Below, in pieces: positions 1-45,170 of a stretch of DNA of 45,170 bases. This DNA comes from an uncultured Clostridia bacterium. GTDB taxonomy: Bacteria > Bacillota > Clostridia > Christensenellales > Borkfalkiaceae. Under the pieces are notes generated by a model. That model had not been told where the DNA came from. It saw nothing but the letters and a program-made list of their open reading frames with translations, and did no database searches. Location of the stretch: contig CANQJJ010000010.1 in the NCBI GenBank assembly GCA_947624215.1, forward strand, positions 1 through 45,170, in the 5' to 3' direction. Both the position numbers and the translations under genes were made by a program. The stretch's first letter is position 1, and every line of letters starts with the position of its first letter.

Positions 1-53
1 GTTCCAATCGGCTCTCTCGGGCCGCTTTTTTTATACATTTTTCGATATTTTTG

Positions 54-82
54 TTGACAGCCTCTCTTCAAAGTGCTACAAT
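54..82 (+). promoter_or_regulatory. Sigma-A promoter of the glycosyltransferase operon
   Basis: TTGACA at 54-59 and TACAAT at 77-82 are separated by 17 bp. It drives the gene starting at 141. The first 50 bases of the window hold a GC hairpin with a T-run (about 12-32) that looks like the terminator of an upstream gene outside the window. Confidence 0.85.
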
Positions 83-140
83 AAGAATGTCATAGGTTTT
101 TGTGACAACATCATAAAAACCCATGACGCAGGAGGAGCAA

Positions 141-1280
141 ATGAAGATCGCGATCGTCTGTGATGTATTGGGAAAGCCGAACAACGGCACCACGCTGGCT
201 GCGTATAACCTCATCGGGTTTTTGAGAGAACGGGGGCATGACGTGACCGTCGTGTGCGCCGACCCCGACAAGAAGGGCCAAGAGGGGTATGTCGTCGTGC
301 CCGTGAAAAATTGGGGGCCGCTGAATTTGATCCTGAAGGCGAACAACGTCACCCTCGCCAAGGGAGACAAGAAGATCCTCGGACCCGCGATCGAGGGGGC
401 GGATGTGGTGCATATCCTCATGCCCTTCCTCCTCGGGACCGCGGCCGCCAAACTCGCAAAACAGGCGGGCATTCCCGTGACGGCGAGCTTCCACGCACAG
501 GCGGAAAACGTCACCGCGCACATCGCCTGCATGAACAGCCGCCTCGCCAACCACATCGTCTATCTCTGTTTTTACCGCCTGCTCTACCGGCGGGTAGATA
601 CCGTGCACTATCCCACGCAATTCATCAAGGATCTCTTCGAGAGCCACATCAAGAAGACGCTCCCCAGCCGCGTCATCTCCAACGGCGTGAACGATGACTT
701 CTTCCTTCCCCGAGAGGCAGAGCGCCTGAGCGAGAAGTTCACGATCTTCTGCATGGGGAGGTTCAGCAAGGAGAAATCACAGCAGACGCTCATCAAGGCC
801 GTCGCAAAGAGCGGCTTCAAAGATGAGATCAAGCTTTGCTTTGCGGGATGCGGCCCTAAGGAGAAGAAGCTCAGGCGGCTCGCCAAGCGGATGGGGGTGG
901 ACGCCGACTTCAAATTCTATTCGCGCGGGGAGCTCCCTGCCGCCCTGCACGGGGCAGATCTCTATGTGCACACCGCCATCGTTGAGATCGAGGCGATCTC
1001 CTGCCTCGAAGCCATCGCGAGCGGGCTCGTGCCCATCATCTGCGATTCCCCCCGCAGTGCCACCAAGAATTTCGCCCTCGACGGACACTGTCTCTTCAAG
1101 GCGGGCGATTGGCGCGATCTCGCCGATAAAATTGCCTATTTCTACCGCGACCCCGCCCGTATTCAAGAGTATCACGAGAAGTATAGCACGTTCAAACAGC
1201 AGTTCCGGCAGGAAGACTGTATGTTGCAGATGGAAAAAATGCTCGAGGAGACGGCCGCCTTGGCGAAAAAGAGCGAATGA
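141..1280 (+). CDS. GT4-type glycosyltransferase
   Basis: A 379-residue GT-B fold glycosyltransferase, probably cytoplasmic and membrane-associated. What is seen: an N-terminal nucleotide-fold start (MKIAIVCDVLGKPNNGTT), a linker with SNGVNDDFF, the typical C-domain opening FTIFCMGRFSKEKSQQTLI, and the retaining-enzyme E-x7-E motif in EIEAISCLEAIASG. The family moves a sugar from a nucleotide donor. The acceptor cannot be read from sequence, but the gene overlaps an acyltransferase by 4 bp, so glycolipid or lipid-anchored glycan synthesis is a reasonable inference. The start at 141 is chosen because GGAGGAG at 131-137 is its ribosome binding site; an in-frame ATG at 123 would place that site inside the gene. 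Confidence 0.85.
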   Translation: MKIAIVCDVLGKPNNGTTLAAYNLIGFLRERGHDVTVVCADPDKKGQEGYVVVPVKNWGPLNLILKANNVTLAKGDKKILGPAIEGADVVHILMPFLLGTAAAKLAKQAGIPVTASFHAQAENVTAHIACMNSRLANHIVYLCFYRLLYRRVDTVHYPTQFIKDLFESHIKKTLPSRVISNGVNDDFFLPREAERLSEKFTIFCMGRFSKEKSQQTLIKAVAKSGFKDEIKLCFAGCGPKEKKLRRLAKRMGVDADFKFYSRGELPAALHGADLYVHTAIVEIEAISCLEAIASGLVPIICDSPRSATKNFALDGHCLFKAGDWRDLADKIAYFYRDPARIQEYHEKYSTFKQQFRQEDCMLQMEKMLEETAALAKKSE

Positions 1281-2203
1281 AAGGCAAGACATTTTATTAT
1301 ACCGACCCCGTCAACGACGACTTTGCGGGGACGAATATCGCGGGCAAACGCCTGCAAGAGGGGTATCGCTATCTCCCGAAGAGCAGGGGGAGGCGGGCTG
1401 TCGCATGGGTCCTTCACCACATCGTCGCGACGCCCTTGGTCTACCTCTTTTTGAAGATCTCGTGCGGCCAGAAGATCGTGGGGAGGAGCAAACTGCGCCC
1501 TTACCGCAAGGAGGGGTACTTTCTCTATGGCAACCACACGCGGACGGCGGGCGACGCCTTCACGCCCTCCATAGCGGCCTTCCCCAAGAAGCCGTACATC
1601 GTCGTCAACGCAGACGCAGTCTCCATCCCGTTTTTGCGGCGCGTCGTCGAAGATTTAGGGGCCATGCCCGTGCCGGACAGCTGGGAAACGCATAAGAGCT
1701 TTCTCAGTGCGATCGAAACGCGGGCGGAAAGGGGAAACGTCATCGTCATCTATCCCGAGGCCCACATCTGGCCGCTGTATACGGGCATACGGCCCTTCCC
1801 CGACAGCTCTTTTGCCTACCCCGTGTCCGCGGGAAAGCCTGTTTTTACGTTCACGACGACGTATGCGAAGCGCAAACTGTTCGGGGGGGTGAAGGCGACC
1901 GTCTACATCGACGGGCCCTTCTTTGCGGAAGAGGGGGCCACGAAGAAACAGCAAAAGAAGGACCTGAGAGACCGTGTTTATGCGGCAATGGAGGCGCGGA
2001 GCGAGCTCTCCACCTATTCGCCCAACCGTTTTATCCAACGGGAGGCGACGGCTGAGATATTTGAGCAAACAGAGCCAATTGAGGCGGCTGTGTTTGAGCG
2101 AGGAGAGCGAATGGTGGGGGGGGCAGAGCATTCCGAACATTCGGAGTTCATCGAACTATCGGAGCTTTCCGAGCCCTCTGCCTCGGACATGGTATGGGGC
2201 TAA
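1277..2203 (+). CDS. PlsC-like lysophospholipid acyltransferase family protein
   Basis: A 308-residue member of the PlsC (LPLAT) superfamily, which acylates lysophosphatidate or related lipids at the membrane. Seen: a hydrophobic segment near residues 38-62, then GNHTRTAGDAF, corresponding to the catalytic H-D block (here His and Asp are five residues apart, not four), and YPEAHIWPLYTGIRPF, corresponding to the PEG/EGT block. It starts inside the upstream gene (ATGA overlap), so the two are co-translated. The last about 45 residues are Ser/Glu-rich low-complexity sequence ending in SDMVWG. The last part is encoded by a reversed copy of the CATGTCCG motif found throughout the intergenic repeats, so the 3' end has probably been altered by repeat sequence. 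The substrate is unknown. Confidence 0.8.
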   Translation: MKGKTFYYTDPVNDDFAGTNIAGKRLQEGYRYLPKSRGRRAVAWVLHHIVATPLVYLFLKISCGQKIVGRSKLRPYRKEGYFLYGNHTRTAGDAFTPSIAAFPKKPYIVVNADAVSIPFLRRVVEDLGAMPVPDSWETHKSFLSAIETRAERGNVIVIYPEAHIWPLYTGIRPFPDSSFAYPVSAGKPVFTFTTTYAKRKLFGGVKATVYIDGPFFAEEGATKKQQKKDLRDRVYAAMEARSELSTYSPNRFIQREATAEIFEQTEPIEAAVFERGERMVGGAEHSEHSEFIELSELSEPSASDMVWG

Positions 2204-2221
2204 CAGGTCTACTTTATTCAT

Positions 2222-2244
2222 GGAGGCTGCCCGCCTCCTTTTTT
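2222..2244 (+). terminator. Rho-independent terminator after the acyltransferase
   Basis: Stem GGAGGC (2222-2227) and GCCTCC (2233-2238), loop TGCCC, followed by six T. Confidence 0.85.
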
Positions 2245-2261
2245 CTTGCCCTTACCCAATG

Positions 2262-2830
2262 AAATCATGCCCCCTCCATGGGAGGGGGTAGGGGGTGGGG
2301 TGGCGACGAGGCCCGTGTGAGCAAACCCTCGGCGCCCCTGTAAGGGGAGCTCCGCCGATGCCCTTTCGGCGGTGAGGGGTTTGGATTGACGATGCGGTTC
2401 AATCAAAGCGTCATTCTGCCCGACCGAGGTTTCTGATTGTGCTACTAAGGTCGACACGAGCGCGTAGCGCGAAGTAGCCGAAAGCTCAATCAAAGCGTCA
2501 TTCTGAGCCGAAAGGGTTTGCATGAGAGCGAATTGCTCATCCGCGAAGAATCTTGCTACGCCAAAGCCCGTGTGAACGATAGTCGGACTTCGTACTTCGG
2601 GATCCTTCGGAGACAGCCGCATAGGACTTCGTATCGTCATTCCGCCTCAGGATGACGCGTTTACCACCACCGCGGACTTCGTATGAGGGGTTTTCTTGCC
2701 TTCCCTTCTGGGGAAGGTGCCCCGTGAGGGGCGGATGAGGAGGAGAAACCCTTTCGGCGCACAAGGGCAGTGCGCCACTTTCCCTTACAGGGACAGCAAG
2801 AGGCCTCGCGCTTACCACGACGAACTGCAT
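2262..2830 (+). repeat. Intergenic mosaic of hairpin modules
   Basis: No convincing gene lies here. In order: the G module (CCCCCTCC-ATG-GGAGGGGG hairpin followed by G-runs, 2269-2309), the H module (GGCGCCCCTGTAAGGGG plus a CCGCCG...CGGCGG hairpin, about 2330-2382), a reversed J module (about 2420-2481), the C module (about 2490-2568), the E module (two GGACTTCGTA segments around a BamHI-like palindrome, about 2582-2660), and a full B module (2696-2801, four hairpins including GGCGCAC/GTGCGCC and TCCCT/AGGGA). The same modules recur in the other gaps of the window. Confidence 0.8.
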
Positions 2831-2832
2831 AA

Positions 2833-2878
2833 GCCCCCCGTGCAGTGGCACAGGGGGCTTGGTGTACCCGCCGGGGCT
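2833..2878 (-). pseudogene. 3' fragment of tRNA-Arg with its terminator
   Basis: Positions 2859-2878 are identical over 20 bp to the 3' end of the intact tRNA-Arg at 5532-5551. They are followed, in the sense of the - strand, by a terminator-like hairpin (2833-2858, stem GCCCCC...GGGGGC with GTGC/GCAC). The match ends at 2879, where a J module begins. This is either a leftover att site of the island or a decayed tRNA copy truncated by the J module. Confidence 0.7.
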
Positions 2879-2945
2879 ACTTCGCGCCCAAAGGCGCTCG
2901 TGTCGCCCTTAGTAGCACAAATAGAAGCCTCGGGCGGGCGAACCC
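2879..2945 (+). repeat. J module abutting the tRNA fragment
   Basis: A copy of the unit also found at about 2420-2481 (reversed), 18802-18865, 23169-23223 and 43862-43931. It begins exactly where homology to tRNA-Arg stops, which suggests it inserted into or next to a tRNA copy. Confidence 0.6.
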
Positions 2946-2980
2946 TCGGTTTCTCGCCCCGTCGGTGACATAACATGAAA

Positions 2981-3016
2981 GCCCCCCGTGCAGTGGCACA
3001 GGGGGCTTGGTGTACC
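2981..3016 (-). repeat. Second copy of tRNA terminator hairpin plus tRNA 3' end
   Basis: The 26-bp hairpin at 2981-3006 is identical to 2833-2858, and the following TTGGTGTACC matches the last 10 bases of the tRNA-Arg gene (CCA end). It shows that the tRNA 3' end and terminator have been duplicated more than once. Confidence 0.65.
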
Positions 3017-3019
3017 ACG

Positions 3020-3057
3020 AAAAACCTTAGTCGAACTGTTTTCGGCTGAGGTTTTTT
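3020..3057 (+). terminator. Strong hairpin terminator, copy 1 of a flanking pair
   Basis: A 16-bp stem (3020-3035 with 3041-3056, including G-U pairs) with loop CTGTT and T-run. A-rich on the left and T-rich on the right, so it can act in both directions. A near-identical copy at 4085-4121 lies on the other side of the recombinase remnant. Confidence 0.7.
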
Positions 3058-3102
3058 GCTTTCTTTTGAAGTTTGAGGCAACGGCGGTTTATGCCGCAAA
3101 AG

Positions 3103-3227
3103 CCGCTTGACATGAGAATGGCGTGTGGTAGGCTATCGTGCCAACGGCAAACAATTAGCCCCGCAGGGGCGTTCGTGTTTGGCTCTTTGCCTAAATACCG
3201 CACGCCTGCGAGGCTCATGTCAAGCGG
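3103..3227. other. Long palindromic, multi-hairpin segment
   Basis: A perfect 14-bp inverted repeat (CCGCTTGACATGAG at 3103-3116, complement at 3214-3227) encloses a second pair (GGCGTGTGGTA at 3120-3130 with TACCGCACGCC at 3196-3206) and an inner GCCCC-GCA-GGGGC hairpin (about 3161-3173). It lies directly downstream of the recombinase remnant's stop codon. It may be an element end, a structured RNA or a terminator complex. No known RNA family was recognised. Confidence 0.6.
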
Positions 3228-3252
3228 ACTGTGGAATAAATAGCCGTTGATT

Positions 3253-3978
3253 TCATGCAATCAATTTTATGCCAATCCGTTCGCCGTGAAGCAGTACCGT
3301 TTTCGAATAAAAAGAAAAGCCCTGACTGTTGTTGTCGTCAGGACTTGTCCTTATGGGGCTGTTGAAGTAAATATCTATGTGGTCGTCATAGAGGACGATT
3401 TCTTTTATCAGAAAATTGATAAGCAATTTCGGCTCTAACCGTAATGCTTGCTCGTAAAATGCTCGTATATCGTTCTCATTTAGCTTTACAACGGTTTTAC
3501 TGCGTTCTACGAGGATTTTCCTTTCCAATTCCTCCTGCTGTTTTTCGAGGTCATGCAGACGTTGATTTGTGGCGTTTGATAAGATCCCGCGCTCGATTGC
3601 CGCAACTAAATTGTTTAATGCGGTTTCGACTTGCTTTTTCTGTTTCTCCAAGAAGTATAAATCCGAGCTTGCCGTAATCAGATTTTCCTGTACGGCGAGC
3701 AAGCCGCTGACAATGGTTTTCATCGTGTTCTTTTCTGTCAACGCTTGAATTACCGCGTCGAGTACAAGCGATTCGAGTTCTTCTTTGCGCATCATTGTTT
3801 TGTGACAATCCGCCAAATGCTTTTTCCGCCCGCGGCATTTGTAATAATAAGCGACCGCGCCTGTGTGCGAAGTGCCGCTCTCGCCGTTGACGGAATGTCC
3901 GCAGTAACCGCATATCAATTTTTGCCGTAACAGGAAATCGACCTTTACGCATTTTCTGCCGTATTGCTGTTTTTGCAG
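3253..3978 (-). pseudogene. C-terminal remnant of a large serine recombinase
   Basis: About 242 codons remain open, preceded in frame by a stop at 3979-3981. The fragment opens with the Y-G-R-K-C region, then LICGYCGHSV and a second Cys pair further on (the zinc-ribbon 'recombinase' domain), followed by a long coiled coil (residues roughly 65-150, EKQKKQVETALNNL then LEKQQEELERKI), as in TnpX/Tn4451-type site-specific recombinases. The N-terminal catalytic serine domain and most of the DNA-binding domain are gone, so it cannot act. Base composition is clearly more AT-rich than the chromosomal genes, consistent with a transferred element. It lies between two copies of the same terminator hairpin and near duplicated tRNA-Arg ends. 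Confidence 0.85.
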
Positions 3979-4035
3979 TCACATTGGGAATGAAAACGGC
4001 GGGGGCGGAAAAGTCTGCTCCCGTTTTCTTATGAA

Positions 4036-4071
4036 AAAAGAACGCAGGTCGAGGTTCGACTTACGTTCTTT
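4036..4071. terminator. Palindromic terminator, copy 1
   Basis: Arms AAGAACG..GTCGA and TCGAC..CGTTCTT form a long stem between A-run and T-run. An almost identical copy lies at 5496-5533, immediately 3' of the intact tRNA-Arg. Here it is followed by GTGGTATACC (4072-4081), a degraded match to the tRNA 3' end. Confidence 0.7.
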
Positions 4072-4084
4072 GTGGTATACCACG

Positions 4085-4121
4085 AAGAACCTTAGTCGAA
4101 CTGTTTTCGGCTGGGGTTTTT
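4085..4121 (+). terminator. Strong hairpin terminator, copy 2 of a flanking pair
   Basis: The same 16-bp stem and CTGTT loop as 3020-3057, with two base changes that are compensated by G-U pairs or lie in paired positions. Confidence 0.65.
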
Positions 4122-4164
4122 ACTTTCTTTCGGTGCTTTGACAATCCTAAAATCTTTTTAAGGC

Positions 4165-4194
4165 TTGACAAAATGTCCGAAAAAGTGTTATACT
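4165..4194 (+). promoter_or_regulatory. Promoter of the island leader and lipoprotein
   Basis: TTGACA at 4165-4170 and TATACT at 4189-4194, spaced 18 bp. Transcription would start near 4201, at the left arm of a 16-bp inverted repeat. Confidence 0.8.
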
Positions 4195-4200
4195 AAATAT

Positions 4201-4413
4201 GCCAAACAATTCTTATTAACTTTGAGGAGTGCGATTTTTTATGTTCACGTAGAAACGCATGTTTTTTCGTATACATCAAATATTGGAATTGGTAAAATGC
4301 GAATTCCGCTTATGTTTGGTGTATGCGAAATATGATCGTACTCTGCATAAGAATTGTTTGGCGACAATCGGAGTTTGCGTTTTCGTGCGCTGACTTCGGT
4401 TGGCGCACTTTTT
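4201..4413 (+). ncRNA. Structured leader RNA ending in an intrinsic terminator (candidate attenuator or small RNA)
   Basis: GCCAAACAATTCTTAT at 4201-4216 is perfectly complementary to 4347-4362, closing a domain of about 160 nt. Inside is a second long stem: 13 nt near 4276-4288 pair, with G-U pairs, to 13 nt near 4315-4327, and GGAATT pairs with AATTCC. A tiny reading frame with its own ribosome binding site (GAGGAG near 4224, ATG at 4241) encodes Met-Phe-Thr-stop. The leader ends in a 10-bp stem with a UUCG tetraloop (4385-4408) and a U-run, 8 bases before the ribosome binding site of the next gene (AAGGAG, 4421-4426). Promoter, uORF, structure and terminator in front of a gene are the arrangement of transcription attenuators and riboswitches. 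I do not recognise the family; a stand-alone small RNA is the alternative. Confidence 0.6.
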
Positions 4414-4434
4414 ACTTTTTAAGGAGAAAATTTC

Positions 4435-4833
4435 ATGAAAAAACCAACAACAGCATTTTGTATAGCACTTATGGCAATTCTTGCATTATTATCTTTTACA
4501 GCTTGCAATAGCAATGTTGTGAGATATGAACTTGTGGATTTGGAATTTGGGAGTGTAACTGTCAGCCACTACGAATATAATTATATCGAATTTAACTATG
4601 GCAATGGTACTTATGAATTGGAAAATAAAGTAAAAGTCAACGGAATTGTCTCTAAGCAAAAAGGTCACTTTTTAATTGATGCCGACAATTATGTTACACT
4701 TACCAACGATGACGTACCGACGCAAAACTACCTTTTGTGTCCAAATGAAGTAATTCATCTCGAAGGTGATGAACTTATGATCGAAGGGAGTCTTTTGGGC
4801 GTGGGGGAAGTTTCCATGACATTTAGAAAATAG
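4435..4833 (+). CDS. Small putative lipoprotein of the island
   Basis: 132 residues. A Lys-Lys start, a hydrophobic stretch and LSFTAC (Cys24) form a lipoprotein signal peptide, so the mature protein would be anchored outside the membrane. The remaining about 108 residues are rich in alternating polar and hydrophobic residues, suggesting a small beta-rich domain. No family recognised. The start is set by AAGGAG at 4421-4426. AT-rich codon use differs from the chromosomal genes and matches the recombinase remnant, supporting transfer. It is probably controlled by the structured leader just upstream. Confidence 0.75.
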   Translation: MKKPTTAFCIALMAILALLSFTACNSNVVRYELVDLEFGSVTVSHYEYNYIEFNYGNGTYELENKVKVNGIVSKQKGHFLIDADNYVTLTNDDVPTQNYLLCPNEVIHLEGDELMIEGSLLGVGEVSMTFRK

Positions 4834-4851
4834 AATTATGGTGAGCGAGCT

Positions 4852-5463
4852 ATGTTGACAATTACATATATTTTATTTGCTTTATCTGTCGGAATGATTA
4901 TCGGCGGTTTTGCATTTGGAAATAATACAGTGGGTATAATAGGCGTTGTTTTTGCAGTAGTTGATATTATAGTGGGTATTACAATGACCTATTTCAAGAA
5001 TAAACGCGATAAAGAATATGCTCTTGGGCAGCTGTTTGCCGCCCCTCGAAAAATACAAAATCTCAAATCAAATCCGCTGGCAACAGAAATATTTACAATC
5101 TCCGAACTTGCAAATGCGGTTGTAAATTTATTTGACGCATTACAAGTCTTACCCGCTACGGAATATTCTTATTTGCAAAAAATTTACGATGCATTTCAAC
5201 GCGATGTTACGTGCATCACGGTTACATTTCGAGAATATTTATTGTACTGCGATAAAATTATATCCAATTACGATATGGTCGCACCGTATTATAAAGTTTG
5301 CGGGAGTTCGGAATTAGAGCTTTCCAAATGGTTGGAAGATGACAAACAACCATATAGAAAAAAAGCTAAAAATCTTATAGATAACGGCAAGTTGTTTTCC
5401 GACGAGTGGAAATTGTTAAACCAAAAATTTTATAAAGAATTTTATGAAACAGACGACGATTAG
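4852..5463 (+). CDS. Putative membrane protein of the island
   Basis: 203 residues. Two membrane segments at about 3-22 and 25-47 are followed by a roughly 150-residue soluble domain predicted to be helical, ending in an acidic tail (YETDDD). No family recognised. It lies 18 bp after the lipoprotein gene and shares its AT-rich codon use, so the two are likely one transcription unit. A role such as signalling or immunity cannot be claimed. Followed by the hairpin at 5496-5533. Confidence 0.7.
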   Translation: MLTITYILFALSVGMIIGGFAFGNNTVGIIGVVFAVVDIIVGITMTYFKNKRDKEYALGQLFAAPRKIQNLKSNPLATEIFTISELANAVVNLFDALQVLPATEYSYLQKIYDAFQRDVTCITVTFREYLLYCDKIISNYDMVAPYYKVCGSSELELSKWLEDDKQPYRKKAKNLIDNGKLFSDEWKLLNQKFYKEFYETDDD

Positions 5464-5495
5464 TATTTCCGATTGTTTACGGCATATTTAATGAA

Positions 5496-5533
5496 AAAAG
5501 AACGCAGGTCGAAGTTCGACTTACGTTCTTTTT
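5496..5533. terminator. Palindromic terminator between island and tRNA-Arg, copy 2
   Basis: Nearly identical to 4036-4071. It ends the island genes on + and, read on -, directly follows the CCA end of tRNA-Arg, so it serves both transcripts. Confidence 0.75.
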
Positions 5534-5609
5534 GGTGTACCCGCCGGGGCTCGAACCCGGAGTCGACGGCGTCGGAGGCCGTAATGTTATCCAATTACAC
5601 TACGAGTAC
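5533..5609 (-). tRNA. tRNA-Arg (anticodon CCG)
   Basis: A 77-nt cloverleaf with encoded CCA. Acceptor GTACTCG pairs with CGGGTAC, D arm GTGT/ACAT, anticodon arm ACGGC/GCCGT with loop CTCCGAC (anticodon CCG, reads CGG), and T arm CCGGG/CCCGG with loop TTCGAGC. The 3' end is the probable integration site of the island: the same 20 bases recur at 2859-2878. A likely promoter on the - strand is TGCTATAAT at 5900-5908 (hexamer 5900-5905), so the primary transcript passes through two truncated copies of the tRNA 5' half before the real one. Confidence 0.93.
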
Positions 5610-5881
5610 ATGCTTGAAAGAGTTTCGTCCGCCGCCGTCGACGGCGTACTTCGCCGCGGTGCGGCTCGTGAGCCACATAAGGATGCAGAATTGAAGTGTG
5701 GCTATCGGAGGCCGTAATGTTATCCAATTACACTACGAGTACATGCTTGAAGGAGTTTCGTCCGCCGCCGTCGACGGCGTACTTCTCCGCGGTGCGGCTC
5801 GTGAGCCACATAAGGATGCAGAATTGAAGTGTGGCTATCGGAGGGCGTAACGTTATCCAATTACACTACGAGTACATGCTT
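5572..5881 (-). repeat. 133-bp tandem repeat carrying the 5' half of tRNA-Arg
   Basis: Units begin at 5572, 5705 and 5838 (period 133; the third is partial and has two changes). Each contains the 38 bases from the tRNA 5' end to anticodon position CCGA, followed upstream by about 95 bp of spacer with a CGCCGTCGACGGCG palindrome. Only the first unit continues into a complete tRNA. Part of the palindrome (GTCGACGGCGT) also occurs in the tRNA 3' half, which may have mediated the duplication. Confidence 0.85.
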
Positions 5882-5899
5882 AGAGGCTTTGTAGAAATC

Positions 5900-5908
5900 A
5901 TTATAGCA
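5900..5908 (-). promoter_or_regulatory. Extended -10 promoter of the tRNA-Arg locus
   Basis: Reads TGCTATAAT on the - strand; no good -35 box at 17 bp. It lies just upstream of the outermost repeat unit. Confidence 0.5.
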
Positions 5909-5981
5909 CATTCTTCGGAAAAATGCTTTATATTTCAGGCGTTTTATGGTAAAATAGAGAAAAAAATTTTGGGAGGCGGAT

Positions 5982-7064
5982 ATGGACGCAAAGACGGTCG
6001 CCGTCGGGCTCTCGGGCGGTGTGGATAGCTCCGTCGCGGCGCTCTTGCTCAAACAGCAGGGCTACCGCGTCATCGGGCTCTTCATGCGCAATTGGGAGGA
6101 GGCGGACGAGAACGGGGTGTGCACCGCAGACGAGGACTTCGAGGACGTAAAGCGCGTCGCCGCACTGCTCGATATCCCTTACTACACCGTCAATTTCGCC
6201 AAGGAATACATGGACCGCGTCTTCTCCTATTTCCTCCGCGAATACAGGGCGGGCCGCACGCCCAATCCCGACGTTCTCTGCAACCGCGAGATCAAATTTG
6301 GCCCCTTTAAGGAGTACGCGAAGGCTCTCGGCGCGGACATGGTAGCCACGGGGCACTACTGCGGCATCTCCCACGAGGACGGCGTCCACCGTCTCTTGAA
6401 GGCCAAGGACCAAGAGAAAGACCAGACCTATTTCCTCTGCCAGCTCTCCCAGGAGCAGCTCAGCGGCGTGCTCTTCCCGCTCGCGGGGCTCACCAAGGCC
6501 GAAGTGCGCAGGATCGCCGCCGAAAACGGGATCCCGACGGCCAAAAAGAAGGATTCGACGGGCATTTGCTTCATCGGCGAGCGGAACTTCCGTAATTTTT
6601 TGAAGACTTACCTCCCTGCGCAACCGGGGCGGATCGTGACGCTTGCGGGCGAGGACGTGGGGGAGCACATGGGGCTCATGTATTACACGCTCGGCCAGCG
6701 GCGCGGGCTCGAACTCGGCGGGAGAAAGGGGGAGGACGGACGGTGGTTCGTCGTCAAAAAGGACCTCGAACAAAACATTCTCTACGTCTCCCACGGCGAC
6801 GAATCTCCGCTCATGAGCAGGGGATGTATCGTGCAGGAGATGAATTACATCCCACCCATGTCCGCGATCGGCCTTTCGGAATGCGGTGTAAAGCTCCGCT
6901 ACCGCCAGAGCGAACAGCAAACGCGCGTGACGATCCTCGACGAAACGAGCGTGCGGCTCGACTTCAAGGAGTCCCAGCGCGCGGTGACTCCCGGGCAGTT
7001 CGCCGTGCTCTATGACGAAGCGGCCTGTTTGGGCGGCGGCGTCATTACCGAGACTTTTTCGTAA
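5982..7064 (+). CDS. mnmA: tRNA-specific 2-thiouridylase MnmA
   Basis: 360 residues, the usual length. MnmA adds sulphur to U34 of tRNA-Lys, -Glu and -Gln using ATP and a persulphide relay. Seen: PP-loop SGGVDSS (residues 10-16), NPDVLCNREIKF with the first catalytic Cys, ATGHY, DQTYFL, ICFIGERNF with the second catalytic Cys, and YTLGQRRGL before the C-terminal beta domain. In that C-terminal domain the sequence reads NYIPPMSAIGLS. Its DNA (6857-6873) closely matches the intergenic module I copy at 22715, and the stretch precedes the conserved KLRYRQ, so it looks like a module-derived insertion. GGGAGG at about 5970 sets the start. TGGTAAAAT at 5947-5955 is a probable -10. Confidence 0.95.
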   Translation: MDAKTVAVGLSGGVDSSVAALLLKQQGYRVIGLFMRNWEEADENGVCTADEDFEDVKRVAALLDIPYYTVNFAKEYMDRVFSYFLREYRAGRTPNPDVLCNREIKFGPFKEYAKALGADMVATGHYCGISHEDGVHRLLKAKDQEKDQTYFLCQLSQEQLSGVLFPLAGLTKAEVRRIAAENGIPTAKKKDSTGICFIGERNFRNFLKTYLPAQPGRIVTLAGEDVGEHMGLMYYTLGQRRGLELGGRKGEDGRWFVVKKDLEQNILYVSHGDESPLMSRGCIVQEMNYIPPMSAIGLSECGVKLRYRQSEQQTRVTILDETSVRLDFKESQRAVTPGQFAVLYDEAACLGGGVITETFS

Positions 7065-7646
7065 ACCTTTCGGACAGAGGGTGTGAGCGTTCACATGATA
7101 CTTGATTGCGGACATGGTACCCGTGGATGCGGTCTCCTTGCTGTCCCTGTAAGGGAAAGTGGCGCACTGCCCTTGTGCGCCGAAAGGGTTTCTCCTCCTC
7201 ATCCGCCCTACGGGCACCTTCCCCAGAAGGGAAGGCAAGGGTCGCTCAAATGAAGTCCGTGTTGTGGTAAGCGCGTCATCCTGAGGCGGAATTATGATAC
7301 AAAGTTCAACACGGCTGTCCCCGAAGGATCCCGAAGTACGAAGTCCGACTATCGTTCACACGGGCTTGGGCGTTACAAGATTCCTTCGCGGATGAGCAAT
7401 TCGCTTAAACTCATACTTGTTCGGCTCAGAATGACGCTCGGGTTGGGCTTGGGTGCGGTTGTGGTAAGCGTGTCATACCGAACGCGGCGCTCTTGCCGCG
7501 TGAGTGTATCCCCTCATACGCAGTCTGACCCCCTTACAGGGGCGCCAAGTGTCGCTTTCACCAACCCTGTCGCACCTCCCCCTTCCCTCCGTTCTCACAA
7601 TGCGGGGATGCATGACGGTGCGCACTTCCGCATAAAATAGGGAGAA
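7065..7646 (-). repeat. Inverted block of repeat modules
   Basis: No gene. The same modules as at 2262-2830 occur mainly in reverse orientation: module I at 7109-7121, a full B module at 7136-7241, the E module about 7262-7350, the C module about 7377-7432, and part of the H module (7528-7551). CATAAAAT at 7631-7638 resembles a sigma-E -10 element (CATACAnT), which would fit the sporulation genes that follow, but no clear -35 was found. Confidence 0.7.
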
Positions 7647-7898
7647 ATGAGGCTGAGTGAGGAGATCGCAAAACTGCTCGGCGGGGAAGACCCTGCCCGC
7701 ATCGCATACACCGTCTCGGGCAGCGGGGCCTACCTGCGCAACGTCAGGCGCATCACCGAGTTCTCCGCCGTGCACATCGCGCTCACGGGCAAGCGCGGCG
7801 GCGTCGTCATCGAGGGCGAGGGGCTGGAGATCGCAAAGTATGCCGCGGGCGACGTCGTCATCGCAGGCGCAGTGCATTCCGTCTCCGTCACGGGGTAG
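7647..7898 (+). CDS. yqfC: YabP/YqfC-family sporulation protein YqfC
   Basis: 83 residues, beta-rich, with the family pattern of YabP/YqfC proteins (ITEFSAVHIAL then GGVVIEGEGLEI and a C-terminal GAVHSVSV). In Bacillus yqfC is a sigma-E-dependent mother-cell gene next to yqfD. Here it is followed 6 bp later by yqfD, which supports the call. GGGAG at 7640-7644 lies unusually close to the ATG. Confidence 0.85.
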   Translation: MRLSEEIAKLLGGEDPARIAYTVSGSGAYLRNVRRITEFSAVHIALTGKRGGVVIEGEGLEIAKYAAGDVVIAGAVHSVSVTG

Positions 7899-7904
7899 GG
7901 GCGT

Positions 7905-8765
7905 ATGGCGGGAAAAGTGGGGTTCAAAGTGACGAGTTTGTCCACCGGGCGGGTGCCCGGGAAGCTGGCGCGGGAGAACATTCCCGTGCTTCTTTGCCGT
8001 GAAGTGCAAAAAAATGTGCTCGAAGTGCACATCCGCGCCAAAGATCGGAAAAAAGCATTTGCAATTTTGCGCAGTTCGTGTTATCATATAGATGACGTAA
8101 AGTATTACGGTCCCGCGCGCGCGAGACAGCTTGCGCCGCAGCTTTTCGGCCTTCTTGTCGGCGTCCTGCTCTTTTTTGCGGCGGTGTATACTTTCGAGTC
8201 CCGCGTGCTCACGGTCGAGGTGACGGGAAGCGGGGCCTATTACGAGCGCGAGATACGCGCCATCTTGCAGGAGGAGGGCGTGGGCGGATTTTCTCCCATG
8301 CCGCGGGATACGGCCGTGCTCACGGCGCGCGTGCTCGCCCTTCCCCGCGTGGAGTTCTGCACCTTCAAACGCGCGGGCGGCATCCTCACCGTAGAGGTGC
8401 GCGTCAGCGAAAACGCACAGCCCATCGCGGGCATGCCCCTCATTGCGCCCGTCTCGGGCACCGTTATCGGGCTTACCGTCGTGCGGGGGACGCCCCTCGT
8501 TTCGGTGGGAGACAGCGTGCGGGAGGGGGATACGGTGGTCGACGTCTACACTCTTGCCGGGGAGCAAAAGATTCCCTCGCTCGTCATCGCCGCCGTGACC
8601 GTGGAACGGGAGATCTGCCTCGAATACGCGCTCCCCGAAGACAGGGCCAAGGCACAGGCCCTCCTCGACTTCGGGCCGCTGAAAAATTTACATATCGAAA
8701 AGACAAAGCAGGGTTGCAAGGTCTCGGGCGTAATGACCAAAACGGCCTCCGTCAACCTCGCTTAG
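7905..8765 (+). CDS. yqfD: Sporulation membrane protein YqfD
   Basis: 286 residues, shorter than the roughly 400 of Bacillus YqfD. N-terminal soluble part, one membrane segment (about residues 84-103, LFGLLVGVLLFFAAVYTF), then an extracytoplasmic domain starting with the family pattern LTVEVTGSGAYYEREIRAIL and a later GTVIGLTVVRGTPLVSVGDSV block. YqfD is needed for efficient spore formation; its exact activity is unknown. Followed immediately by phoH. Confidence 0.87.
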   Translation: MAGKVGFKVTSLSTGRVPGKLARENIPVLLCREVQKNVLEVHIRAKDRKKAFAILRSSCYHIDDVKYYGPARARQLAPQLFGLLVGVLLFFAAVYTFESRVLTVEVTGSGAYYEREIRAILQEEGVGGFSPMPRDTAVLTARVLALPRVEFCTFKRAGGILTVEVRVSENAQPIAGMPLIAPVSGTVIGLTVVRGTPLVSVGDSVREGDTVVDVYTLAGEQKIPSLVIAAVTVEREICLEYALPEDRAKAQALLDFGPLKNLHIEKTKQGCKVSGVMTKTASVNLA

Positions 8766-8773
8766 GAGGGATT

Positions 8774-9787
8774 TTGGCTGCTACAACTGTCATTACAGTG
8801 GAAACGGGCTCGTCGGACAAGCTCAGCGCCGTCATCGGCGTCTTCGACGAGAATTTGACGACGATCGCGCGGGAGCTCGGGCTCGCGGCGCGCGTGGAGG
8901 GAACTGCTATCGTGCTCGAAGGCGACGCCGAGGCCACCCATGTCGGGGAAGAGGTCATCGGGAGCCTGCTCGCCATCGTCTCGGCGGGGGAGAACATCGA
9001 CAAGACGCGCCTCCTCTATTGCATCGAACTCGCGCGGGAAGGACGGGCGGGAGACATCGCGGGCATCATGAACGGCGTGGTGGCCGTGACTTCGCGCGGC
9101 AAGCCCGTCAAGTGCAAGACGGTGGGGCAGAAGACGTATGCCGACGCCGTCCGCGCCAACACCGTAACCTTCGGCGTGGGGCCTGCGGGGACGGGCAAGA
9201 CCTATCTCGCCGTCTGTCTCGCCGTGGCTGCCTACAAGGGCAAGGAGGTCGAGAAGATCATCCTCACCCGTCCTGCCGTGGAGGCGGGCGAAAAGCTCGG
9301 CTTCCTCCCCGGGGACTTGCAGACCAAAGTGGATCCCTACCTTCGCCCCCTCTACGACGCCTTGCAGGAGCTCTTCGGCTTCGAGACTTACCAAAAACTC
9401 ATGGAGAAGGGGGTCATCGAGGTGGCGCCGCTTGCCTACATGCGCGGCAGAACGCTCTCGGACGCCTTCGTCATCTTAGACGAGGCCCAGAACGCCACGC
9501 GCGAGCAGATGAAGATGTTCCTGACCCGCCTCGGCGACGGGAGCAAGATGGTCGTCACGGGCGACCTCACGCAGACAGACCTGCCCGACGGCAAGACGAG
9601 CGGCCTGAAACATGCCGTCCGCATCCTCGAGGGGGTGGAGGACATTGCCGTCTGCCGCCTCACCGAGAAAGACGTCGTCAGGCATCCGCTGGTCTCCCGC
9701 ATCGTGCGCGCGTATGAGCGGGATGAAAATAAGCGGGATGAAAATAAGCGCAAAGACGAGAGCAAACGCAAAAAGGAGAAGCCATGA
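8774..9787 (+). CDS. phoH: PhoH-family ATPase
   Basis: 337 residues. Walker A GPAGTGKTYLAV, then LTRPAVEAGEKLGFLPGD and Walker B FVILDEAQNAT followed by GDLTQTDLP, all diagnostic of PhoH (PhoL). The family binds RNA and is often next to ybeY, as here; a helicase-like role in RNA metabolism is proposed. The start chosen is TTG at 8774 because AGGAGG (8764-8769) lies just upstream and overlaps the yqfD stop; an upstream ATG at 8714 would lie inside yqfD. The C-terminus is a Lys/Arg/Glu/Asp-rich tail containing a DENKR tandem duplication. Confidence 0.93.
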   Translation: MAATTVITVETGSSDKLSAVIGVFDENLTTIARELGLAARVEGTAIVLEGDAEATHVGEEVIGSLLAIVSAGENIDKTRLLYCIELAREGRAGDIAGIMNGVVAVTSRGKPVKCKTVGQKTYADAVRANTVTFGVGPAGTGKTYLAVCLAVAAYKGKEVEKIILTRPAVEAGEKLGFLPGDLQTKVDPYLRPLYDALQELFGFETYQKLMEKGVIEVAPLAYMRGRTLSDAFVILDEAQNATREQMKMFLTRLGDGSKMVVTGDLTQTDLPDGKTSGLKHAVRILEGVEDIAVCRLTEKDVVRHPLVSRIVRAYERDENKRDENKRKDESKRKKEKP

Positions 9788-11292
9788 AAGAGAAAAACAT
9801 CGAAAACAAGGAGAAAGAGAAGAGGCGGCGCGACCGCGTCGATCTCATCCGCAGCGCCTTCGTGTTCGTGGGGTGCTATCTTGCCCTGCTCGTCGTTGTC
9901 TTTTTCATGATCCTCATCAGCGACTATCCCGCGTGGCAAGACTACTTCACCAAGCACACCACCGAGCTCATCTCCCTCGTCGTCAGCCTCTTCTTTTTGG
10001 CGGGTCTTGTCTTCCTCTACTACCTCTTCGAGGACAGGGCCGCGCTCGTAAAGCCCAAGAACGTCATCCTCGTCTACACGCTGCTCATCGTCAGCCTCAT
10101 CATCTCCTATGTGTTCGGGGAATTCATCCACATCTATTCCCGCCCCGTGGCCGTCTTTGCGCTCCTCGCGCTCTTTCTCATCAACAGACGCCACGCCCTC
10201 TTCCTCAACTTCGTCTTCTGCTTCATGATGTTCGTCATCGACCTGTTCACCGACATCGTCCCCACGATGGACATCAACAGCGAGATCTATTCCACCTTCC
10301 TTTTGAGCTTTATCGGCGGCAGCGTCGCCATCTTCCTCGGCGAACGGGTGAAGACGCGCGGCGGCCTGCTCCTCACGGGCATCTTCATCGCCATGCCCAT
10401 CGCCCTCTTGGTCCTGCTCTTCAACCTGCCCTCCATCGGGGATTGGATCGACTACATCTCCTCTGCCGGGTTCCGCATCATGAGCTGTATCGTCTCGTCC
10501 ATCCTCGCCCTCGCCCTTCTGCCCCTCTTCGAATGGTCGTTCAACCGCCTGACCGTCTTCCGCCTGCGGGAACTCACCTCGACGGACGCCGAGCTGCTCG
10601 TCAACCTCAAGGCCAAGGCGCCGGGGACCTTCAACCACTCCCTCATCGTCGCCCAGCTCGCCGAGAGTTGCGCCGTGGCCATCGGGGAGAACGCCGAGCT
10701 CGCGCGCACCGCGGCCTATTACCACGACGTCGGCAAGCTCAAACAGCCCGAGTGCTTCACCGAGAACCAGACGGACTACAACGTGCACGACGAGATCACG
10801 CCCGAGCTCTCGGCCGACATCATCCGCTCGCACACCAAGGACGGGTATGAATTGCTCATGGAGAAGCACCTGCCCAAGGCCATCGCCGACGTCGCGCTCG
10901 AACACCACGGCACGCTTCCCATCAAATATTTCTACGACAAGGCCATCCGCTATTCGGGCGACGCCGACCTCAAGGATTTCTCCTACCTCGGGCCCATCCC
11001 GCAGAGCAAGATCGCGGCCATCGTGATGATCTCGGACGCCACCGAAGCCGCCACCCGCGCCATGCCAGACCGCTCCCCCGAAAAAGTGGAGAAGGTGTGC
11101 CGCTCCATCATCGAGGAGCGCATGGACCTCGGGCAGTTCGAGGAGTGCGACATCACCATGCGCGAACTCACCGTCATCAAGCAGACCCTCGTCGAGGCGC
11201 TCTCGGGCGTCCATCACCACCGCGTGAAATACCCCGCCATTCAATTCAACCGCGACCGCACCGTCACGAAATCGGAGGAACAGGATGGTTGA
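9784..11292 (+). CDS. yqfF: 7TM-HD family protein, probable c-di-AMP phosphodiesterase (YqfF/PgpH type)
   Basis: 502 residues. Several membrane segments (about 22-47, 60-80, 93-115, 120-150 and on to about 255) are followed by a cytoplasmic HD domain: FNHSLIVAQLAE (about 281-292), YYHDVGK (about 309-315), and LEHHGTL. PgpH-type proteins hydrolyse cyclic di-AMP. The usual family member of about 700 or more residues has a large extracellular 7TMR-HDED domain after the first helix. Here only about 20 residues separate the first two helices, so the sensor domain is absent. The ATGA start overlaps the phoH stop. Confidence 0.88.
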   Translation: MKEKNIENKEKEKRRRDRVDLIRSAFVFVGCYLALLVVVFFMILISDYPAWQDYFTKHTTELISLVVSLFFLAGLVFLYYLFEDRAALVKPKNVILVYTLLIVSLIISYVFGEFIHIYSRPVAVFALLALFLINRRHALFLNFVFCFMMFVIDLFTDIVPTMDINSEIYSTFLLSFIGGSVAIFLGERVKTRGGLLLTGIFIAMPIALLVLLFNLPSIGDWIDYISSAGFRIMSCIVSSILALALLPLFEWSFNRLTVFRLRELTSTDAELLVNLKAKAPGTFNHSLIVAQLAESCAVAIGENAELARTAAYYHDVGKLKQPECFTENQTDYNVHDEITPELSADIIRSHTKDGYELLMEKHLPKAIADVALEHHGTLPIKYFYDKAIRYSGDADLKDFSYLGPIPQSKIAAIVMISDATEAATRAMPDRSPEKVEKVCRSIIEERMDLGQFEECDITMRELTVIKQTLVEALSGVHHHRVKYPAIQFNRDRTVTKSEEQDG

Positions 11293-11791
11293 GACTGCAA
11301 AGGGGAGGCTCATCCTCGACTGCGAGAGCATGGAGGAAGGTCCCCGTAAAACATTGGAAAATGTGCTTTCCGAAGGCTTCGTTTCAGACATGCCCCTCGT
11401 CTTGGAGGTCATGTTCGTGAGCGAGGAGGAGATCCGCGCGCTGAATGCACGCGAGAGAAATGTAGACAAAGTGACCGATGTTCTAAGTTTTCCCGCAGCC
11501 GAACTGACTGCCGGGGAGCCCGTTTCGGCGGGGGAGCACCCGGACTGCGTCGAGCCCGCTTACGACGGGGAAGAGGAGCACATGTACCTCGGCAGCGTCG
11601 CCGTCTGCACGGCACGGGCCAAGGAGCAGGCGCAGGAATACGGCCACTCCGAGGCGCGCGAGATCGCATATCTCATCGTCCACGGGATGCTGCACTGCCT
11701 CGGGTATGACCACGAGCGCGAGGAAGACAGGCGCGCCATGCGCCAAAAGGAGGAGGAGCTCATGGCAAAATTGGGGCTCGCAAGGGAATGA
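11285..11791 (+). CDS. ybeY: Endoribonuclease YbeY
   Basis: 168 residues. Zinc motif HGMLHCLGYDHE (H-x3-H-x5-H) near residues 133-144 and the NVDKVTDVLSFP block. YbeY is a metal-dependent RNase involved in rRNA maturation and ribosome quality control. Overlaps the upstream gene by 8 bp and the downstream era by 4 bp, so translation is coupled. An acidic insertion of about 25 residues (about 70-100) precedes the LGSVAVCT strand. Confidence 0.94.
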   Translation: MVETAKGRLILDCESMEEGPRKTLENVLSEGFVSDMPLVLEVMFVSEEEIRALNARERNVDKVTDVLSFPAAELTAGEPVSAGEHPDCVEPAYDGEEEHMYLGSVAVCTARAKEQAQEYGHSEAREIAYLIVHGMLHCLGYDHEREEDRRAMRQKEEELMAKLGLARE

Positions 11792-12675
11792 AGAGCGGAT
11801 ACGTCGCCGTGATCGGCAAGGCAAATGCAGGAAAATCCACTCTCGTCAACGTGCTCGTTGGCGAAAAGGTGGCCATCGTCTCCCCCAAGCCGCAGACCAC
11901 GCGGGACCGCATCATGGGCGTCCTCACGCGGGAAAATTACCAGATCGTCTTCGTCGACACGCCCGGCATCTACCGCCAGCGCAATGCCCTCACGTCGCTC
12001 ATGATGAAGACCACCGAACTCACGGCGGAGGGAGTGGACGCCATCGTCTATGTCCACGACGGGCACGCGGGCGTCAAGGAAGACGACATCGCCCTCATGA
12101 AGAAATACATGGGCCTCGGCCTCCCCATGCTCATCGCCTACACCAAGATCGACATCATGCCCCGCGAGCGCATCCCCGCCGACGCCAAGGCGCTCTACGA
12201 AGCGGGGGTGACCGCAGACGTGTACCCCGTGTCCGCGAGGAAGGGGATGCGTGTCAAACAAATTGAGGAAGCCATCGCGGCGATGCTGCCCGAGGGAGAG
12301 GAGCTTTTCCCCGGCGACGTCATCTCCGACCGCAGTGAAAAATTCATGGTGGCCGAGCTCATGCGCGAGAAGATCCTCCTCAAATACGAGAAGGAGATCC
12401 CGCACGGCGTGGCCGTCATCGTGAACACGTTCGAGCGGCATGAAAACGGCGCCTATGAGATCTCGCTCGACATCGTGTGCGAAAAGAAGAACCACAAGGC
12501 CATTTTGATCGGCAAGCAAGGGGCGGCGATCAAGGAAGTCGCGTCCTTTGCGCGGCAGGACATGGAGAAATTTCTCGGCGCGAAGGTGTTCCTCACCGTC
12601 TTCGTGAAGGTGCGCGAGGATTGGCGGGACAGCGCGCGGCTCATGAAAGAGTTCGGATACAGCTCGGAGGAATAG
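11788..12675 (+). CDS. era: GTPase Era
   Basis: 295 residues, standard length. G1 GKANAGKST, G2 region PQTTRDR, G3 DTPG, G4 TKID (variant of NKxD), then a C-terminal KH domain with GKQGAAIK. Era binds the 3' end of 16S rRNA and assists 30S assembly. Overlaps ybeY by 4 bp. Confidence 0.97.
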   Translation: MKSGYVAVIGKANAGKSTLVNVLVGEKVAIVSPKPQTTRDRIMGVLTRENYQIVFVDTPGIYRQRNALTSLMMKTTELTAEGVDAIVYVHDGHAGVKEDDIALMKKYMGLGLPMLIAYTKIDIMPRERIPADAKALYEAGVTADVYPVSARKGMRVKQIEEAIAAMLPEGEELFPGDVISDRSEKFMVAELMREKILLKYEKEIPHGVAVIVNTFERHENGAYEISLDIVCEKKNHKAILIGKQGAAIKEVASFARQDMEKFLGAKVFLTVFVKVREDWRDSARLMKEFGYSSEE

Positions 12676-12704
12676 ACTTTCCCCAACCTCCGCATACTGC
12701 GGGT

Positions 12705-12818
12705 ATGAAGGAAGACATGCCCGGCCAAAAGCCGAAGAGCGCGAAGCAGATCGCGTGGGACCTGTTCGAAGAGACGGGGAATTTCAGCTACTACATGCTC
12801 TACAAAAGACTCAAATAG
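12705..12818 (+). CDS. yqzL: YqzL-like small protein
   Basis: 37 residues. The C-terminal WDLFEETGNFSYYMLYKRLK resembles the YqzL family (pattern W..F..TG....Y.L.K), and in Bacillus yqzL sits between era and recO exactly as here. Function unknown. ATG 12705 has no clear ribosome binding site; ATG 12717 after AAGGAAG is the alternative start. Confidence 0.75.
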   Translation: MKEDMPGQKPKSAKQIAWDLFEETGNFSYYMLYKRLK

Positions 12819-12830
12819 GATGTACGGCAA

Positions 12831-13574
12831 ATGGAGTACAAGACAGACGGCCTCCTCCTCAGGTCGGTAAACGTGGGGGAGAGCGACAAACTCGTGACCC
12901 TTCTCACCGCGGACGGCAAGCTCGGCATGGCGATGAAGGGGGTGCGGAAGGCGGGCGCGAAGCTGAATTTCGCGTCCCAACTTTTTTGTTTCGCGGAGTA
13001 CGTCTTCGTCGAGCGCAACCGCCGCAGAACGGTCATCGAGGCCTCCCTGCACGAGGGGTTCTACGGCCTGCACGCCGACCTCATGCGTCTCTACGCGGGC
13101 GCGAGCGTGTGCGAGGTGTGCGACGCCTTGGCGCTCGAACAGATGCCCTGCACCCCTCTCCTCGTGGCGGCCATCGAGGCGCTCAGAGACATTGAGAGCT
13201 CCGACGAGGCACCCATGTCCGCGGTCGTTGCTTTCTTTTTGCGTGCGGTCGCCTTTGCGGGCTATGCCGTCTCGGCGGGAGATTGTCCCCATTGCGGCAA
13301 AAAACTCGTCGGAAGACGGTTTTTCGATATGGAAAACGGCTCGTTCGGGTGTTCGGAGTGTGCCGTGGGCGTTCCCGCGAGCGAAGTCACCTACGATGCG
13401 ATCAAATTTTTCCTCGACGCAGAAAAGGGGGCACCCATGTCCGCGAATGACCCCTCGGCAAAGCCTCCCACGCAGGACGGTTTGGTCCGCGCCGTGCGCC
13501 TTTTGCGTGTCTACATCGCCCATCACGCAGATTGCGATCTCCGCGCCGCCGACGATCTCCTCGCCATGCTGTGA
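12831..13574 (+). CDS. recO: DNA repair protein RecO
   Basis: 247 residues. The N-terminal OB domain starts YKTDGLLLRSVNVGESDKLV, and there is a zinc finger CPHCGKKL...CSEC (about 146-173). RecO loads RecA with RecR and anneals ssDNA. Two loops contain APMSA: AGA-loop positions about 128-132 (DNA 13211-13223) and about 202-206 (DNA 13432-13444), both before variable stretches. Both are copies of the CATGTCCG motif shared with the intergenic modules. The 3' end (codons DDLLAML-stop) is imperfectly duplicated just after the stop (13588-13611). Confidence 0.92.
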   Translation: MEYKTDGLLLRSVNVGESDKLVTLLTADGKLGMAMKGVRKAGAKLNFASQLFCFAEYVFVERNRRRTVIEASLHEGFYGLHADLMRLYAGASVCEVCDALALEQMPCTPLLVAAIEALRDIESSDEAPMSAVVAFFLRAVAFAGYAVSAGDCPHCGKKLVGRRFFDMENGSFGCSECAVGVPASEVTYDAIKFFLDAEKGAPMSANDPSAKPPTQDGLVRAVRLLRVYIAHHADCDLRAADDLLAML

Positions 13575-13587
13575 CCCTCTGCTCTAC

Positions 13588-13611
13588 GACGATCTTCTCG
13601 CCATGTTGTGA
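13588..13611 (+). repeat. Duplicate of the recO 3' end
   Basis: The segment ACGATCTTCTCGCCATGTTG and its TGA repeat the last codons of recO (13550-13574) with two changes. It is outside the reading frame, so it is a tandem duplication remnant. Confidence 0.7.
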
Positions 13612-13617
13612 TCCCCT

Positions 13618-13642
13618 GCCGCCGTCCGAGCGGCTTTTTTTT
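13618..13642 (+). terminator. Terminator of the yqfC-recO operon
   Basis: Stem GCCGC/GCGGC with loop CGTCCGA and eight T. Confidence 0.8.
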
Positions 13643-13674
13643 GTATACTTCGCGCGCGCCCGCACACAATAAGA

Positions 13675-14060
13675 ATAAATAGTGGGATGGTTTGCGCCCA
13701 AGCCCGTGTGAGCGACCAAGGCATTCCAATTACGTCACCCTGAACGTAGTTGAAGGGTCACCGCAGCCTTATAATAAGGTGATGTTTCGACTACGCTCAA
13801 CATGACGTGATTAGAACGCTTGGTTTGCGCCCAAGCTCGTTTGAGCGACCCCCTTGGCGCCCCTGTAAGGGGAGCTGGCCCGCGGCCCTTTGCGGGACTG
13901 AGGGGTTTTGGTTTGCGCCCAAGCCCGTTTGAGCGACCCCTTGCCTTCCCCTTTGGGAAGGTGCCCATAGGGCGGATGAGGGGTTTCGGGTGAGCGATGG
14001 GGCCCATCCCGAGAGTGCCCCCTCCATGGGAGGGGGTGGGGGTGGGGTGGCGATCCCTTC
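13675..14060 (+). repeat. Intergenic mosaic: D, H, B and G modules
   Basis: No gene. 13729-13812 is a complete D palindrome (about 84 bp, ends ATTACGTCA / TGACGTGAT, nearly self-complementary along its whole length). Next come the H module (about 13851-13911), a shortened B module (about 13938-13983) and the G module (14017-14053). The remaining stretch to 14151 holds nothing recognisable. Confidence 0.78.
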
Positions 14061-14151
14061 CATTCCAAGGAGCAAGAAACGAAATCCACAAAATCCGAAA
14101 ACGCAAAACATTTTTCACAAAAGAAAGGAGAGGTTTTTTTACAAAAATGTA

Positions 14152-14180
14152 TTGACACGGCCAAAATTTTGATGTAGAAT
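14152..14180 (+). promoter_or_regulatory. Promoter of the large lipoprotein gene
   Basis: TTGACA at 14152-14157, TAGAAT at 14175-14180, 17 bp apart. Ribosome binding site GGGGAGG at 14223-14229. Confidence 0.85.
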
Positions 14181-14240
14181 ATTACTGCCATTGTATAAGT
14201 GGCAATATATCAATATTAGAAAGGGGAGGACAAACAAGAC

Positions 14241-17200
14241 ATGAAAAAGCTGAGAGTAGCACTCATTGTGCTCTTCGCTATGCTGATGTCGTTGGCGCTG
14301 TTCGCTTGTAACAACACAGGCGACAACGGCGGCGGAACCGGTACGGATAAGGATAAGAATCCCGCCGGCCAGGTCGATACGCTTACTGTCGACGGCAAGA
14401 TCGAGTTCCACGACCAGCAGAAAAAAGCAGAGGCCGAAGCGCTTCTTGCAAACGTCAAGATCACGGCTACCTATGAGAACGACGCGGAGGGCAATCCCGT
14501 CGCCTCCAAGGTGCTCACCAAAGACGACTACACGGCGGATTGGTCCGGGGTGCCTTTCGGGGCCGACGGCACGGTCAATGTAGGCAACTACAAGCTCACC
14601 GTCACGCCCAAGGCCGATAACTTCTACAAGGTCACCGCGACCGTCGAAGTCGTCGTCAGCCACAACTTCCAGAAGAACGGCGAGCTCACCTCTTGCCCGA
14701 AAGACGGCGCGACCGTCGTTGAGCAAGACATCACCGATACCTTCAGCATTGCAGCTTGGGGTAAGACCGTCACGATCGGCAAGGACAACAAGGTCGTTAA
14801 ATTTGCCGACGGGCACCCCGACTTGATGACCACCGTCGGCCGTCTTGAAAAGGGCATGTCCATTAAGCTCACGGGTACTGCAAAAACGCTTGCTACGGGT
14901 CAGACCTACTACTTCCCCATCCTTGGCGTTGCCAACCTTGAGGAAGGCGGTTCCTTCCTGCAGCGCGGCGACAACTGGGGCATCTACTCCAACGCCGAGC
15001 TTCCCGCATGGAACCGCAATCCCTATCCCGACCAGGATTCCGTCACGACGGGCTTCCCCGGCGTAGAGGCCGCAGAGCTCATGCGCGGTTATGTCAGCGG
15101 TCCTATCACCGGTACCAGCGACTACGCAACGGCTAAGAAGATCACCATCACATGGTCCTATTCTATTGACTGTGTCTTTGAGATCACTTACGAAGTCGAA
15201 GGCTTTGCTGCGCGTACCATCTCCATCAAACTTCCCGACCGTCAGTATTATCATGCACTGATCTACGGCGAACAGGTCGAGATGAGTTTCACGCATGCCA
15301 CCACCATCCAGTCGCTCAAGCTCAAGGATGCCGAGACCCCCAAGATCAAGGCAGTCAAGGTGCTCGAGAACAAGATGCTCAGCGACTACTACGACCAGTT
15401 CGACTTCGGCGTCTCCTACGAGGGCAACCAGAGCGGCAAGGTCAACAAGGATATGCTCACCGTCTACGGTTCCAAGACCGCAGGCGTGAAGGACGAGGAT
15501 ATTACCGAGCTCGAGGCGAATCCGACCGCCGATGCGCTCGCAGAAGCCGGTTGGGTCAACCTTGCAGTAGAGAAGATGAGCAAGAACTATAAGTCCTTCC
15601 TTGTCATCGTCACCGTCGGTAACGACCGCATCGCACGAGTCCTCAGCAACCCCGGCGACCTTACGATCATTGAGAATGCTGTCGACCATGCAGGCTCCAA
15701 CGAAGTTACAATCGACGAAACGATCTTCATCACGGGCGTCAATGGCGTTGAATTCGTCAACATCGACGCGAAACCCACGCTCGTCGTCAGCGGCTATGCG
15801 CTCACCCTTACCCCGAGCCAAAAGACCGCGTTGAAAGCAACGACCGCGACCCACTCCGTCGCTTTCACCGTCTATCAGAACGGCGAGACCAAGTTCAGCG
15901 GCACGCCTACTTTCGACGGCGCAGATGGCCATGCGGCGATCAGCACAGACGGCACCAAGATGGACGTCGTCCTCGGCATCACCAAGGACACCAAGACGGT
16001 CACCATCAAGGGCGCTCAGCCTACCGACATCGTCGTCAACTTCACGCAGGCGGCTGTCGACAACGCCGGCGTCAGCTACACGCAGGACACCGTCGCAGGC
16101 AGGACCATCACTTCCACGATGACCGAGAACTATGATCAGAAGCTCAATGAGGCGAGAGAAGTCACCATCACCTATAAGGTTGGCAGCGGCATCGACCCCA
16201 CGAAGCTTCGTGAATCCTATAAGTTCGTTGTCAACAACTCGACGACGTACTTCAATGCGGCCGGCAACGATGCCGACAACGGCGACCGTATCACGGAAAA
16301 CAAGAAACTCATGAAGGGCATCGAGGGGATGACCGTGAAGTCCCTCACCTATTCGGGCGATACCATCACCGTGGTGTACAACGTTCCCGCGTTCGATCCC
16401 GCGGCTCCTGTCTCCTATCAGTTCAGCTTGCTCGATAGAAAGAATAGCGACGCGACGCTCGTCACCGATTATCTCTACTATGTGCCTCAGTTTGCGGATA
16501 ATGCGAATTACAGCCATGGCTTCCACTTCGCACGCAGCGGCTACAACTTCTATATCACCAAGGCGTTTGATGATTCCGATCTTCAGAACGGCGACTTTGC
16601 AACTGCCCTGACCTTCTCGGCGAACGCAGGTTCCAATACTCCTGCCGATTACAGGACGTACACCTATCTCCGTCCTCATGACTTGAGCTTTGCTGTGGAC
16701 GCTGCCGGTGTGGCTTCCTTCACGGATGGTGCGCTCTTGAAAGACCTCGCTACCGTGAACTTCTATCCCTTCGGCACCCTCAACAATCCCGAGGATACCG
16801 ACCGCGGCGCTGTCGTCGTCATCACAGTCGACCTCCGCACTCTCGGTCTCGACGGCAAAGACATCGCCTTCGAACTTGACGGCGAAGACAATCACTATTA
16901 TAAGACCGCTGCCTCCGCGAATGGCGCGATCGGTGCAGATAAGGCCTATACGATCACGGGCGACTCTGTCGTCGTCAATGATGTTGACCCGACCGACTGC
17001 ACGAGCGAAGTGACTTCCGCTTATGAGATCGACGGCACCAAGACAGGCGAGGCTAAGTTCTATGCAGGTCTCTCCTACACCAAGAACGAACACAAGTGGA
17101 TCAAGGCAGGTACCGCTGACACAGCAGCGACCGGTCTCGAGGATGCCTTCTGCTCGCAGTGCGGCGCCAAGAGATTCACGGTTTCCGACACGAACGGCTC

Positions 17201-18395
17201 CTATACCTTTGAGGCACTCCCTGCTCTCACAGAGCTTGAGAATCCCGATAAGAGCGGTGACGACTGGTGGGCAAATCCCACGGCCGAGACGGCTCTCAGC
17301 GGCAACTTTGTGATTCGCTACACGTGGCACAATGACGATGCGAACTATCCCGGCGGCGGTGCGATCGAAATGCACAACGAGGATGATAAGTTCTTCGGCT
17401 ATCGTACCTTTGAAGCGGACTACAACCCCGGTCCCGATACTTCCGAACTCTGTGGCGGTGCCGGTACGGATACCCATGTCTACAAGAAGAATGGCCAAAC
17501 GGTGGCTGAGATCCTTGGCGACAATGCGCCCGAAGGCGTTCCCGCTGCCGATTGGACGGGTGACGTGGACGTTATCGTTTACAGATATGGCACCACGCTT
17601 GTCATCGACGCTACGTTGAAGGCAGGGCAGGATACCTATCAAGTGACCACGACGATTACCAAGTTCACCACGCAGGATGTGAAGATCCGTATCAACGGTA
17701 ACCATTTCTTCTGCTCCAACATCAAGTTCAGCGTTGGTAGCATGGTCGGTAGTTCCATTAAGGGTTCTGTTACGATCGGCAACACTGTATACACCTATGA
17801 TGCAGCTGACCAGCATGTTCAGAATCTTGACCCCGACGGTGCTTGGTGGGCTGAGAGCGAAACAAAACTTCCGAGCGTTACCTCCGATTTCGTGGTCCCT
17901 GCAGGCAACTTCATCATCGTTTGGAATTGGGACAACGCGCGTGACACGAATTGGTATCAAGACTGCGTCATCGAGCTCAATACGTTCGCTAACGCCGAAG
18001 AAGAGATCGATGCGAAGTATCTCGACATGAACTTCTTGAATCCGTTCGGCGCATGGGGTGCCCTTACAATGGACGGAGCAGGGGACGACGCTACGCCGAA
18101 GACTACTTTGACGAAGACTGCTACGCATGGAACGACAACGCTTACCGAAGGCCCGAAACAGCCTAGCGAACCGGACGGCTTGTATGGCGGTCATTACACC
18201 ACCTATATTATTAGAGACGGTGCAACGTTGACTGTCTATGGCGTTCTCACGACAGAGACTGATACGTGGACGTTCACGTACACGGATACTTCGTTCACGA
18301 CTGAATCGCTCGCCGCTCGTCTTGTCGGTAATCCTTTCTGGGTAGACGGCATCACCGCTAACCTCGGGACCTTCACGAAGACGACGAAAGCCTAA
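14241..18395 (+). CDS. Large secreted lipoprotein with repeated beta-sandwich-like domains
   Basis: 1384 residues. Signal peptide with lipobox LALFAC (Cys23), followed by a Gly/Asp-rich linker. About 50-145: an Ig-like strand pattern ending in HNFQKNGELTSCPKDG. About 150-360: a first domain with many aromatic residues (WGKTVTIG, FPILGVANLEEGG). About 370-960: several Ig-like or bacterial surface-type segments with KTVTIKGAQPTDIVV-like strands. About 950-975: HKWIKAGTADTA...CSQCGAKRF, a Cys-x2-Cys knuckle common in Clostridia surface proteins. About 990-1175 and 1190-1380: two copies of a WWAxPxxETxLSGNFVIRYTW-like domain that also resembles the first one, possibly lectin-like. No LPXTG, no catalytic motif seen. 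Likely surface binding or adhesion; function unknown. Own promoter and terminator. Confidence 0.75.
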   Translation: MKKLRVALIVLFAMLMSLALFACNNTGDNGGGTGTDKDKNPAGQVDTLTVDGKIEFHDQQKKAEAEALLANVKITATYENDAEGNPVASKVLTKDDYTADWSGVPFGADGTVNVGNYKLTVTPKADNFYKVTATVEVVVSHNFQKNGELTSCPKDGATVVEQDITDTFSIAAWGKTVTIGKDNKVVKFADGHPDLMTTVGRLEKGMSIKLTGTAKTLATGQTYYFPILGVANLEEGGSFLQRGDNWGIYSNAELPAWNRNPYPDQDSVTTGFPGVEAAELMRGYVSGPITGTSDYATAKKITITWSYSIDCVFEITYEVEGFAARTISIKLPDRQYYHALIYGEQVEMSFTHATTIQSLKLKDAETPKIKAVKVLENKMLSDYYDQFDFGVSYEGNQSGKVNKDMLTVYGSKTAGVKDEDITELEANPTADALAEAGWVNLAVEKMSKNYKSFLVIVTVGNDRIARVLSNPGDLTIIENAVDHAGSNEVTIDETIFITGVNGVEFVNIDAKPTLVVSGYALTLTPSQKTALKATTATHSVAFTVYQNGETKFSGTPTFDGADGHAAISTDGTKMDVVLGITKDTKTVTIKGAQPTDIVVNFTQAAVDNAGVSYTQDTVAGRTITSTMTENYDQKLNEAREVTITYKVGSGIDPTKLRESYKFVVNNSTTYFNAAGNDADNGDRITENKKLMKGIEGMTVKSLTYSGDTITVVYNVPAFDPAAPVSYQFSLLDRKNSDATLVTDYLYYVPQFADNANYSHGFHFARSGYNFYITKAFDDSDLQNGDFATALTFSANAGSNTPADYRTYTYLRPHDLSFAVDAAGVASFTDGALLKDLATVNFYPFGTLNNPEDTDRGAVVVITVDLRTLGLDGKDIAFELDGEDNHYYKTAASANGAIGADKAYTITGDSVVVNDVDPTDCTSEVTSAYEIDGTKTGEAKFYAGLSYTKNEHKWIKAGTADTAATGLEDAFCSQCGAKRFTVSDTNGSYTFEALPALTELENPDKSGDDWWANPTAETALSGNFVIRYTWHNDDANYPGGGAIEMHNEDDKFFGYRTFEADYNPGPDTSELCGGAGTDTHVYKKNGQTVAEILGDNAPEGVPAADWTGDVDVIVYRYGTTLVIDATLKAGQDTYQVTTTITKFTTQDVKIRINGNHFFCSNIKFSVGSMVGSSIKGSVTIGNTVYTYDAADQHVQNLDPDGAWWAESETKLPSVTSDFVVPAGNFIIVWNWDNARDTNWYQDCVIELNTFANAEEEIDAKYLDMNFLNPFGAWGALTMDGAGDDATPKTTLTKTATHGTTTLTEGPKQPSEPDGLYGGHYTTYIIRDGATLTVYGVLTTETDTWTFTYTDTSFTTESLAARLVGNPFWVDGITANLGTFTKTTKA

Positions 18396-18464
18396 GTAAG
18401 CGCTTGACACACAAACCTGCTGCCAACTGATTGGCACGAACCTCAATTCTGAATTGAGAAAGAA

Positions 18465-18492
18465 AAAGAACTCCCTCGGGAGTTCTTTTTTT
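18465..18492 (+). terminator. Terminator of the large lipoprotein gene
   Basis: Stem AAAGAACTCCC/GGGAGTTCTTT with a 2-base TC loop and T-run. A separate 8-bp palindrome (CTCAATTC/GAATTGAG) lies at 18442-18458. Confidence 0.85.
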
Positions 18493-18519
18493 GCCCTCCT
18501 CGCCTTCCCCCCCCCCGTG

Positions 18520-19010
18520 AGCGCCCCTTGGCGCCCCTGTGCCCTTGCCCTGTGTCCCCGCCCAAGCCCAATCAAAGCGTGCCCCCTCCATGGGAGGGGG
18601 GTAGGGGGGTGGGGTGGCGACGGGGCCCGATCAAAGCGTCATTCCGAACGTAGTGAGGAATCTCTGACATGCGCTTATATCAATGGAAGCGCTTAAAATC
18701 AAGCTCGGACGTAGTAAGATTCTTCGCGGATGAGCAATTCGCTCTCATTCGTACTCTGCTGGCTCAGAATGACGCGCGGGATAGGCTTTACCGGCTACGG
18801 CTACTTCGCGCTATGCGCTCGTGTCGACCTTAGTAACACAATCAGAAACCTCGGTCGGGCAGAATGACGCGCGCGTTGGGCTTTGCCTCGGAATGACGTG
18901 TTGAAGTAGCACTTCGCATGAAATAGCTTGAAACCCTTTCGGCGCACAAGGGCAGTGCGCCACTTTCCCTTACAGGGACAGCAAGGGGGTCCGCGCTTCA
19001 TCCTCCCCCC
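18520..19010 (+). repeat. Intergenic mosaic with a split K module
   Basis: No gene. Part of H (18525-18541), G module (18581-18622), the left part of K (18641-18672, ATTCCGAACGTAGTGAGGAATCTC), a reversed C module (18716-18780), a J module (18802-18865), the right part of K (about 18875-18900) and half of a B module (18929-18988). The order suggests that C and J entered K. Confidence 0.7.
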
Positions 19011-19054
19011 GCCGAAAAATTCTCAAATATCCGCAATATCCATCCCAAAATCGG

Positions 19055-19083
19055 TTGACAGATCCGCCGCGCTGTGATACACT
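19055..19083 (+). promoter_or_regulatory. Promoter of rpmG-secE-nusG
   Basis: TTGACA at 19055-19060 and TACACT at 19078-19083, spaced 17 bp. Confidence 0.75.
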
Positions 19084-19134
19084 TTATATAACGCACCTTG
19101 GGGTGTAATTTTTTTCGTATGGAGTTTTTACGCA

Positions 19135-19299
19135 ATGGCTGTTAAATCCACCCGCATGAAGGTCACCTTCGAATGCACCGAATGCAAAAACAGAAATTAC
19201 GACAGCTTCAAGAACAAACGTAACGATCCCGATCGTCTCGAACTCAAGAAGTATTGTCCCGTCTGCAAAAAGCACACCGTCCATAAGGAATCCAAGTAA
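19135..19299 (+). CDS. rpmG: 50S ribosomal protein L33
   Basis: 54 residues. Contains two CxxC pairs ([11 protein letters not shown] and KYCPVCKKH), i.e. the zinc-binding C+ form. Ends in HTVHKESK as L33 proteins do. GGAG at about 19121 precedes the ATG. First gene of an rpmG-secE-nusG unit, the common arrangement in Bacillota. Confidence 0.95.
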
Positions 19300-19316
19300 C
19301 ACTACGGAGGATCATC

Positions 19317-19595
19317 ATGGCAAAAAAAGATCAGGAGCTCGAACAACAGGCCAAAGACGTCAAGAAAAAGCCCGAGAAAAAACAGGACAAGAAACCCAAT
19401 ATCTTCGTCCGCATGGGCAGGCGCCTCAAAGAGACTTTCTCGGAGCTCAAACGCGTCACCTGGCCCACGATCCCCAAGGCCCTCAAAGCTACGGGCGTCG
19501 TGCTCGTCATCGTGCTCATTTTCCTCATCGTCGTCACTGCCATCAACATCGGCTTCACCTATTTCCTCGAATTCCTCACCGGGCTGGGGGGCTAA
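19317..19595 (+). CDS. secE: Preprotein translocase subunit SecE
   Basis: 92 residues. Charged N-terminal extension, then FSELKRVTWPTIPKALKAT (the SecE amphipathic signature) and one membrane helix (about 60-85). Part of the SecYEG channel. GGAGG precedes the ATG; 17 bp after rpmG. Confidence 0.96.
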   Translation: MAKKDQELEQQAKDVKKKPEKKQDKKPNIFVRMGRRLKETFSELKRVTWPTIPKALKATGVVLVIVLIFLIVVTAINIGFTYFLEFLTGLGG

Positions 19596-19598
19596 ACA

Positions 19599-20171
19599 AT
19601 GAATCCGAGCACAGATACCGAACCCAAGTGGTATATCCTGCACACCTACTCGGGCTATGAGCTTCTCGTGAGGGAAAGCCTCTTTCGGCTCATCGAAAAC
19701 AACAACTTGGGCGACCAGATCTTCGACGTCAAGATCCCCATGGAGCAGACCATCGAAGAGAAGGCAAACGGCAAGAAGAAGGTTGTCGAGCGCAAGCTTC
19801 TGCCTTGCTATGTCTTCATCAAGATGATCTATTCCAACCAGCTGTGGTATCTTGTCACGAACACCCGCGGCGTTACGGGCTTTTGCGGTCCGCAGGGGCG
19901 GCCCATCCCCATGAAGGAGGATGAGATCCGCAAGATGCGCCTCGAAGATTTCGTCGTGGATGCCGATTTTGCCCCGGGCGACCGCGTCTCCATCGACAAT
20001 GGCCCCCTCGAGGGATTTATCGGCGTCATCAAGGAATGCAACAACGAGACGCAGCGCGCCAAGGTCACCATCACGATGTTCGGCCGCGAGCAAGACGTCG
20101 AGGTGGAATATGTCCAAATGACGCGCATCTCCGCCGACGCCGTCGAGATCCCCAAAGACGAAGAAGAATGA
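19599..20171 (+). CDS. nusG: Transcription termination/antitermination factor NusG
   Basis: 190 residues. The NGN domain starts with PKWYILHTYSGYE and ends near NTRGVTGFCGP; the KOW domain has FAPGDRVSIDNGPLEGFIGVI. NusG binds RNA polymerase and links it to Rho or ribosomes. Starts 3 bp after secE. The usual continuation to rplK is interrupted by a repeat element. Confidence 0.97.
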   Translation: MNPSTDTEPKWYILHTYSGYELLVRESLFRLIENNNLGDQIFDVKIPMEQTIEEKANGKKKVVERKLLPCYVFIKMIYSNQLWYLVTNTRGVTGFCGPQGRPIPMKEDEIRKMRLEDFVVDADFAPGDRVSIDNGPLEGFIGVIKECNNETQRAKVTITMFGREQDVEVEYVQMTRISADAVEIPKDEEE

Positions 20172-20185
20172 GGGGCGAATAGGCA

Positions 20186-20304
20186 TTCAAATTACGTCAT
20201 GCAGACCAAGCGCTATAATACGTCATGCTGAGCTGTGTCGAAGCATCACCTTATTATAAGACTGCGGTGACCCTTCAACTACGTTCAGGGTGACGTAATA
20301 GAAC
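20186..20304 (-). repeat. D palindrome inside the nusG-rplK interval
   Basis: A complete D element (about 20216-20297, opposite orientation to the copy at 13729-13812), preceded by a partial end (ATTACGTCATGC at 20189). Transcribed, it would form a long hairpin with alternative inner folds, between genes that are normally contiguous. It has no T-run, so read-through is possible. Confidence 0.8.
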
Positions 20305-20413
20305 AGCTGTCGGCGATCAAGAAATAATCAGAAGAAACCGCGAAAGCGCTTTCGATAGTGGGAGGCGGTAAAAATCCCAACCTGCCGCCACAAATACCAC
20401 AAAGGAGTTTTTT

Positions 20414-20839
20414 ATGGCAAAGAAAGTTACCGCAGTCGTCAAACTGCAACTCCCTGCCGGAAAAGCCACCCCCGGTCCTCCCGTCGGTTCGACGCTTGGC
20501 CCCCACGGCGTGAATATCCCCGGCTTCACCAAGGAATTCAATGCGAGAACGGCTTCGCAGGAGGGGCTCATCATCCCCGTCGTCATGACGATCTATGCAG
20601 ACCGTTCGTTCACGTTCGTCCTCAAAACGCCGCCCGCACCCGTCCTCATCAAGAAGGCGCTCGGGCTCGAGACTGCCTCCGCCACCCCCAACAAGGTGAA
20701 GGTCGGCAAGCTCACCAAGGCGCAGGTCGAGGAGATCGCCAAGACCAAGCTGCCCGACCTCAACTGCACGTCGCTCGAGAGCGCGATGAGCATGATCAAG
20801 GGCACGGCCCGCAGCATGGGCATCACCGTCGAGGAATAA
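20414..20839 (+). CDS. rplK: 50S ribosomal protein L11
   Basis: 141 residues, standard. [29 protein letters not shown] is the L11 N-domain signature region (shown here split: [14 protein letters not shown], then [14 protein letters not shown]). Binds 23S rRNA at the GTPase centre. Ribosome binding site AAAGGAG at about 20400. Confidence 0.97.
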
Positions 20840-20852
20840 GGAGGAAGTCAAG

Positions 20853-21542
20853 ATGAAATACGGAAAAAAATATTCAGACAGCCTCAAATCCTACGACAAG
20901 TCCAAGGCTTACGACGCGGCCGAGGCGATGAGCACCGTCATCAACAACGCCAAGGCAAAGTTCGATGAGACCGTGGAGCTCCACGTCCGTCTCGGCATCG
21001 ACCCCCGCCAGGCAGACCAGCAGGTCCGCGGCGTGTTGGTCCTTCCCAACGGCACCGGTAAGACGAAGACCGTGCTCGTCGTCGCCAAGGGCGAGAGAGC
21101 GGACGCGGCACAGGCCGCAGGTGCGGATTTCGTCGGCGCCGAAGAGATGATCCAGAAGATCCAGACCGAGAATTGGTTCGGGTTCGACGTCATGATCACC
21201 ACCCCCGACATGATGGGCGTGGTCGGGCGTATCGGCCGTATCCTCGGGCCTAAGGGCCTCATGCCCAACCCCAAGTCCGGCACGGTCACCATGGACGTCG
21301 CGAAGGCTGTCAAGGAAGTCAAAGCAGGTAAAGTTGAATACCGTCTCGATAAGACGGCCATCATCCACTGCCCCATCGGCAAGAAGAGTTTCGGGCAGGA
21401 GAAGCTGCTCGAAAACTTCAACGCCCTCATGGAGGCCATCGTAAAGGCCAAGCCCGCGGCAGCCAAGGGCCAATACATCAAGAGCGTCACGCTGACCTCG
21501 ACGATGGGCCCCGGCGTAAAGGTCGCCTACACGAGAGGCTGA
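20853..21542 (+). CDS. rplA: 50S ribosomal protein L1
   Basis: 229 residues, standard. [14 protein letters not shown], and [15 protein letters not shown], the L1 signature. 13 bp after rplK with GGAGG. Confidence 0.97.
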
Positions 21543-21567
21543 TTTTCGCCAAACCGCGCGAAAATGC

Positions 21568-21596
21568 TTGACAGCGGCGCGCAGGTGTGGTAAAAT
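21568..21596 (+). promoter_or_regulatory. Promoter of rplJL
   Basis: TTGACA at 21568-21573 and TGGTAAAAT (extended -10, hexamer 21591-21596), spaced 17 bp. Confidence 0.85.
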
Positions 21597-21602
21597 GAAA
21601 AA

Positions 21603-21713
21603 CGATCAAGACCGCAGACAACGGGCGCCGCATGGCTCAATCTCCCGTCGAGGTCGGACTTCTTAAAGAGATTTTAAGAACCGCTCCGTACTGTCTGCGT
21701 ACGGAGCTTTTTT
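21603..21713 (+). ncRNA. Ribosomal protein L10 leader (rplJL autoregulatory RNA)
   Basis: The position between rplA and rplJ, the conserved CCGTCGAGGT segment near 21645-21655 and the following short hairpins match the L10 leader family, which L10(L12)4 binds to repress its own operon. It ends in a strong terminator-like hairpin (GCTCCGTAC 21683-21691 with GTACGGAGC 21699-21707, then six T), indicating control by transcription attenuation. Confidence 0.85.
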
Positions 21714-21749
21714 CTCAAATCGGGCCGCAAGGCCTACAAGGAGGTATGT

Positions 21750-22247
21750 ATGTCGGCAAATTTTGAGGCAAAGAAGGTTGTTGTCGATGAGATCAAGGAA
21801 AAGATCGACGGCGCCAAGTCGGTCGTGCTTGTGCACTATGAGCGCCTCACCGTCAAGGAAGTCACCGATCTCAGAAACCGTTTCAGAAGCGCGGGCTGTG
21901 AGTACAAAGTGTATAAGAATACGCTTGTGCGCAAGGCTTTCGACGAGTTAGGCGTCACCGATTTTGACAACGACCTCAACGGCGCGACGGCGTTCGTGTT
22001 CTGCCCCGACGAGACGAGCGGCTGCTCGATCATCGCCAAGGCAGTCAAGGAAACGCCCGTGCTGGCGGACAAGATCGTCCCGAAGAGCGCGTATGTCAGC
22101 GGCGCCTATGTGGACGCAGAGGGAGTCAAGAAACTCGCGGCGATCCCTTCGAGAGAGGTGCTCATCGCAAAGATGCTCGGCTGCTTGCAGTCGCCCATCG
22201 CAAATCTTGCGTTTGTTTTGAAGGCAATCGCAGACCAAAAATCTTAA
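21750..22247 (+). CDS. rplJ: 50S ribosomal protein L10
   Basis: 165 residues. Starts SANFEAKKVVVDEIKEKI, with VLVHYERLTVKEVTDLRNRFR and YKVYKNTLVRKAF, as in L10. Forms the stalk base and binds L7/L12 dimers through its C-terminal helix. AAGGAGG precedes the ATG. Confidence 0.97.
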   Translation: MSANFEAKKVVVDEIKEKIDGAKSVVLVHYERLTVKEVTDLRNRFRSAGCEYKVYKNTLVRKAFDELGVTDFDNDLNGATAFVFCPDETSGCSIIAKAVKETPVLADKIVPKSAYVSGAYVDAEGVKKLAAIPSREVLIAKMLGCLQSPIANLAFVLKAIADQKS

Positions 22248-22268
22248 TTTATTCGGAGGTAATTGAAA

Positions 22269-22640
22269 ATGGATGTTCAGAAATTTATCGAAGAAGTCAA
22301 GGGTATGACCGTTGTCGAGCTCAATGACTTTGTGAAGGCTCTCGAAGAGGAATTCGGTGTTTCCGCGGCGGCGGCAGTTGCAGTCGGCGGCGGTGCGGCG
22401 GCGGCCGAGGCTGCTCCGCAGGAAGAGGAGAAGACGGAGTTCGATATCGTCCTCAAGGACTTCGGCGCCAACAAGATCGGCGTCATCAAGGTGGTCCGCG
22501 AGCTCACCGGGCTTGGCCTTGCCGATGCGAAGAAGGCTGTGGAGAGCCTTGGCGTGATCAAGGAGCAGGTGCCGAAGGCAGATGCCGAAGCCGCTCTTGC
22601 CAAGCTCAAGGAAGCCGGCGCAACCGCAGAGCTCAAGTAA
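22269..22640 (+). CDS. rplL: 50S ribosomal protein L7/L12
   Basis: 123 residues. N-terminal dimer domain [20 protein letters not shown], Ala-rich hinge (about 37-50), C-terminal domain [20 protein letters not shown] and [15 protein letters not shown] 22269 is preferred over the in-frame TTG at 22263, which lies only 2 bases after GGAGGT (22255-22260). rpoB does not follow; the operon ends here. Confidence 0.97.
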
Positions 22641-22659
22641 GTTCTCATCGTTATGGACG

Positions 22660-22688
22660 AAGGCCGCACGCCATGTGCGGCCTTTTTT
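22660..22688 (+). terminator. Terminator after rplL
   Basis: Stem AAGGCCGCAC/GTGCGGCCTT, loop GCCAT, T-run. Strong, which separates rplJL from any downstream RNA polymerase gene. Confidence 0.9.
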
Positions 22689-22704
22689 CATAGAGTACAT
22701 TCGT

Positions 22705-23540
22705 TTAGGGGGTACCATGTCCGCGATAGGGCTCATATAAACGACTTCTCGGCGCCCCTGTAAGGGGAGCTGGCCCGCGGCTCTTGGCGGGCCAGAGGGG
22801 TTTGCGCCTAAGCCCCCCGAGCGTCATTCTGCCCGACGGGGCCCAATCGAAGCGTCATTCCGAGCCGTAACAGTATGGCTTTCAACGAACTGCTCATCCG
22901 CGAAGAATCTTGTTACGACCAAGCCCATGTGAGCGCCCTCTTGACTTCCCTTTTGGGGAAGGTGCCCCGCAAGGGGCGGATGAGGGAGGATGAGGAGAGA
23001 AACCCTTTCCCTCCTCGCAAGGGCCTCGGGGTACTTTCCCTTACAGGGACAGCAAGGGGATGTGCGTTTCCCACCACGGTAATGTGTGTAAGCGTCCAAG
23101 GCATTCTAATCACGTCACCCTGAGCCGAGTCGAAGGGTCACCGCAGTCTTAAAAACAAGGTGATGTTTACTTCGCCTACGGCTCGTGTCGCGCTTAGAAT
23201 TACAAATAGAAGCCTCGCGCGGTCGACTGACGCTCAACATGACGTAATAGAGCGCATGGTCTGCTTATCAAACATCGGACTTCGTTCTTCGGGATCCTTC
23301 GGGGACAGCCGCGTCGGACTCCGTATCATCATTACGGCTCAGGATGACGCACTTACCACCACCGCGGACTTCGTATGAGGGTACCATGTCCGCGCCTAAG
23401 CCCAACCTAAGCGTGCCCCCTCCATGGGAGGGGGGTAGGGGGGTGGGGTGGCGACGGAGTCCATAAAGAACCCGTAACGAGCCTCTCCGCTGCCTATAAA
23501 AGGGGAGGGCGGTATGCGGTCTTATCCCCATATCGGCCGT
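22705..23540 (+). repeat. Intergenic mosaic with a nested insertion
   Basis: No gene. Module I (22711-22724), H (22749-22803), C (about 22850-22920), an altered B (about 22940-23060), D interrupted by J (D left 23109-23168, J 23169-23223, D right 23224-23248), E (about 23277-23350), module I inside a GCGGAC...GTCCGC hairpin (23374-23394), and G (23415-23457). Confidence 0.8.
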
Positions 23541-23598
23541 GCAAAACAGGGGATTTGCTTCTCGCGCACAATTTTCACGCCGAAATCACCGAAAATGC

Positions 23599-23627
23599 TT
23601 GACGAAACGTAAAAATACAGGTAAAAT
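23599..23627 (+). promoter_or_regulatory. Promoter of the cyclophilin-like lipoprotein
   Basis: TTGACG at 23599-23604 and TAAAAT at 23622-23627, spaced 17 bp. The bases before the -35 (GAAAATGC) are the same as before the rplJ promoter. Confidence 0.8.
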
Positions 23628-23662
23628 ATTTACTGTATCCCCAAGCCATAGGAGGCTTTATT

Positions 23663-24628
23663 TTGAAAAAATTCATTCGCAGGGCCGGTGCCGTCTTGCT
23701 CACCGCCGCGCTGTCGGCCGGTACGCTCGCGATGTTCGCGGGTTGTTCCACCGATCATCCCGAGATCGCTATCACCTATACCTTCAACGGTACGGATTAC
23801 GTCGTAGACTATGTGCTCTCCCGTCTCGACGCACCGCAGACCGTCAACCACTTTATTGAGCTCGCCGATGCAGGCTTCTACGATGGCACTTGCATCCACG
23901 ACTATAACTCCAACTTCCTCTATGGGGGCGGGTACCGTTTGGAGGACGAGCAGGGCGATCCCTTTGCCTACGGCGCCGATAACAGCCTCAAATCCTTCTC
24001 GCTCAAGGAGATCGACTACTTCTCCATACTCGAAGAGCTCGAAGAGGGGGGGCATACCTTCACGCAGTCTGTCTGGCGGACGGGGAATACCTCCGGCCTC
24101 CCCACGCAGGGCGAAGGCCTCTATACCGTCTACGGCGAGCAGAGCGGAAAGGTCGACAACCAATACGGCCGCGACTACACCCATTCGACGGGTGCGCTCG
24201 TCATGTACTATTCCGACAAGGGCGACAAGGTGCGCGATGAGGTCGCCGTGGTGCGCGCAGACGACGGGAGCGTGCAGTATGAGAACTACCTCATGAACAG
24301 CGCGACCTCGATGTTCTATACCTACCTCTCGCCCAACACCAACTCCTCGCTCGGGCAGAAATATTGCGTGTTCGGCAAGACCAAAGACTTTGAGGGCCAG
24401 CTCACCAACGGCCTGCTCAAAGCCATCAACAACTACATCAGCGACCACACCCCCGACGAGACCGCGGAGGGCGAGGAGCCCTATTCCTTCACGACGGTGC
24501 AGGAGGGCATCCGCCTCAACCAATACGATCCCTTCGAGGACATCCGCAAGGGGGACCGCACGCAGGATTTCGAGACCCCCATCATGGCGCCCATCCTCGT
24601 CAAGTCGGTCAGAGTCACCAAATATTGA
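23663..24628 (+). CDS. Lipoprotein with a cyclophilin-type peptidyl-prolyl isomerase domain
   Basis: 321 residues starting with TTG, set by AGGAGG at 23650-23655. Lipobox MFAGC (Cys28). The cyclophilin-like core begins YVVDYVLSRLDAPQTVNHFIEL and has AGFYDGTCIHDYNSNFLYGGGY (about 55-90), which lines up with the family's AP.TV.NF..L..GFYDGT.FHR....F..QGGD. The catalytic Arg position (FHR) is Asp here (IHD), so isomerase activity is doubtful; a chaperone role is possible. A later VFGKTKDFEG resembles the cyclophilin VFGKV strand. Would act outside the membrane, assisting folding of secreted proteins. Confidence 0.8.
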   Translation: MKKFIRRAGAVLLTAALSAGTLAMFAGCSTDHPEIAITYTFNGTDYVVDYVLSRLDAPQTVNHFIELADAGFYDGTCIHDYNSNFLYGGGYRLEDEQGDPFAYGADNSLKSFSLKEIDYFSILEELEEGGHTFTQSVWRTGNTSGLPTQGEGLYTVYGEQSGKVDNQYGRDYTHSTGALVMYYSDKGDKVRDEVAVVRADDGSVQYENYLMNSATSMFYTYLSPNTNSSLGQKYCVFGKTKDFEGQLTNGLLKAINNYISDHTPDETAEGEEPYSFTTVQEGIRLNQYDPFEDIRKGDRTQDFETPIMAPILVKSVRVTKY

Positions 24629-24645
24629 TCTTTTGAAAGAGAAGG

Positions 24646-24677
24646 CCGTCCGCGCACTTCGCACGGGCGGTTTTTTT
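24646..24677 (+). terminator. Terminator of the cyclophilin-like lipoprotein
   Basis: CCGTCCG (24646-24652) pairs with CGGGCGG (24664-24670), followed by seven T. Confidence 0.8.
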
Positions 24678-24679
24678 GT

Positions 24680-24722
24680 GCTATGGCAAGCCTCCGCCGC
24701 TTGGCCCCGGCAGGGCCGTAGC
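24680..24722 (+). other. Compact three-way-junction-like fold
   Basis: GCTATG pairs with CGTAGC and encloses CAAGC/GCTTG (7-nt loop) and GCCC/GGGC (5-nt loop). It sits between two convergent genes after a terminator. Could be a chance fold or a small repeat. Confidence 0.3.
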
Positions 24723-24834
24723 ATGGGCAAAAAGGGGCTCCGTAAGCCCTCGATGCGGGCACGGAAAAATTGCAGGAGACAGAAAACGTGGGTACCATGT
24801 ACGGGATACCGCGTTCAAAACCGCAGGCACAGCC

Positions 24835-25716
24835 CTATTCGTCGGGATGGATGTTTGAGATCTTGCCGTCCTCCCTCAGCGTGACGCGGAAGGTGCGCAC
24901 TTCGAAGACGTGCGGCCGCATCTCATAGACGAGCCCGACCTCCTCGGGCGTGTCCCCGAGCGCCACGGAGCGGAAATCGCCGAGGTATTCTCCGAGCGCG
25001 GAGGCCTTTCCCGCGAGCTCTTCGCTGAGATAGGGGAGGGGATCGCCGCCGATGAGCACCGTCTCGAAGAGGGCGAGCGCATAGGTTACGGCCGTCGGGG
25101 CATGGGAGGTGCGGATGGAGCAATCGGCAAGCCGCCCGCCGATATAGGTGCACCGCGCCGTGTGACCGAGACTGTCGTGAAAGGGGATCTCGGCGATTAT
25201 GTGAGGCTCTCTTTCGGACACGGTACCCTCCGATTGCGTCAGAACTGTTCCTTCGCGGCTCAGGATGCAGAACGCAGACGGGGCTTTGAGGAGGATATTT
25301 TCCCCCGCGGAAAAGATCTTTGCCTGTTCGAATTCCTCCCCGAGATCGACGATGTGAAAGTCCGCGGGCGATTGGATGGAGAGCTGGACCCCGCCCTGTT
25401 TGTAGAGCGTGCAGAGGAGGTCGCCGAGACGCTCCTGCGCGAGCGGCCGCATGGCGGTATCGGTGGGTTGGAAGCGCTCCACGACGACGGCAACGCCCTT
25501 CCCTGTAAAATAGAGGGAGACGTCTGCGGGCGGCGCGAAGAGGAACTCCTCGGAGAAGGTGCAGACGAGGGGATGGCAGCCGGGGCGGAGGAATTCGAGG
25601 AGCACGTTGTCTGCGGGATCGAGCTCGGCGGTGCGTTCGAATCCGTCCACGGTGCCGAGGGGCAGGCCGGCCGCTTTGAGATAGCAGGGTTTCTTTGATA
25701 AAAAAAATACGCGCAT
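24835..25716 (-). CDS. Conserved-looking hypothetical protein
   Basis: 293 residues from ATG at 25716. No signal peptide, no membrane segment. The N-terminus is MRVFFLSKKPCYLKAAGLPLG; the middle has several amphipathic strands (VSLYFTGKGVAVVVERF), suggesting a beta-rich soluble protein; the C-terminus ends ISNIHPDE. I do not recognise a family. A promoter on - may be TTGACA (25749-25754) with TACATT (25727-25732, 16 bp), which would start transcription almost at the ATG. It is divergent from the SANT-like gene and convergent with the cyclophilin-like gene. Confidence 0.7.
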   Translation of the reverse strand: MRVFFLSKKPCYLKAAGLPLGTVDGFERTAELDPADNVLLEFLRPGCHPLVCTFSEEFLFAPPADVSLYFTGKGVAVVVERFQPTDTAMRPLAQERLGDLLCTLYKQGGVQLSIQSPADFHIVDLGEEFEQAKIFSAGENILLKAPSAFCILSREGTVLTQSEGTVSEREPHIIAEIPFHDSLGHTARCTYIGGRLADCSIRTSHAPTAVTYALALFETVLIGGDPLPYLSEELAGKASALGEYLGDFRSVALGDTPEEVGLVYEMRPHVFEVRTFRVTLREDGKISNIHPDE

Positions 25717-25776
25717 CACTATAAAGAATGTATAAGCGGCAAAAATTATGTCAACAATTTGTCCGAGGTGGTCATC

Positions 25777-26343
25777 ATGAATAAAATCAACGGCTACACG
25801 GAAGAGGAGGCCATGGGGCTGATCGAGTATATTTACCTCGGGAAGAATGCGGGCAAGACGCTCTCCTATCTCTTTGAGACGTACGGCAAGGAGCACAGCC
25901 GCGCCAAGGGGAGCGTGCGCAACTATTACTACGCTTTCTTAAAGAAGCAGGACGATGCGCGCGTGAAAAAGATCTTAGACGGCAAGAACCTCGCCGCGGG
26001 GGCCATCAAGCCCTTCACGGAGGAGGAGACGGACGAACTTCTCTCCAAAGTCATCGAGGGGAGAAAGCGCGGGCTGTCGGTGAGGCGCAGTATCATCGAG
26101 GCCTCGGGCGGCGACGAAAAGCAGATGCTCCGCATGCAGAACAAGTATCGGAATCTCTTGAAGAAACAGCCAGAGCGCGTTGAACGGGCGGCAAAGGAGG
26201 CAGGCATGTCCGAGATCAACCCCTTCCTGCAACGCAGATTGGAGCGTGAGATCGACGCACTCTATGAGCGCATCGCGGAGGATCTGCGCAGGGAGAACGA
26301 GCGGCTGCGTGCCGAGATCGAGAAGCTGAAGCAGGGGGATTGA
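25777..26343 (+). CDS. Protein with two Myb/SANT-like helical repeats and a coiled coil
   Basis: 188 residues. Two similar units: residues about 5-55 (YTEEEAMGLIEYIYLGKNAG, then AKGSVRNYYYAFLK) and about 75-130 (FTEEETDELLSKVIEGRKRG, then QMLRMQNKYRNLLKK). Each starts with an acidic helix cap and ends in a basic aromatic recognition-like helix, as in SANT/Myb-type DNA-binding repeats of Bacillota sporulation regulators. The C-terminal about 35 residues form a coiled coil (LYERIAEDLRRENERLRAEI). Probable transcription regulator (inference). The start is set by GAGGTGG at 25764. The GMSE loop at about 143-146 contains the CATGTCCG motif. Confidence 0.75.
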   Translation: MNKINGYTEEEAMGLIEYIYLGKNAGKTLSYLFETYGKEHSRAKGSVRNYYYAFLKKQDDARVKKILDGKNLAAGAIKPFTEEETDELLSKVIEGRKRGLSVRRSIIEASGGDEKQMLRMQNKYRNLLKKQPERVERAAKEAGMSEINPFLQRRLEREIDALYERIAEDLRRENERLRAEIEKLKQGD

Positions 26344-26444
26344 CCCGTCTGCCGCGGACGGCTGCGCCCTTCCAACAACTCCCAAGCCGCGTCGGCGCAT
26401 AAGCGGCGGATACCTTCACAAACTGCAAGTGACGGGAGGAAGGT

Positions 26445-26657
26445 ATGGAAAAATTATTCTGTCTCGGTGTCGCACTCGGCATGGTCGGCGGTGCGCTCCT
26501 CGTCGCCAACAGCTACAAGCTCCGCTCGCTCGTGAAAAAGAGCCAGGCGGAAGTGATGCAGAAGGTGGACGAGATGATGGACGAGCGCCTGAAAACCTGT
26601 GAAAACGGCGACTGCGGCGACAAGGAAAAGACCGAGAAAAAGAGCTCCAAGAAGTGA
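26445..26657 (+). CDS. Small single-pass membrane protein
   Basis: 70 residues. Hydrophobic segment about 4-22 (FCLGVALGMVGGALLVANSY), then a charged helical tail with a CENGDCG Cys pair and a Lys-rich end. No family recognised; resembles small YtxH-like proteins only in layout. GGGAGG at about 26434 precedes the ATG. Confidence 0.7.
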   Translation: MEKLFCLGVALGMVGGALLVANSYKLRSLVKKSQAEVMQKVDEMMDERLKTCENGDCGDKEKTEKKSSKK

Positions 26658-26693
26658 CCGTACGTTTTCGGCTCACGGGAGCGAAAAAAAAGG

Positions 26694-26719
26694 CGGAAAG
26701 CACAGCTTTCCGTTTTTTT
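26694..26719 (+). terminator. Terminator after the small membrane protein
   Basis: CGGAAAGC/GCTTTCCG with ACA loop and seven T; A-run on the left makes it usable from both sides. Confidence 0.85.
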
Positions 26720-26748
26720 ATTTTGTGTGGTGTATGGCATCCTGCCGC

Positions 26749-27400
26749 TCTTGCCTTCCCCAAAGGGGAAGGTGCCCGCAGGGCGGATGAGGAGGAAAAC
26801 CCTTTGCGTAACAGAGAGGTTTTGGAATAGCACCCCCTACCTGTCGCTGACGCGACATCCTCCCCCCTCAGGTATAAGGGGGGAGGCAAGCGTCGGACTT
26901 CGTTTGAGGGTACCATGTCCGCAACGAGGCTCAACTCGAGCGCCATTCTGACCGACCGAGCTCAATCAAAGCGTCATTCTGAGCCGAAAAAGAAAGAATA
27001 GAGCGAACTGCTCATCCGCGAAGAATCTTGCTACGCCCAAGTGTTGTATGAACGAGCAGAAACCCTTTCGGCGCACAAGGGCAGTGCGCCACTTTCCCTT
27101 ACAGGGACAGCAAGGGGGCGTGTGCTTACCACCACCGCGGACTTCGTTTGAGGGTACCATGTCCGCAATCGAGCTCAATGAAAGCGTCATTCCGAGCCAG
27201 CGGAGTATGACTTTCAACGAACTGTCCATCCGCGACGAATCTTATTACGACCAAGTGTTGTGTGAACGAACAGAAACCCTTTCGGCGCACAAGGGCAGTG
27301 CGCCACTTTCCCTTACAGGGACAGCAAGGGGGCGTGCGCTTACCACCACGATAATGCGGTGATGTTTTGACGGGGCTCAACATGACGTAATAGAATGCTC
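26749..27400 (+). repeat. Intergenic mosaic with an I-C-B block in tandem
   Basis: No gene. B (about 26749-26815), the F hairpin (CCTCCCCCCT...AGGGGGGAGG, about 26865-26890), module I (26911-26922), C, half B (27058-27118), then again module I (27155-27166), C, half B (27275-27333), and half of D (27345-27395). The two module I copies are 244 bp apart, so the I-C-B block is a tandem duplication. Confidence 0.78.
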
Positions 27401-27463
27401 TGTTTGCGGCGGGAGTCTCCTCAAAAAAATTCCCGCAAAATTCCCGCGCGGGGGCTCGTTCCC

Positions 27464-27492
27464 TTGCCTTCTTTCGGAAAAAATGGTATAAT
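27464..27492 (+). promoter_or_regulatory. Promoter of the giant helicase
   Basis: TTGCCT at 27464-27469 and TGGTATAAT (hexamer 27487-27492), spaced 17 bp. Confidence 0.8.
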
Positions 27493-27539
27493 GGACCTGC
27501 ATCCGAATAAAGATCTACACGACACGGAAAAGGATAATT

Positions 27540-30500
27540 ATGGCGATCAAAAAGAGAAAATTAAACAGCGAAAAACTGACGCTCGATCTGCACTTCCCCC
27601 TCAATGTCGGCTATGTCGACTACTTCTTGCAGACGGCCGTCTCCATCCAGGTCAAGAGCAGTTTCGAGGAGGCTGTCCCGCTCACCGTGGCAGTCGAGGG
27701 CGGAGACGGGCTCATCGTGCCCTATGAGGAAAATATCGAGGTGCCCTTCGAGAGCGCCGTCGTCCTCGAGCCCAAAAATATCTTCTCACCCGTCTTCCTC
27801 GCAGAATGCAACGAGACGAAGACGGTCACCGTGCGCGTCGTCGCAAAAAGCGATGGCAAGGAACTCGCCGCGGCCACCGCAGAGGTCACCGTGCTCCCCT
27901 TCGACTATTGGGAGGGGCTCACGGGCAATGCCGAGCGCATCGCCGCCTATGTCCGCCCGCGCATCGCGGATTGTTCCGTCATCCTGCAAGAGGCGGGCAA
28001 ACGCCTCAAAAAGTGGCGGGAAGACGCCGAATTCTATGGCTACACGGGGGCAGACAAGAACGCCGTGCGCCAGATCATCGCCGCCATCTATGCCTCCGTC
28101 CGCGCGGTGGGCATCGAACACGACGGGGAAGACGACCTCTACCTGCCCGCCTTGGCCGCAAGGGAGACCTCCATCCTCAGAGACCGCCGTGCCACCCCCC
28201 TCCAGCTCGCCGTGTTCACCGCGGCCTGCCTCGAAGCGGTGCACCTGCATCCCGTCATCGCGGTGGGGAGGAGCGCTATCGGCGTGGGTGTCTGGCTGTA
28301 CGACAGCTGTTTCCTCGACGCCGTCACCGACGATAGCGACATCGTGAGCAAATACGTCTCCGAGGGCATCAACAACCTCAGTTTCTTCGACGTGGAGGAT
28401 CTCTTCCTCGAACACAACGTCGCCTATACCCCCTCCGAAAAGCACTTCAAGGAGAAGCTCGACCGGGGGTACTTCGAGTGCTTCGTAGACGTCCGCCGTT
28501 GCCGCATGGGGGGGACCGCCGTCTGCCCGATGCGCGGCCGCGGTCTCAAAGGCTACGAGATCTACCGCGACGAGGAGATGTCGCCCGAGTCCGCTCCCGC
28601 CCCGCTCCCCGTCTTCAAAGACCTCAAACTCGACGGCAAACAGCCCAAGAACAAGCAGTGGGAGAGGCGGCTTTTGGACCTCACCACCAAGAATACCCTG
28701 CTCTCCTTCACGGGGAAGAATGCCCTGCACCTCGCGGAGGCAGACTGTGACGAACTCTACCGCACCCTCGCCGCACAGGAGACGATGAAGTTGAAGGCAG
28801 ACGGCCGCGAAGAGGCCCCCTTCGGTGCGGGGACGACGACGCAGAAACACGACCTCGCCGCCCTCGAACGGCAGAAGGGCATCCTGCGCGCCCTCACGGA
28901 CAACCGCTCCGCACAGGAGACGGCGGTGAAGTTGCTCCGCAAGAACCGCGAGGCGGTGGAGGAGACGGGCGCCCGCATCCTCTATCTCGCTCTCGGCTTT
29001 TTGCGCTACGTCTGCAAGGAGGACGGCCTGCCCAAGCACGCGCCCATCGTGCTCGCACCCGTGGGCCTCGCCCGCGCCAAGGGCGGGGAAGATTTCTCCG
29101 TTTCGGCCTCCGAGGAGGGGTATTTCGTCAACGCCACCCTGCTCGAATTTCTCAAACAGGAATTCAACATCGACATCCGCGGTCTCGGGGGAGACGTCTC
29201 GAGCCTCAAGATCTCCGAGATCATCGCCATGGTGCGCGCTGAGACGGCGAGCATGAAGGGGTGGGACGTCACGGCAGACGTGTATCTCTCCGCCTTCTCC
29301 TTCCAGAACTTCCTGCTCTGGAACGACGTCCGCACCAAGATAGACGAATTCAAGAAGAACCAAACCGTCGCCGCGCTCTTCGAGGGCAGGTCGCAAAAGC
29401 AGGAATTCCCCGCGCCGCCCGAGGAGGATACGGCCGACCCCGAACAGGTCCTTCTGCCCCTCCCCGCCGACAGTTCACAGTTTTCCGCGATCGCTCTTTC
29501 GGACATGGGTGCCTCGTTTGTGCTCCATGGCCCCCCGGGAACGGGCAAGAGCCAGACCATCACCAACATCATCGCAAACGCCCTCGTGCAGGGCAAACGC
29601 GTTCTCTTCGTCGCAGAGAAGAAGGCTGCGCTCGACGTCGTCAAAAAGCGTCTCGACGCGGTGGGTATCGGCGATTTCTGCCTTGAGCTCCACTCGGGCA
29701 AGACGGACAAGGCGGGCGTTTTGAAGCGTCTCGAAGATACCCTTGCCCTTGCGGGGACGGCGGAGAACGTCTCCTTCGGCGAACGCACGCGCGAGCTCGT
29801 CGCCCTGAGGGAGGAATTGAAGGCACCCATGCACGCGTTGCACATGAAGCGGCGGCTGGGCATCTCCGTCTATGAGGCCATCCTCGAATACCTCAAAAAC
29901 AAGAACGCGCCCGACATCCTCGACATCGAGAGCTCCTTCTACGACACGCTCACCGAGAAAAAACTCTCCGAGTGCAAGACGATGATCTTGCAGGCGGCGT
30001 CGGCGGCCAAGGAGTGCGGCGGCGTCTTCAATTCTCCCTTCGAGAACGTCAACCTCACCGAGTATTCGCAGGAGATCCGCGACCGCGTCTACTGTGCCTC
30101 CGAGGTCATGATCGCCGAGATCCGCCACCTCAAATCCTTTTTGGGGCTCTTCCTCGAATTCTACCGCCAGCGCGTCTCCACCCTCACCCGCAGAAAGCTC
30201 GTCGTCATTGCCGAGATCGCCAAGGGGCTGTCTTCGGGCAGGTATGAGAAGTATTTCGCGGGTGCCAAGGAGGAGGAGTTCTACATCTTCTTCAACGCCA
30301 ACAAGCGCCTCGACGCGGGGCTTGCCTACTATTACAAGCACTTCAAGACGCTCGTCGACCTCGACGACTGCGAAGTGGTGGGGCGCTACCTCGAACTCGG
30401 GGGGGATTGGAAGCTCTACCGCCCCGCCAAGGTGCTCATCAAAAAACTCATGCACGTCGCCTCGCACGAGATCTCGGAGGAGGACGTGCCCAAGTATTTG

Positions 30501-33149
30501 CAGACAGTCATCGACATCGCCGCGGCCGTGCGGCGCATCAATTCGAACACCAACCTCGCGAAGAACTTCACCGACCGCGGGGGACGCATCAACTTCAAGA
30601 AGCGGTCGGATTTCCTCGCCGACCTCGATTCCCTGCACGCGCTCGCGGCGGAGGCCTTCCTCGACTACAACGCCGACGCCTTCAACGGCATGTGCATCCG
30701 CGCGGCAAACGGGTATACCAAGCCCGTGCTCGAGGGGTACTTGAAGGCCAAAGACAGCTACTTTGCCGCCGAGGAGAGCTTCCTCGAAGTCATCCGCGCA
30801 GACAGGAGCAAACTGCGCGAGGACGACATGCCCGACTACTTCTCCGCCAAGGCCTCCGCGCTCATCGACAACGTAGACATGCTGCCCAACTGGTGCATGT
30901 ACCGCGCCACCGCGCAGAAGCTGGCGGGATACGGCCTCACCTTCATCACCGATTCCCTCGAGAGCGGCCGCCTCAAAGTGGAGAACGTGCTCGCGGGCTT
31001 CGAGAAGAACGTCTATAAGAACTTCCTCGAGATCAACATCCCCGCCGATCCCGCGCTCTCGCGCATGACCGTGGGCACCCTCGAGGAGACGGTGGAAAAG
31101 TTCCGCCTCGCATGGGAGGAATACGGCAAACTCACGCGGGCCGTCATCCGCAGCGAACTCATCTCCCGCCTGCCCAAGGAGGACGACGAGGGGAGCCTCT
31201 CGCTCGAGCTTGCGGCGTTCAAGCGGCTGTCCAAATCCAATCTGCGAGGCGCGGGCGTGCGCGGCCTGCTCGCGGAGATCCCGACGCTCTCCTCCGTCAT
31301 CTGTCCCTGCCTGCTCATGAGCCCCATCACGGTGGCACAGTATTTGAAGCCCGAGGCCAACAGCTACGACCTCGTCATCTTCGATGAGGCCTCTCAAATG
31401 TCCACGGCGGAGGCGATCGGCTGTATCGCGCGGGCCAAGGCGGCCGTGGTCGTCGGCGACCCCAAGCAGCTGCCCCCGACGGCCTTCTTCCACTCCACCT
31501 ATGTGGACGAGGAGAATCTCGAAAACGAGGACCTCGAGAGCATCCTCGACGACTGCCTCGCCCTCGGCATGCCCGAGCGGCACCTCAAATGGCACTACCG
31601 CAGCAAGCACGAGAGCCTCATCGCCTTCTCCAACAGCATGTATTATGACAACCGCCTCTGCACCTTCCCTTCCCCCGACGCGCTCGAGAGCAAGGTGAAA
31701 CTTGTGCTCGTGGACGGTTGCTACGACAGGGGCTTCACCAAGAAGAACAAGAACGAGGCGGAGGCGCTCGTCAAGGAGGTCATCCGCAGGCTCTCCGACC
31801 CCGTCCTCTCCCGCTCGAGCATGGGCATCGTCACGTTCTCGAGCGTCCAGCGCGACGACATCGACCGCATGCTGACGCGGGAGATCGTGGCGCACCACCT
31901 CGACGCGGCGGCCTATGACAGAGAGGAGCCGCTCTTCGTCAAGAACCTCGAAAACGTGCAGGGCGACGAGCGCGACGTCATCCTCTTCTCCGTCTGCTAC
32001 GGACCCGACCGGTTCGGCAAAGTCTCTCTGAACTTCGGTCCGCTCAACCAGGCGGGCGGGTGGCGCCGTCTCAACGTCGCCGTCTCGCGTGCGAGGGAGG
32101 AGATGCTCGTCTTCTCCACCATGACCGCGCCCATGATCGACCTCGCCAAGACGTCCTCCAAGGGCGTGGCGGGGCTCAAAGCCTTCCTCGAATTCGCCGA
32201 GAAGGGCCGCACGACGCTGGCCGTCAAATCGAGCACGGTGCGCCCGGGCTCGGGCATCGGCAAGCACATCGCGGAGGAGCTCTCGGGCTACGGCTACGAC
32301 TGCCGCTACGACGTTGGCGCCTCGGATTTCAAGCTCGACGTGGCCGTCGTCGACCCCTCCAACCGCCACCGCTTCATCCTCGGCATCATCTGCGACGGCG
32401 ACAACACCTTCTCCGTCAAGGACAGGAACGTCTTGCAGGTGCAGACGCTCAAGCGCGGCAATTGGAACGTCATGCGCATCAATTGCGTCAATTATTACAA
32501 CAATCCCAAGCGCGAGCTCAAGCGCATCAAGGACGTCTTGGACCGCCTGACGGGCAAGGACAAGAGCTCGGACGCGCGGCTTGCACGCTTCAAGAAACCC
32601 TACCGTGCCGTGAAGAGTGCGGAGTCTGTCATGGAGACTGCCGTCTTTGTGACGAGCGGGGAGAACGACGTGGAGATCATGGCGCGGCTCAAAGAGATCG
32701 TGGCCGCGGAGGAACCCATCTCCCGTGCCTTCCTGAGAAAGCGGTGTTTGGCCACATTCGGCATTGCGAAGAGCGGCACGCGCGTGGACGCCCGGCTCGA
32801 CGCCCTCATCGACGCCTGTCTCTTCCAGCGTGACCGCGTCATGGGCGTGGACTATTTCTACAAGAACCCGCGGGCCATCCAGCTCGGCAAGTTCCGCGTG
32901 GAAGGGGAGAACCCCGTGCGCCGCACCGAGGAGGATCTCACGGTGTATGAGATGGTCTCGCTCATCAAGGGAGCCTTGGAGGAGCGCGTCGCCCTGTATA
33001 TGGACGAGATCGCGGTCGTCGTGACGGGGGTTTTGAAGGAACTGCATCCGACCGAGCACTTTAACGCCTTCCTCGCCGACTGCATCTCCTACGGGGAAGA
33101 GAAGGGCATCTTTGTGAAGTCGGTCTCCGACCGTGTAAGTTTGGCGTAA
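27540..33149 (+). CDS. Giant DUF4011 / superfamily 1 helicase (COG1112) with MTES_1575-type nuclease fold and DUF3320
   Basis: 1869 residues, one of the DUF4011-DUF3320 proteins often found in defence loci. In order: a beta-rich N-terminus; about 215-260, a transglutaminase-like stretch (ATPLQLAVFTAACLEAVHLH then GVGVWL) where the Cys of GTCLD and the His before VGVWL are missing; about 375-385, the DUF4011 block RRLLDLTTKNTLLSF; Walker A GPPGTGKSQTITNII (about 664); Walker B DLVIFDEAS (about 1278) and VVGDPKQLPPT; WHYRSKHE (about 1351); QGDERDVILFSVCYGP; NVAVSRAREEM (about 1512); a Vsr-like nuclease fold (about 1580-1660) with LDVAVVDP, where the usual Glu before C-D-G is Ile (GIICDGD); and DUF3320 (about 1705-1770, EEPISRAFLRKRC). 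The helicase looks intact, the two other enzyme sites look degenerate. No partner genes adjoin it. Confidence 0.88.
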   Translation: MAIKKRKLNSEKLTLDLHFPLNVGYVDYFLQTAVSIQVKSSFEEAVPLTVAVEGGDGLIVPYEENIEVPFESAVVLEPKNIFSPVFLAECNETKTVTVRVVAKSDGKELAAATAEVTVLPFDYWEGLTGNAERIAAYVRPRIADCSVILQEAGKRLKKWREDAEFYGYTGADKNAVRQIIAAIYASVRAVGIEHDGEDDLYLPALAARETSILRDRRATPLQLAVFTAACLEAVHLHPVIAVGRSAIGVGVWLYDSCFLDAVTDDSDIVSKYVSEGINNLSFFDVEDLFLEHNVAYTPSEKHFKEKLDRGYFECFVDVRRCRMGGTAVCPMRGRGLKGYEIYRDEEMSPESAPAPLPVFKDLKLDGKQPKNKQWERRLLDLTTKNTLLSFTGKNALHLAEADCDELYRTLAAQETMKLKADGREEAPFGAGTTTQKHDLAALERQKGILRALTDNRSAQETAVKLLRKNREAVEETGARILYLALGFLRYVCKEDGLPKHAPIVLAPVGLARAKGGEDFSVSASEEGYFVNATLLEFLKQEFNIDIRGLGGDVSSLKISEIIAMVRAETASMKGWDVTADVYLSAFSFQNFLLWNDVRTKIDEFKKNQTVAALFEGRSQKQEFPAPPEEDTADPEQVLLPLPADSSQFSAIALSDMGASFVLHGPPGTGKSQTITNIIANALVQGKRVLFVAEKKAALDVVKKRLDAVGIGDFCLELHSGKTDKAGVLKRLEDTLALAGTAENVSFGERTRELVALREELKAPMHALHMKRRLGISVYEAILEYLKNKNAPDILDIESSFYDTLTEKKLSECKTMILQAASAAKECGGVFNSPFENVNLTEYSQEIRDRVYCASEVMIAEIRHLKSFLGLFLEFYRQRVSTLTRRKLVVIAEIAKGLSSGRYEKYFAGAKEEEFYIFFNANKRLDAGLAYYYKHFKTLVDLDDCEVVGRYLELGGDWKLYRPAKVLIKKLMHVASHEISEEDVPKYLQTVIDIAAAVRRINSNTNLAKNFTDRGGRINFKKRSDFLADLDSLHALAAEAFLDYNADAFNGMCIRAANGYTKPVLEGYLKAKDSYFAAEESFLEVIRADRSKLREDDMPDYFSAKASALIDNVDMLPNWCMYRATAQKLAGYGLTFITDSLESGRLKVENVLAGFEKNVYKNFLEINIPADPALSRMTVGTLEETVEKFRLAWEEYGKLTRAVIRSELISRLPKEDDEGSLSLELAAFKRLSKSNLRGAGVRGLLAEIPTLSSVICPCLLMSPITVAQYLKPEANSYDLVIFDEASQMSTAEAIGCIARAKAAVVVGDPKQLPPTAFFHSTYVDEENLENEDLESILDDCLALGMPERHLKWHYRSKHESLIAFSNSMYYDNRLCTFPSPDALESKVKLVLVDGCYDRGFTKKNKNEAEALVKEVIRRLSDPVLSRSSMGIVTFSSVQRDDIDRMLTREIVAHHLDAAAYDREEPLFVKNLENVQGDERDVILFSVCYGPDRFGKVSLNFGPLNQAGGWRRLNVAVSRAREEMLVFSTMTAPMIDLAKTSSKGVAGLKAFLEFAEKGRTTLAVKSSTVRPGSGIGKHIAEELSGYGYDCRYDVGASDFKLDVAVVDPSNRHRFILGIICDGDNTFSVKDRNVLQVQTLKRGNWNVMRINCVNYYNNPKRELKRIKDVLDRLTGKDKSSDARLARFKKPYRAVKSAESVMETAVFVTSGENDVEIMARLKEIVAAEEPISRAFLRKRCLATFGIAKSGTRVDARLDALIDACLFQRDRVMGVDYFYKNPRAIQLGKFRVEGENPVRRTEEDLTVYEMVSLIKGALEERVALYMDEIAVVVTGVLKELHPTEHFNAFLADCISYGEEKGIFVKSVSDRVSLA

Positions 33150-33151
33150 AA

Positions 33152-33182
33152 ATTATTTCGCGGGATTTGTTTTCTCTTCGCG
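33152..33182 (+). repeat. 31-bp repeat directly after the helicase stop
   Basis: Identical to 35198-35228, and its core is inverted at 35264-35280. It begins 2 bp after the helicase stop codon. Confidence 0.8.
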
Positions 33183-33720
33183 CGTCATACCGAGAAGGGC
33201 AACGCCCTTCGAGCGTATCCCCTTGGCACTTTTGAGGCTCAATCGAAGCGTGCCCCCTCCATGGGAGGGGGTAGGGGGTGGGGTGGCGACGGGGCCTGAG
33301 AGAACGTCCCCTTGGCGCCCCTGTAAGGGGAGCTGGCCCGCGGCCCTTGGCGGGCCTGAGGGGTTGGGATGCCCCCCCTACTTGTTGCTGACGCGACATC
33401 CTCCCCCCTCAGGTATAAGGGGGGAGGCAGACGGACTTCATTTGAGGGTACCATGTCTGCGACAAAGCCCAACCGAAGCGTCATTCCGAACGGAGTGAGG
33501 AATCTCTGGCATGCGTTTACATTGTGTATAAGCGGAAACTCCGAGATTCCTCGGCTGTGCCTCGGAATGACGTGTTGACCAAGCCCGTGTGAGCGAACCC
33601 TTGCCTTCCCTTTTGGGGAAGGTGCCCCGTAAGGGGCGGATGAGGAGGGAAACCCTTTCGGCGCACAAGGGCAGTGCGCCACTTTCCCTTACAGGGACAG
33701 CAAGGGGGAGCGTCGGTGTC
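33183..33720 (+). repeat. Intergenic mosaic before ktrB
   Basis: No gene. G (33252-33291), H (about 33310-33366), F (about 33395-33426), module I variant (33448-33460, CATGTCTG), K with both arms (about 33480-33570, stem GAGGAATCTC/GAGATTCCTC), full B (33600-33707). Confidence 0.78.
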
Positions 33721-33772
33721 TCATCTCCTCCGAGGACAGCAAGGGACTGTGCCCTTCCCACCCGAAAATCAG

Positions 33773-33801
33773 TTGACAAAGCACGCAAAGCGTGATACTA
33801 T
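33773..33801 (+). promoter_or_regulatory. Promoter of ktrB (leaderless?)
   Basis: TTGACA at 33773-33778 and TGATACTAT (hexamer 33796-33801), spaced 17 bp. The expected transcription start is about 33808, one base before the ATG. Confidence 0.8.
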
Positions 33802-33808
33802 TTTCCCC

Positions 33809-35167
33809 ATGAAACTCTTCAAACGTAAACCGAGAATGAATGTCTGGAGCTACCTCGCGCTCGGCTATTTCGCCGTGATGTTCGTAGGCAGCATTCTTCT
33901 CGTGCTTCCGTTTGCCTCCAAAGAGGGCGGCACGAGCTACATCGACGCCCTGTTCACCGCCGTCTCCGCCGGCTGCGTGACCGGCCTCGTCCCGCTTGAG
34001 ACAAACGTGCATTGGAGTCTCTTCGGGCAGATCGTCATCCTCATCCTCATCCAGACGGGCGGGCTGGGCTTCATGACCTTCGTCACCGTCCTCCTGCTCA
34101 TGGTCAAGCGCGGCATCGGGCAATACCAGCGCCGTGCCGTATTGCAATCTGTAGGCGGCGGGCACCTCGCGGGGGTGAAGATCCTCGTGCGGCGCATCCT
34201 CATCGGGACAGCCTGCTTCGAGATCGGCGGCGCGGCCATTCTCTGCATCCGCTTTATCCCCGCGTTCGGCGTGGCACAGGGCATTTGGTGCGCGCTCTTC
34301 CATGCCGTCTCCGCCTTCTGCAACGCGGGTTTCGACATCCTCGGCGGCACTTCCGTGGGCACGGGGTCCCTCTCCTCCTATGCGACCGATCCGCTCGTCT
34401 CGCTCACCCTGTGTGCCCTCATCGTCGTCGGCGGGCTTGGCTTCTGCGTGTGGGGAGACGTGCTCGACTGCAAACTCAATGCCAAAAAGTTTCAGTTCTA
34501 TACCAAGGTCATCCTGATCGTAAGCGCCATTCTCATCTTCGGCGGGACGATGCTCTTTTTGCTCTTCGAATGGAACAATCCGTGCTATGCGGGCTACAAT
34601 TTCTGGGAAAAACTGCTCGTCTCGCTCTTCAACTCGGTGACGGCGCGCACGGCGGGATTCTATACCACCGATCCCTCCACTCTTTCGGACAGCGGGTATC
34701 TTCTGATGGTCGTGCTCATGTTCATCGGCGGGTGCTCGGGCTCGACGGCGGGCGGCATCAAGGTGGGGACGTTCACCGTCATCATCATGGGGATGTTCGC
34801 GGCTTTCCGCAGCAAGAAGGACATCGCGCTCGGCAAACGGCGCATCGAGGGAAAACTGCTCGTGCAGGCGCTCGCCATCTTTGCGACGTACCTCTTTTTG
34901 ATCCTCACGTCCACTGCCGTCATCTGTGCCGTGGAGCCGGACGGGGTGAATACCTTTGCGCGCACGCTGTTTGAAACAGTCTCCGCGCTGGGCACAGTGG
35001 GGCTCTCGCAGGGCCTGACGCCCACGCTCTCGGTCGTATCCAAGCTCATCATCATTCTGCTCATGTACCTCGGGCGGGTCGGCGTTCTGACGCTTGCCTT
35101 TGCGCTTGCGAGAAAGCGCGACACCTCCGAGATCCGCCACCCCGTGGATACGTTCTTCATCGGGTGA
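33809..35167 (+). CDS. ktrB: Potassium channel subunit KtrB (Trk/Ktr/HKT family)
   Basis: 452 residues, close to other KtrB proteins. Four pore repeats are seen with filter segments SAGCVTGL, SAFCNAGFD, TARTAGFYT and GTVGLSQG, and an intramembrane GGCSGSTAGGIKVGTF region. It imports K+ (with Na+) in complex with a KtrA ring. The ATG at 33809 gives MKLFKRKPRMNVW; there is no Shine-Dalgarno, and the promoter predicts a leaderless mRNA. ATG 33836 is a less likely alternative start. ktrA follows after 588 bp of repeats. Confidence 0.95.
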   Translation: MKLFKRKPRMNVWSYLALGYFAVMFVGSILLVLPFASKEGGTSYIDALFTAVSAGCVTGLVPLETNVHWSLFGQIVILILIQTGGLGFMTFVTVLLLMVKRGIGQYQRRAVLQSVGGGHLAGVKILVRRILIGTACFEIGGAAILCIRFIPAFGVAQGIWCALFHAVSAFCNAGFDILGGTSVGTGSLSSYATDPLVSLTLCALIVVGGLGFCVWGDVLDCKLNAKKFQFYTKVILIVSAILIFGGTMLFLLFEWNNPCYAGYNFWEKLLVSLFNSVTARTAGFYTTDPSTLSDSGYLLMVVLMFIGGCSGSTAGGIKVGTFTVIIMGMFAAFRSKKDIALGKRRIEGKLLVQALAIFATYLFLILTSTAVICAVEPDGVNTFARTLFETVSALGTVGLSQGLTPTLSVVSKLIIILLMYLGRVGVLTLAFALARKRDTSEIRHPVDTFFIG

Positions 35168-35700
35168 TTTCGCAGATTTCGCGGGATTGGTTTAGATTAT
35201 TATTTCGCGGGATTTGTTTTCTCTTCGCGTGTATCTCCTTGGCAGAACGCTCTTGTATGCAGCGAAAACAAATCCCGCGAGGGAAATAAACGTCAGCGCC
35301 TTAACATCCATGATCCTCTCGTTCGTTCCATCGGACAACAAGCGCTCAGCGCAAATTGGGTGAAAAAACAAAAAGTGCGATTTTTGTTTTTTCAGTGATT
35401 TGGAACGGTCGGGTCGCGACATGGTACCCCCTTGGCGCCTCTGAGGCTCAATCGAAGCATCATTGTGCCCGACCAAGCCCATCCCGCGCGTGCCCCCTCC
35501 ATGGGAGGGGGGTAGGGGGGTGGGGTGGCGACGGGGCCCGTGTGAGCGAACCCTTGGCGCCCCTGTAAGGGGGGCTCCGCCGATGCCCTTTCGGCGGTGA
35601 GGGGTTTTCTTGCCTTCCCTTCCGGGGAAGGTGCCCCGTGAGGGGCAGATGAGGAGGGGAGCGCATCCGTGGCTACCATGTCCGAGGATGGGGCTTCGGG
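35168..35700 (+). repeat. Intergenic mosaic between ktrB and ktrA
   Basis: No gene. An inverted repeat (35200-35221 with 35264-35289, 17 bp perfect), an AT hairpin (35361-35394), a reversed module I variant (35416-35428), G (35492-35533), H (about 35553-35608), half B (about 35609-35660) and module I (35673-35684). Confidence 0.75.
35361..35394. terminator. A/T hairpin, possible ktrB terminator
   Basis: A 14-bp perfect stem (TGAAAAAACAAAAA / complement) with loop GTGCGA. The T-rich right arm could terminate transcription; no separate T-run follows. Confidence 0.5.
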
Positions 35701-35755
35701 ACGCCGTGCAGGCGCCGTGGAAACACAGCAAAAGTAACCTTAAAAAGGAGTTTAT

Positions 35756-36409
35756 ATGAAATCGTTTCTTCTCATCGGCATGGGAAAATTCGGGCGTACG
35801 CTCGGGGAAAAAATGCTCAAAATGGGGGATGAGGTGACCATTGTCGACAAGACGGAAGACGTCATCAACTCTCTCGCCTCGAAGTATACCAACGCGCTCA
35901 TCGCCAATTGCATGAATATCGACAACCTCAAGGTGATGGACATCCCCTCCTACGACGCCTGTATCGTCACGGTGGGGGAGGACTTTCAGGCCTCGCTCGA
36001 GATCACGTCCAATCTCAAAGACCTCGACGCGAAGCGCATCATTTCGCGTGCGGCCACCGAGATCCAGAGCAAATTCCTGATGCGCGTGGGAGCCGACGAG
36101 GTCATCTACCCCGACCGCGATATCGCCGAAAAGCTCGCCATCCGCCTCAATTCCACCAACGTCATCAACTACATCGACCTCGACTCGGAGTATTCCATCT
36201 TCGAGATCGCCTGCCCCGCCAAGTGGGTGAAAAAGCGCCTCATCGACATCAACCCCCGCAAAAAGCTCGGCATGAACATCCTCACCGTCAAGAAGGGCAC
36301 GGTCGTGAGCTACGAGCTCGACGGCGAATACGTCTTCGAGGAGGGCGATCAATTGGTCGTGTTCGGCAACACCGAGCGCATCCTCGAATTTACCAACAAG
36401 ACCAAGTGA
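35756..36409 (+). CDS. ktrA: Potassium uptake regulator KtrA (RCK protein)
   Basis: 217 residues. The N-domain binds nucleotide (FLLIGMGKFGRTL, GxGxxG, with Asp of VDKTED), the C-domain (about 140-215) is RCK_C. KtrA rings gate KtrB in response to ATP/ADP; RCK_C of related proteins binds c-di-AMP, which would link it to the HD protein at 9784 (inference). AAAAAGGAG at about 35742-35750 sets the start. No promoter is obvious in the 55 bp upstream of it. Confidence 0.96.
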   Translation: MKSFLLIGMGKFGRTLGEKMLKMGDEVTIVDKTEDVINSLASKYTNALIANCMNIDNLKVMDIPSYDACIVTVGEDFQASLEITSNLKDLDAKRIISRAATEIQSKFLMRVGADEVIYPDRDIAEKLAIRLNSTNVINYIDLDSEYSIFEIACPAKWVKKRLIDINPRKKLGMNILTVKKGTVVSYELDGEYVFEEGDQLVVFGNTERILEFTNKTK

Positions 36410-36425
36410 TCCGCGCAATATGAAA

Positions 36426-36460
36426 ACGGCGGCTGCAACGCGCAGCCGCCGTAACTTTTT
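36426..36460 (+). terminator. Bidirectional terminator between ktrA and fba
   Basis: An 11-bp stem ACGGCGGCTGC/GCAGCCGCCGT, loop AACGC, A-run left, T-run right; serves both convergent genes. Confidence 0.85.
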
Positions 36461-36488
36461 CCTTCTTTTGAGAAACCCTTTCCCCTGC

Positions 36489-37424
36489 TTAGGCCTTGTT
36501 GGCGGAGCCGAGAACGTCGACGATCTTGTGCTTGACCATCTCCTTCATGTTCGCGCGGGCGTCGCCGAGATACTGCCTCGGGTCGAAGTGCGAGGGGTTC
36601 TCCGCGAGGTGCTTGCGGATGGCCGCCGTGAACGCGACGCGCAGGTCGGAGTCGATATTGATCTTACATACGGCAAGCCTTGCCGCCTTTTTCAGCTCGC
36701 TCTCGGGGATGCCGATGGCGTTGGGCATGGAGCCGCCGAACTCATTGATGACGGCCACCTGCTCCTGCGGCACGCTGGATGCGCCGTGCAGAACAATGGG
36801 GAAGCCGGGGAGCCTGCGCCCGATCTCTTCGAGGATGTCGATGCGGAGCTTGGGGTCCTGCCCGGGCTTGAATTTGTAGGCGCCGTGAGAGGTGCCGATG
36901 GCGATGGCGAGCGAATCGCAACCCGTGCGCGTCGTGAATTCCTCCACTTCGTCGGGCGAGGTGAACATGGCGTCGTGCGCCTCCACCTTCACGTCATCCT
37001 CGATGCCCGCGAGCTTTCCGAGCTCGGCTTCGACGACCACACCGTGGGCATGGGCATACTCTACGACCTTGCGGGTGAGCGCGATGTTCTCCTCCCACGG
37101 CTTGGACGAGGCGTCGATCATGACGGACGTGAAGCCGACGTCGATGCAATCCTTGCAGATCTCGAAATCTGCGCCGTGGTCGAGGTGCATGGCGATGGGG
37201 ATGTCCGTCGTCTCGGCCGCAGCCTGCACGAGGTGGCGCAGGTATACGGGGTTGGCGTATTTTCTCGCACCTGCGGAGACTTGCAGGATGACGGGCGAAT
37301 GGCACTCGCTTGCCGCCTCCACGATGGCCTGGATCATCTCCATATTGTTGACGTTGAACGCACCGACGGCATAGCCGCCCTTGTACGCCTTCTCAAACAT
37401 TTCCTTGGTTGTTACAAGTGGCAT
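36489..37424 (-). CDS. fba: Class II fructose-bisphosphate aldolase
   Basis: 311 residues. Zinc-dependent aldolase of glycolysis and gluconeogenesis. Seen: GAFNVNNMEMIQAIVEAA, MHLDHGADFE (catalytic Asp and Zn-His), VEAELG, SHGAYKF, HGASSVP (Zn-His and phosphate loop), NIDSDLR. ATG at 37424 is chosen because GGAGGG (37433-37438 on -) lies 8 bases upstream; ORF extension further upstream is not needed. Own promoter. Confidence 0.96.
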   Translation of the reverse strand: MPLVTTKEMFEKAYKGGYAVGAFNVNNMEMIQAIVEAASECHSPVILQVSAGARKYANPVYLRHLVQAAAETTDIPIAMHLDHGADFEICKDCIDVGFTSVMIDASSKPWEENIALTRKVVEYAHAHGVVVEAELGKLAGIEDDVKVEAHDAMFTSPDEVEEFTTRTGCDSLAIAIGTSHGAYKFKPGQDPKLRIDILEEIGRRLPGFPIVLHGASSVPQEQVAVINEFGGSMPNAIGIPESELKKAARLAVCKINIDSDLRVAFTAAIRKHLAENPSHFDPRQYLGDARANMKEMVKHKIVDVLGSANKA

Positions 37425-37453
37425 AATTTGGTCCCTCCGTTTGACTTTCTTCA

Positions 37454-37482
37454 ATTATAATCCAAATGCGCGGAAATTGCAA
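37454..37482 (-). promoter_or_regulatory. Promoter of fba
   Basis: On the - strand TTGCAA (37477-37482) and TATAAT (37454-37459), spaced 17 bp. Confidence 0.85.
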
Positions 37483-37586
37483 GGGGATTGGGGAAAATCA
37501 CGGAAATTTTTTCCGCCGCACTTCTCCCATAAGTCATGCTTATATTCATGTAAAGAAACGTTTATGTCATATATGGTACCCGCGCG

Positions 37587-37615
37587 TTGACAATCCCAAT
37601 AAAATATGGTATAAT
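37587..37615 (+). promoter_or_regulatory. Promoter of the giant surface lipoprotein
   Basis: TTGACA at 37587-37592 and TGGTATAAT (hexamer 37610-37615), spaced 17 bp; near-consensus, so likely strongly expressed. A GGTACC site sits just upstream (37575). Confidence 0.92.
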
Positions 37616-37648
37616 AAACAACAATATTCACGTTCTAAGGAGGTCTGT

Positions 37649-40600
37649 ATGAAAAGAACGTTGCGGGTTCTCATCGCGGCGATGTGTGCGGCTCTGATGC
37701 TCTGCGCCCTGTTCGCCGTAGCGGCCTGCGGGCCCCGCGAGGATGAGGGCGGCAAGGAAGAGGGCGGCAAGACGGCCGCGCTCACCCTCGATGCGGGGGA
37801 AGGCACCGTTGCAAACGGCAATTACGAGGTGGAGGTCGGAAGCGATCTCTTCGAATTTCTCAAAGACAAAACACCGACGCCGCCCGAGGGGCTCACCTTT
37901 GCGGGATGGTATCTCGGGAACGCTCCCATCGAAAAGGGCACTACCATGTCCGAAAGCGGGGCTTCTGTAACCGCAAAATACTACGCGGAATATACGCTTG
38001 AGATCTATCTCGAAGGCGACGGCGGGTTCCAAAGATCCGAGGAAAACAGCAAGACGTCGACCGCCTTCTACGGCGAGCCGCTCACGCTCGAACTTCCCTC
38101 CATTGCCCACTATGCGCTCGACGCGGCCCATGAGGGCAGTAAGACTGCGAGCGAAAAACTCGGCAAGGACGAGGTCTTCAAGGCCTATTATGCCCTTGCG
38201 ACTTACACCGTCATCTACGACGCCGCGGCGCCCGCAGACGCAGGGCTCGAGGGGAACGTCTCCTCTGCCGAGGTCCGCTACGGCGGGGAAGTGACCTTGG
38301 AGGGCGGCGAGGCCTATGTCGTTGCGCCCCAATACCGTTTCGCGGGCTGGGCGGAGACAAAGGGCGGCCCCGTGAAGTATCAAAAGGGCGACAAGATCAA
38401 GCCCGAAGACAACGTCGTGCTCTACGGCGTGTGGGATACGGCCTGCAAGGACCGCTTCGGCGGGAGCGACCTGCTCTTCTTCCCGCAGGCAGACGAGGAC
38501 GCGGCCGTTCTCGTGCGCGCGGGCGAAGAGTTCACGGGCACGCGCAGCGGCGAGACCTTCTCCTTCAAGGATAGTGAGGGCAATGAGCTTCTCAGCGGCA
38601 AGGCCGCGGCGGGCGTGTTTGTCTACTACCGCAGGGCGCTTGCAAACGTTACATACCGGCATGCCGACGCCTACACGGGCGAGGTGGAGGCGGACAGCGA
38701 GACGCTCACCTTTGACGGATACGGCGGCGCGACGTTCACCGACGCCGAAGTGGCGCACAAGGGCACGATCGAATACGATCCCGCGCTCATGACATATACG
38801 TTCACCTACGAGAATTCCAAAGAGGGCTTCGGATTCACGCTTTCCGAGGCGGACGGGACCGACATTTTCTGCGTCGAGGGCAGAGAGGCGGGGTCTTATA
38901 TCAATTTGATACTCCTCTATCAGCAGGGCGCTGCCGAGGCCTACCAAGGCGATCTGCTCCTGCTCGACGGCTACGGGATCGCCTACGTCATCGACGCCGA
39001 CGACTATTCCGATCACGGGATCATCTCCCTTCTCGGAGCGGGAACGTATTTGCCCCGCGGCGACCATGGCGAGATCGGCCTCACCCTCATGGATACGGAG
39101 GGCAACATGGCGGAGTCCACCGTCAAGCTCATGAACTATCAAAACGTACCCGTGTGGTTTGCGGATACCGGCATCGCGGGCGAATACACTGCCGCGGACG
39201 GGACGACGCTCACGCTCGATTCCTACGGGGCGACTTACGACAGCGCCACCTATCAAGGCAAGGACGGCGTGAAGACGGCGGGCATGTACACGGTGGACCC
39301 CCTTCTCAACATCGTGCGGCTCATCCCCGAGGAGGGGGACGTCATCTCCTTCCGCGTGGACGTGACGACGCATGCGCTGACCCTGCTCGGCGGCGGCGAC
39401 TACCGGGAATATCTCCGTCATTACGGCGCATCGGGCGCCTCACCCGTCGGCACCCCCGTGCTCACGCTCGGCGAGAACGATACGGCGACTTACGGCGCGG
39501 GAATGAACAAGATCGAGGGTACCGTGTCCGCGGTCGAGGGCTCTAAGACGCGTTTCACGTTCACGGCGAACAGCGGCACGTTCGCGTTCGAATATGAGCT
39601 CGGCGAGGCTCTCGTGACGGTCGGCGGGCAATATGTCTATGCCTACTACTTCGATATGTATCCCGTGCAGGGAACGGCCGAGACCGTGCTCACGCTCACC
39701 GAGAAAGAGGGCGGCAAGGGCACCATCGTAGCCACGCTCAATGCGCTCGGCAGCGGCGACGCCGTCTATACCGACGGGGTGGGGAACAGCTACCTCGGCG
39801 TATATCTCACGCTCGACGGCAAAACATTCGGGGTGGAGTATTCGATCGCGGAGTTCATGGTCAACGCCACGGGCGAAAACCTCTACTTCGGCATCGAAAA
39901 GAATGCGGACGGAGCTTACGCCACGTTCTTTGTGCTCGGCTCCGAGACGGGAACTTACTACCAATATGCGGGCGGGGAGACCCACGAAGATGTCTCTCTC
40001 TTCCTCATCCAAAACGGCAATACGCGCATTGCTTTCTATAAGAACGGCGCGGAGGATGCGGGCATGGTAGGCACCTACACGCTCAACAAGGACGGCGTGG
40101 GCACCGTGACCTGCGACAAAACCACCCTGACGGTGCTCATCGACAACGACGGGACCTTCACCGTGCACACGCATCTTTGGGAGGGGACGAAGAGCTTCAC
40201 GGGCGGCGGACACACGCTCACGCTCGACGGCTTCTACACGGCGACGTACGACGGCGACCCTATCGAATATGCCTTCGTGAAGGACTCCGAGACGCGCATC
40301 TTCCTGCTCGGGTACATCGGGCAGGAACTCTTCGAGGGATACTTCGACATCGACACCGAGAAGGGAACGTATACCGCGTGCGGCTACGAGGTGGGGACGT
40401 ATTACGACGAAGCTTCCGACGACTTCTTCGCGCTCGACGGCTACGGCACGGTAAAGCTCTATAATATCACCGAGCAGAACGAGAACGGCACGCTCAAGGT
40501 GCTCAAAACGGGCACCTACACCGTCATCACCGACGGCTACGACGACGCAAACATCTATGTGCGCATCACCTACACGGGCGAACAGCCCTTCGACGCCCTG

Positions 40601-43582
40601 CTCTATGGCGTGAGCGACGGCGAAGAGATCACGCTCTTCTACCGCGTGAAGGACGGGGCGGCGGGCACCTACAAGTCGGCCAAGTGGGAGTTCTTCACCT
40701 TCAACGGCTTCGGCGACGCCTATTATACCGACGCATTCGGCATCACCTATGAGGGGCAATATGAGAAGCGCTCCGAGCATGTCTATGCCTTCTCGTCGGA
40801 GAATCTGGATGGCATCGTCTATCTCGAGCTCGCGGCGCAGAGCTTCACGGTCCGCACCACGGGTTTTGTCACCGACGGCACCACGCTCGTCAAGTACCTC
40901 GGCGGCGATTCGAAAGACATCGTCATCCCCGACACTATCACCAAGATCGCAGATTTGGCCTTCTCCGAACACGTCTATGGGTCGGACTACGAGGGCGCGG
41001 CGATCGCGTCGGTCGACCTCAAAAATGTCACCGAGATCGGCGCGAATGCCTTCAACGGCTGTGAAGAACTGAAGAGCGTCACGGGCGCGCATGTAAAGAC
41101 GGTGGGCGACAATGCCTTCTATGCCTGCATCGAGCTTTCTTCCCTTTCCATGGATGCCCTCGAGACCCTCGGCGAGAACGCCTTCCACCTCTGCGAGTCC
41201 CTCGTCAACGTGAGCCTTCCCGCCGCGAAGACGGTCTACTCCTCGGCATTCAGCGATTGCCATGAACTCGAGACGGTCTCCCTGCCCAAGGCCGAGAAGA
41301 TCTACGAGGGCGTGTTCTTCGATTGCTTCATGCTGCAAAGCGTGACGATCGGCTCTGCGCTCACGCAGCTCGGCACGGCCGATGAGCACGTTGCGGGCGT
41401 CTTCGAGCGCTCTGCGGGCTACGACCAAGTCCCGCTCACCCTCATCCTCGAGGGGACGACGGTGCCGAAAGACGTGTGCGGAGATCTCTTTGCCGGTGTG
41501 ACCAACTACACCGTAAAGGTGCCTACCATGTCCGTGGTCAAGGCCTTCTACGCGGCCGCCGCCTGGGCAAAATATAACCCTTATGTGGGTGCGCCCTCGG
41601 CGTATGACGGGGTCTATTTGCGAACCTATTCGGACACGATTGAATATCTTGTGCTCGATGTGCTCGCTGTTTTCCATGATGTCTACGGCTACCAGGAAAG
41701 CACAAGGCGCGCTTATGCGGTAGAGGATGGAAAGCTGATGCTTTATACCTTTGCTCCCGATGAAGAACTGAAATACAATGTTGCTTACGCGGGCGATGTC
41801 GATGCCGAAAACAGTACGATTTTCTATGATGTCGACAACTATGGAGAGGACTATAGGGATTACTATTGGGCGACCTTGGCAAAAGGCGGCAAGCCCTATA
41901 CTATGCAAAATTCCAATGATACGGGCGAGGTCTTGAAGGTCACATTCACGCGGCCGCTTGATGAGGGGAACGATGCTGTTTTCGTGACCGACAAGGGCGT
42001 TGAGAAGGCTGTTGTTATCAAGTCCCTTCGCGACGAGGATCAGTACAACAAGTTACGGATGTATTTTGACCTTGATGGCTGGAGATATTATCTCGGCTTC
42101 TCGGGGAACATGACGTCATCGCCGTGGTTCTCTTACGATACGCCCGCGTTTATCCCTATCGTGAAGCAATATTTCAACGATACAGACTATTTGGCTGTCT
42201 CGCAGAATGATGTGGACGGCACGGAGTACACCGTGACGTTTGTCCTCAACGGCTTCGACGAACCTATCCGCGGCATTCAGGTCAAAGCAGAGAAATCGGG
42301 CAATTTGTTCACAGCCAAGAGCTTCATATTCGGTGAAAACAGCTATGTGTTCCGCTTTACGGTAGATGAAACGGCAGGTACGTTCTCCTATGAATACGAG
42401 AGCGAACGGCAATGGAAATTCAGTGCAGACAGAGCCGATTTGGTCGTCAACCAAAACACGGAAGGGGAGCTCACGAGCATATTCCTTTCTGTGGATGGCA
42501 CGCTTCTTACGGAAGGGAAAGATTATGTCCTTGATAAGCAAGGGGATGTCTACATCTTCACGATCTATCAGTATTCCGCGGCAAGCATGTACTCTGCAAC
42601 GTTTACGGTCGGCACAGAGGTCAGCTGCGAATTTGTAAAGATCGGCACCGTTGTGAAGGGGCAGAGCCAACTTTCGATCGGCCAAGCGTTCCTCTACTTC
42701 GGCGATGATTCAGAACTTCTCGATGTCGCTTTGCTGCTCGACCGCAAAGAAGGCGGCGACCGCGTTTATGTAAAGCCCGATCATGTGGAATGCGAAGGCG
42801 GGCTCGTGACGGCTGTCGTTGATACGGGCGACTTTGCAGGTAAATACTTTGTGAAGTATTCTGAATACGGCTTGGATTTCTTCATCAAGGAGACTTTTGT
42901 CTACGACTCGTCCGCAGATTCCGATGAAGAGGGGACCTTCACCGTCAAGCGCGATTCACAGAATTCGGTCACCGAGGTCTTGCTTACCATCGGCACGAAG
43001 AACTATACGAAGTATTGGGAAGGGGACGAAAACTTCATCGTCACGGACGATACGGATTACTACTTTATCACGTTCTCAGGTCTCAGCTCCCGTATTGCGA
43101 AGCTCGTTTGCCAAACGGTCGAGGATGCGTCCACCGATTTTGTGCTCACGATTCTTGTCGATGCAGGTTACAATAATATCCAAAAGATCCTGTCTGCAAC
43201 GATTGGCGGTGAGCCTGTCAACGCTGAGTATCAAGAGACAGGCAGCCGCTATAAGATCACTGCGGGCGGCAAGGTGTATTATCTGACGCTCGGAGAGACG
43301 AGCGAACTGCAGGCGCTCATCCAGAAAACGCTCACGACCGCCGACGGGAACTTCCGTATCACAGGCTATTTCGACGACAATTGCAAGCTGGTCGGGCTTA
43401 CTAAGTTCGAAACAATGATCAACGGCGTTCTTACGGAGCGTGAGATCACTTATTCGTGGGATACCGGTTGTGAGGTGAAACCTTCTGCGGAGTATTCTTA
43501 CGAATCATACAACTTTGAGTTCAGCGGGGATACGCTTGACACGCTCACTGTCACCGTGACGCTTTCGCCGTACTCTTCTTGA
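37649..43582 (+). CDS. Giant surface lipoprotein with InlB-like and BspA-type leucine-rich repeats
   Basis: 1977 residues. Signal with AVAAC lipobox (Cys27). About 75-265: InlB/Listeria-Bacteroides-type repeats (LTFAGWYLGN; YRFAGWAETKGG...VVLYGVWD). About 350-1080: at least six units built around a LxLDGYGxAxYxD core followed by GTYTV strands. About 1088-1250: five to six BspA (LRR_5) units such as KTVGDNAFYACIELSSLSMD, ending in the usual linker VKVPTMSVVKAFYAAAAWAKY. About 1315-1977: an unrelated beta-rich region whose codons are visibly less GC-rich. No sortase motif, so lipid-anchored. Probable adhesin. AAGGAGGT at 37637-37644 fixes the start. Confidence 0.85.
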   Translation: MKRTLRVLIAAMCAALMLCALFAVAACGPREDEGGKEEGGKTAALTLDAGEGTVANGNYEVEVGSDLFEFLKDKTPTPPEGLTFAGWYLGNAPIEKGTTMSESGASVTAKYYAEYTLEIYLEGDGGFQRSEENSKTSTAFYGEPLTLELPSIAHYALDAAHEGSKTASEKLGKDEVFKAYYALATYTVIYDAAAPADAGLEGNVSSAEVRYGGEVTLEGGEAYVVAPQYRFAGWAETKGGPVKYQKGDKIKPEDNVVLYGVWDTACKDRFGGSDLLFFPQADEDAAVLVRAGEEFTGTRSGETFSFKDSEGNELLSGKAAAGVFVYYRRALANVTYRHADAYTGEVEADSETLTFDGYGGATFTDAEVAHKGTIEYDPALMTYTFTYENSKEGFGFTLSEADGTDIFCVEGREAGSYINLILLYQQGAAEAYQGDLLLLDGYGIAYVIDADDYSDHGIISLLGAGTYLPRGDHGEIGLTLMDTEGNMAESTVKLMNYQNVPVWFADTGIAGEYTAADGTTLTLDSYGATYDSATYQGKDGVKTAGMYTVDPLLNIVRLIPEEGDVISFRVDVTTHALTLLGGGDYREYLRHYGASGASPVGTPVLTLGENDTATYGAGMNKIEGTVSAVEGSKTRFTFTANSGTFAFEYELGEALVTVGGQYVYAYYFDMYPVQGTAETVLTLTEKEGGKGTIVATLNALGSGDAVYTDGVGNSYLGVYLTLDGKTFGVEYSIAEFMVNATGENLYFGIEKNADGAYATFFVLGSETGTYYQYAGGETHEDVSLFLIQNGNTRIAFYKNGAEDAGMVGTYTLNKDGVGTVTCDKTTLTVLIDNDGTFTVHTHLWEGTKSFTGGGHTLTLDGFYTATYDGDPIEYAFVKDSETRIFLLGYIGQELFEGYFDIDTEKGTYTACGYEVGTYYDEASDDFFALDGYGTVKLYNITEQNENGTLKVLKTGTYTVITDGYDDANIYVRITYTGEQPFDALLYGVSDGEEITLFYRVKDGAAGTYKSAKWEFFTFNGFGDAYYTDAFGITYEGQYEKRSEHVYAFSSENLDGIVYLELAAQSFTVRTTGFVTDGTTLVKYLGGDSKDIVIPDTITKIADLAFSEHVYGSDYEGAAIASVDLKNVTEIGANAFNGCEELKSVTGAHVKTVGDNAFYACIELSSLSMDALETLGENAFHLCESLVNVSLPAAKTVYSSAFSDCHELETVSLPKAEKIYEGVFFDCFMLQSVTIGSALTQLGTADEHVAGVFERSAGYDQVPLTLILEGTTVPKDVCGDLFAGVTNYTVKVPTMSVVKAFYAAAAWAKYNPYVGAPSAYDGVYLRTYSDTIEYLVLDVLAVFHDVYGYQESTRRAYAVEDGKLMLYTFAPDEELKYNVAYAGDVDAENSTIFYDVDNYGEDYRDYYWATLAKGGKPYTMQNSNDTGEVLKVTFTRPLDEGNDAVFVTDKGVEKAVVIKSLRDEDQYNKLRMYFDLDGWRYYLGFSGNMTSSPWFSYDTPAFIPIVKQYFNDTDYLAVSQNDVDGTEYTVTFVLNGFDEPIRGIQVKAEKSGNLFTAKSFIFGENSYVFRFTVDETAGTFSYEYESERQWKFSADRADLVVNQNTEGELTSIFLSVDGTLLTEGKDYVLDKQGDVYIFTIYQYSAASMYSATFTVGTEVSCEFVKIGTVVKGQSQLSIGQAFLYFGDDSELLDVALLLDRKEGGDRVYVKPDHVECEGGLVTAVVDTGDFAGKYFVKYSEYGLDFFIKETFVYDSSADSDEEGTFTVKRDSQNSVTEVLLTIGTKNYTKYWEGDENFIVTDDTDYYFITFSGLSSRIAKLVCQTVEDASTDFVLTILVDAGYNNIQKILSATIGGEPVNAEYQETGSRYKITAGGKVYYLTLGETSELQALIQKTLTTADGNFRITGYFDDNCKLVGLTKFETMINGVLTEREITYSWDTGCEVKPSAEYSYESYNFEFSGDTLDTLTVTVTLSPYSS

Positions 43583-43605
43583 TGGATCTTTCAGGAACTT
43601 TCTCG

Positions 43606-43636
43606 GCGGGCGGGGCGAAAGCCCCGCCCGCTTTTT
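43606..43636 (+). terminator. Terminator of the giant lipoprotein gene
   Basis: An 11-bp GC stem with GAAA tetraloop (43617-43620) and T-run. Confidence 0.92.
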
Positions 43637-43639
43637 ATA

Positions 43640-43980
43640 ATAACCCGCTTCTTATAATAAGGTGATGTTTCGACGGAGCTCAACATGACGTATTTAGGAA
43701 TGCTTGGTCTGTATGACGTATTTAGGAATGCTTGGTCTGTATGACGTGATTTGAAATGCTTTGGTCGTTCACACGGGCTTGGTCGTAGTAAGATTCTTCG
43801 CGGATAAGCAAGTCGCTTAAATCCAAGCCGATACGGCTCAGAATGACGCTTCGATTGGGCTTTCGGCTACTTCGCGCTACGCGCTCGTGTCGACCTTAGT
43901 AGCGCAATCAGAAGCCTCGGTCGGTCAGAATGACGCTCAGTCGGGCAAAATGACAGGTTCGGGGTTTTCTCGTGCAAATT
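43640..43980 (+). repeat. Intergenic mosaic before gap
   Basis: No gene. Half D (about 43656-43690), a 28-bp tandem repeat (units 43685, 43713, and a diverged 43741), a reversed C module (about 43790-43850), and J (43862-43931). Confidence 0.72.
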
Positions 43981-44016
43981 GCCCAATTTGCGCCCAGAAA
44001 AATTCAGAAAAAAGCA

Positions 44017-44045
44017 TTGACGTAAGTAAAAAAGCGTGGTATAAT
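44017..44045 (+). promoter_or_regulatory. Promoter of gap
   Basis: TTGACG (44017-44022) and TGGTATAAT (hexamer 44040-44045), spaced 17 bp. Confidence 0.88.
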
Positions 44046-44105
44046 ATTCCACGGTAATAAGACGCCCAAGGGCGCCAAAGAATTTTTTCGGAGGAATGAA
44101 TCAAA

Positions 44106-45125
44106 ATGGCAAACGTAAAAGTCGCAATCAACGGCTTCGGCCGCATCGGCCGTCTCGCATTCAGACAGATGTTCAATGCCGAAGGGTATGAGATCGTCGC
44201 CATCAACGACCTCACCAGCCCCACCATGCTCGCGCACCTTCTCAAGTACGACAGTGCACAGGGCAGATACGAGGGCCACACCGTCTCCGCCAACGACGAG
44301 GAGAGAACGCTCACCGTCGACGGCAAGACCATCAAGATCTACGAGGAGAAGAACGCCGCCGACCTTCCTTGGGGCGCTCTCGGCGTAGACGTCGTGTTGG
44401 AGTGCACCGGCTTCTATACCTCCAAGGCTAAGAGCGAAGCGCACATCCAGGCAGGCGCAAAGAAAGTCGTCATCTCCGCTCCCGCGGGCAACGATCTTCC
44501 CACCATCGTCTTCGGCGTCAATGAGAAGACCTTGAAGAAGACCGACACCATCATCTCCGCCGCCAGCTGCACGACCAACTGCCTCGCTCCCATGGCCAAT
44601 GCGCTCAACAACGCTTATCCCATCGTTTCGGGTATCATGACCACCGTCCACGCCTTCACGGGCGACCAGATGGTGCTCGACGGCCCTCACCGCAAGGGAG
44701 ATCTGAGAAGAGCCCGCGCCGCCGCCGTCAACATCGTTCCCAACTCCACGGGCGCAGCGAAGGCCATCGGCCTCGTCATCCCCGCCCTCAACGGCAAGCT
44801 CATCGGCAGCGCCCAGCGCGTTCCCGTTCCCACGGGCTCCACGACCATCCTCGTCGCCGTCGTCAAGGGCAAAGACATCACCAAGCAGAGCATCAACGAC
44901 GCCATGAAGGCCGCCGCTTCCGCTTCCTTCGGCTACACAGAAGAGCTGCTCGTCTCCTCCGATATCATCGGCATCACCTACGGCTCCCTCTTCGATGCGA
45001 CCCAGACCATGGTCACCAAGATCGACGACGACACCTATCAGGTACAGGTCGTTGCTTGGTACGACAACGAGAACAGCTACACCTCGCAGATGGTCCGCAC
45101 CATCAAGTATTTCGCCGAGCTGTAA
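44106..45125 (+). CDS. gap: Glyceraldehyde-3-phosphate dehydrogenase
   Basis: 339 residues, standard. NAD-binding start [18 protein letters not shown], catalytic [14 protein letters not shown]-box equivalents [11 protein letters not shown], and the C-terminal [13 protein letters not shown]. Oxidises G3P to 1,3-bisphosphoglycerate in glycolysis. CGGAGGA at 44090-44096 sets ATG 44106. Confidence 0.98.
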
Positions 45126-45143
45126 TTTTTCTCCACACAAAAG

Positions 45144-45170
45144 AAGCGCTCCCCGCAGGGAGCGCTTTTC
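45144..45170 (+). terminator. Terminator after gap
   Basis: Stem AAGCGCTCCC/GGGAGCGCTT, loop CGCA, T-run reaching the window edge. Confidence 0.88.

Follow-up and report, generated by a model that had tools for sequence, protein, structure and literature searches.

KOPS, SRS and Chi are over-represented chromosomal motifs, and motifs of the Chi type are skewed to the leading strand. The sites of Noc in Bacillus subtilis and of SlmA in Escherichia coli are palindromes, with about 70 per genome in the case of Noc and 24-52 in that of SlmA, and both are comparatively scarce in the region of the terminus (PMC4726725). Uptake sequences, known from Pasteurellaceae (USS) and Neisseriaceae (DUS), are evenly spaced (PMC1939737), and those of Pasteurellaceae are biased towards gene termini (PMC2346458). 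HIP1 (GCGATCGC) of cyanobacteria, a palindromic octamer tied to orphan methyltransferases, varies strongly in number between related species (PMC4390886).

The motif described here was found in a window of 45,170 nucleotides, which is the whole of contig 10 of an 87-contig, 1.98-Mb genome (G000) of an uncultured Clostridia bacterium whose relatives include Candidatus Borkfalkia, Coproplasma and Gallimonas. The analysis, which used its own gene calls, covered about 1.2 Mb of G000, the contigs of which are unordered, and 90-200 kb from each relative; copies in other species were counted as the exact 9-mer. A first-pass annotation of the window had described an 8-mer, CATGTCCG, dispersed between and within genes, with a chance level of one or two copies per 45 kb. 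All 15 exact copies are present, two of them one position away from where they had been placed (13436 instead of 13435, and 22716 instead of 22715); shuffling gives an expectation of 1.72, and none of 100 shuffles reaches 15. The 14-mer GGTACCATGTCCGC, to which the intergenic copies had been said to extend, occurs exactly at 7108 (-), 22711, 23380, 26909 and 27153, and near-matches to it were found at 24791, 33447, 35415 (-) and 39518.

Genome-wide, CATGTCCG occurs 630 times, CCATGTCCG 493 times and the 14-mer 83 times, against 21, 5 and 0 occurrences of the respective reversed patterns. A third-order Markov model had been set beforehand as the comparison that could refute the motif, and in 815 kb the counts lie far above its expectation, with 263 copies of CATGTCCG (29.5 expected), 217 of CCATGTCCG (6.9 expected, a 31-fold excess) and 138 of ACCATGTCCG (1.3 expected). 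Under the same model, CCATGTCCG and the overlapping TACCATGTC and TACCATGTCC, the latter 137-fold over expectation, top the lists of over-represented 9-mers and 10-mers. One-off variants of the motif, mainly transitions, are in excess as well. The excess extends beyond the repeat-rich gaps, as 143 genic copies of CCATGTCCG compare with 37 after synonymous-codon shuffling. The proposal of a dispersed chromosome motif, lying both within and between genes, is borne out.

Around its 8- to 14-mer core, the motif extends to ~45 bp; it is asymmetric and degenerate, with 25 bits and the consensus GAC..cAWA.G.GGnTACCATGTCCGCGAt..GG..tt....A. The PWM, an iterated matrix of 25 bits trained on G000, finds 470 sites in 815 kb and 5 in the reversed sequence; 167 of the 470 are sense, 188 antisense, 111 intergenic (~24%) and 4 on gene edges. 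Over most of the chromosome there is about one site per 1.4-1.7 kb, in either orientation and in genes as well as gaps, which would amount very roughly to a thousand sites per genome. After correction for codon position, the bases preferred in sense and antisense genic copies alike include A at -16 and C at -15, A at both -11 and -9, A or T at -2, G at +8 and A at +25. In the pooled set, GAC (-17 to -15) and a G run (-7 to -4) are prominent, and intergenic copies share the GAC, the G run and the G at +8. A test for palindromy found the matrix asymmetric, the sole inverted element being a short GAC/GTC. The sites are also spaced, with 32 gaps below 300 bp against 86 expected when sites are shuffled within 10-kb tiles and with an excess of gaps of 400-1600 bp; the number of site-free genes matches a Poisson prediction, and both ends of genes are depleted of sites. 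At L070:17195 and 17222, two intergenic cores are oriented towards one another at a distance of about 26 bp; uptake sequences are known to occur in such pairs too. An RNA hairpin was considered and rejected, the short fragments that were folded, which lacked the full GCGGAC arm, giving no stable structure.

Sites in the window illustrate this placement. Antisense copies lie at 2181..2209 (-; in gene 1277-2203, with an acyltransferase domain; exact core CCATGTCC at 2185-2192; PWM 32.4), at 6331..6359 (-; in mnmA, 5982-7064; perfect core with weak flanks; PWM 18.6) and at 29497..29525 (-; in the DUF4011/MTES_1575 helicase gene 27540-33149, assigned by Pfam; PWM 31.3), and degenerate antisense sites at 10247..10275 (-; gene 9784-11292; PWM 22.3), 11382..11410 (-; gene 11285-11791; PWM 32.3) and 40056..40084 (-; CCATGCCCG; PWM 24.5), the last in the gene of a large LRR_5/Flg_new protein (37466-43582; Pfam). 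The same gene holds three sense sites, at 37927..37955 (+; PWM 33.1), 39505..39533 (+; CCGTGTCCG; PWM 32.9) and 41509..41537 (+; PWM 34.1). Further sense sites are found in mnmA at 6839..6867 (+; core 6856-6863; PWM 33.6), in gene 11788-12675 at 12210..12238 (+; degenerate; PWM 22.0), twice in recO (12831-13574; RecO Pfam match) at 13196..13224 (+; PWM 27.8) and 13418..13446 (+; PWM 32.6), in the minus-strand gene 24835-25716 at 25212..25240 (-; CCGTGTCCG; PWM 36.3) and in gene 25759-26343 at 26187..26215 (+; core GCATGTCCG; PWM 24.0). Between genes, sites occur at 7106..7134 (-; exact GGTACCATGTCCGC), at 22698..22726 (+; 14-mer 22711-22724) directly downstream of rplL, at 24778..24806 (+; near-match GGTACCATGTACGG) and at 35659..35687 (+; PWM 32.8) upstream of gene 35756-36409, and in composite repeats at 23367..23395 (+; 5' arm GCGGAC, 3' arm GTCCGC), 26896..26924 (+), 27140..27168 (+) and 33434..33462 (+; one mismatch, GGTACCATGTCTGC).

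Some of the genes encountered deserve mention in their own right. Gene 14241-18395 encodes 1384 residues, has no Pfam match and lies in the longest part of the window that is free of motif sites. The 1869-residue protein of gene 27540-33149 combines DUF4011, AAA helicase and MTES_1575 nuclease-like domains and resembles defence-type proteins. Outside the window, a giant open gene (L285:14521 to L286:17632), over 20 kb long, runs off contig 14 and has one motif site in the final 17.6 kb.

According to the improved gene calls, 72 copies of CCATGTCCG are intergenic, 74 are sense and 68 antisense. The word TACCATGTCCG is found 57 times in genes against 1.9 under synonymous-codon shuffling, and the encoded peptides TMS (50 against 17) and GTMS (15 against 1.4 expected) are likewise in excess. 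The codon phase noticed in the window recurs as a strong bias, since 55 of the 74 sense copies read ATG TCC, 18 read CAT GTC CGN and one is in the third phase. Antisense copies are equally biased, 64 of 68 being in one phase, and because the preference is present in both orientations it gives no indication of a translation signal; the disfavoured phases would probably require rare Cys or Trp codons. The motif acts at the DNA level.

The excess of the + strand reported for the window (11:4) stands there, but it disappears genome-wide, where 316 copies are on + and 314 on -. A strand-polar segregation guide of the KOPS/SRS type, or a mini translation start, had been among the roles first suggested, and polarity could draw on the 11 of 15 window copies and on a slight preference for the majority-gene strand (98/71). 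It is contradicted by the genome-wide balance, by the near-equal numbers of sense and antisense copies and by neighbouring sites, which share their orientation in 217 of 429 cases. The sites are over-represented as KOPS, SRS and Chi are, but they lack strand polarity and are much longer. Half of the genic copies being antisense, and copies arising through ungapped substitution, a mini translation start fares no better, and we give next to no credence to either role.

The window also holds composite intergenic repeats, at 2241-2968, 13688-14111, 18553-19013, 22740-23470, 26740-27395, 33224-33762, 35445-35660 and 43651-43936, which are made up of several short repeat families such as CAAGGGCAGTGCGCCACTTTCCCTTACAGGGACAGCAAGG, GCGTGCCCCCTCCATGGGAGGGGG, GGCGCCCCTGTAAGGGGAGCT and AAGCGTCATTCTGAGCC; in addition, two adjacent 133-bp direct repeats, 98% identical, occupy 5572-5837. 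One explanation, a small mobile module, had been raised by the first-pass annotation as well. Such a module, or a REP-like one, having spread both into genes and into the gaps, would fit the intergenic share of the sites, many of which in the window lie within composite repeats and some of which carry GCGGAC/GTCCGC arms. The comparison of genic copies with orthologues that lack them speaks against it, as 63 of 81 pairs align ungapped, and nearly all pairs did so in a later test. The mnmA codons change in place, and the antisense site at 6331..6359 in that gene is an ungapped substitution relative to 30 congeners. Moreover, the partner arm CGGACTTCGT is intergenic in 132 of 136 cases, whereas the core is mostly genic, and the 14-mer has 42 matches in total in IMG/VR, all of them single. 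A mobile module is accordingly very improbable; a mobile-looking context belongs only to some intergenic copies, namely those inside the composite repeats. The alignments show substitution, and not insertion, to be the origin of the copies. A phage origin was likewise rejected, none of the 42 matches in viral contigs being repeated within a stretch.

Among congeners, copy number ranges from ~500 down to background. The PWM finds 39 sites in 200 kb of G050, against 0 in the control, and detects the motif in the majority of the 20-kb stretches sampled from G009, G041 and G016, while no motif dialect was seen in 160-200 kb each of the low-copy species G019, G012 and G001. Copies are conserved in place where the motif is abundant. 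At the mnmA copy at 6856, the codons ACC ATG [TC]CC G stand at the homologous place in six other high-copy congeners, whereas low-copy congeners have other codons, mostly of the FPP type; near-matches to the recO site at 13196..13224 likewise occur at homologous codons of L129, L132 and L147. Across all aligned sites, and at comparable protein identity, a motif hit occupies the same position in 44 of 99 cases for high-copy species and in 1 of 86 for low-copy ones. The DNA of the core is more conserved than its flanks in high-copy species (identity 0.77 against about 0.71) and less so in low-copy species (0.59 against about 0.68). The high-copy species do not form a single clade in the mnmA tree, so that gain and loss of the motif are not firmly separable.

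A further property of the distribution is a large domain in which sites are scarce. Site density in contigs 1, 2, 11, 37 and 39 of G000 is 0.83 per 10 kb in coding DNA and 0.51 per 10 kb in intergenic DNA, compared with 6.13 and 8.71 elsewhere. These contigs comprise more than 200 kb of ordinary genes, such as those for ftsZ, a sigma-70 factor, purA and pyrG; their GC3 is 0.740 against 0.794 in the motif-rich part, their intergenic gaps are shorter and almost devoid of the intergenic repeats, sampled words of the composite repeats being nearly missing from contigs 1 and 2. The orthologous stretches are depleted in four other species too, and of the orthologues examined, 99 of 99 for motif-poor genes lie in motif-poor stretches of other species and 88 of 96 for motif-rich genes in motif-rich ones. 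In G041, contig C2 has no CCATGTCCG from 93.7 to 197.2 kb (103 kb) and adjoins there a motif-bearing part. In G050, the matches listed include none in C5, a single one within the initial 80 kb of C4 and none within the initial 54 kb of C1, and the domain boundaries fall inside contigs 1 and 4. The placement of orthologues, together with boundaries inside contigs, indicates that the domain is a conserved feature of the chromosome. Motif-poor and motif-rich genes are equally conserved (median protein identity 71.7% and 70.7%), so that the gap is not explained by protein constraint. Mis-binning of contigs C1 and C2, which deviate in tetranucleotides and have few repeats, was considered and rejected, as ftsZ is single-copy there, four other species are motif-poor in the orthologous stretches, and both G041 and G050 have the boundary within contigs.

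The position of the domain on the chromosome is suggestive. The motif-rich contigs hold dnaA (C40), parB (C9) and rplKAJL (in the window), and in the motif-poor contig C11 a run of genes on + gives way to a run on -, with a weak, corresponding change in skew. The placement of dnaA, parB and rplKAJL and the switch of gene runs in C11 both fit a domain containing the replication terminus, which, the contigs being unordered, is no more than suggested; a dif site was searched for and none was found.

How such a distribution came about can be explained in several ways. In an uptake-like process, motif-bearing DNA would be preferentially taken up or recombined; mutation and homologous replacement would build up the motif in the genome, and the individual site would serve no function in the cell. 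The parallels with USS and DUS are extensive (PMC1939737, PMC2346458) and include hundreds of copies in both orientations, mostly genic location, a short core flanked by degenerate sequence, an excess of one-off variants among which transitions predominate, origin by substitution, regular spacing and an altered protein sequence, as in the excess of GTMS; ComEC, moreover, is present in 24 of 24 congeners. Uptake thus accounts for most features of the sites. It does not predict a conserved motif-poor domain that spans over 200 kb and holds ordinary genes, and the gene ends are depleted of sites, whereas Pasteurellaceae uptake sequences favour them (PMC2346458). The type IV pilus-type ATPase T2SSE is patchy, with a strong match in 6 of 24 genomes (G000, where it lies at C26:23203-24336, G012, G041, G051, G001 and G052). 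A strong match (PilB/ComGA type) is absent from the high-copy species G050, G016, G009, G046 and G002, whereas G012, which has one, holds 11 copies. An uptake sequence read by a pilus is thereby weakened. The present case also differs from USS and DUS in that most of its high-copy species lack a recognisable pilus ATPase and in its Clostridia host. Together with a recombination- or repair-linked process, uptake is the strongest rival, though we consider it unlikely.

The recombination- or repair-linked process would involve a motif that is Chi-like or, through methylation-directed repair, HIP1-like; conversion would create and keep this motif where it is active, and conversion would be weak in the motif-poor domain. 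The higher GC3, longer intergenic gaps and greater number of repeats of motif-rich DNA are what a recombining region would have, and the wide differences in copy number between congeners recall HIP1 among cyanobacteria (PMC4390886). Like HIP1, the motif is highly iterated, occurs on both strands and varies in number between species (PMC4390886). However, Chi-type motifs are short and strand-skewed while the motif here is ~45 bp long and non-polar, and HIP1 is an 8-bp palindrome whereas the present sites are long, asymmetric and restricted to a domain. This explanation seems about as improbable as uptake.

The reading that we place first, tentatively and at somewhat less than even chances, is that the sites form a binding-site array through which a putative protein marks the chromosome, leaving out a domain in which the terminus probably lies. 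A long motif shared on both strands, positional conservation, whole absence in some lineages and avoidance of one domain are best accounted for by a DNA-binding factor acting in trans. Territory marking is ranked above uptake because uptake does not predict the motif-poor domain and because the pilus ATPase is missing in five high-copy species; the GC3 and intergenic gaps of the motif-rich part fit a recombination-linked process as well. We infer both the DNA-binding reader protein and its role in marking. A sequence-specific protein of this kind would read the sites and mark or organise the chromosome outside the motif-poor domain; its function may be similar to territory marking by Noc or SlmA sites, in the timing of division or in segregation, and loss of the reader would lead to decay of the sites. 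As with Noc and SlmA, sequence-specific sites extend across the chromosome and are scarce in one large domain, the identity of which with the terminus is here presumptive. Unlike those short palindromes, the present sites are asymmetric, ~45 bp long and roughly a thousand in number. A second ParB of the Noc type is an unlikely binder, as 22 of 24 genomes have a single ParB-family protein.

Taken as a whole, the sites may represent an undescribed chromosome-marking system of Clostridia, with about a thousand long, asymmetric, evenly spaced sites, a putative reader, one unmarked domain and gain or loss as a whole between congeneric species, a possibility that we regard as rather doubtful in this full form. 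If it is true, a dense sequence code tags most of the chromosome in uncultured gut bacteria and leaves one domain untagged, and this code has reshaped protein sequences, Gly-Thr-Met-Ser, for example, being ten-fold over expectation. As congeners span the range from ~500 copies to background, the reader protein should be findable by comparison of gene content, and finding it would make it testable how genome-wide motifs arise, persist and vanish.
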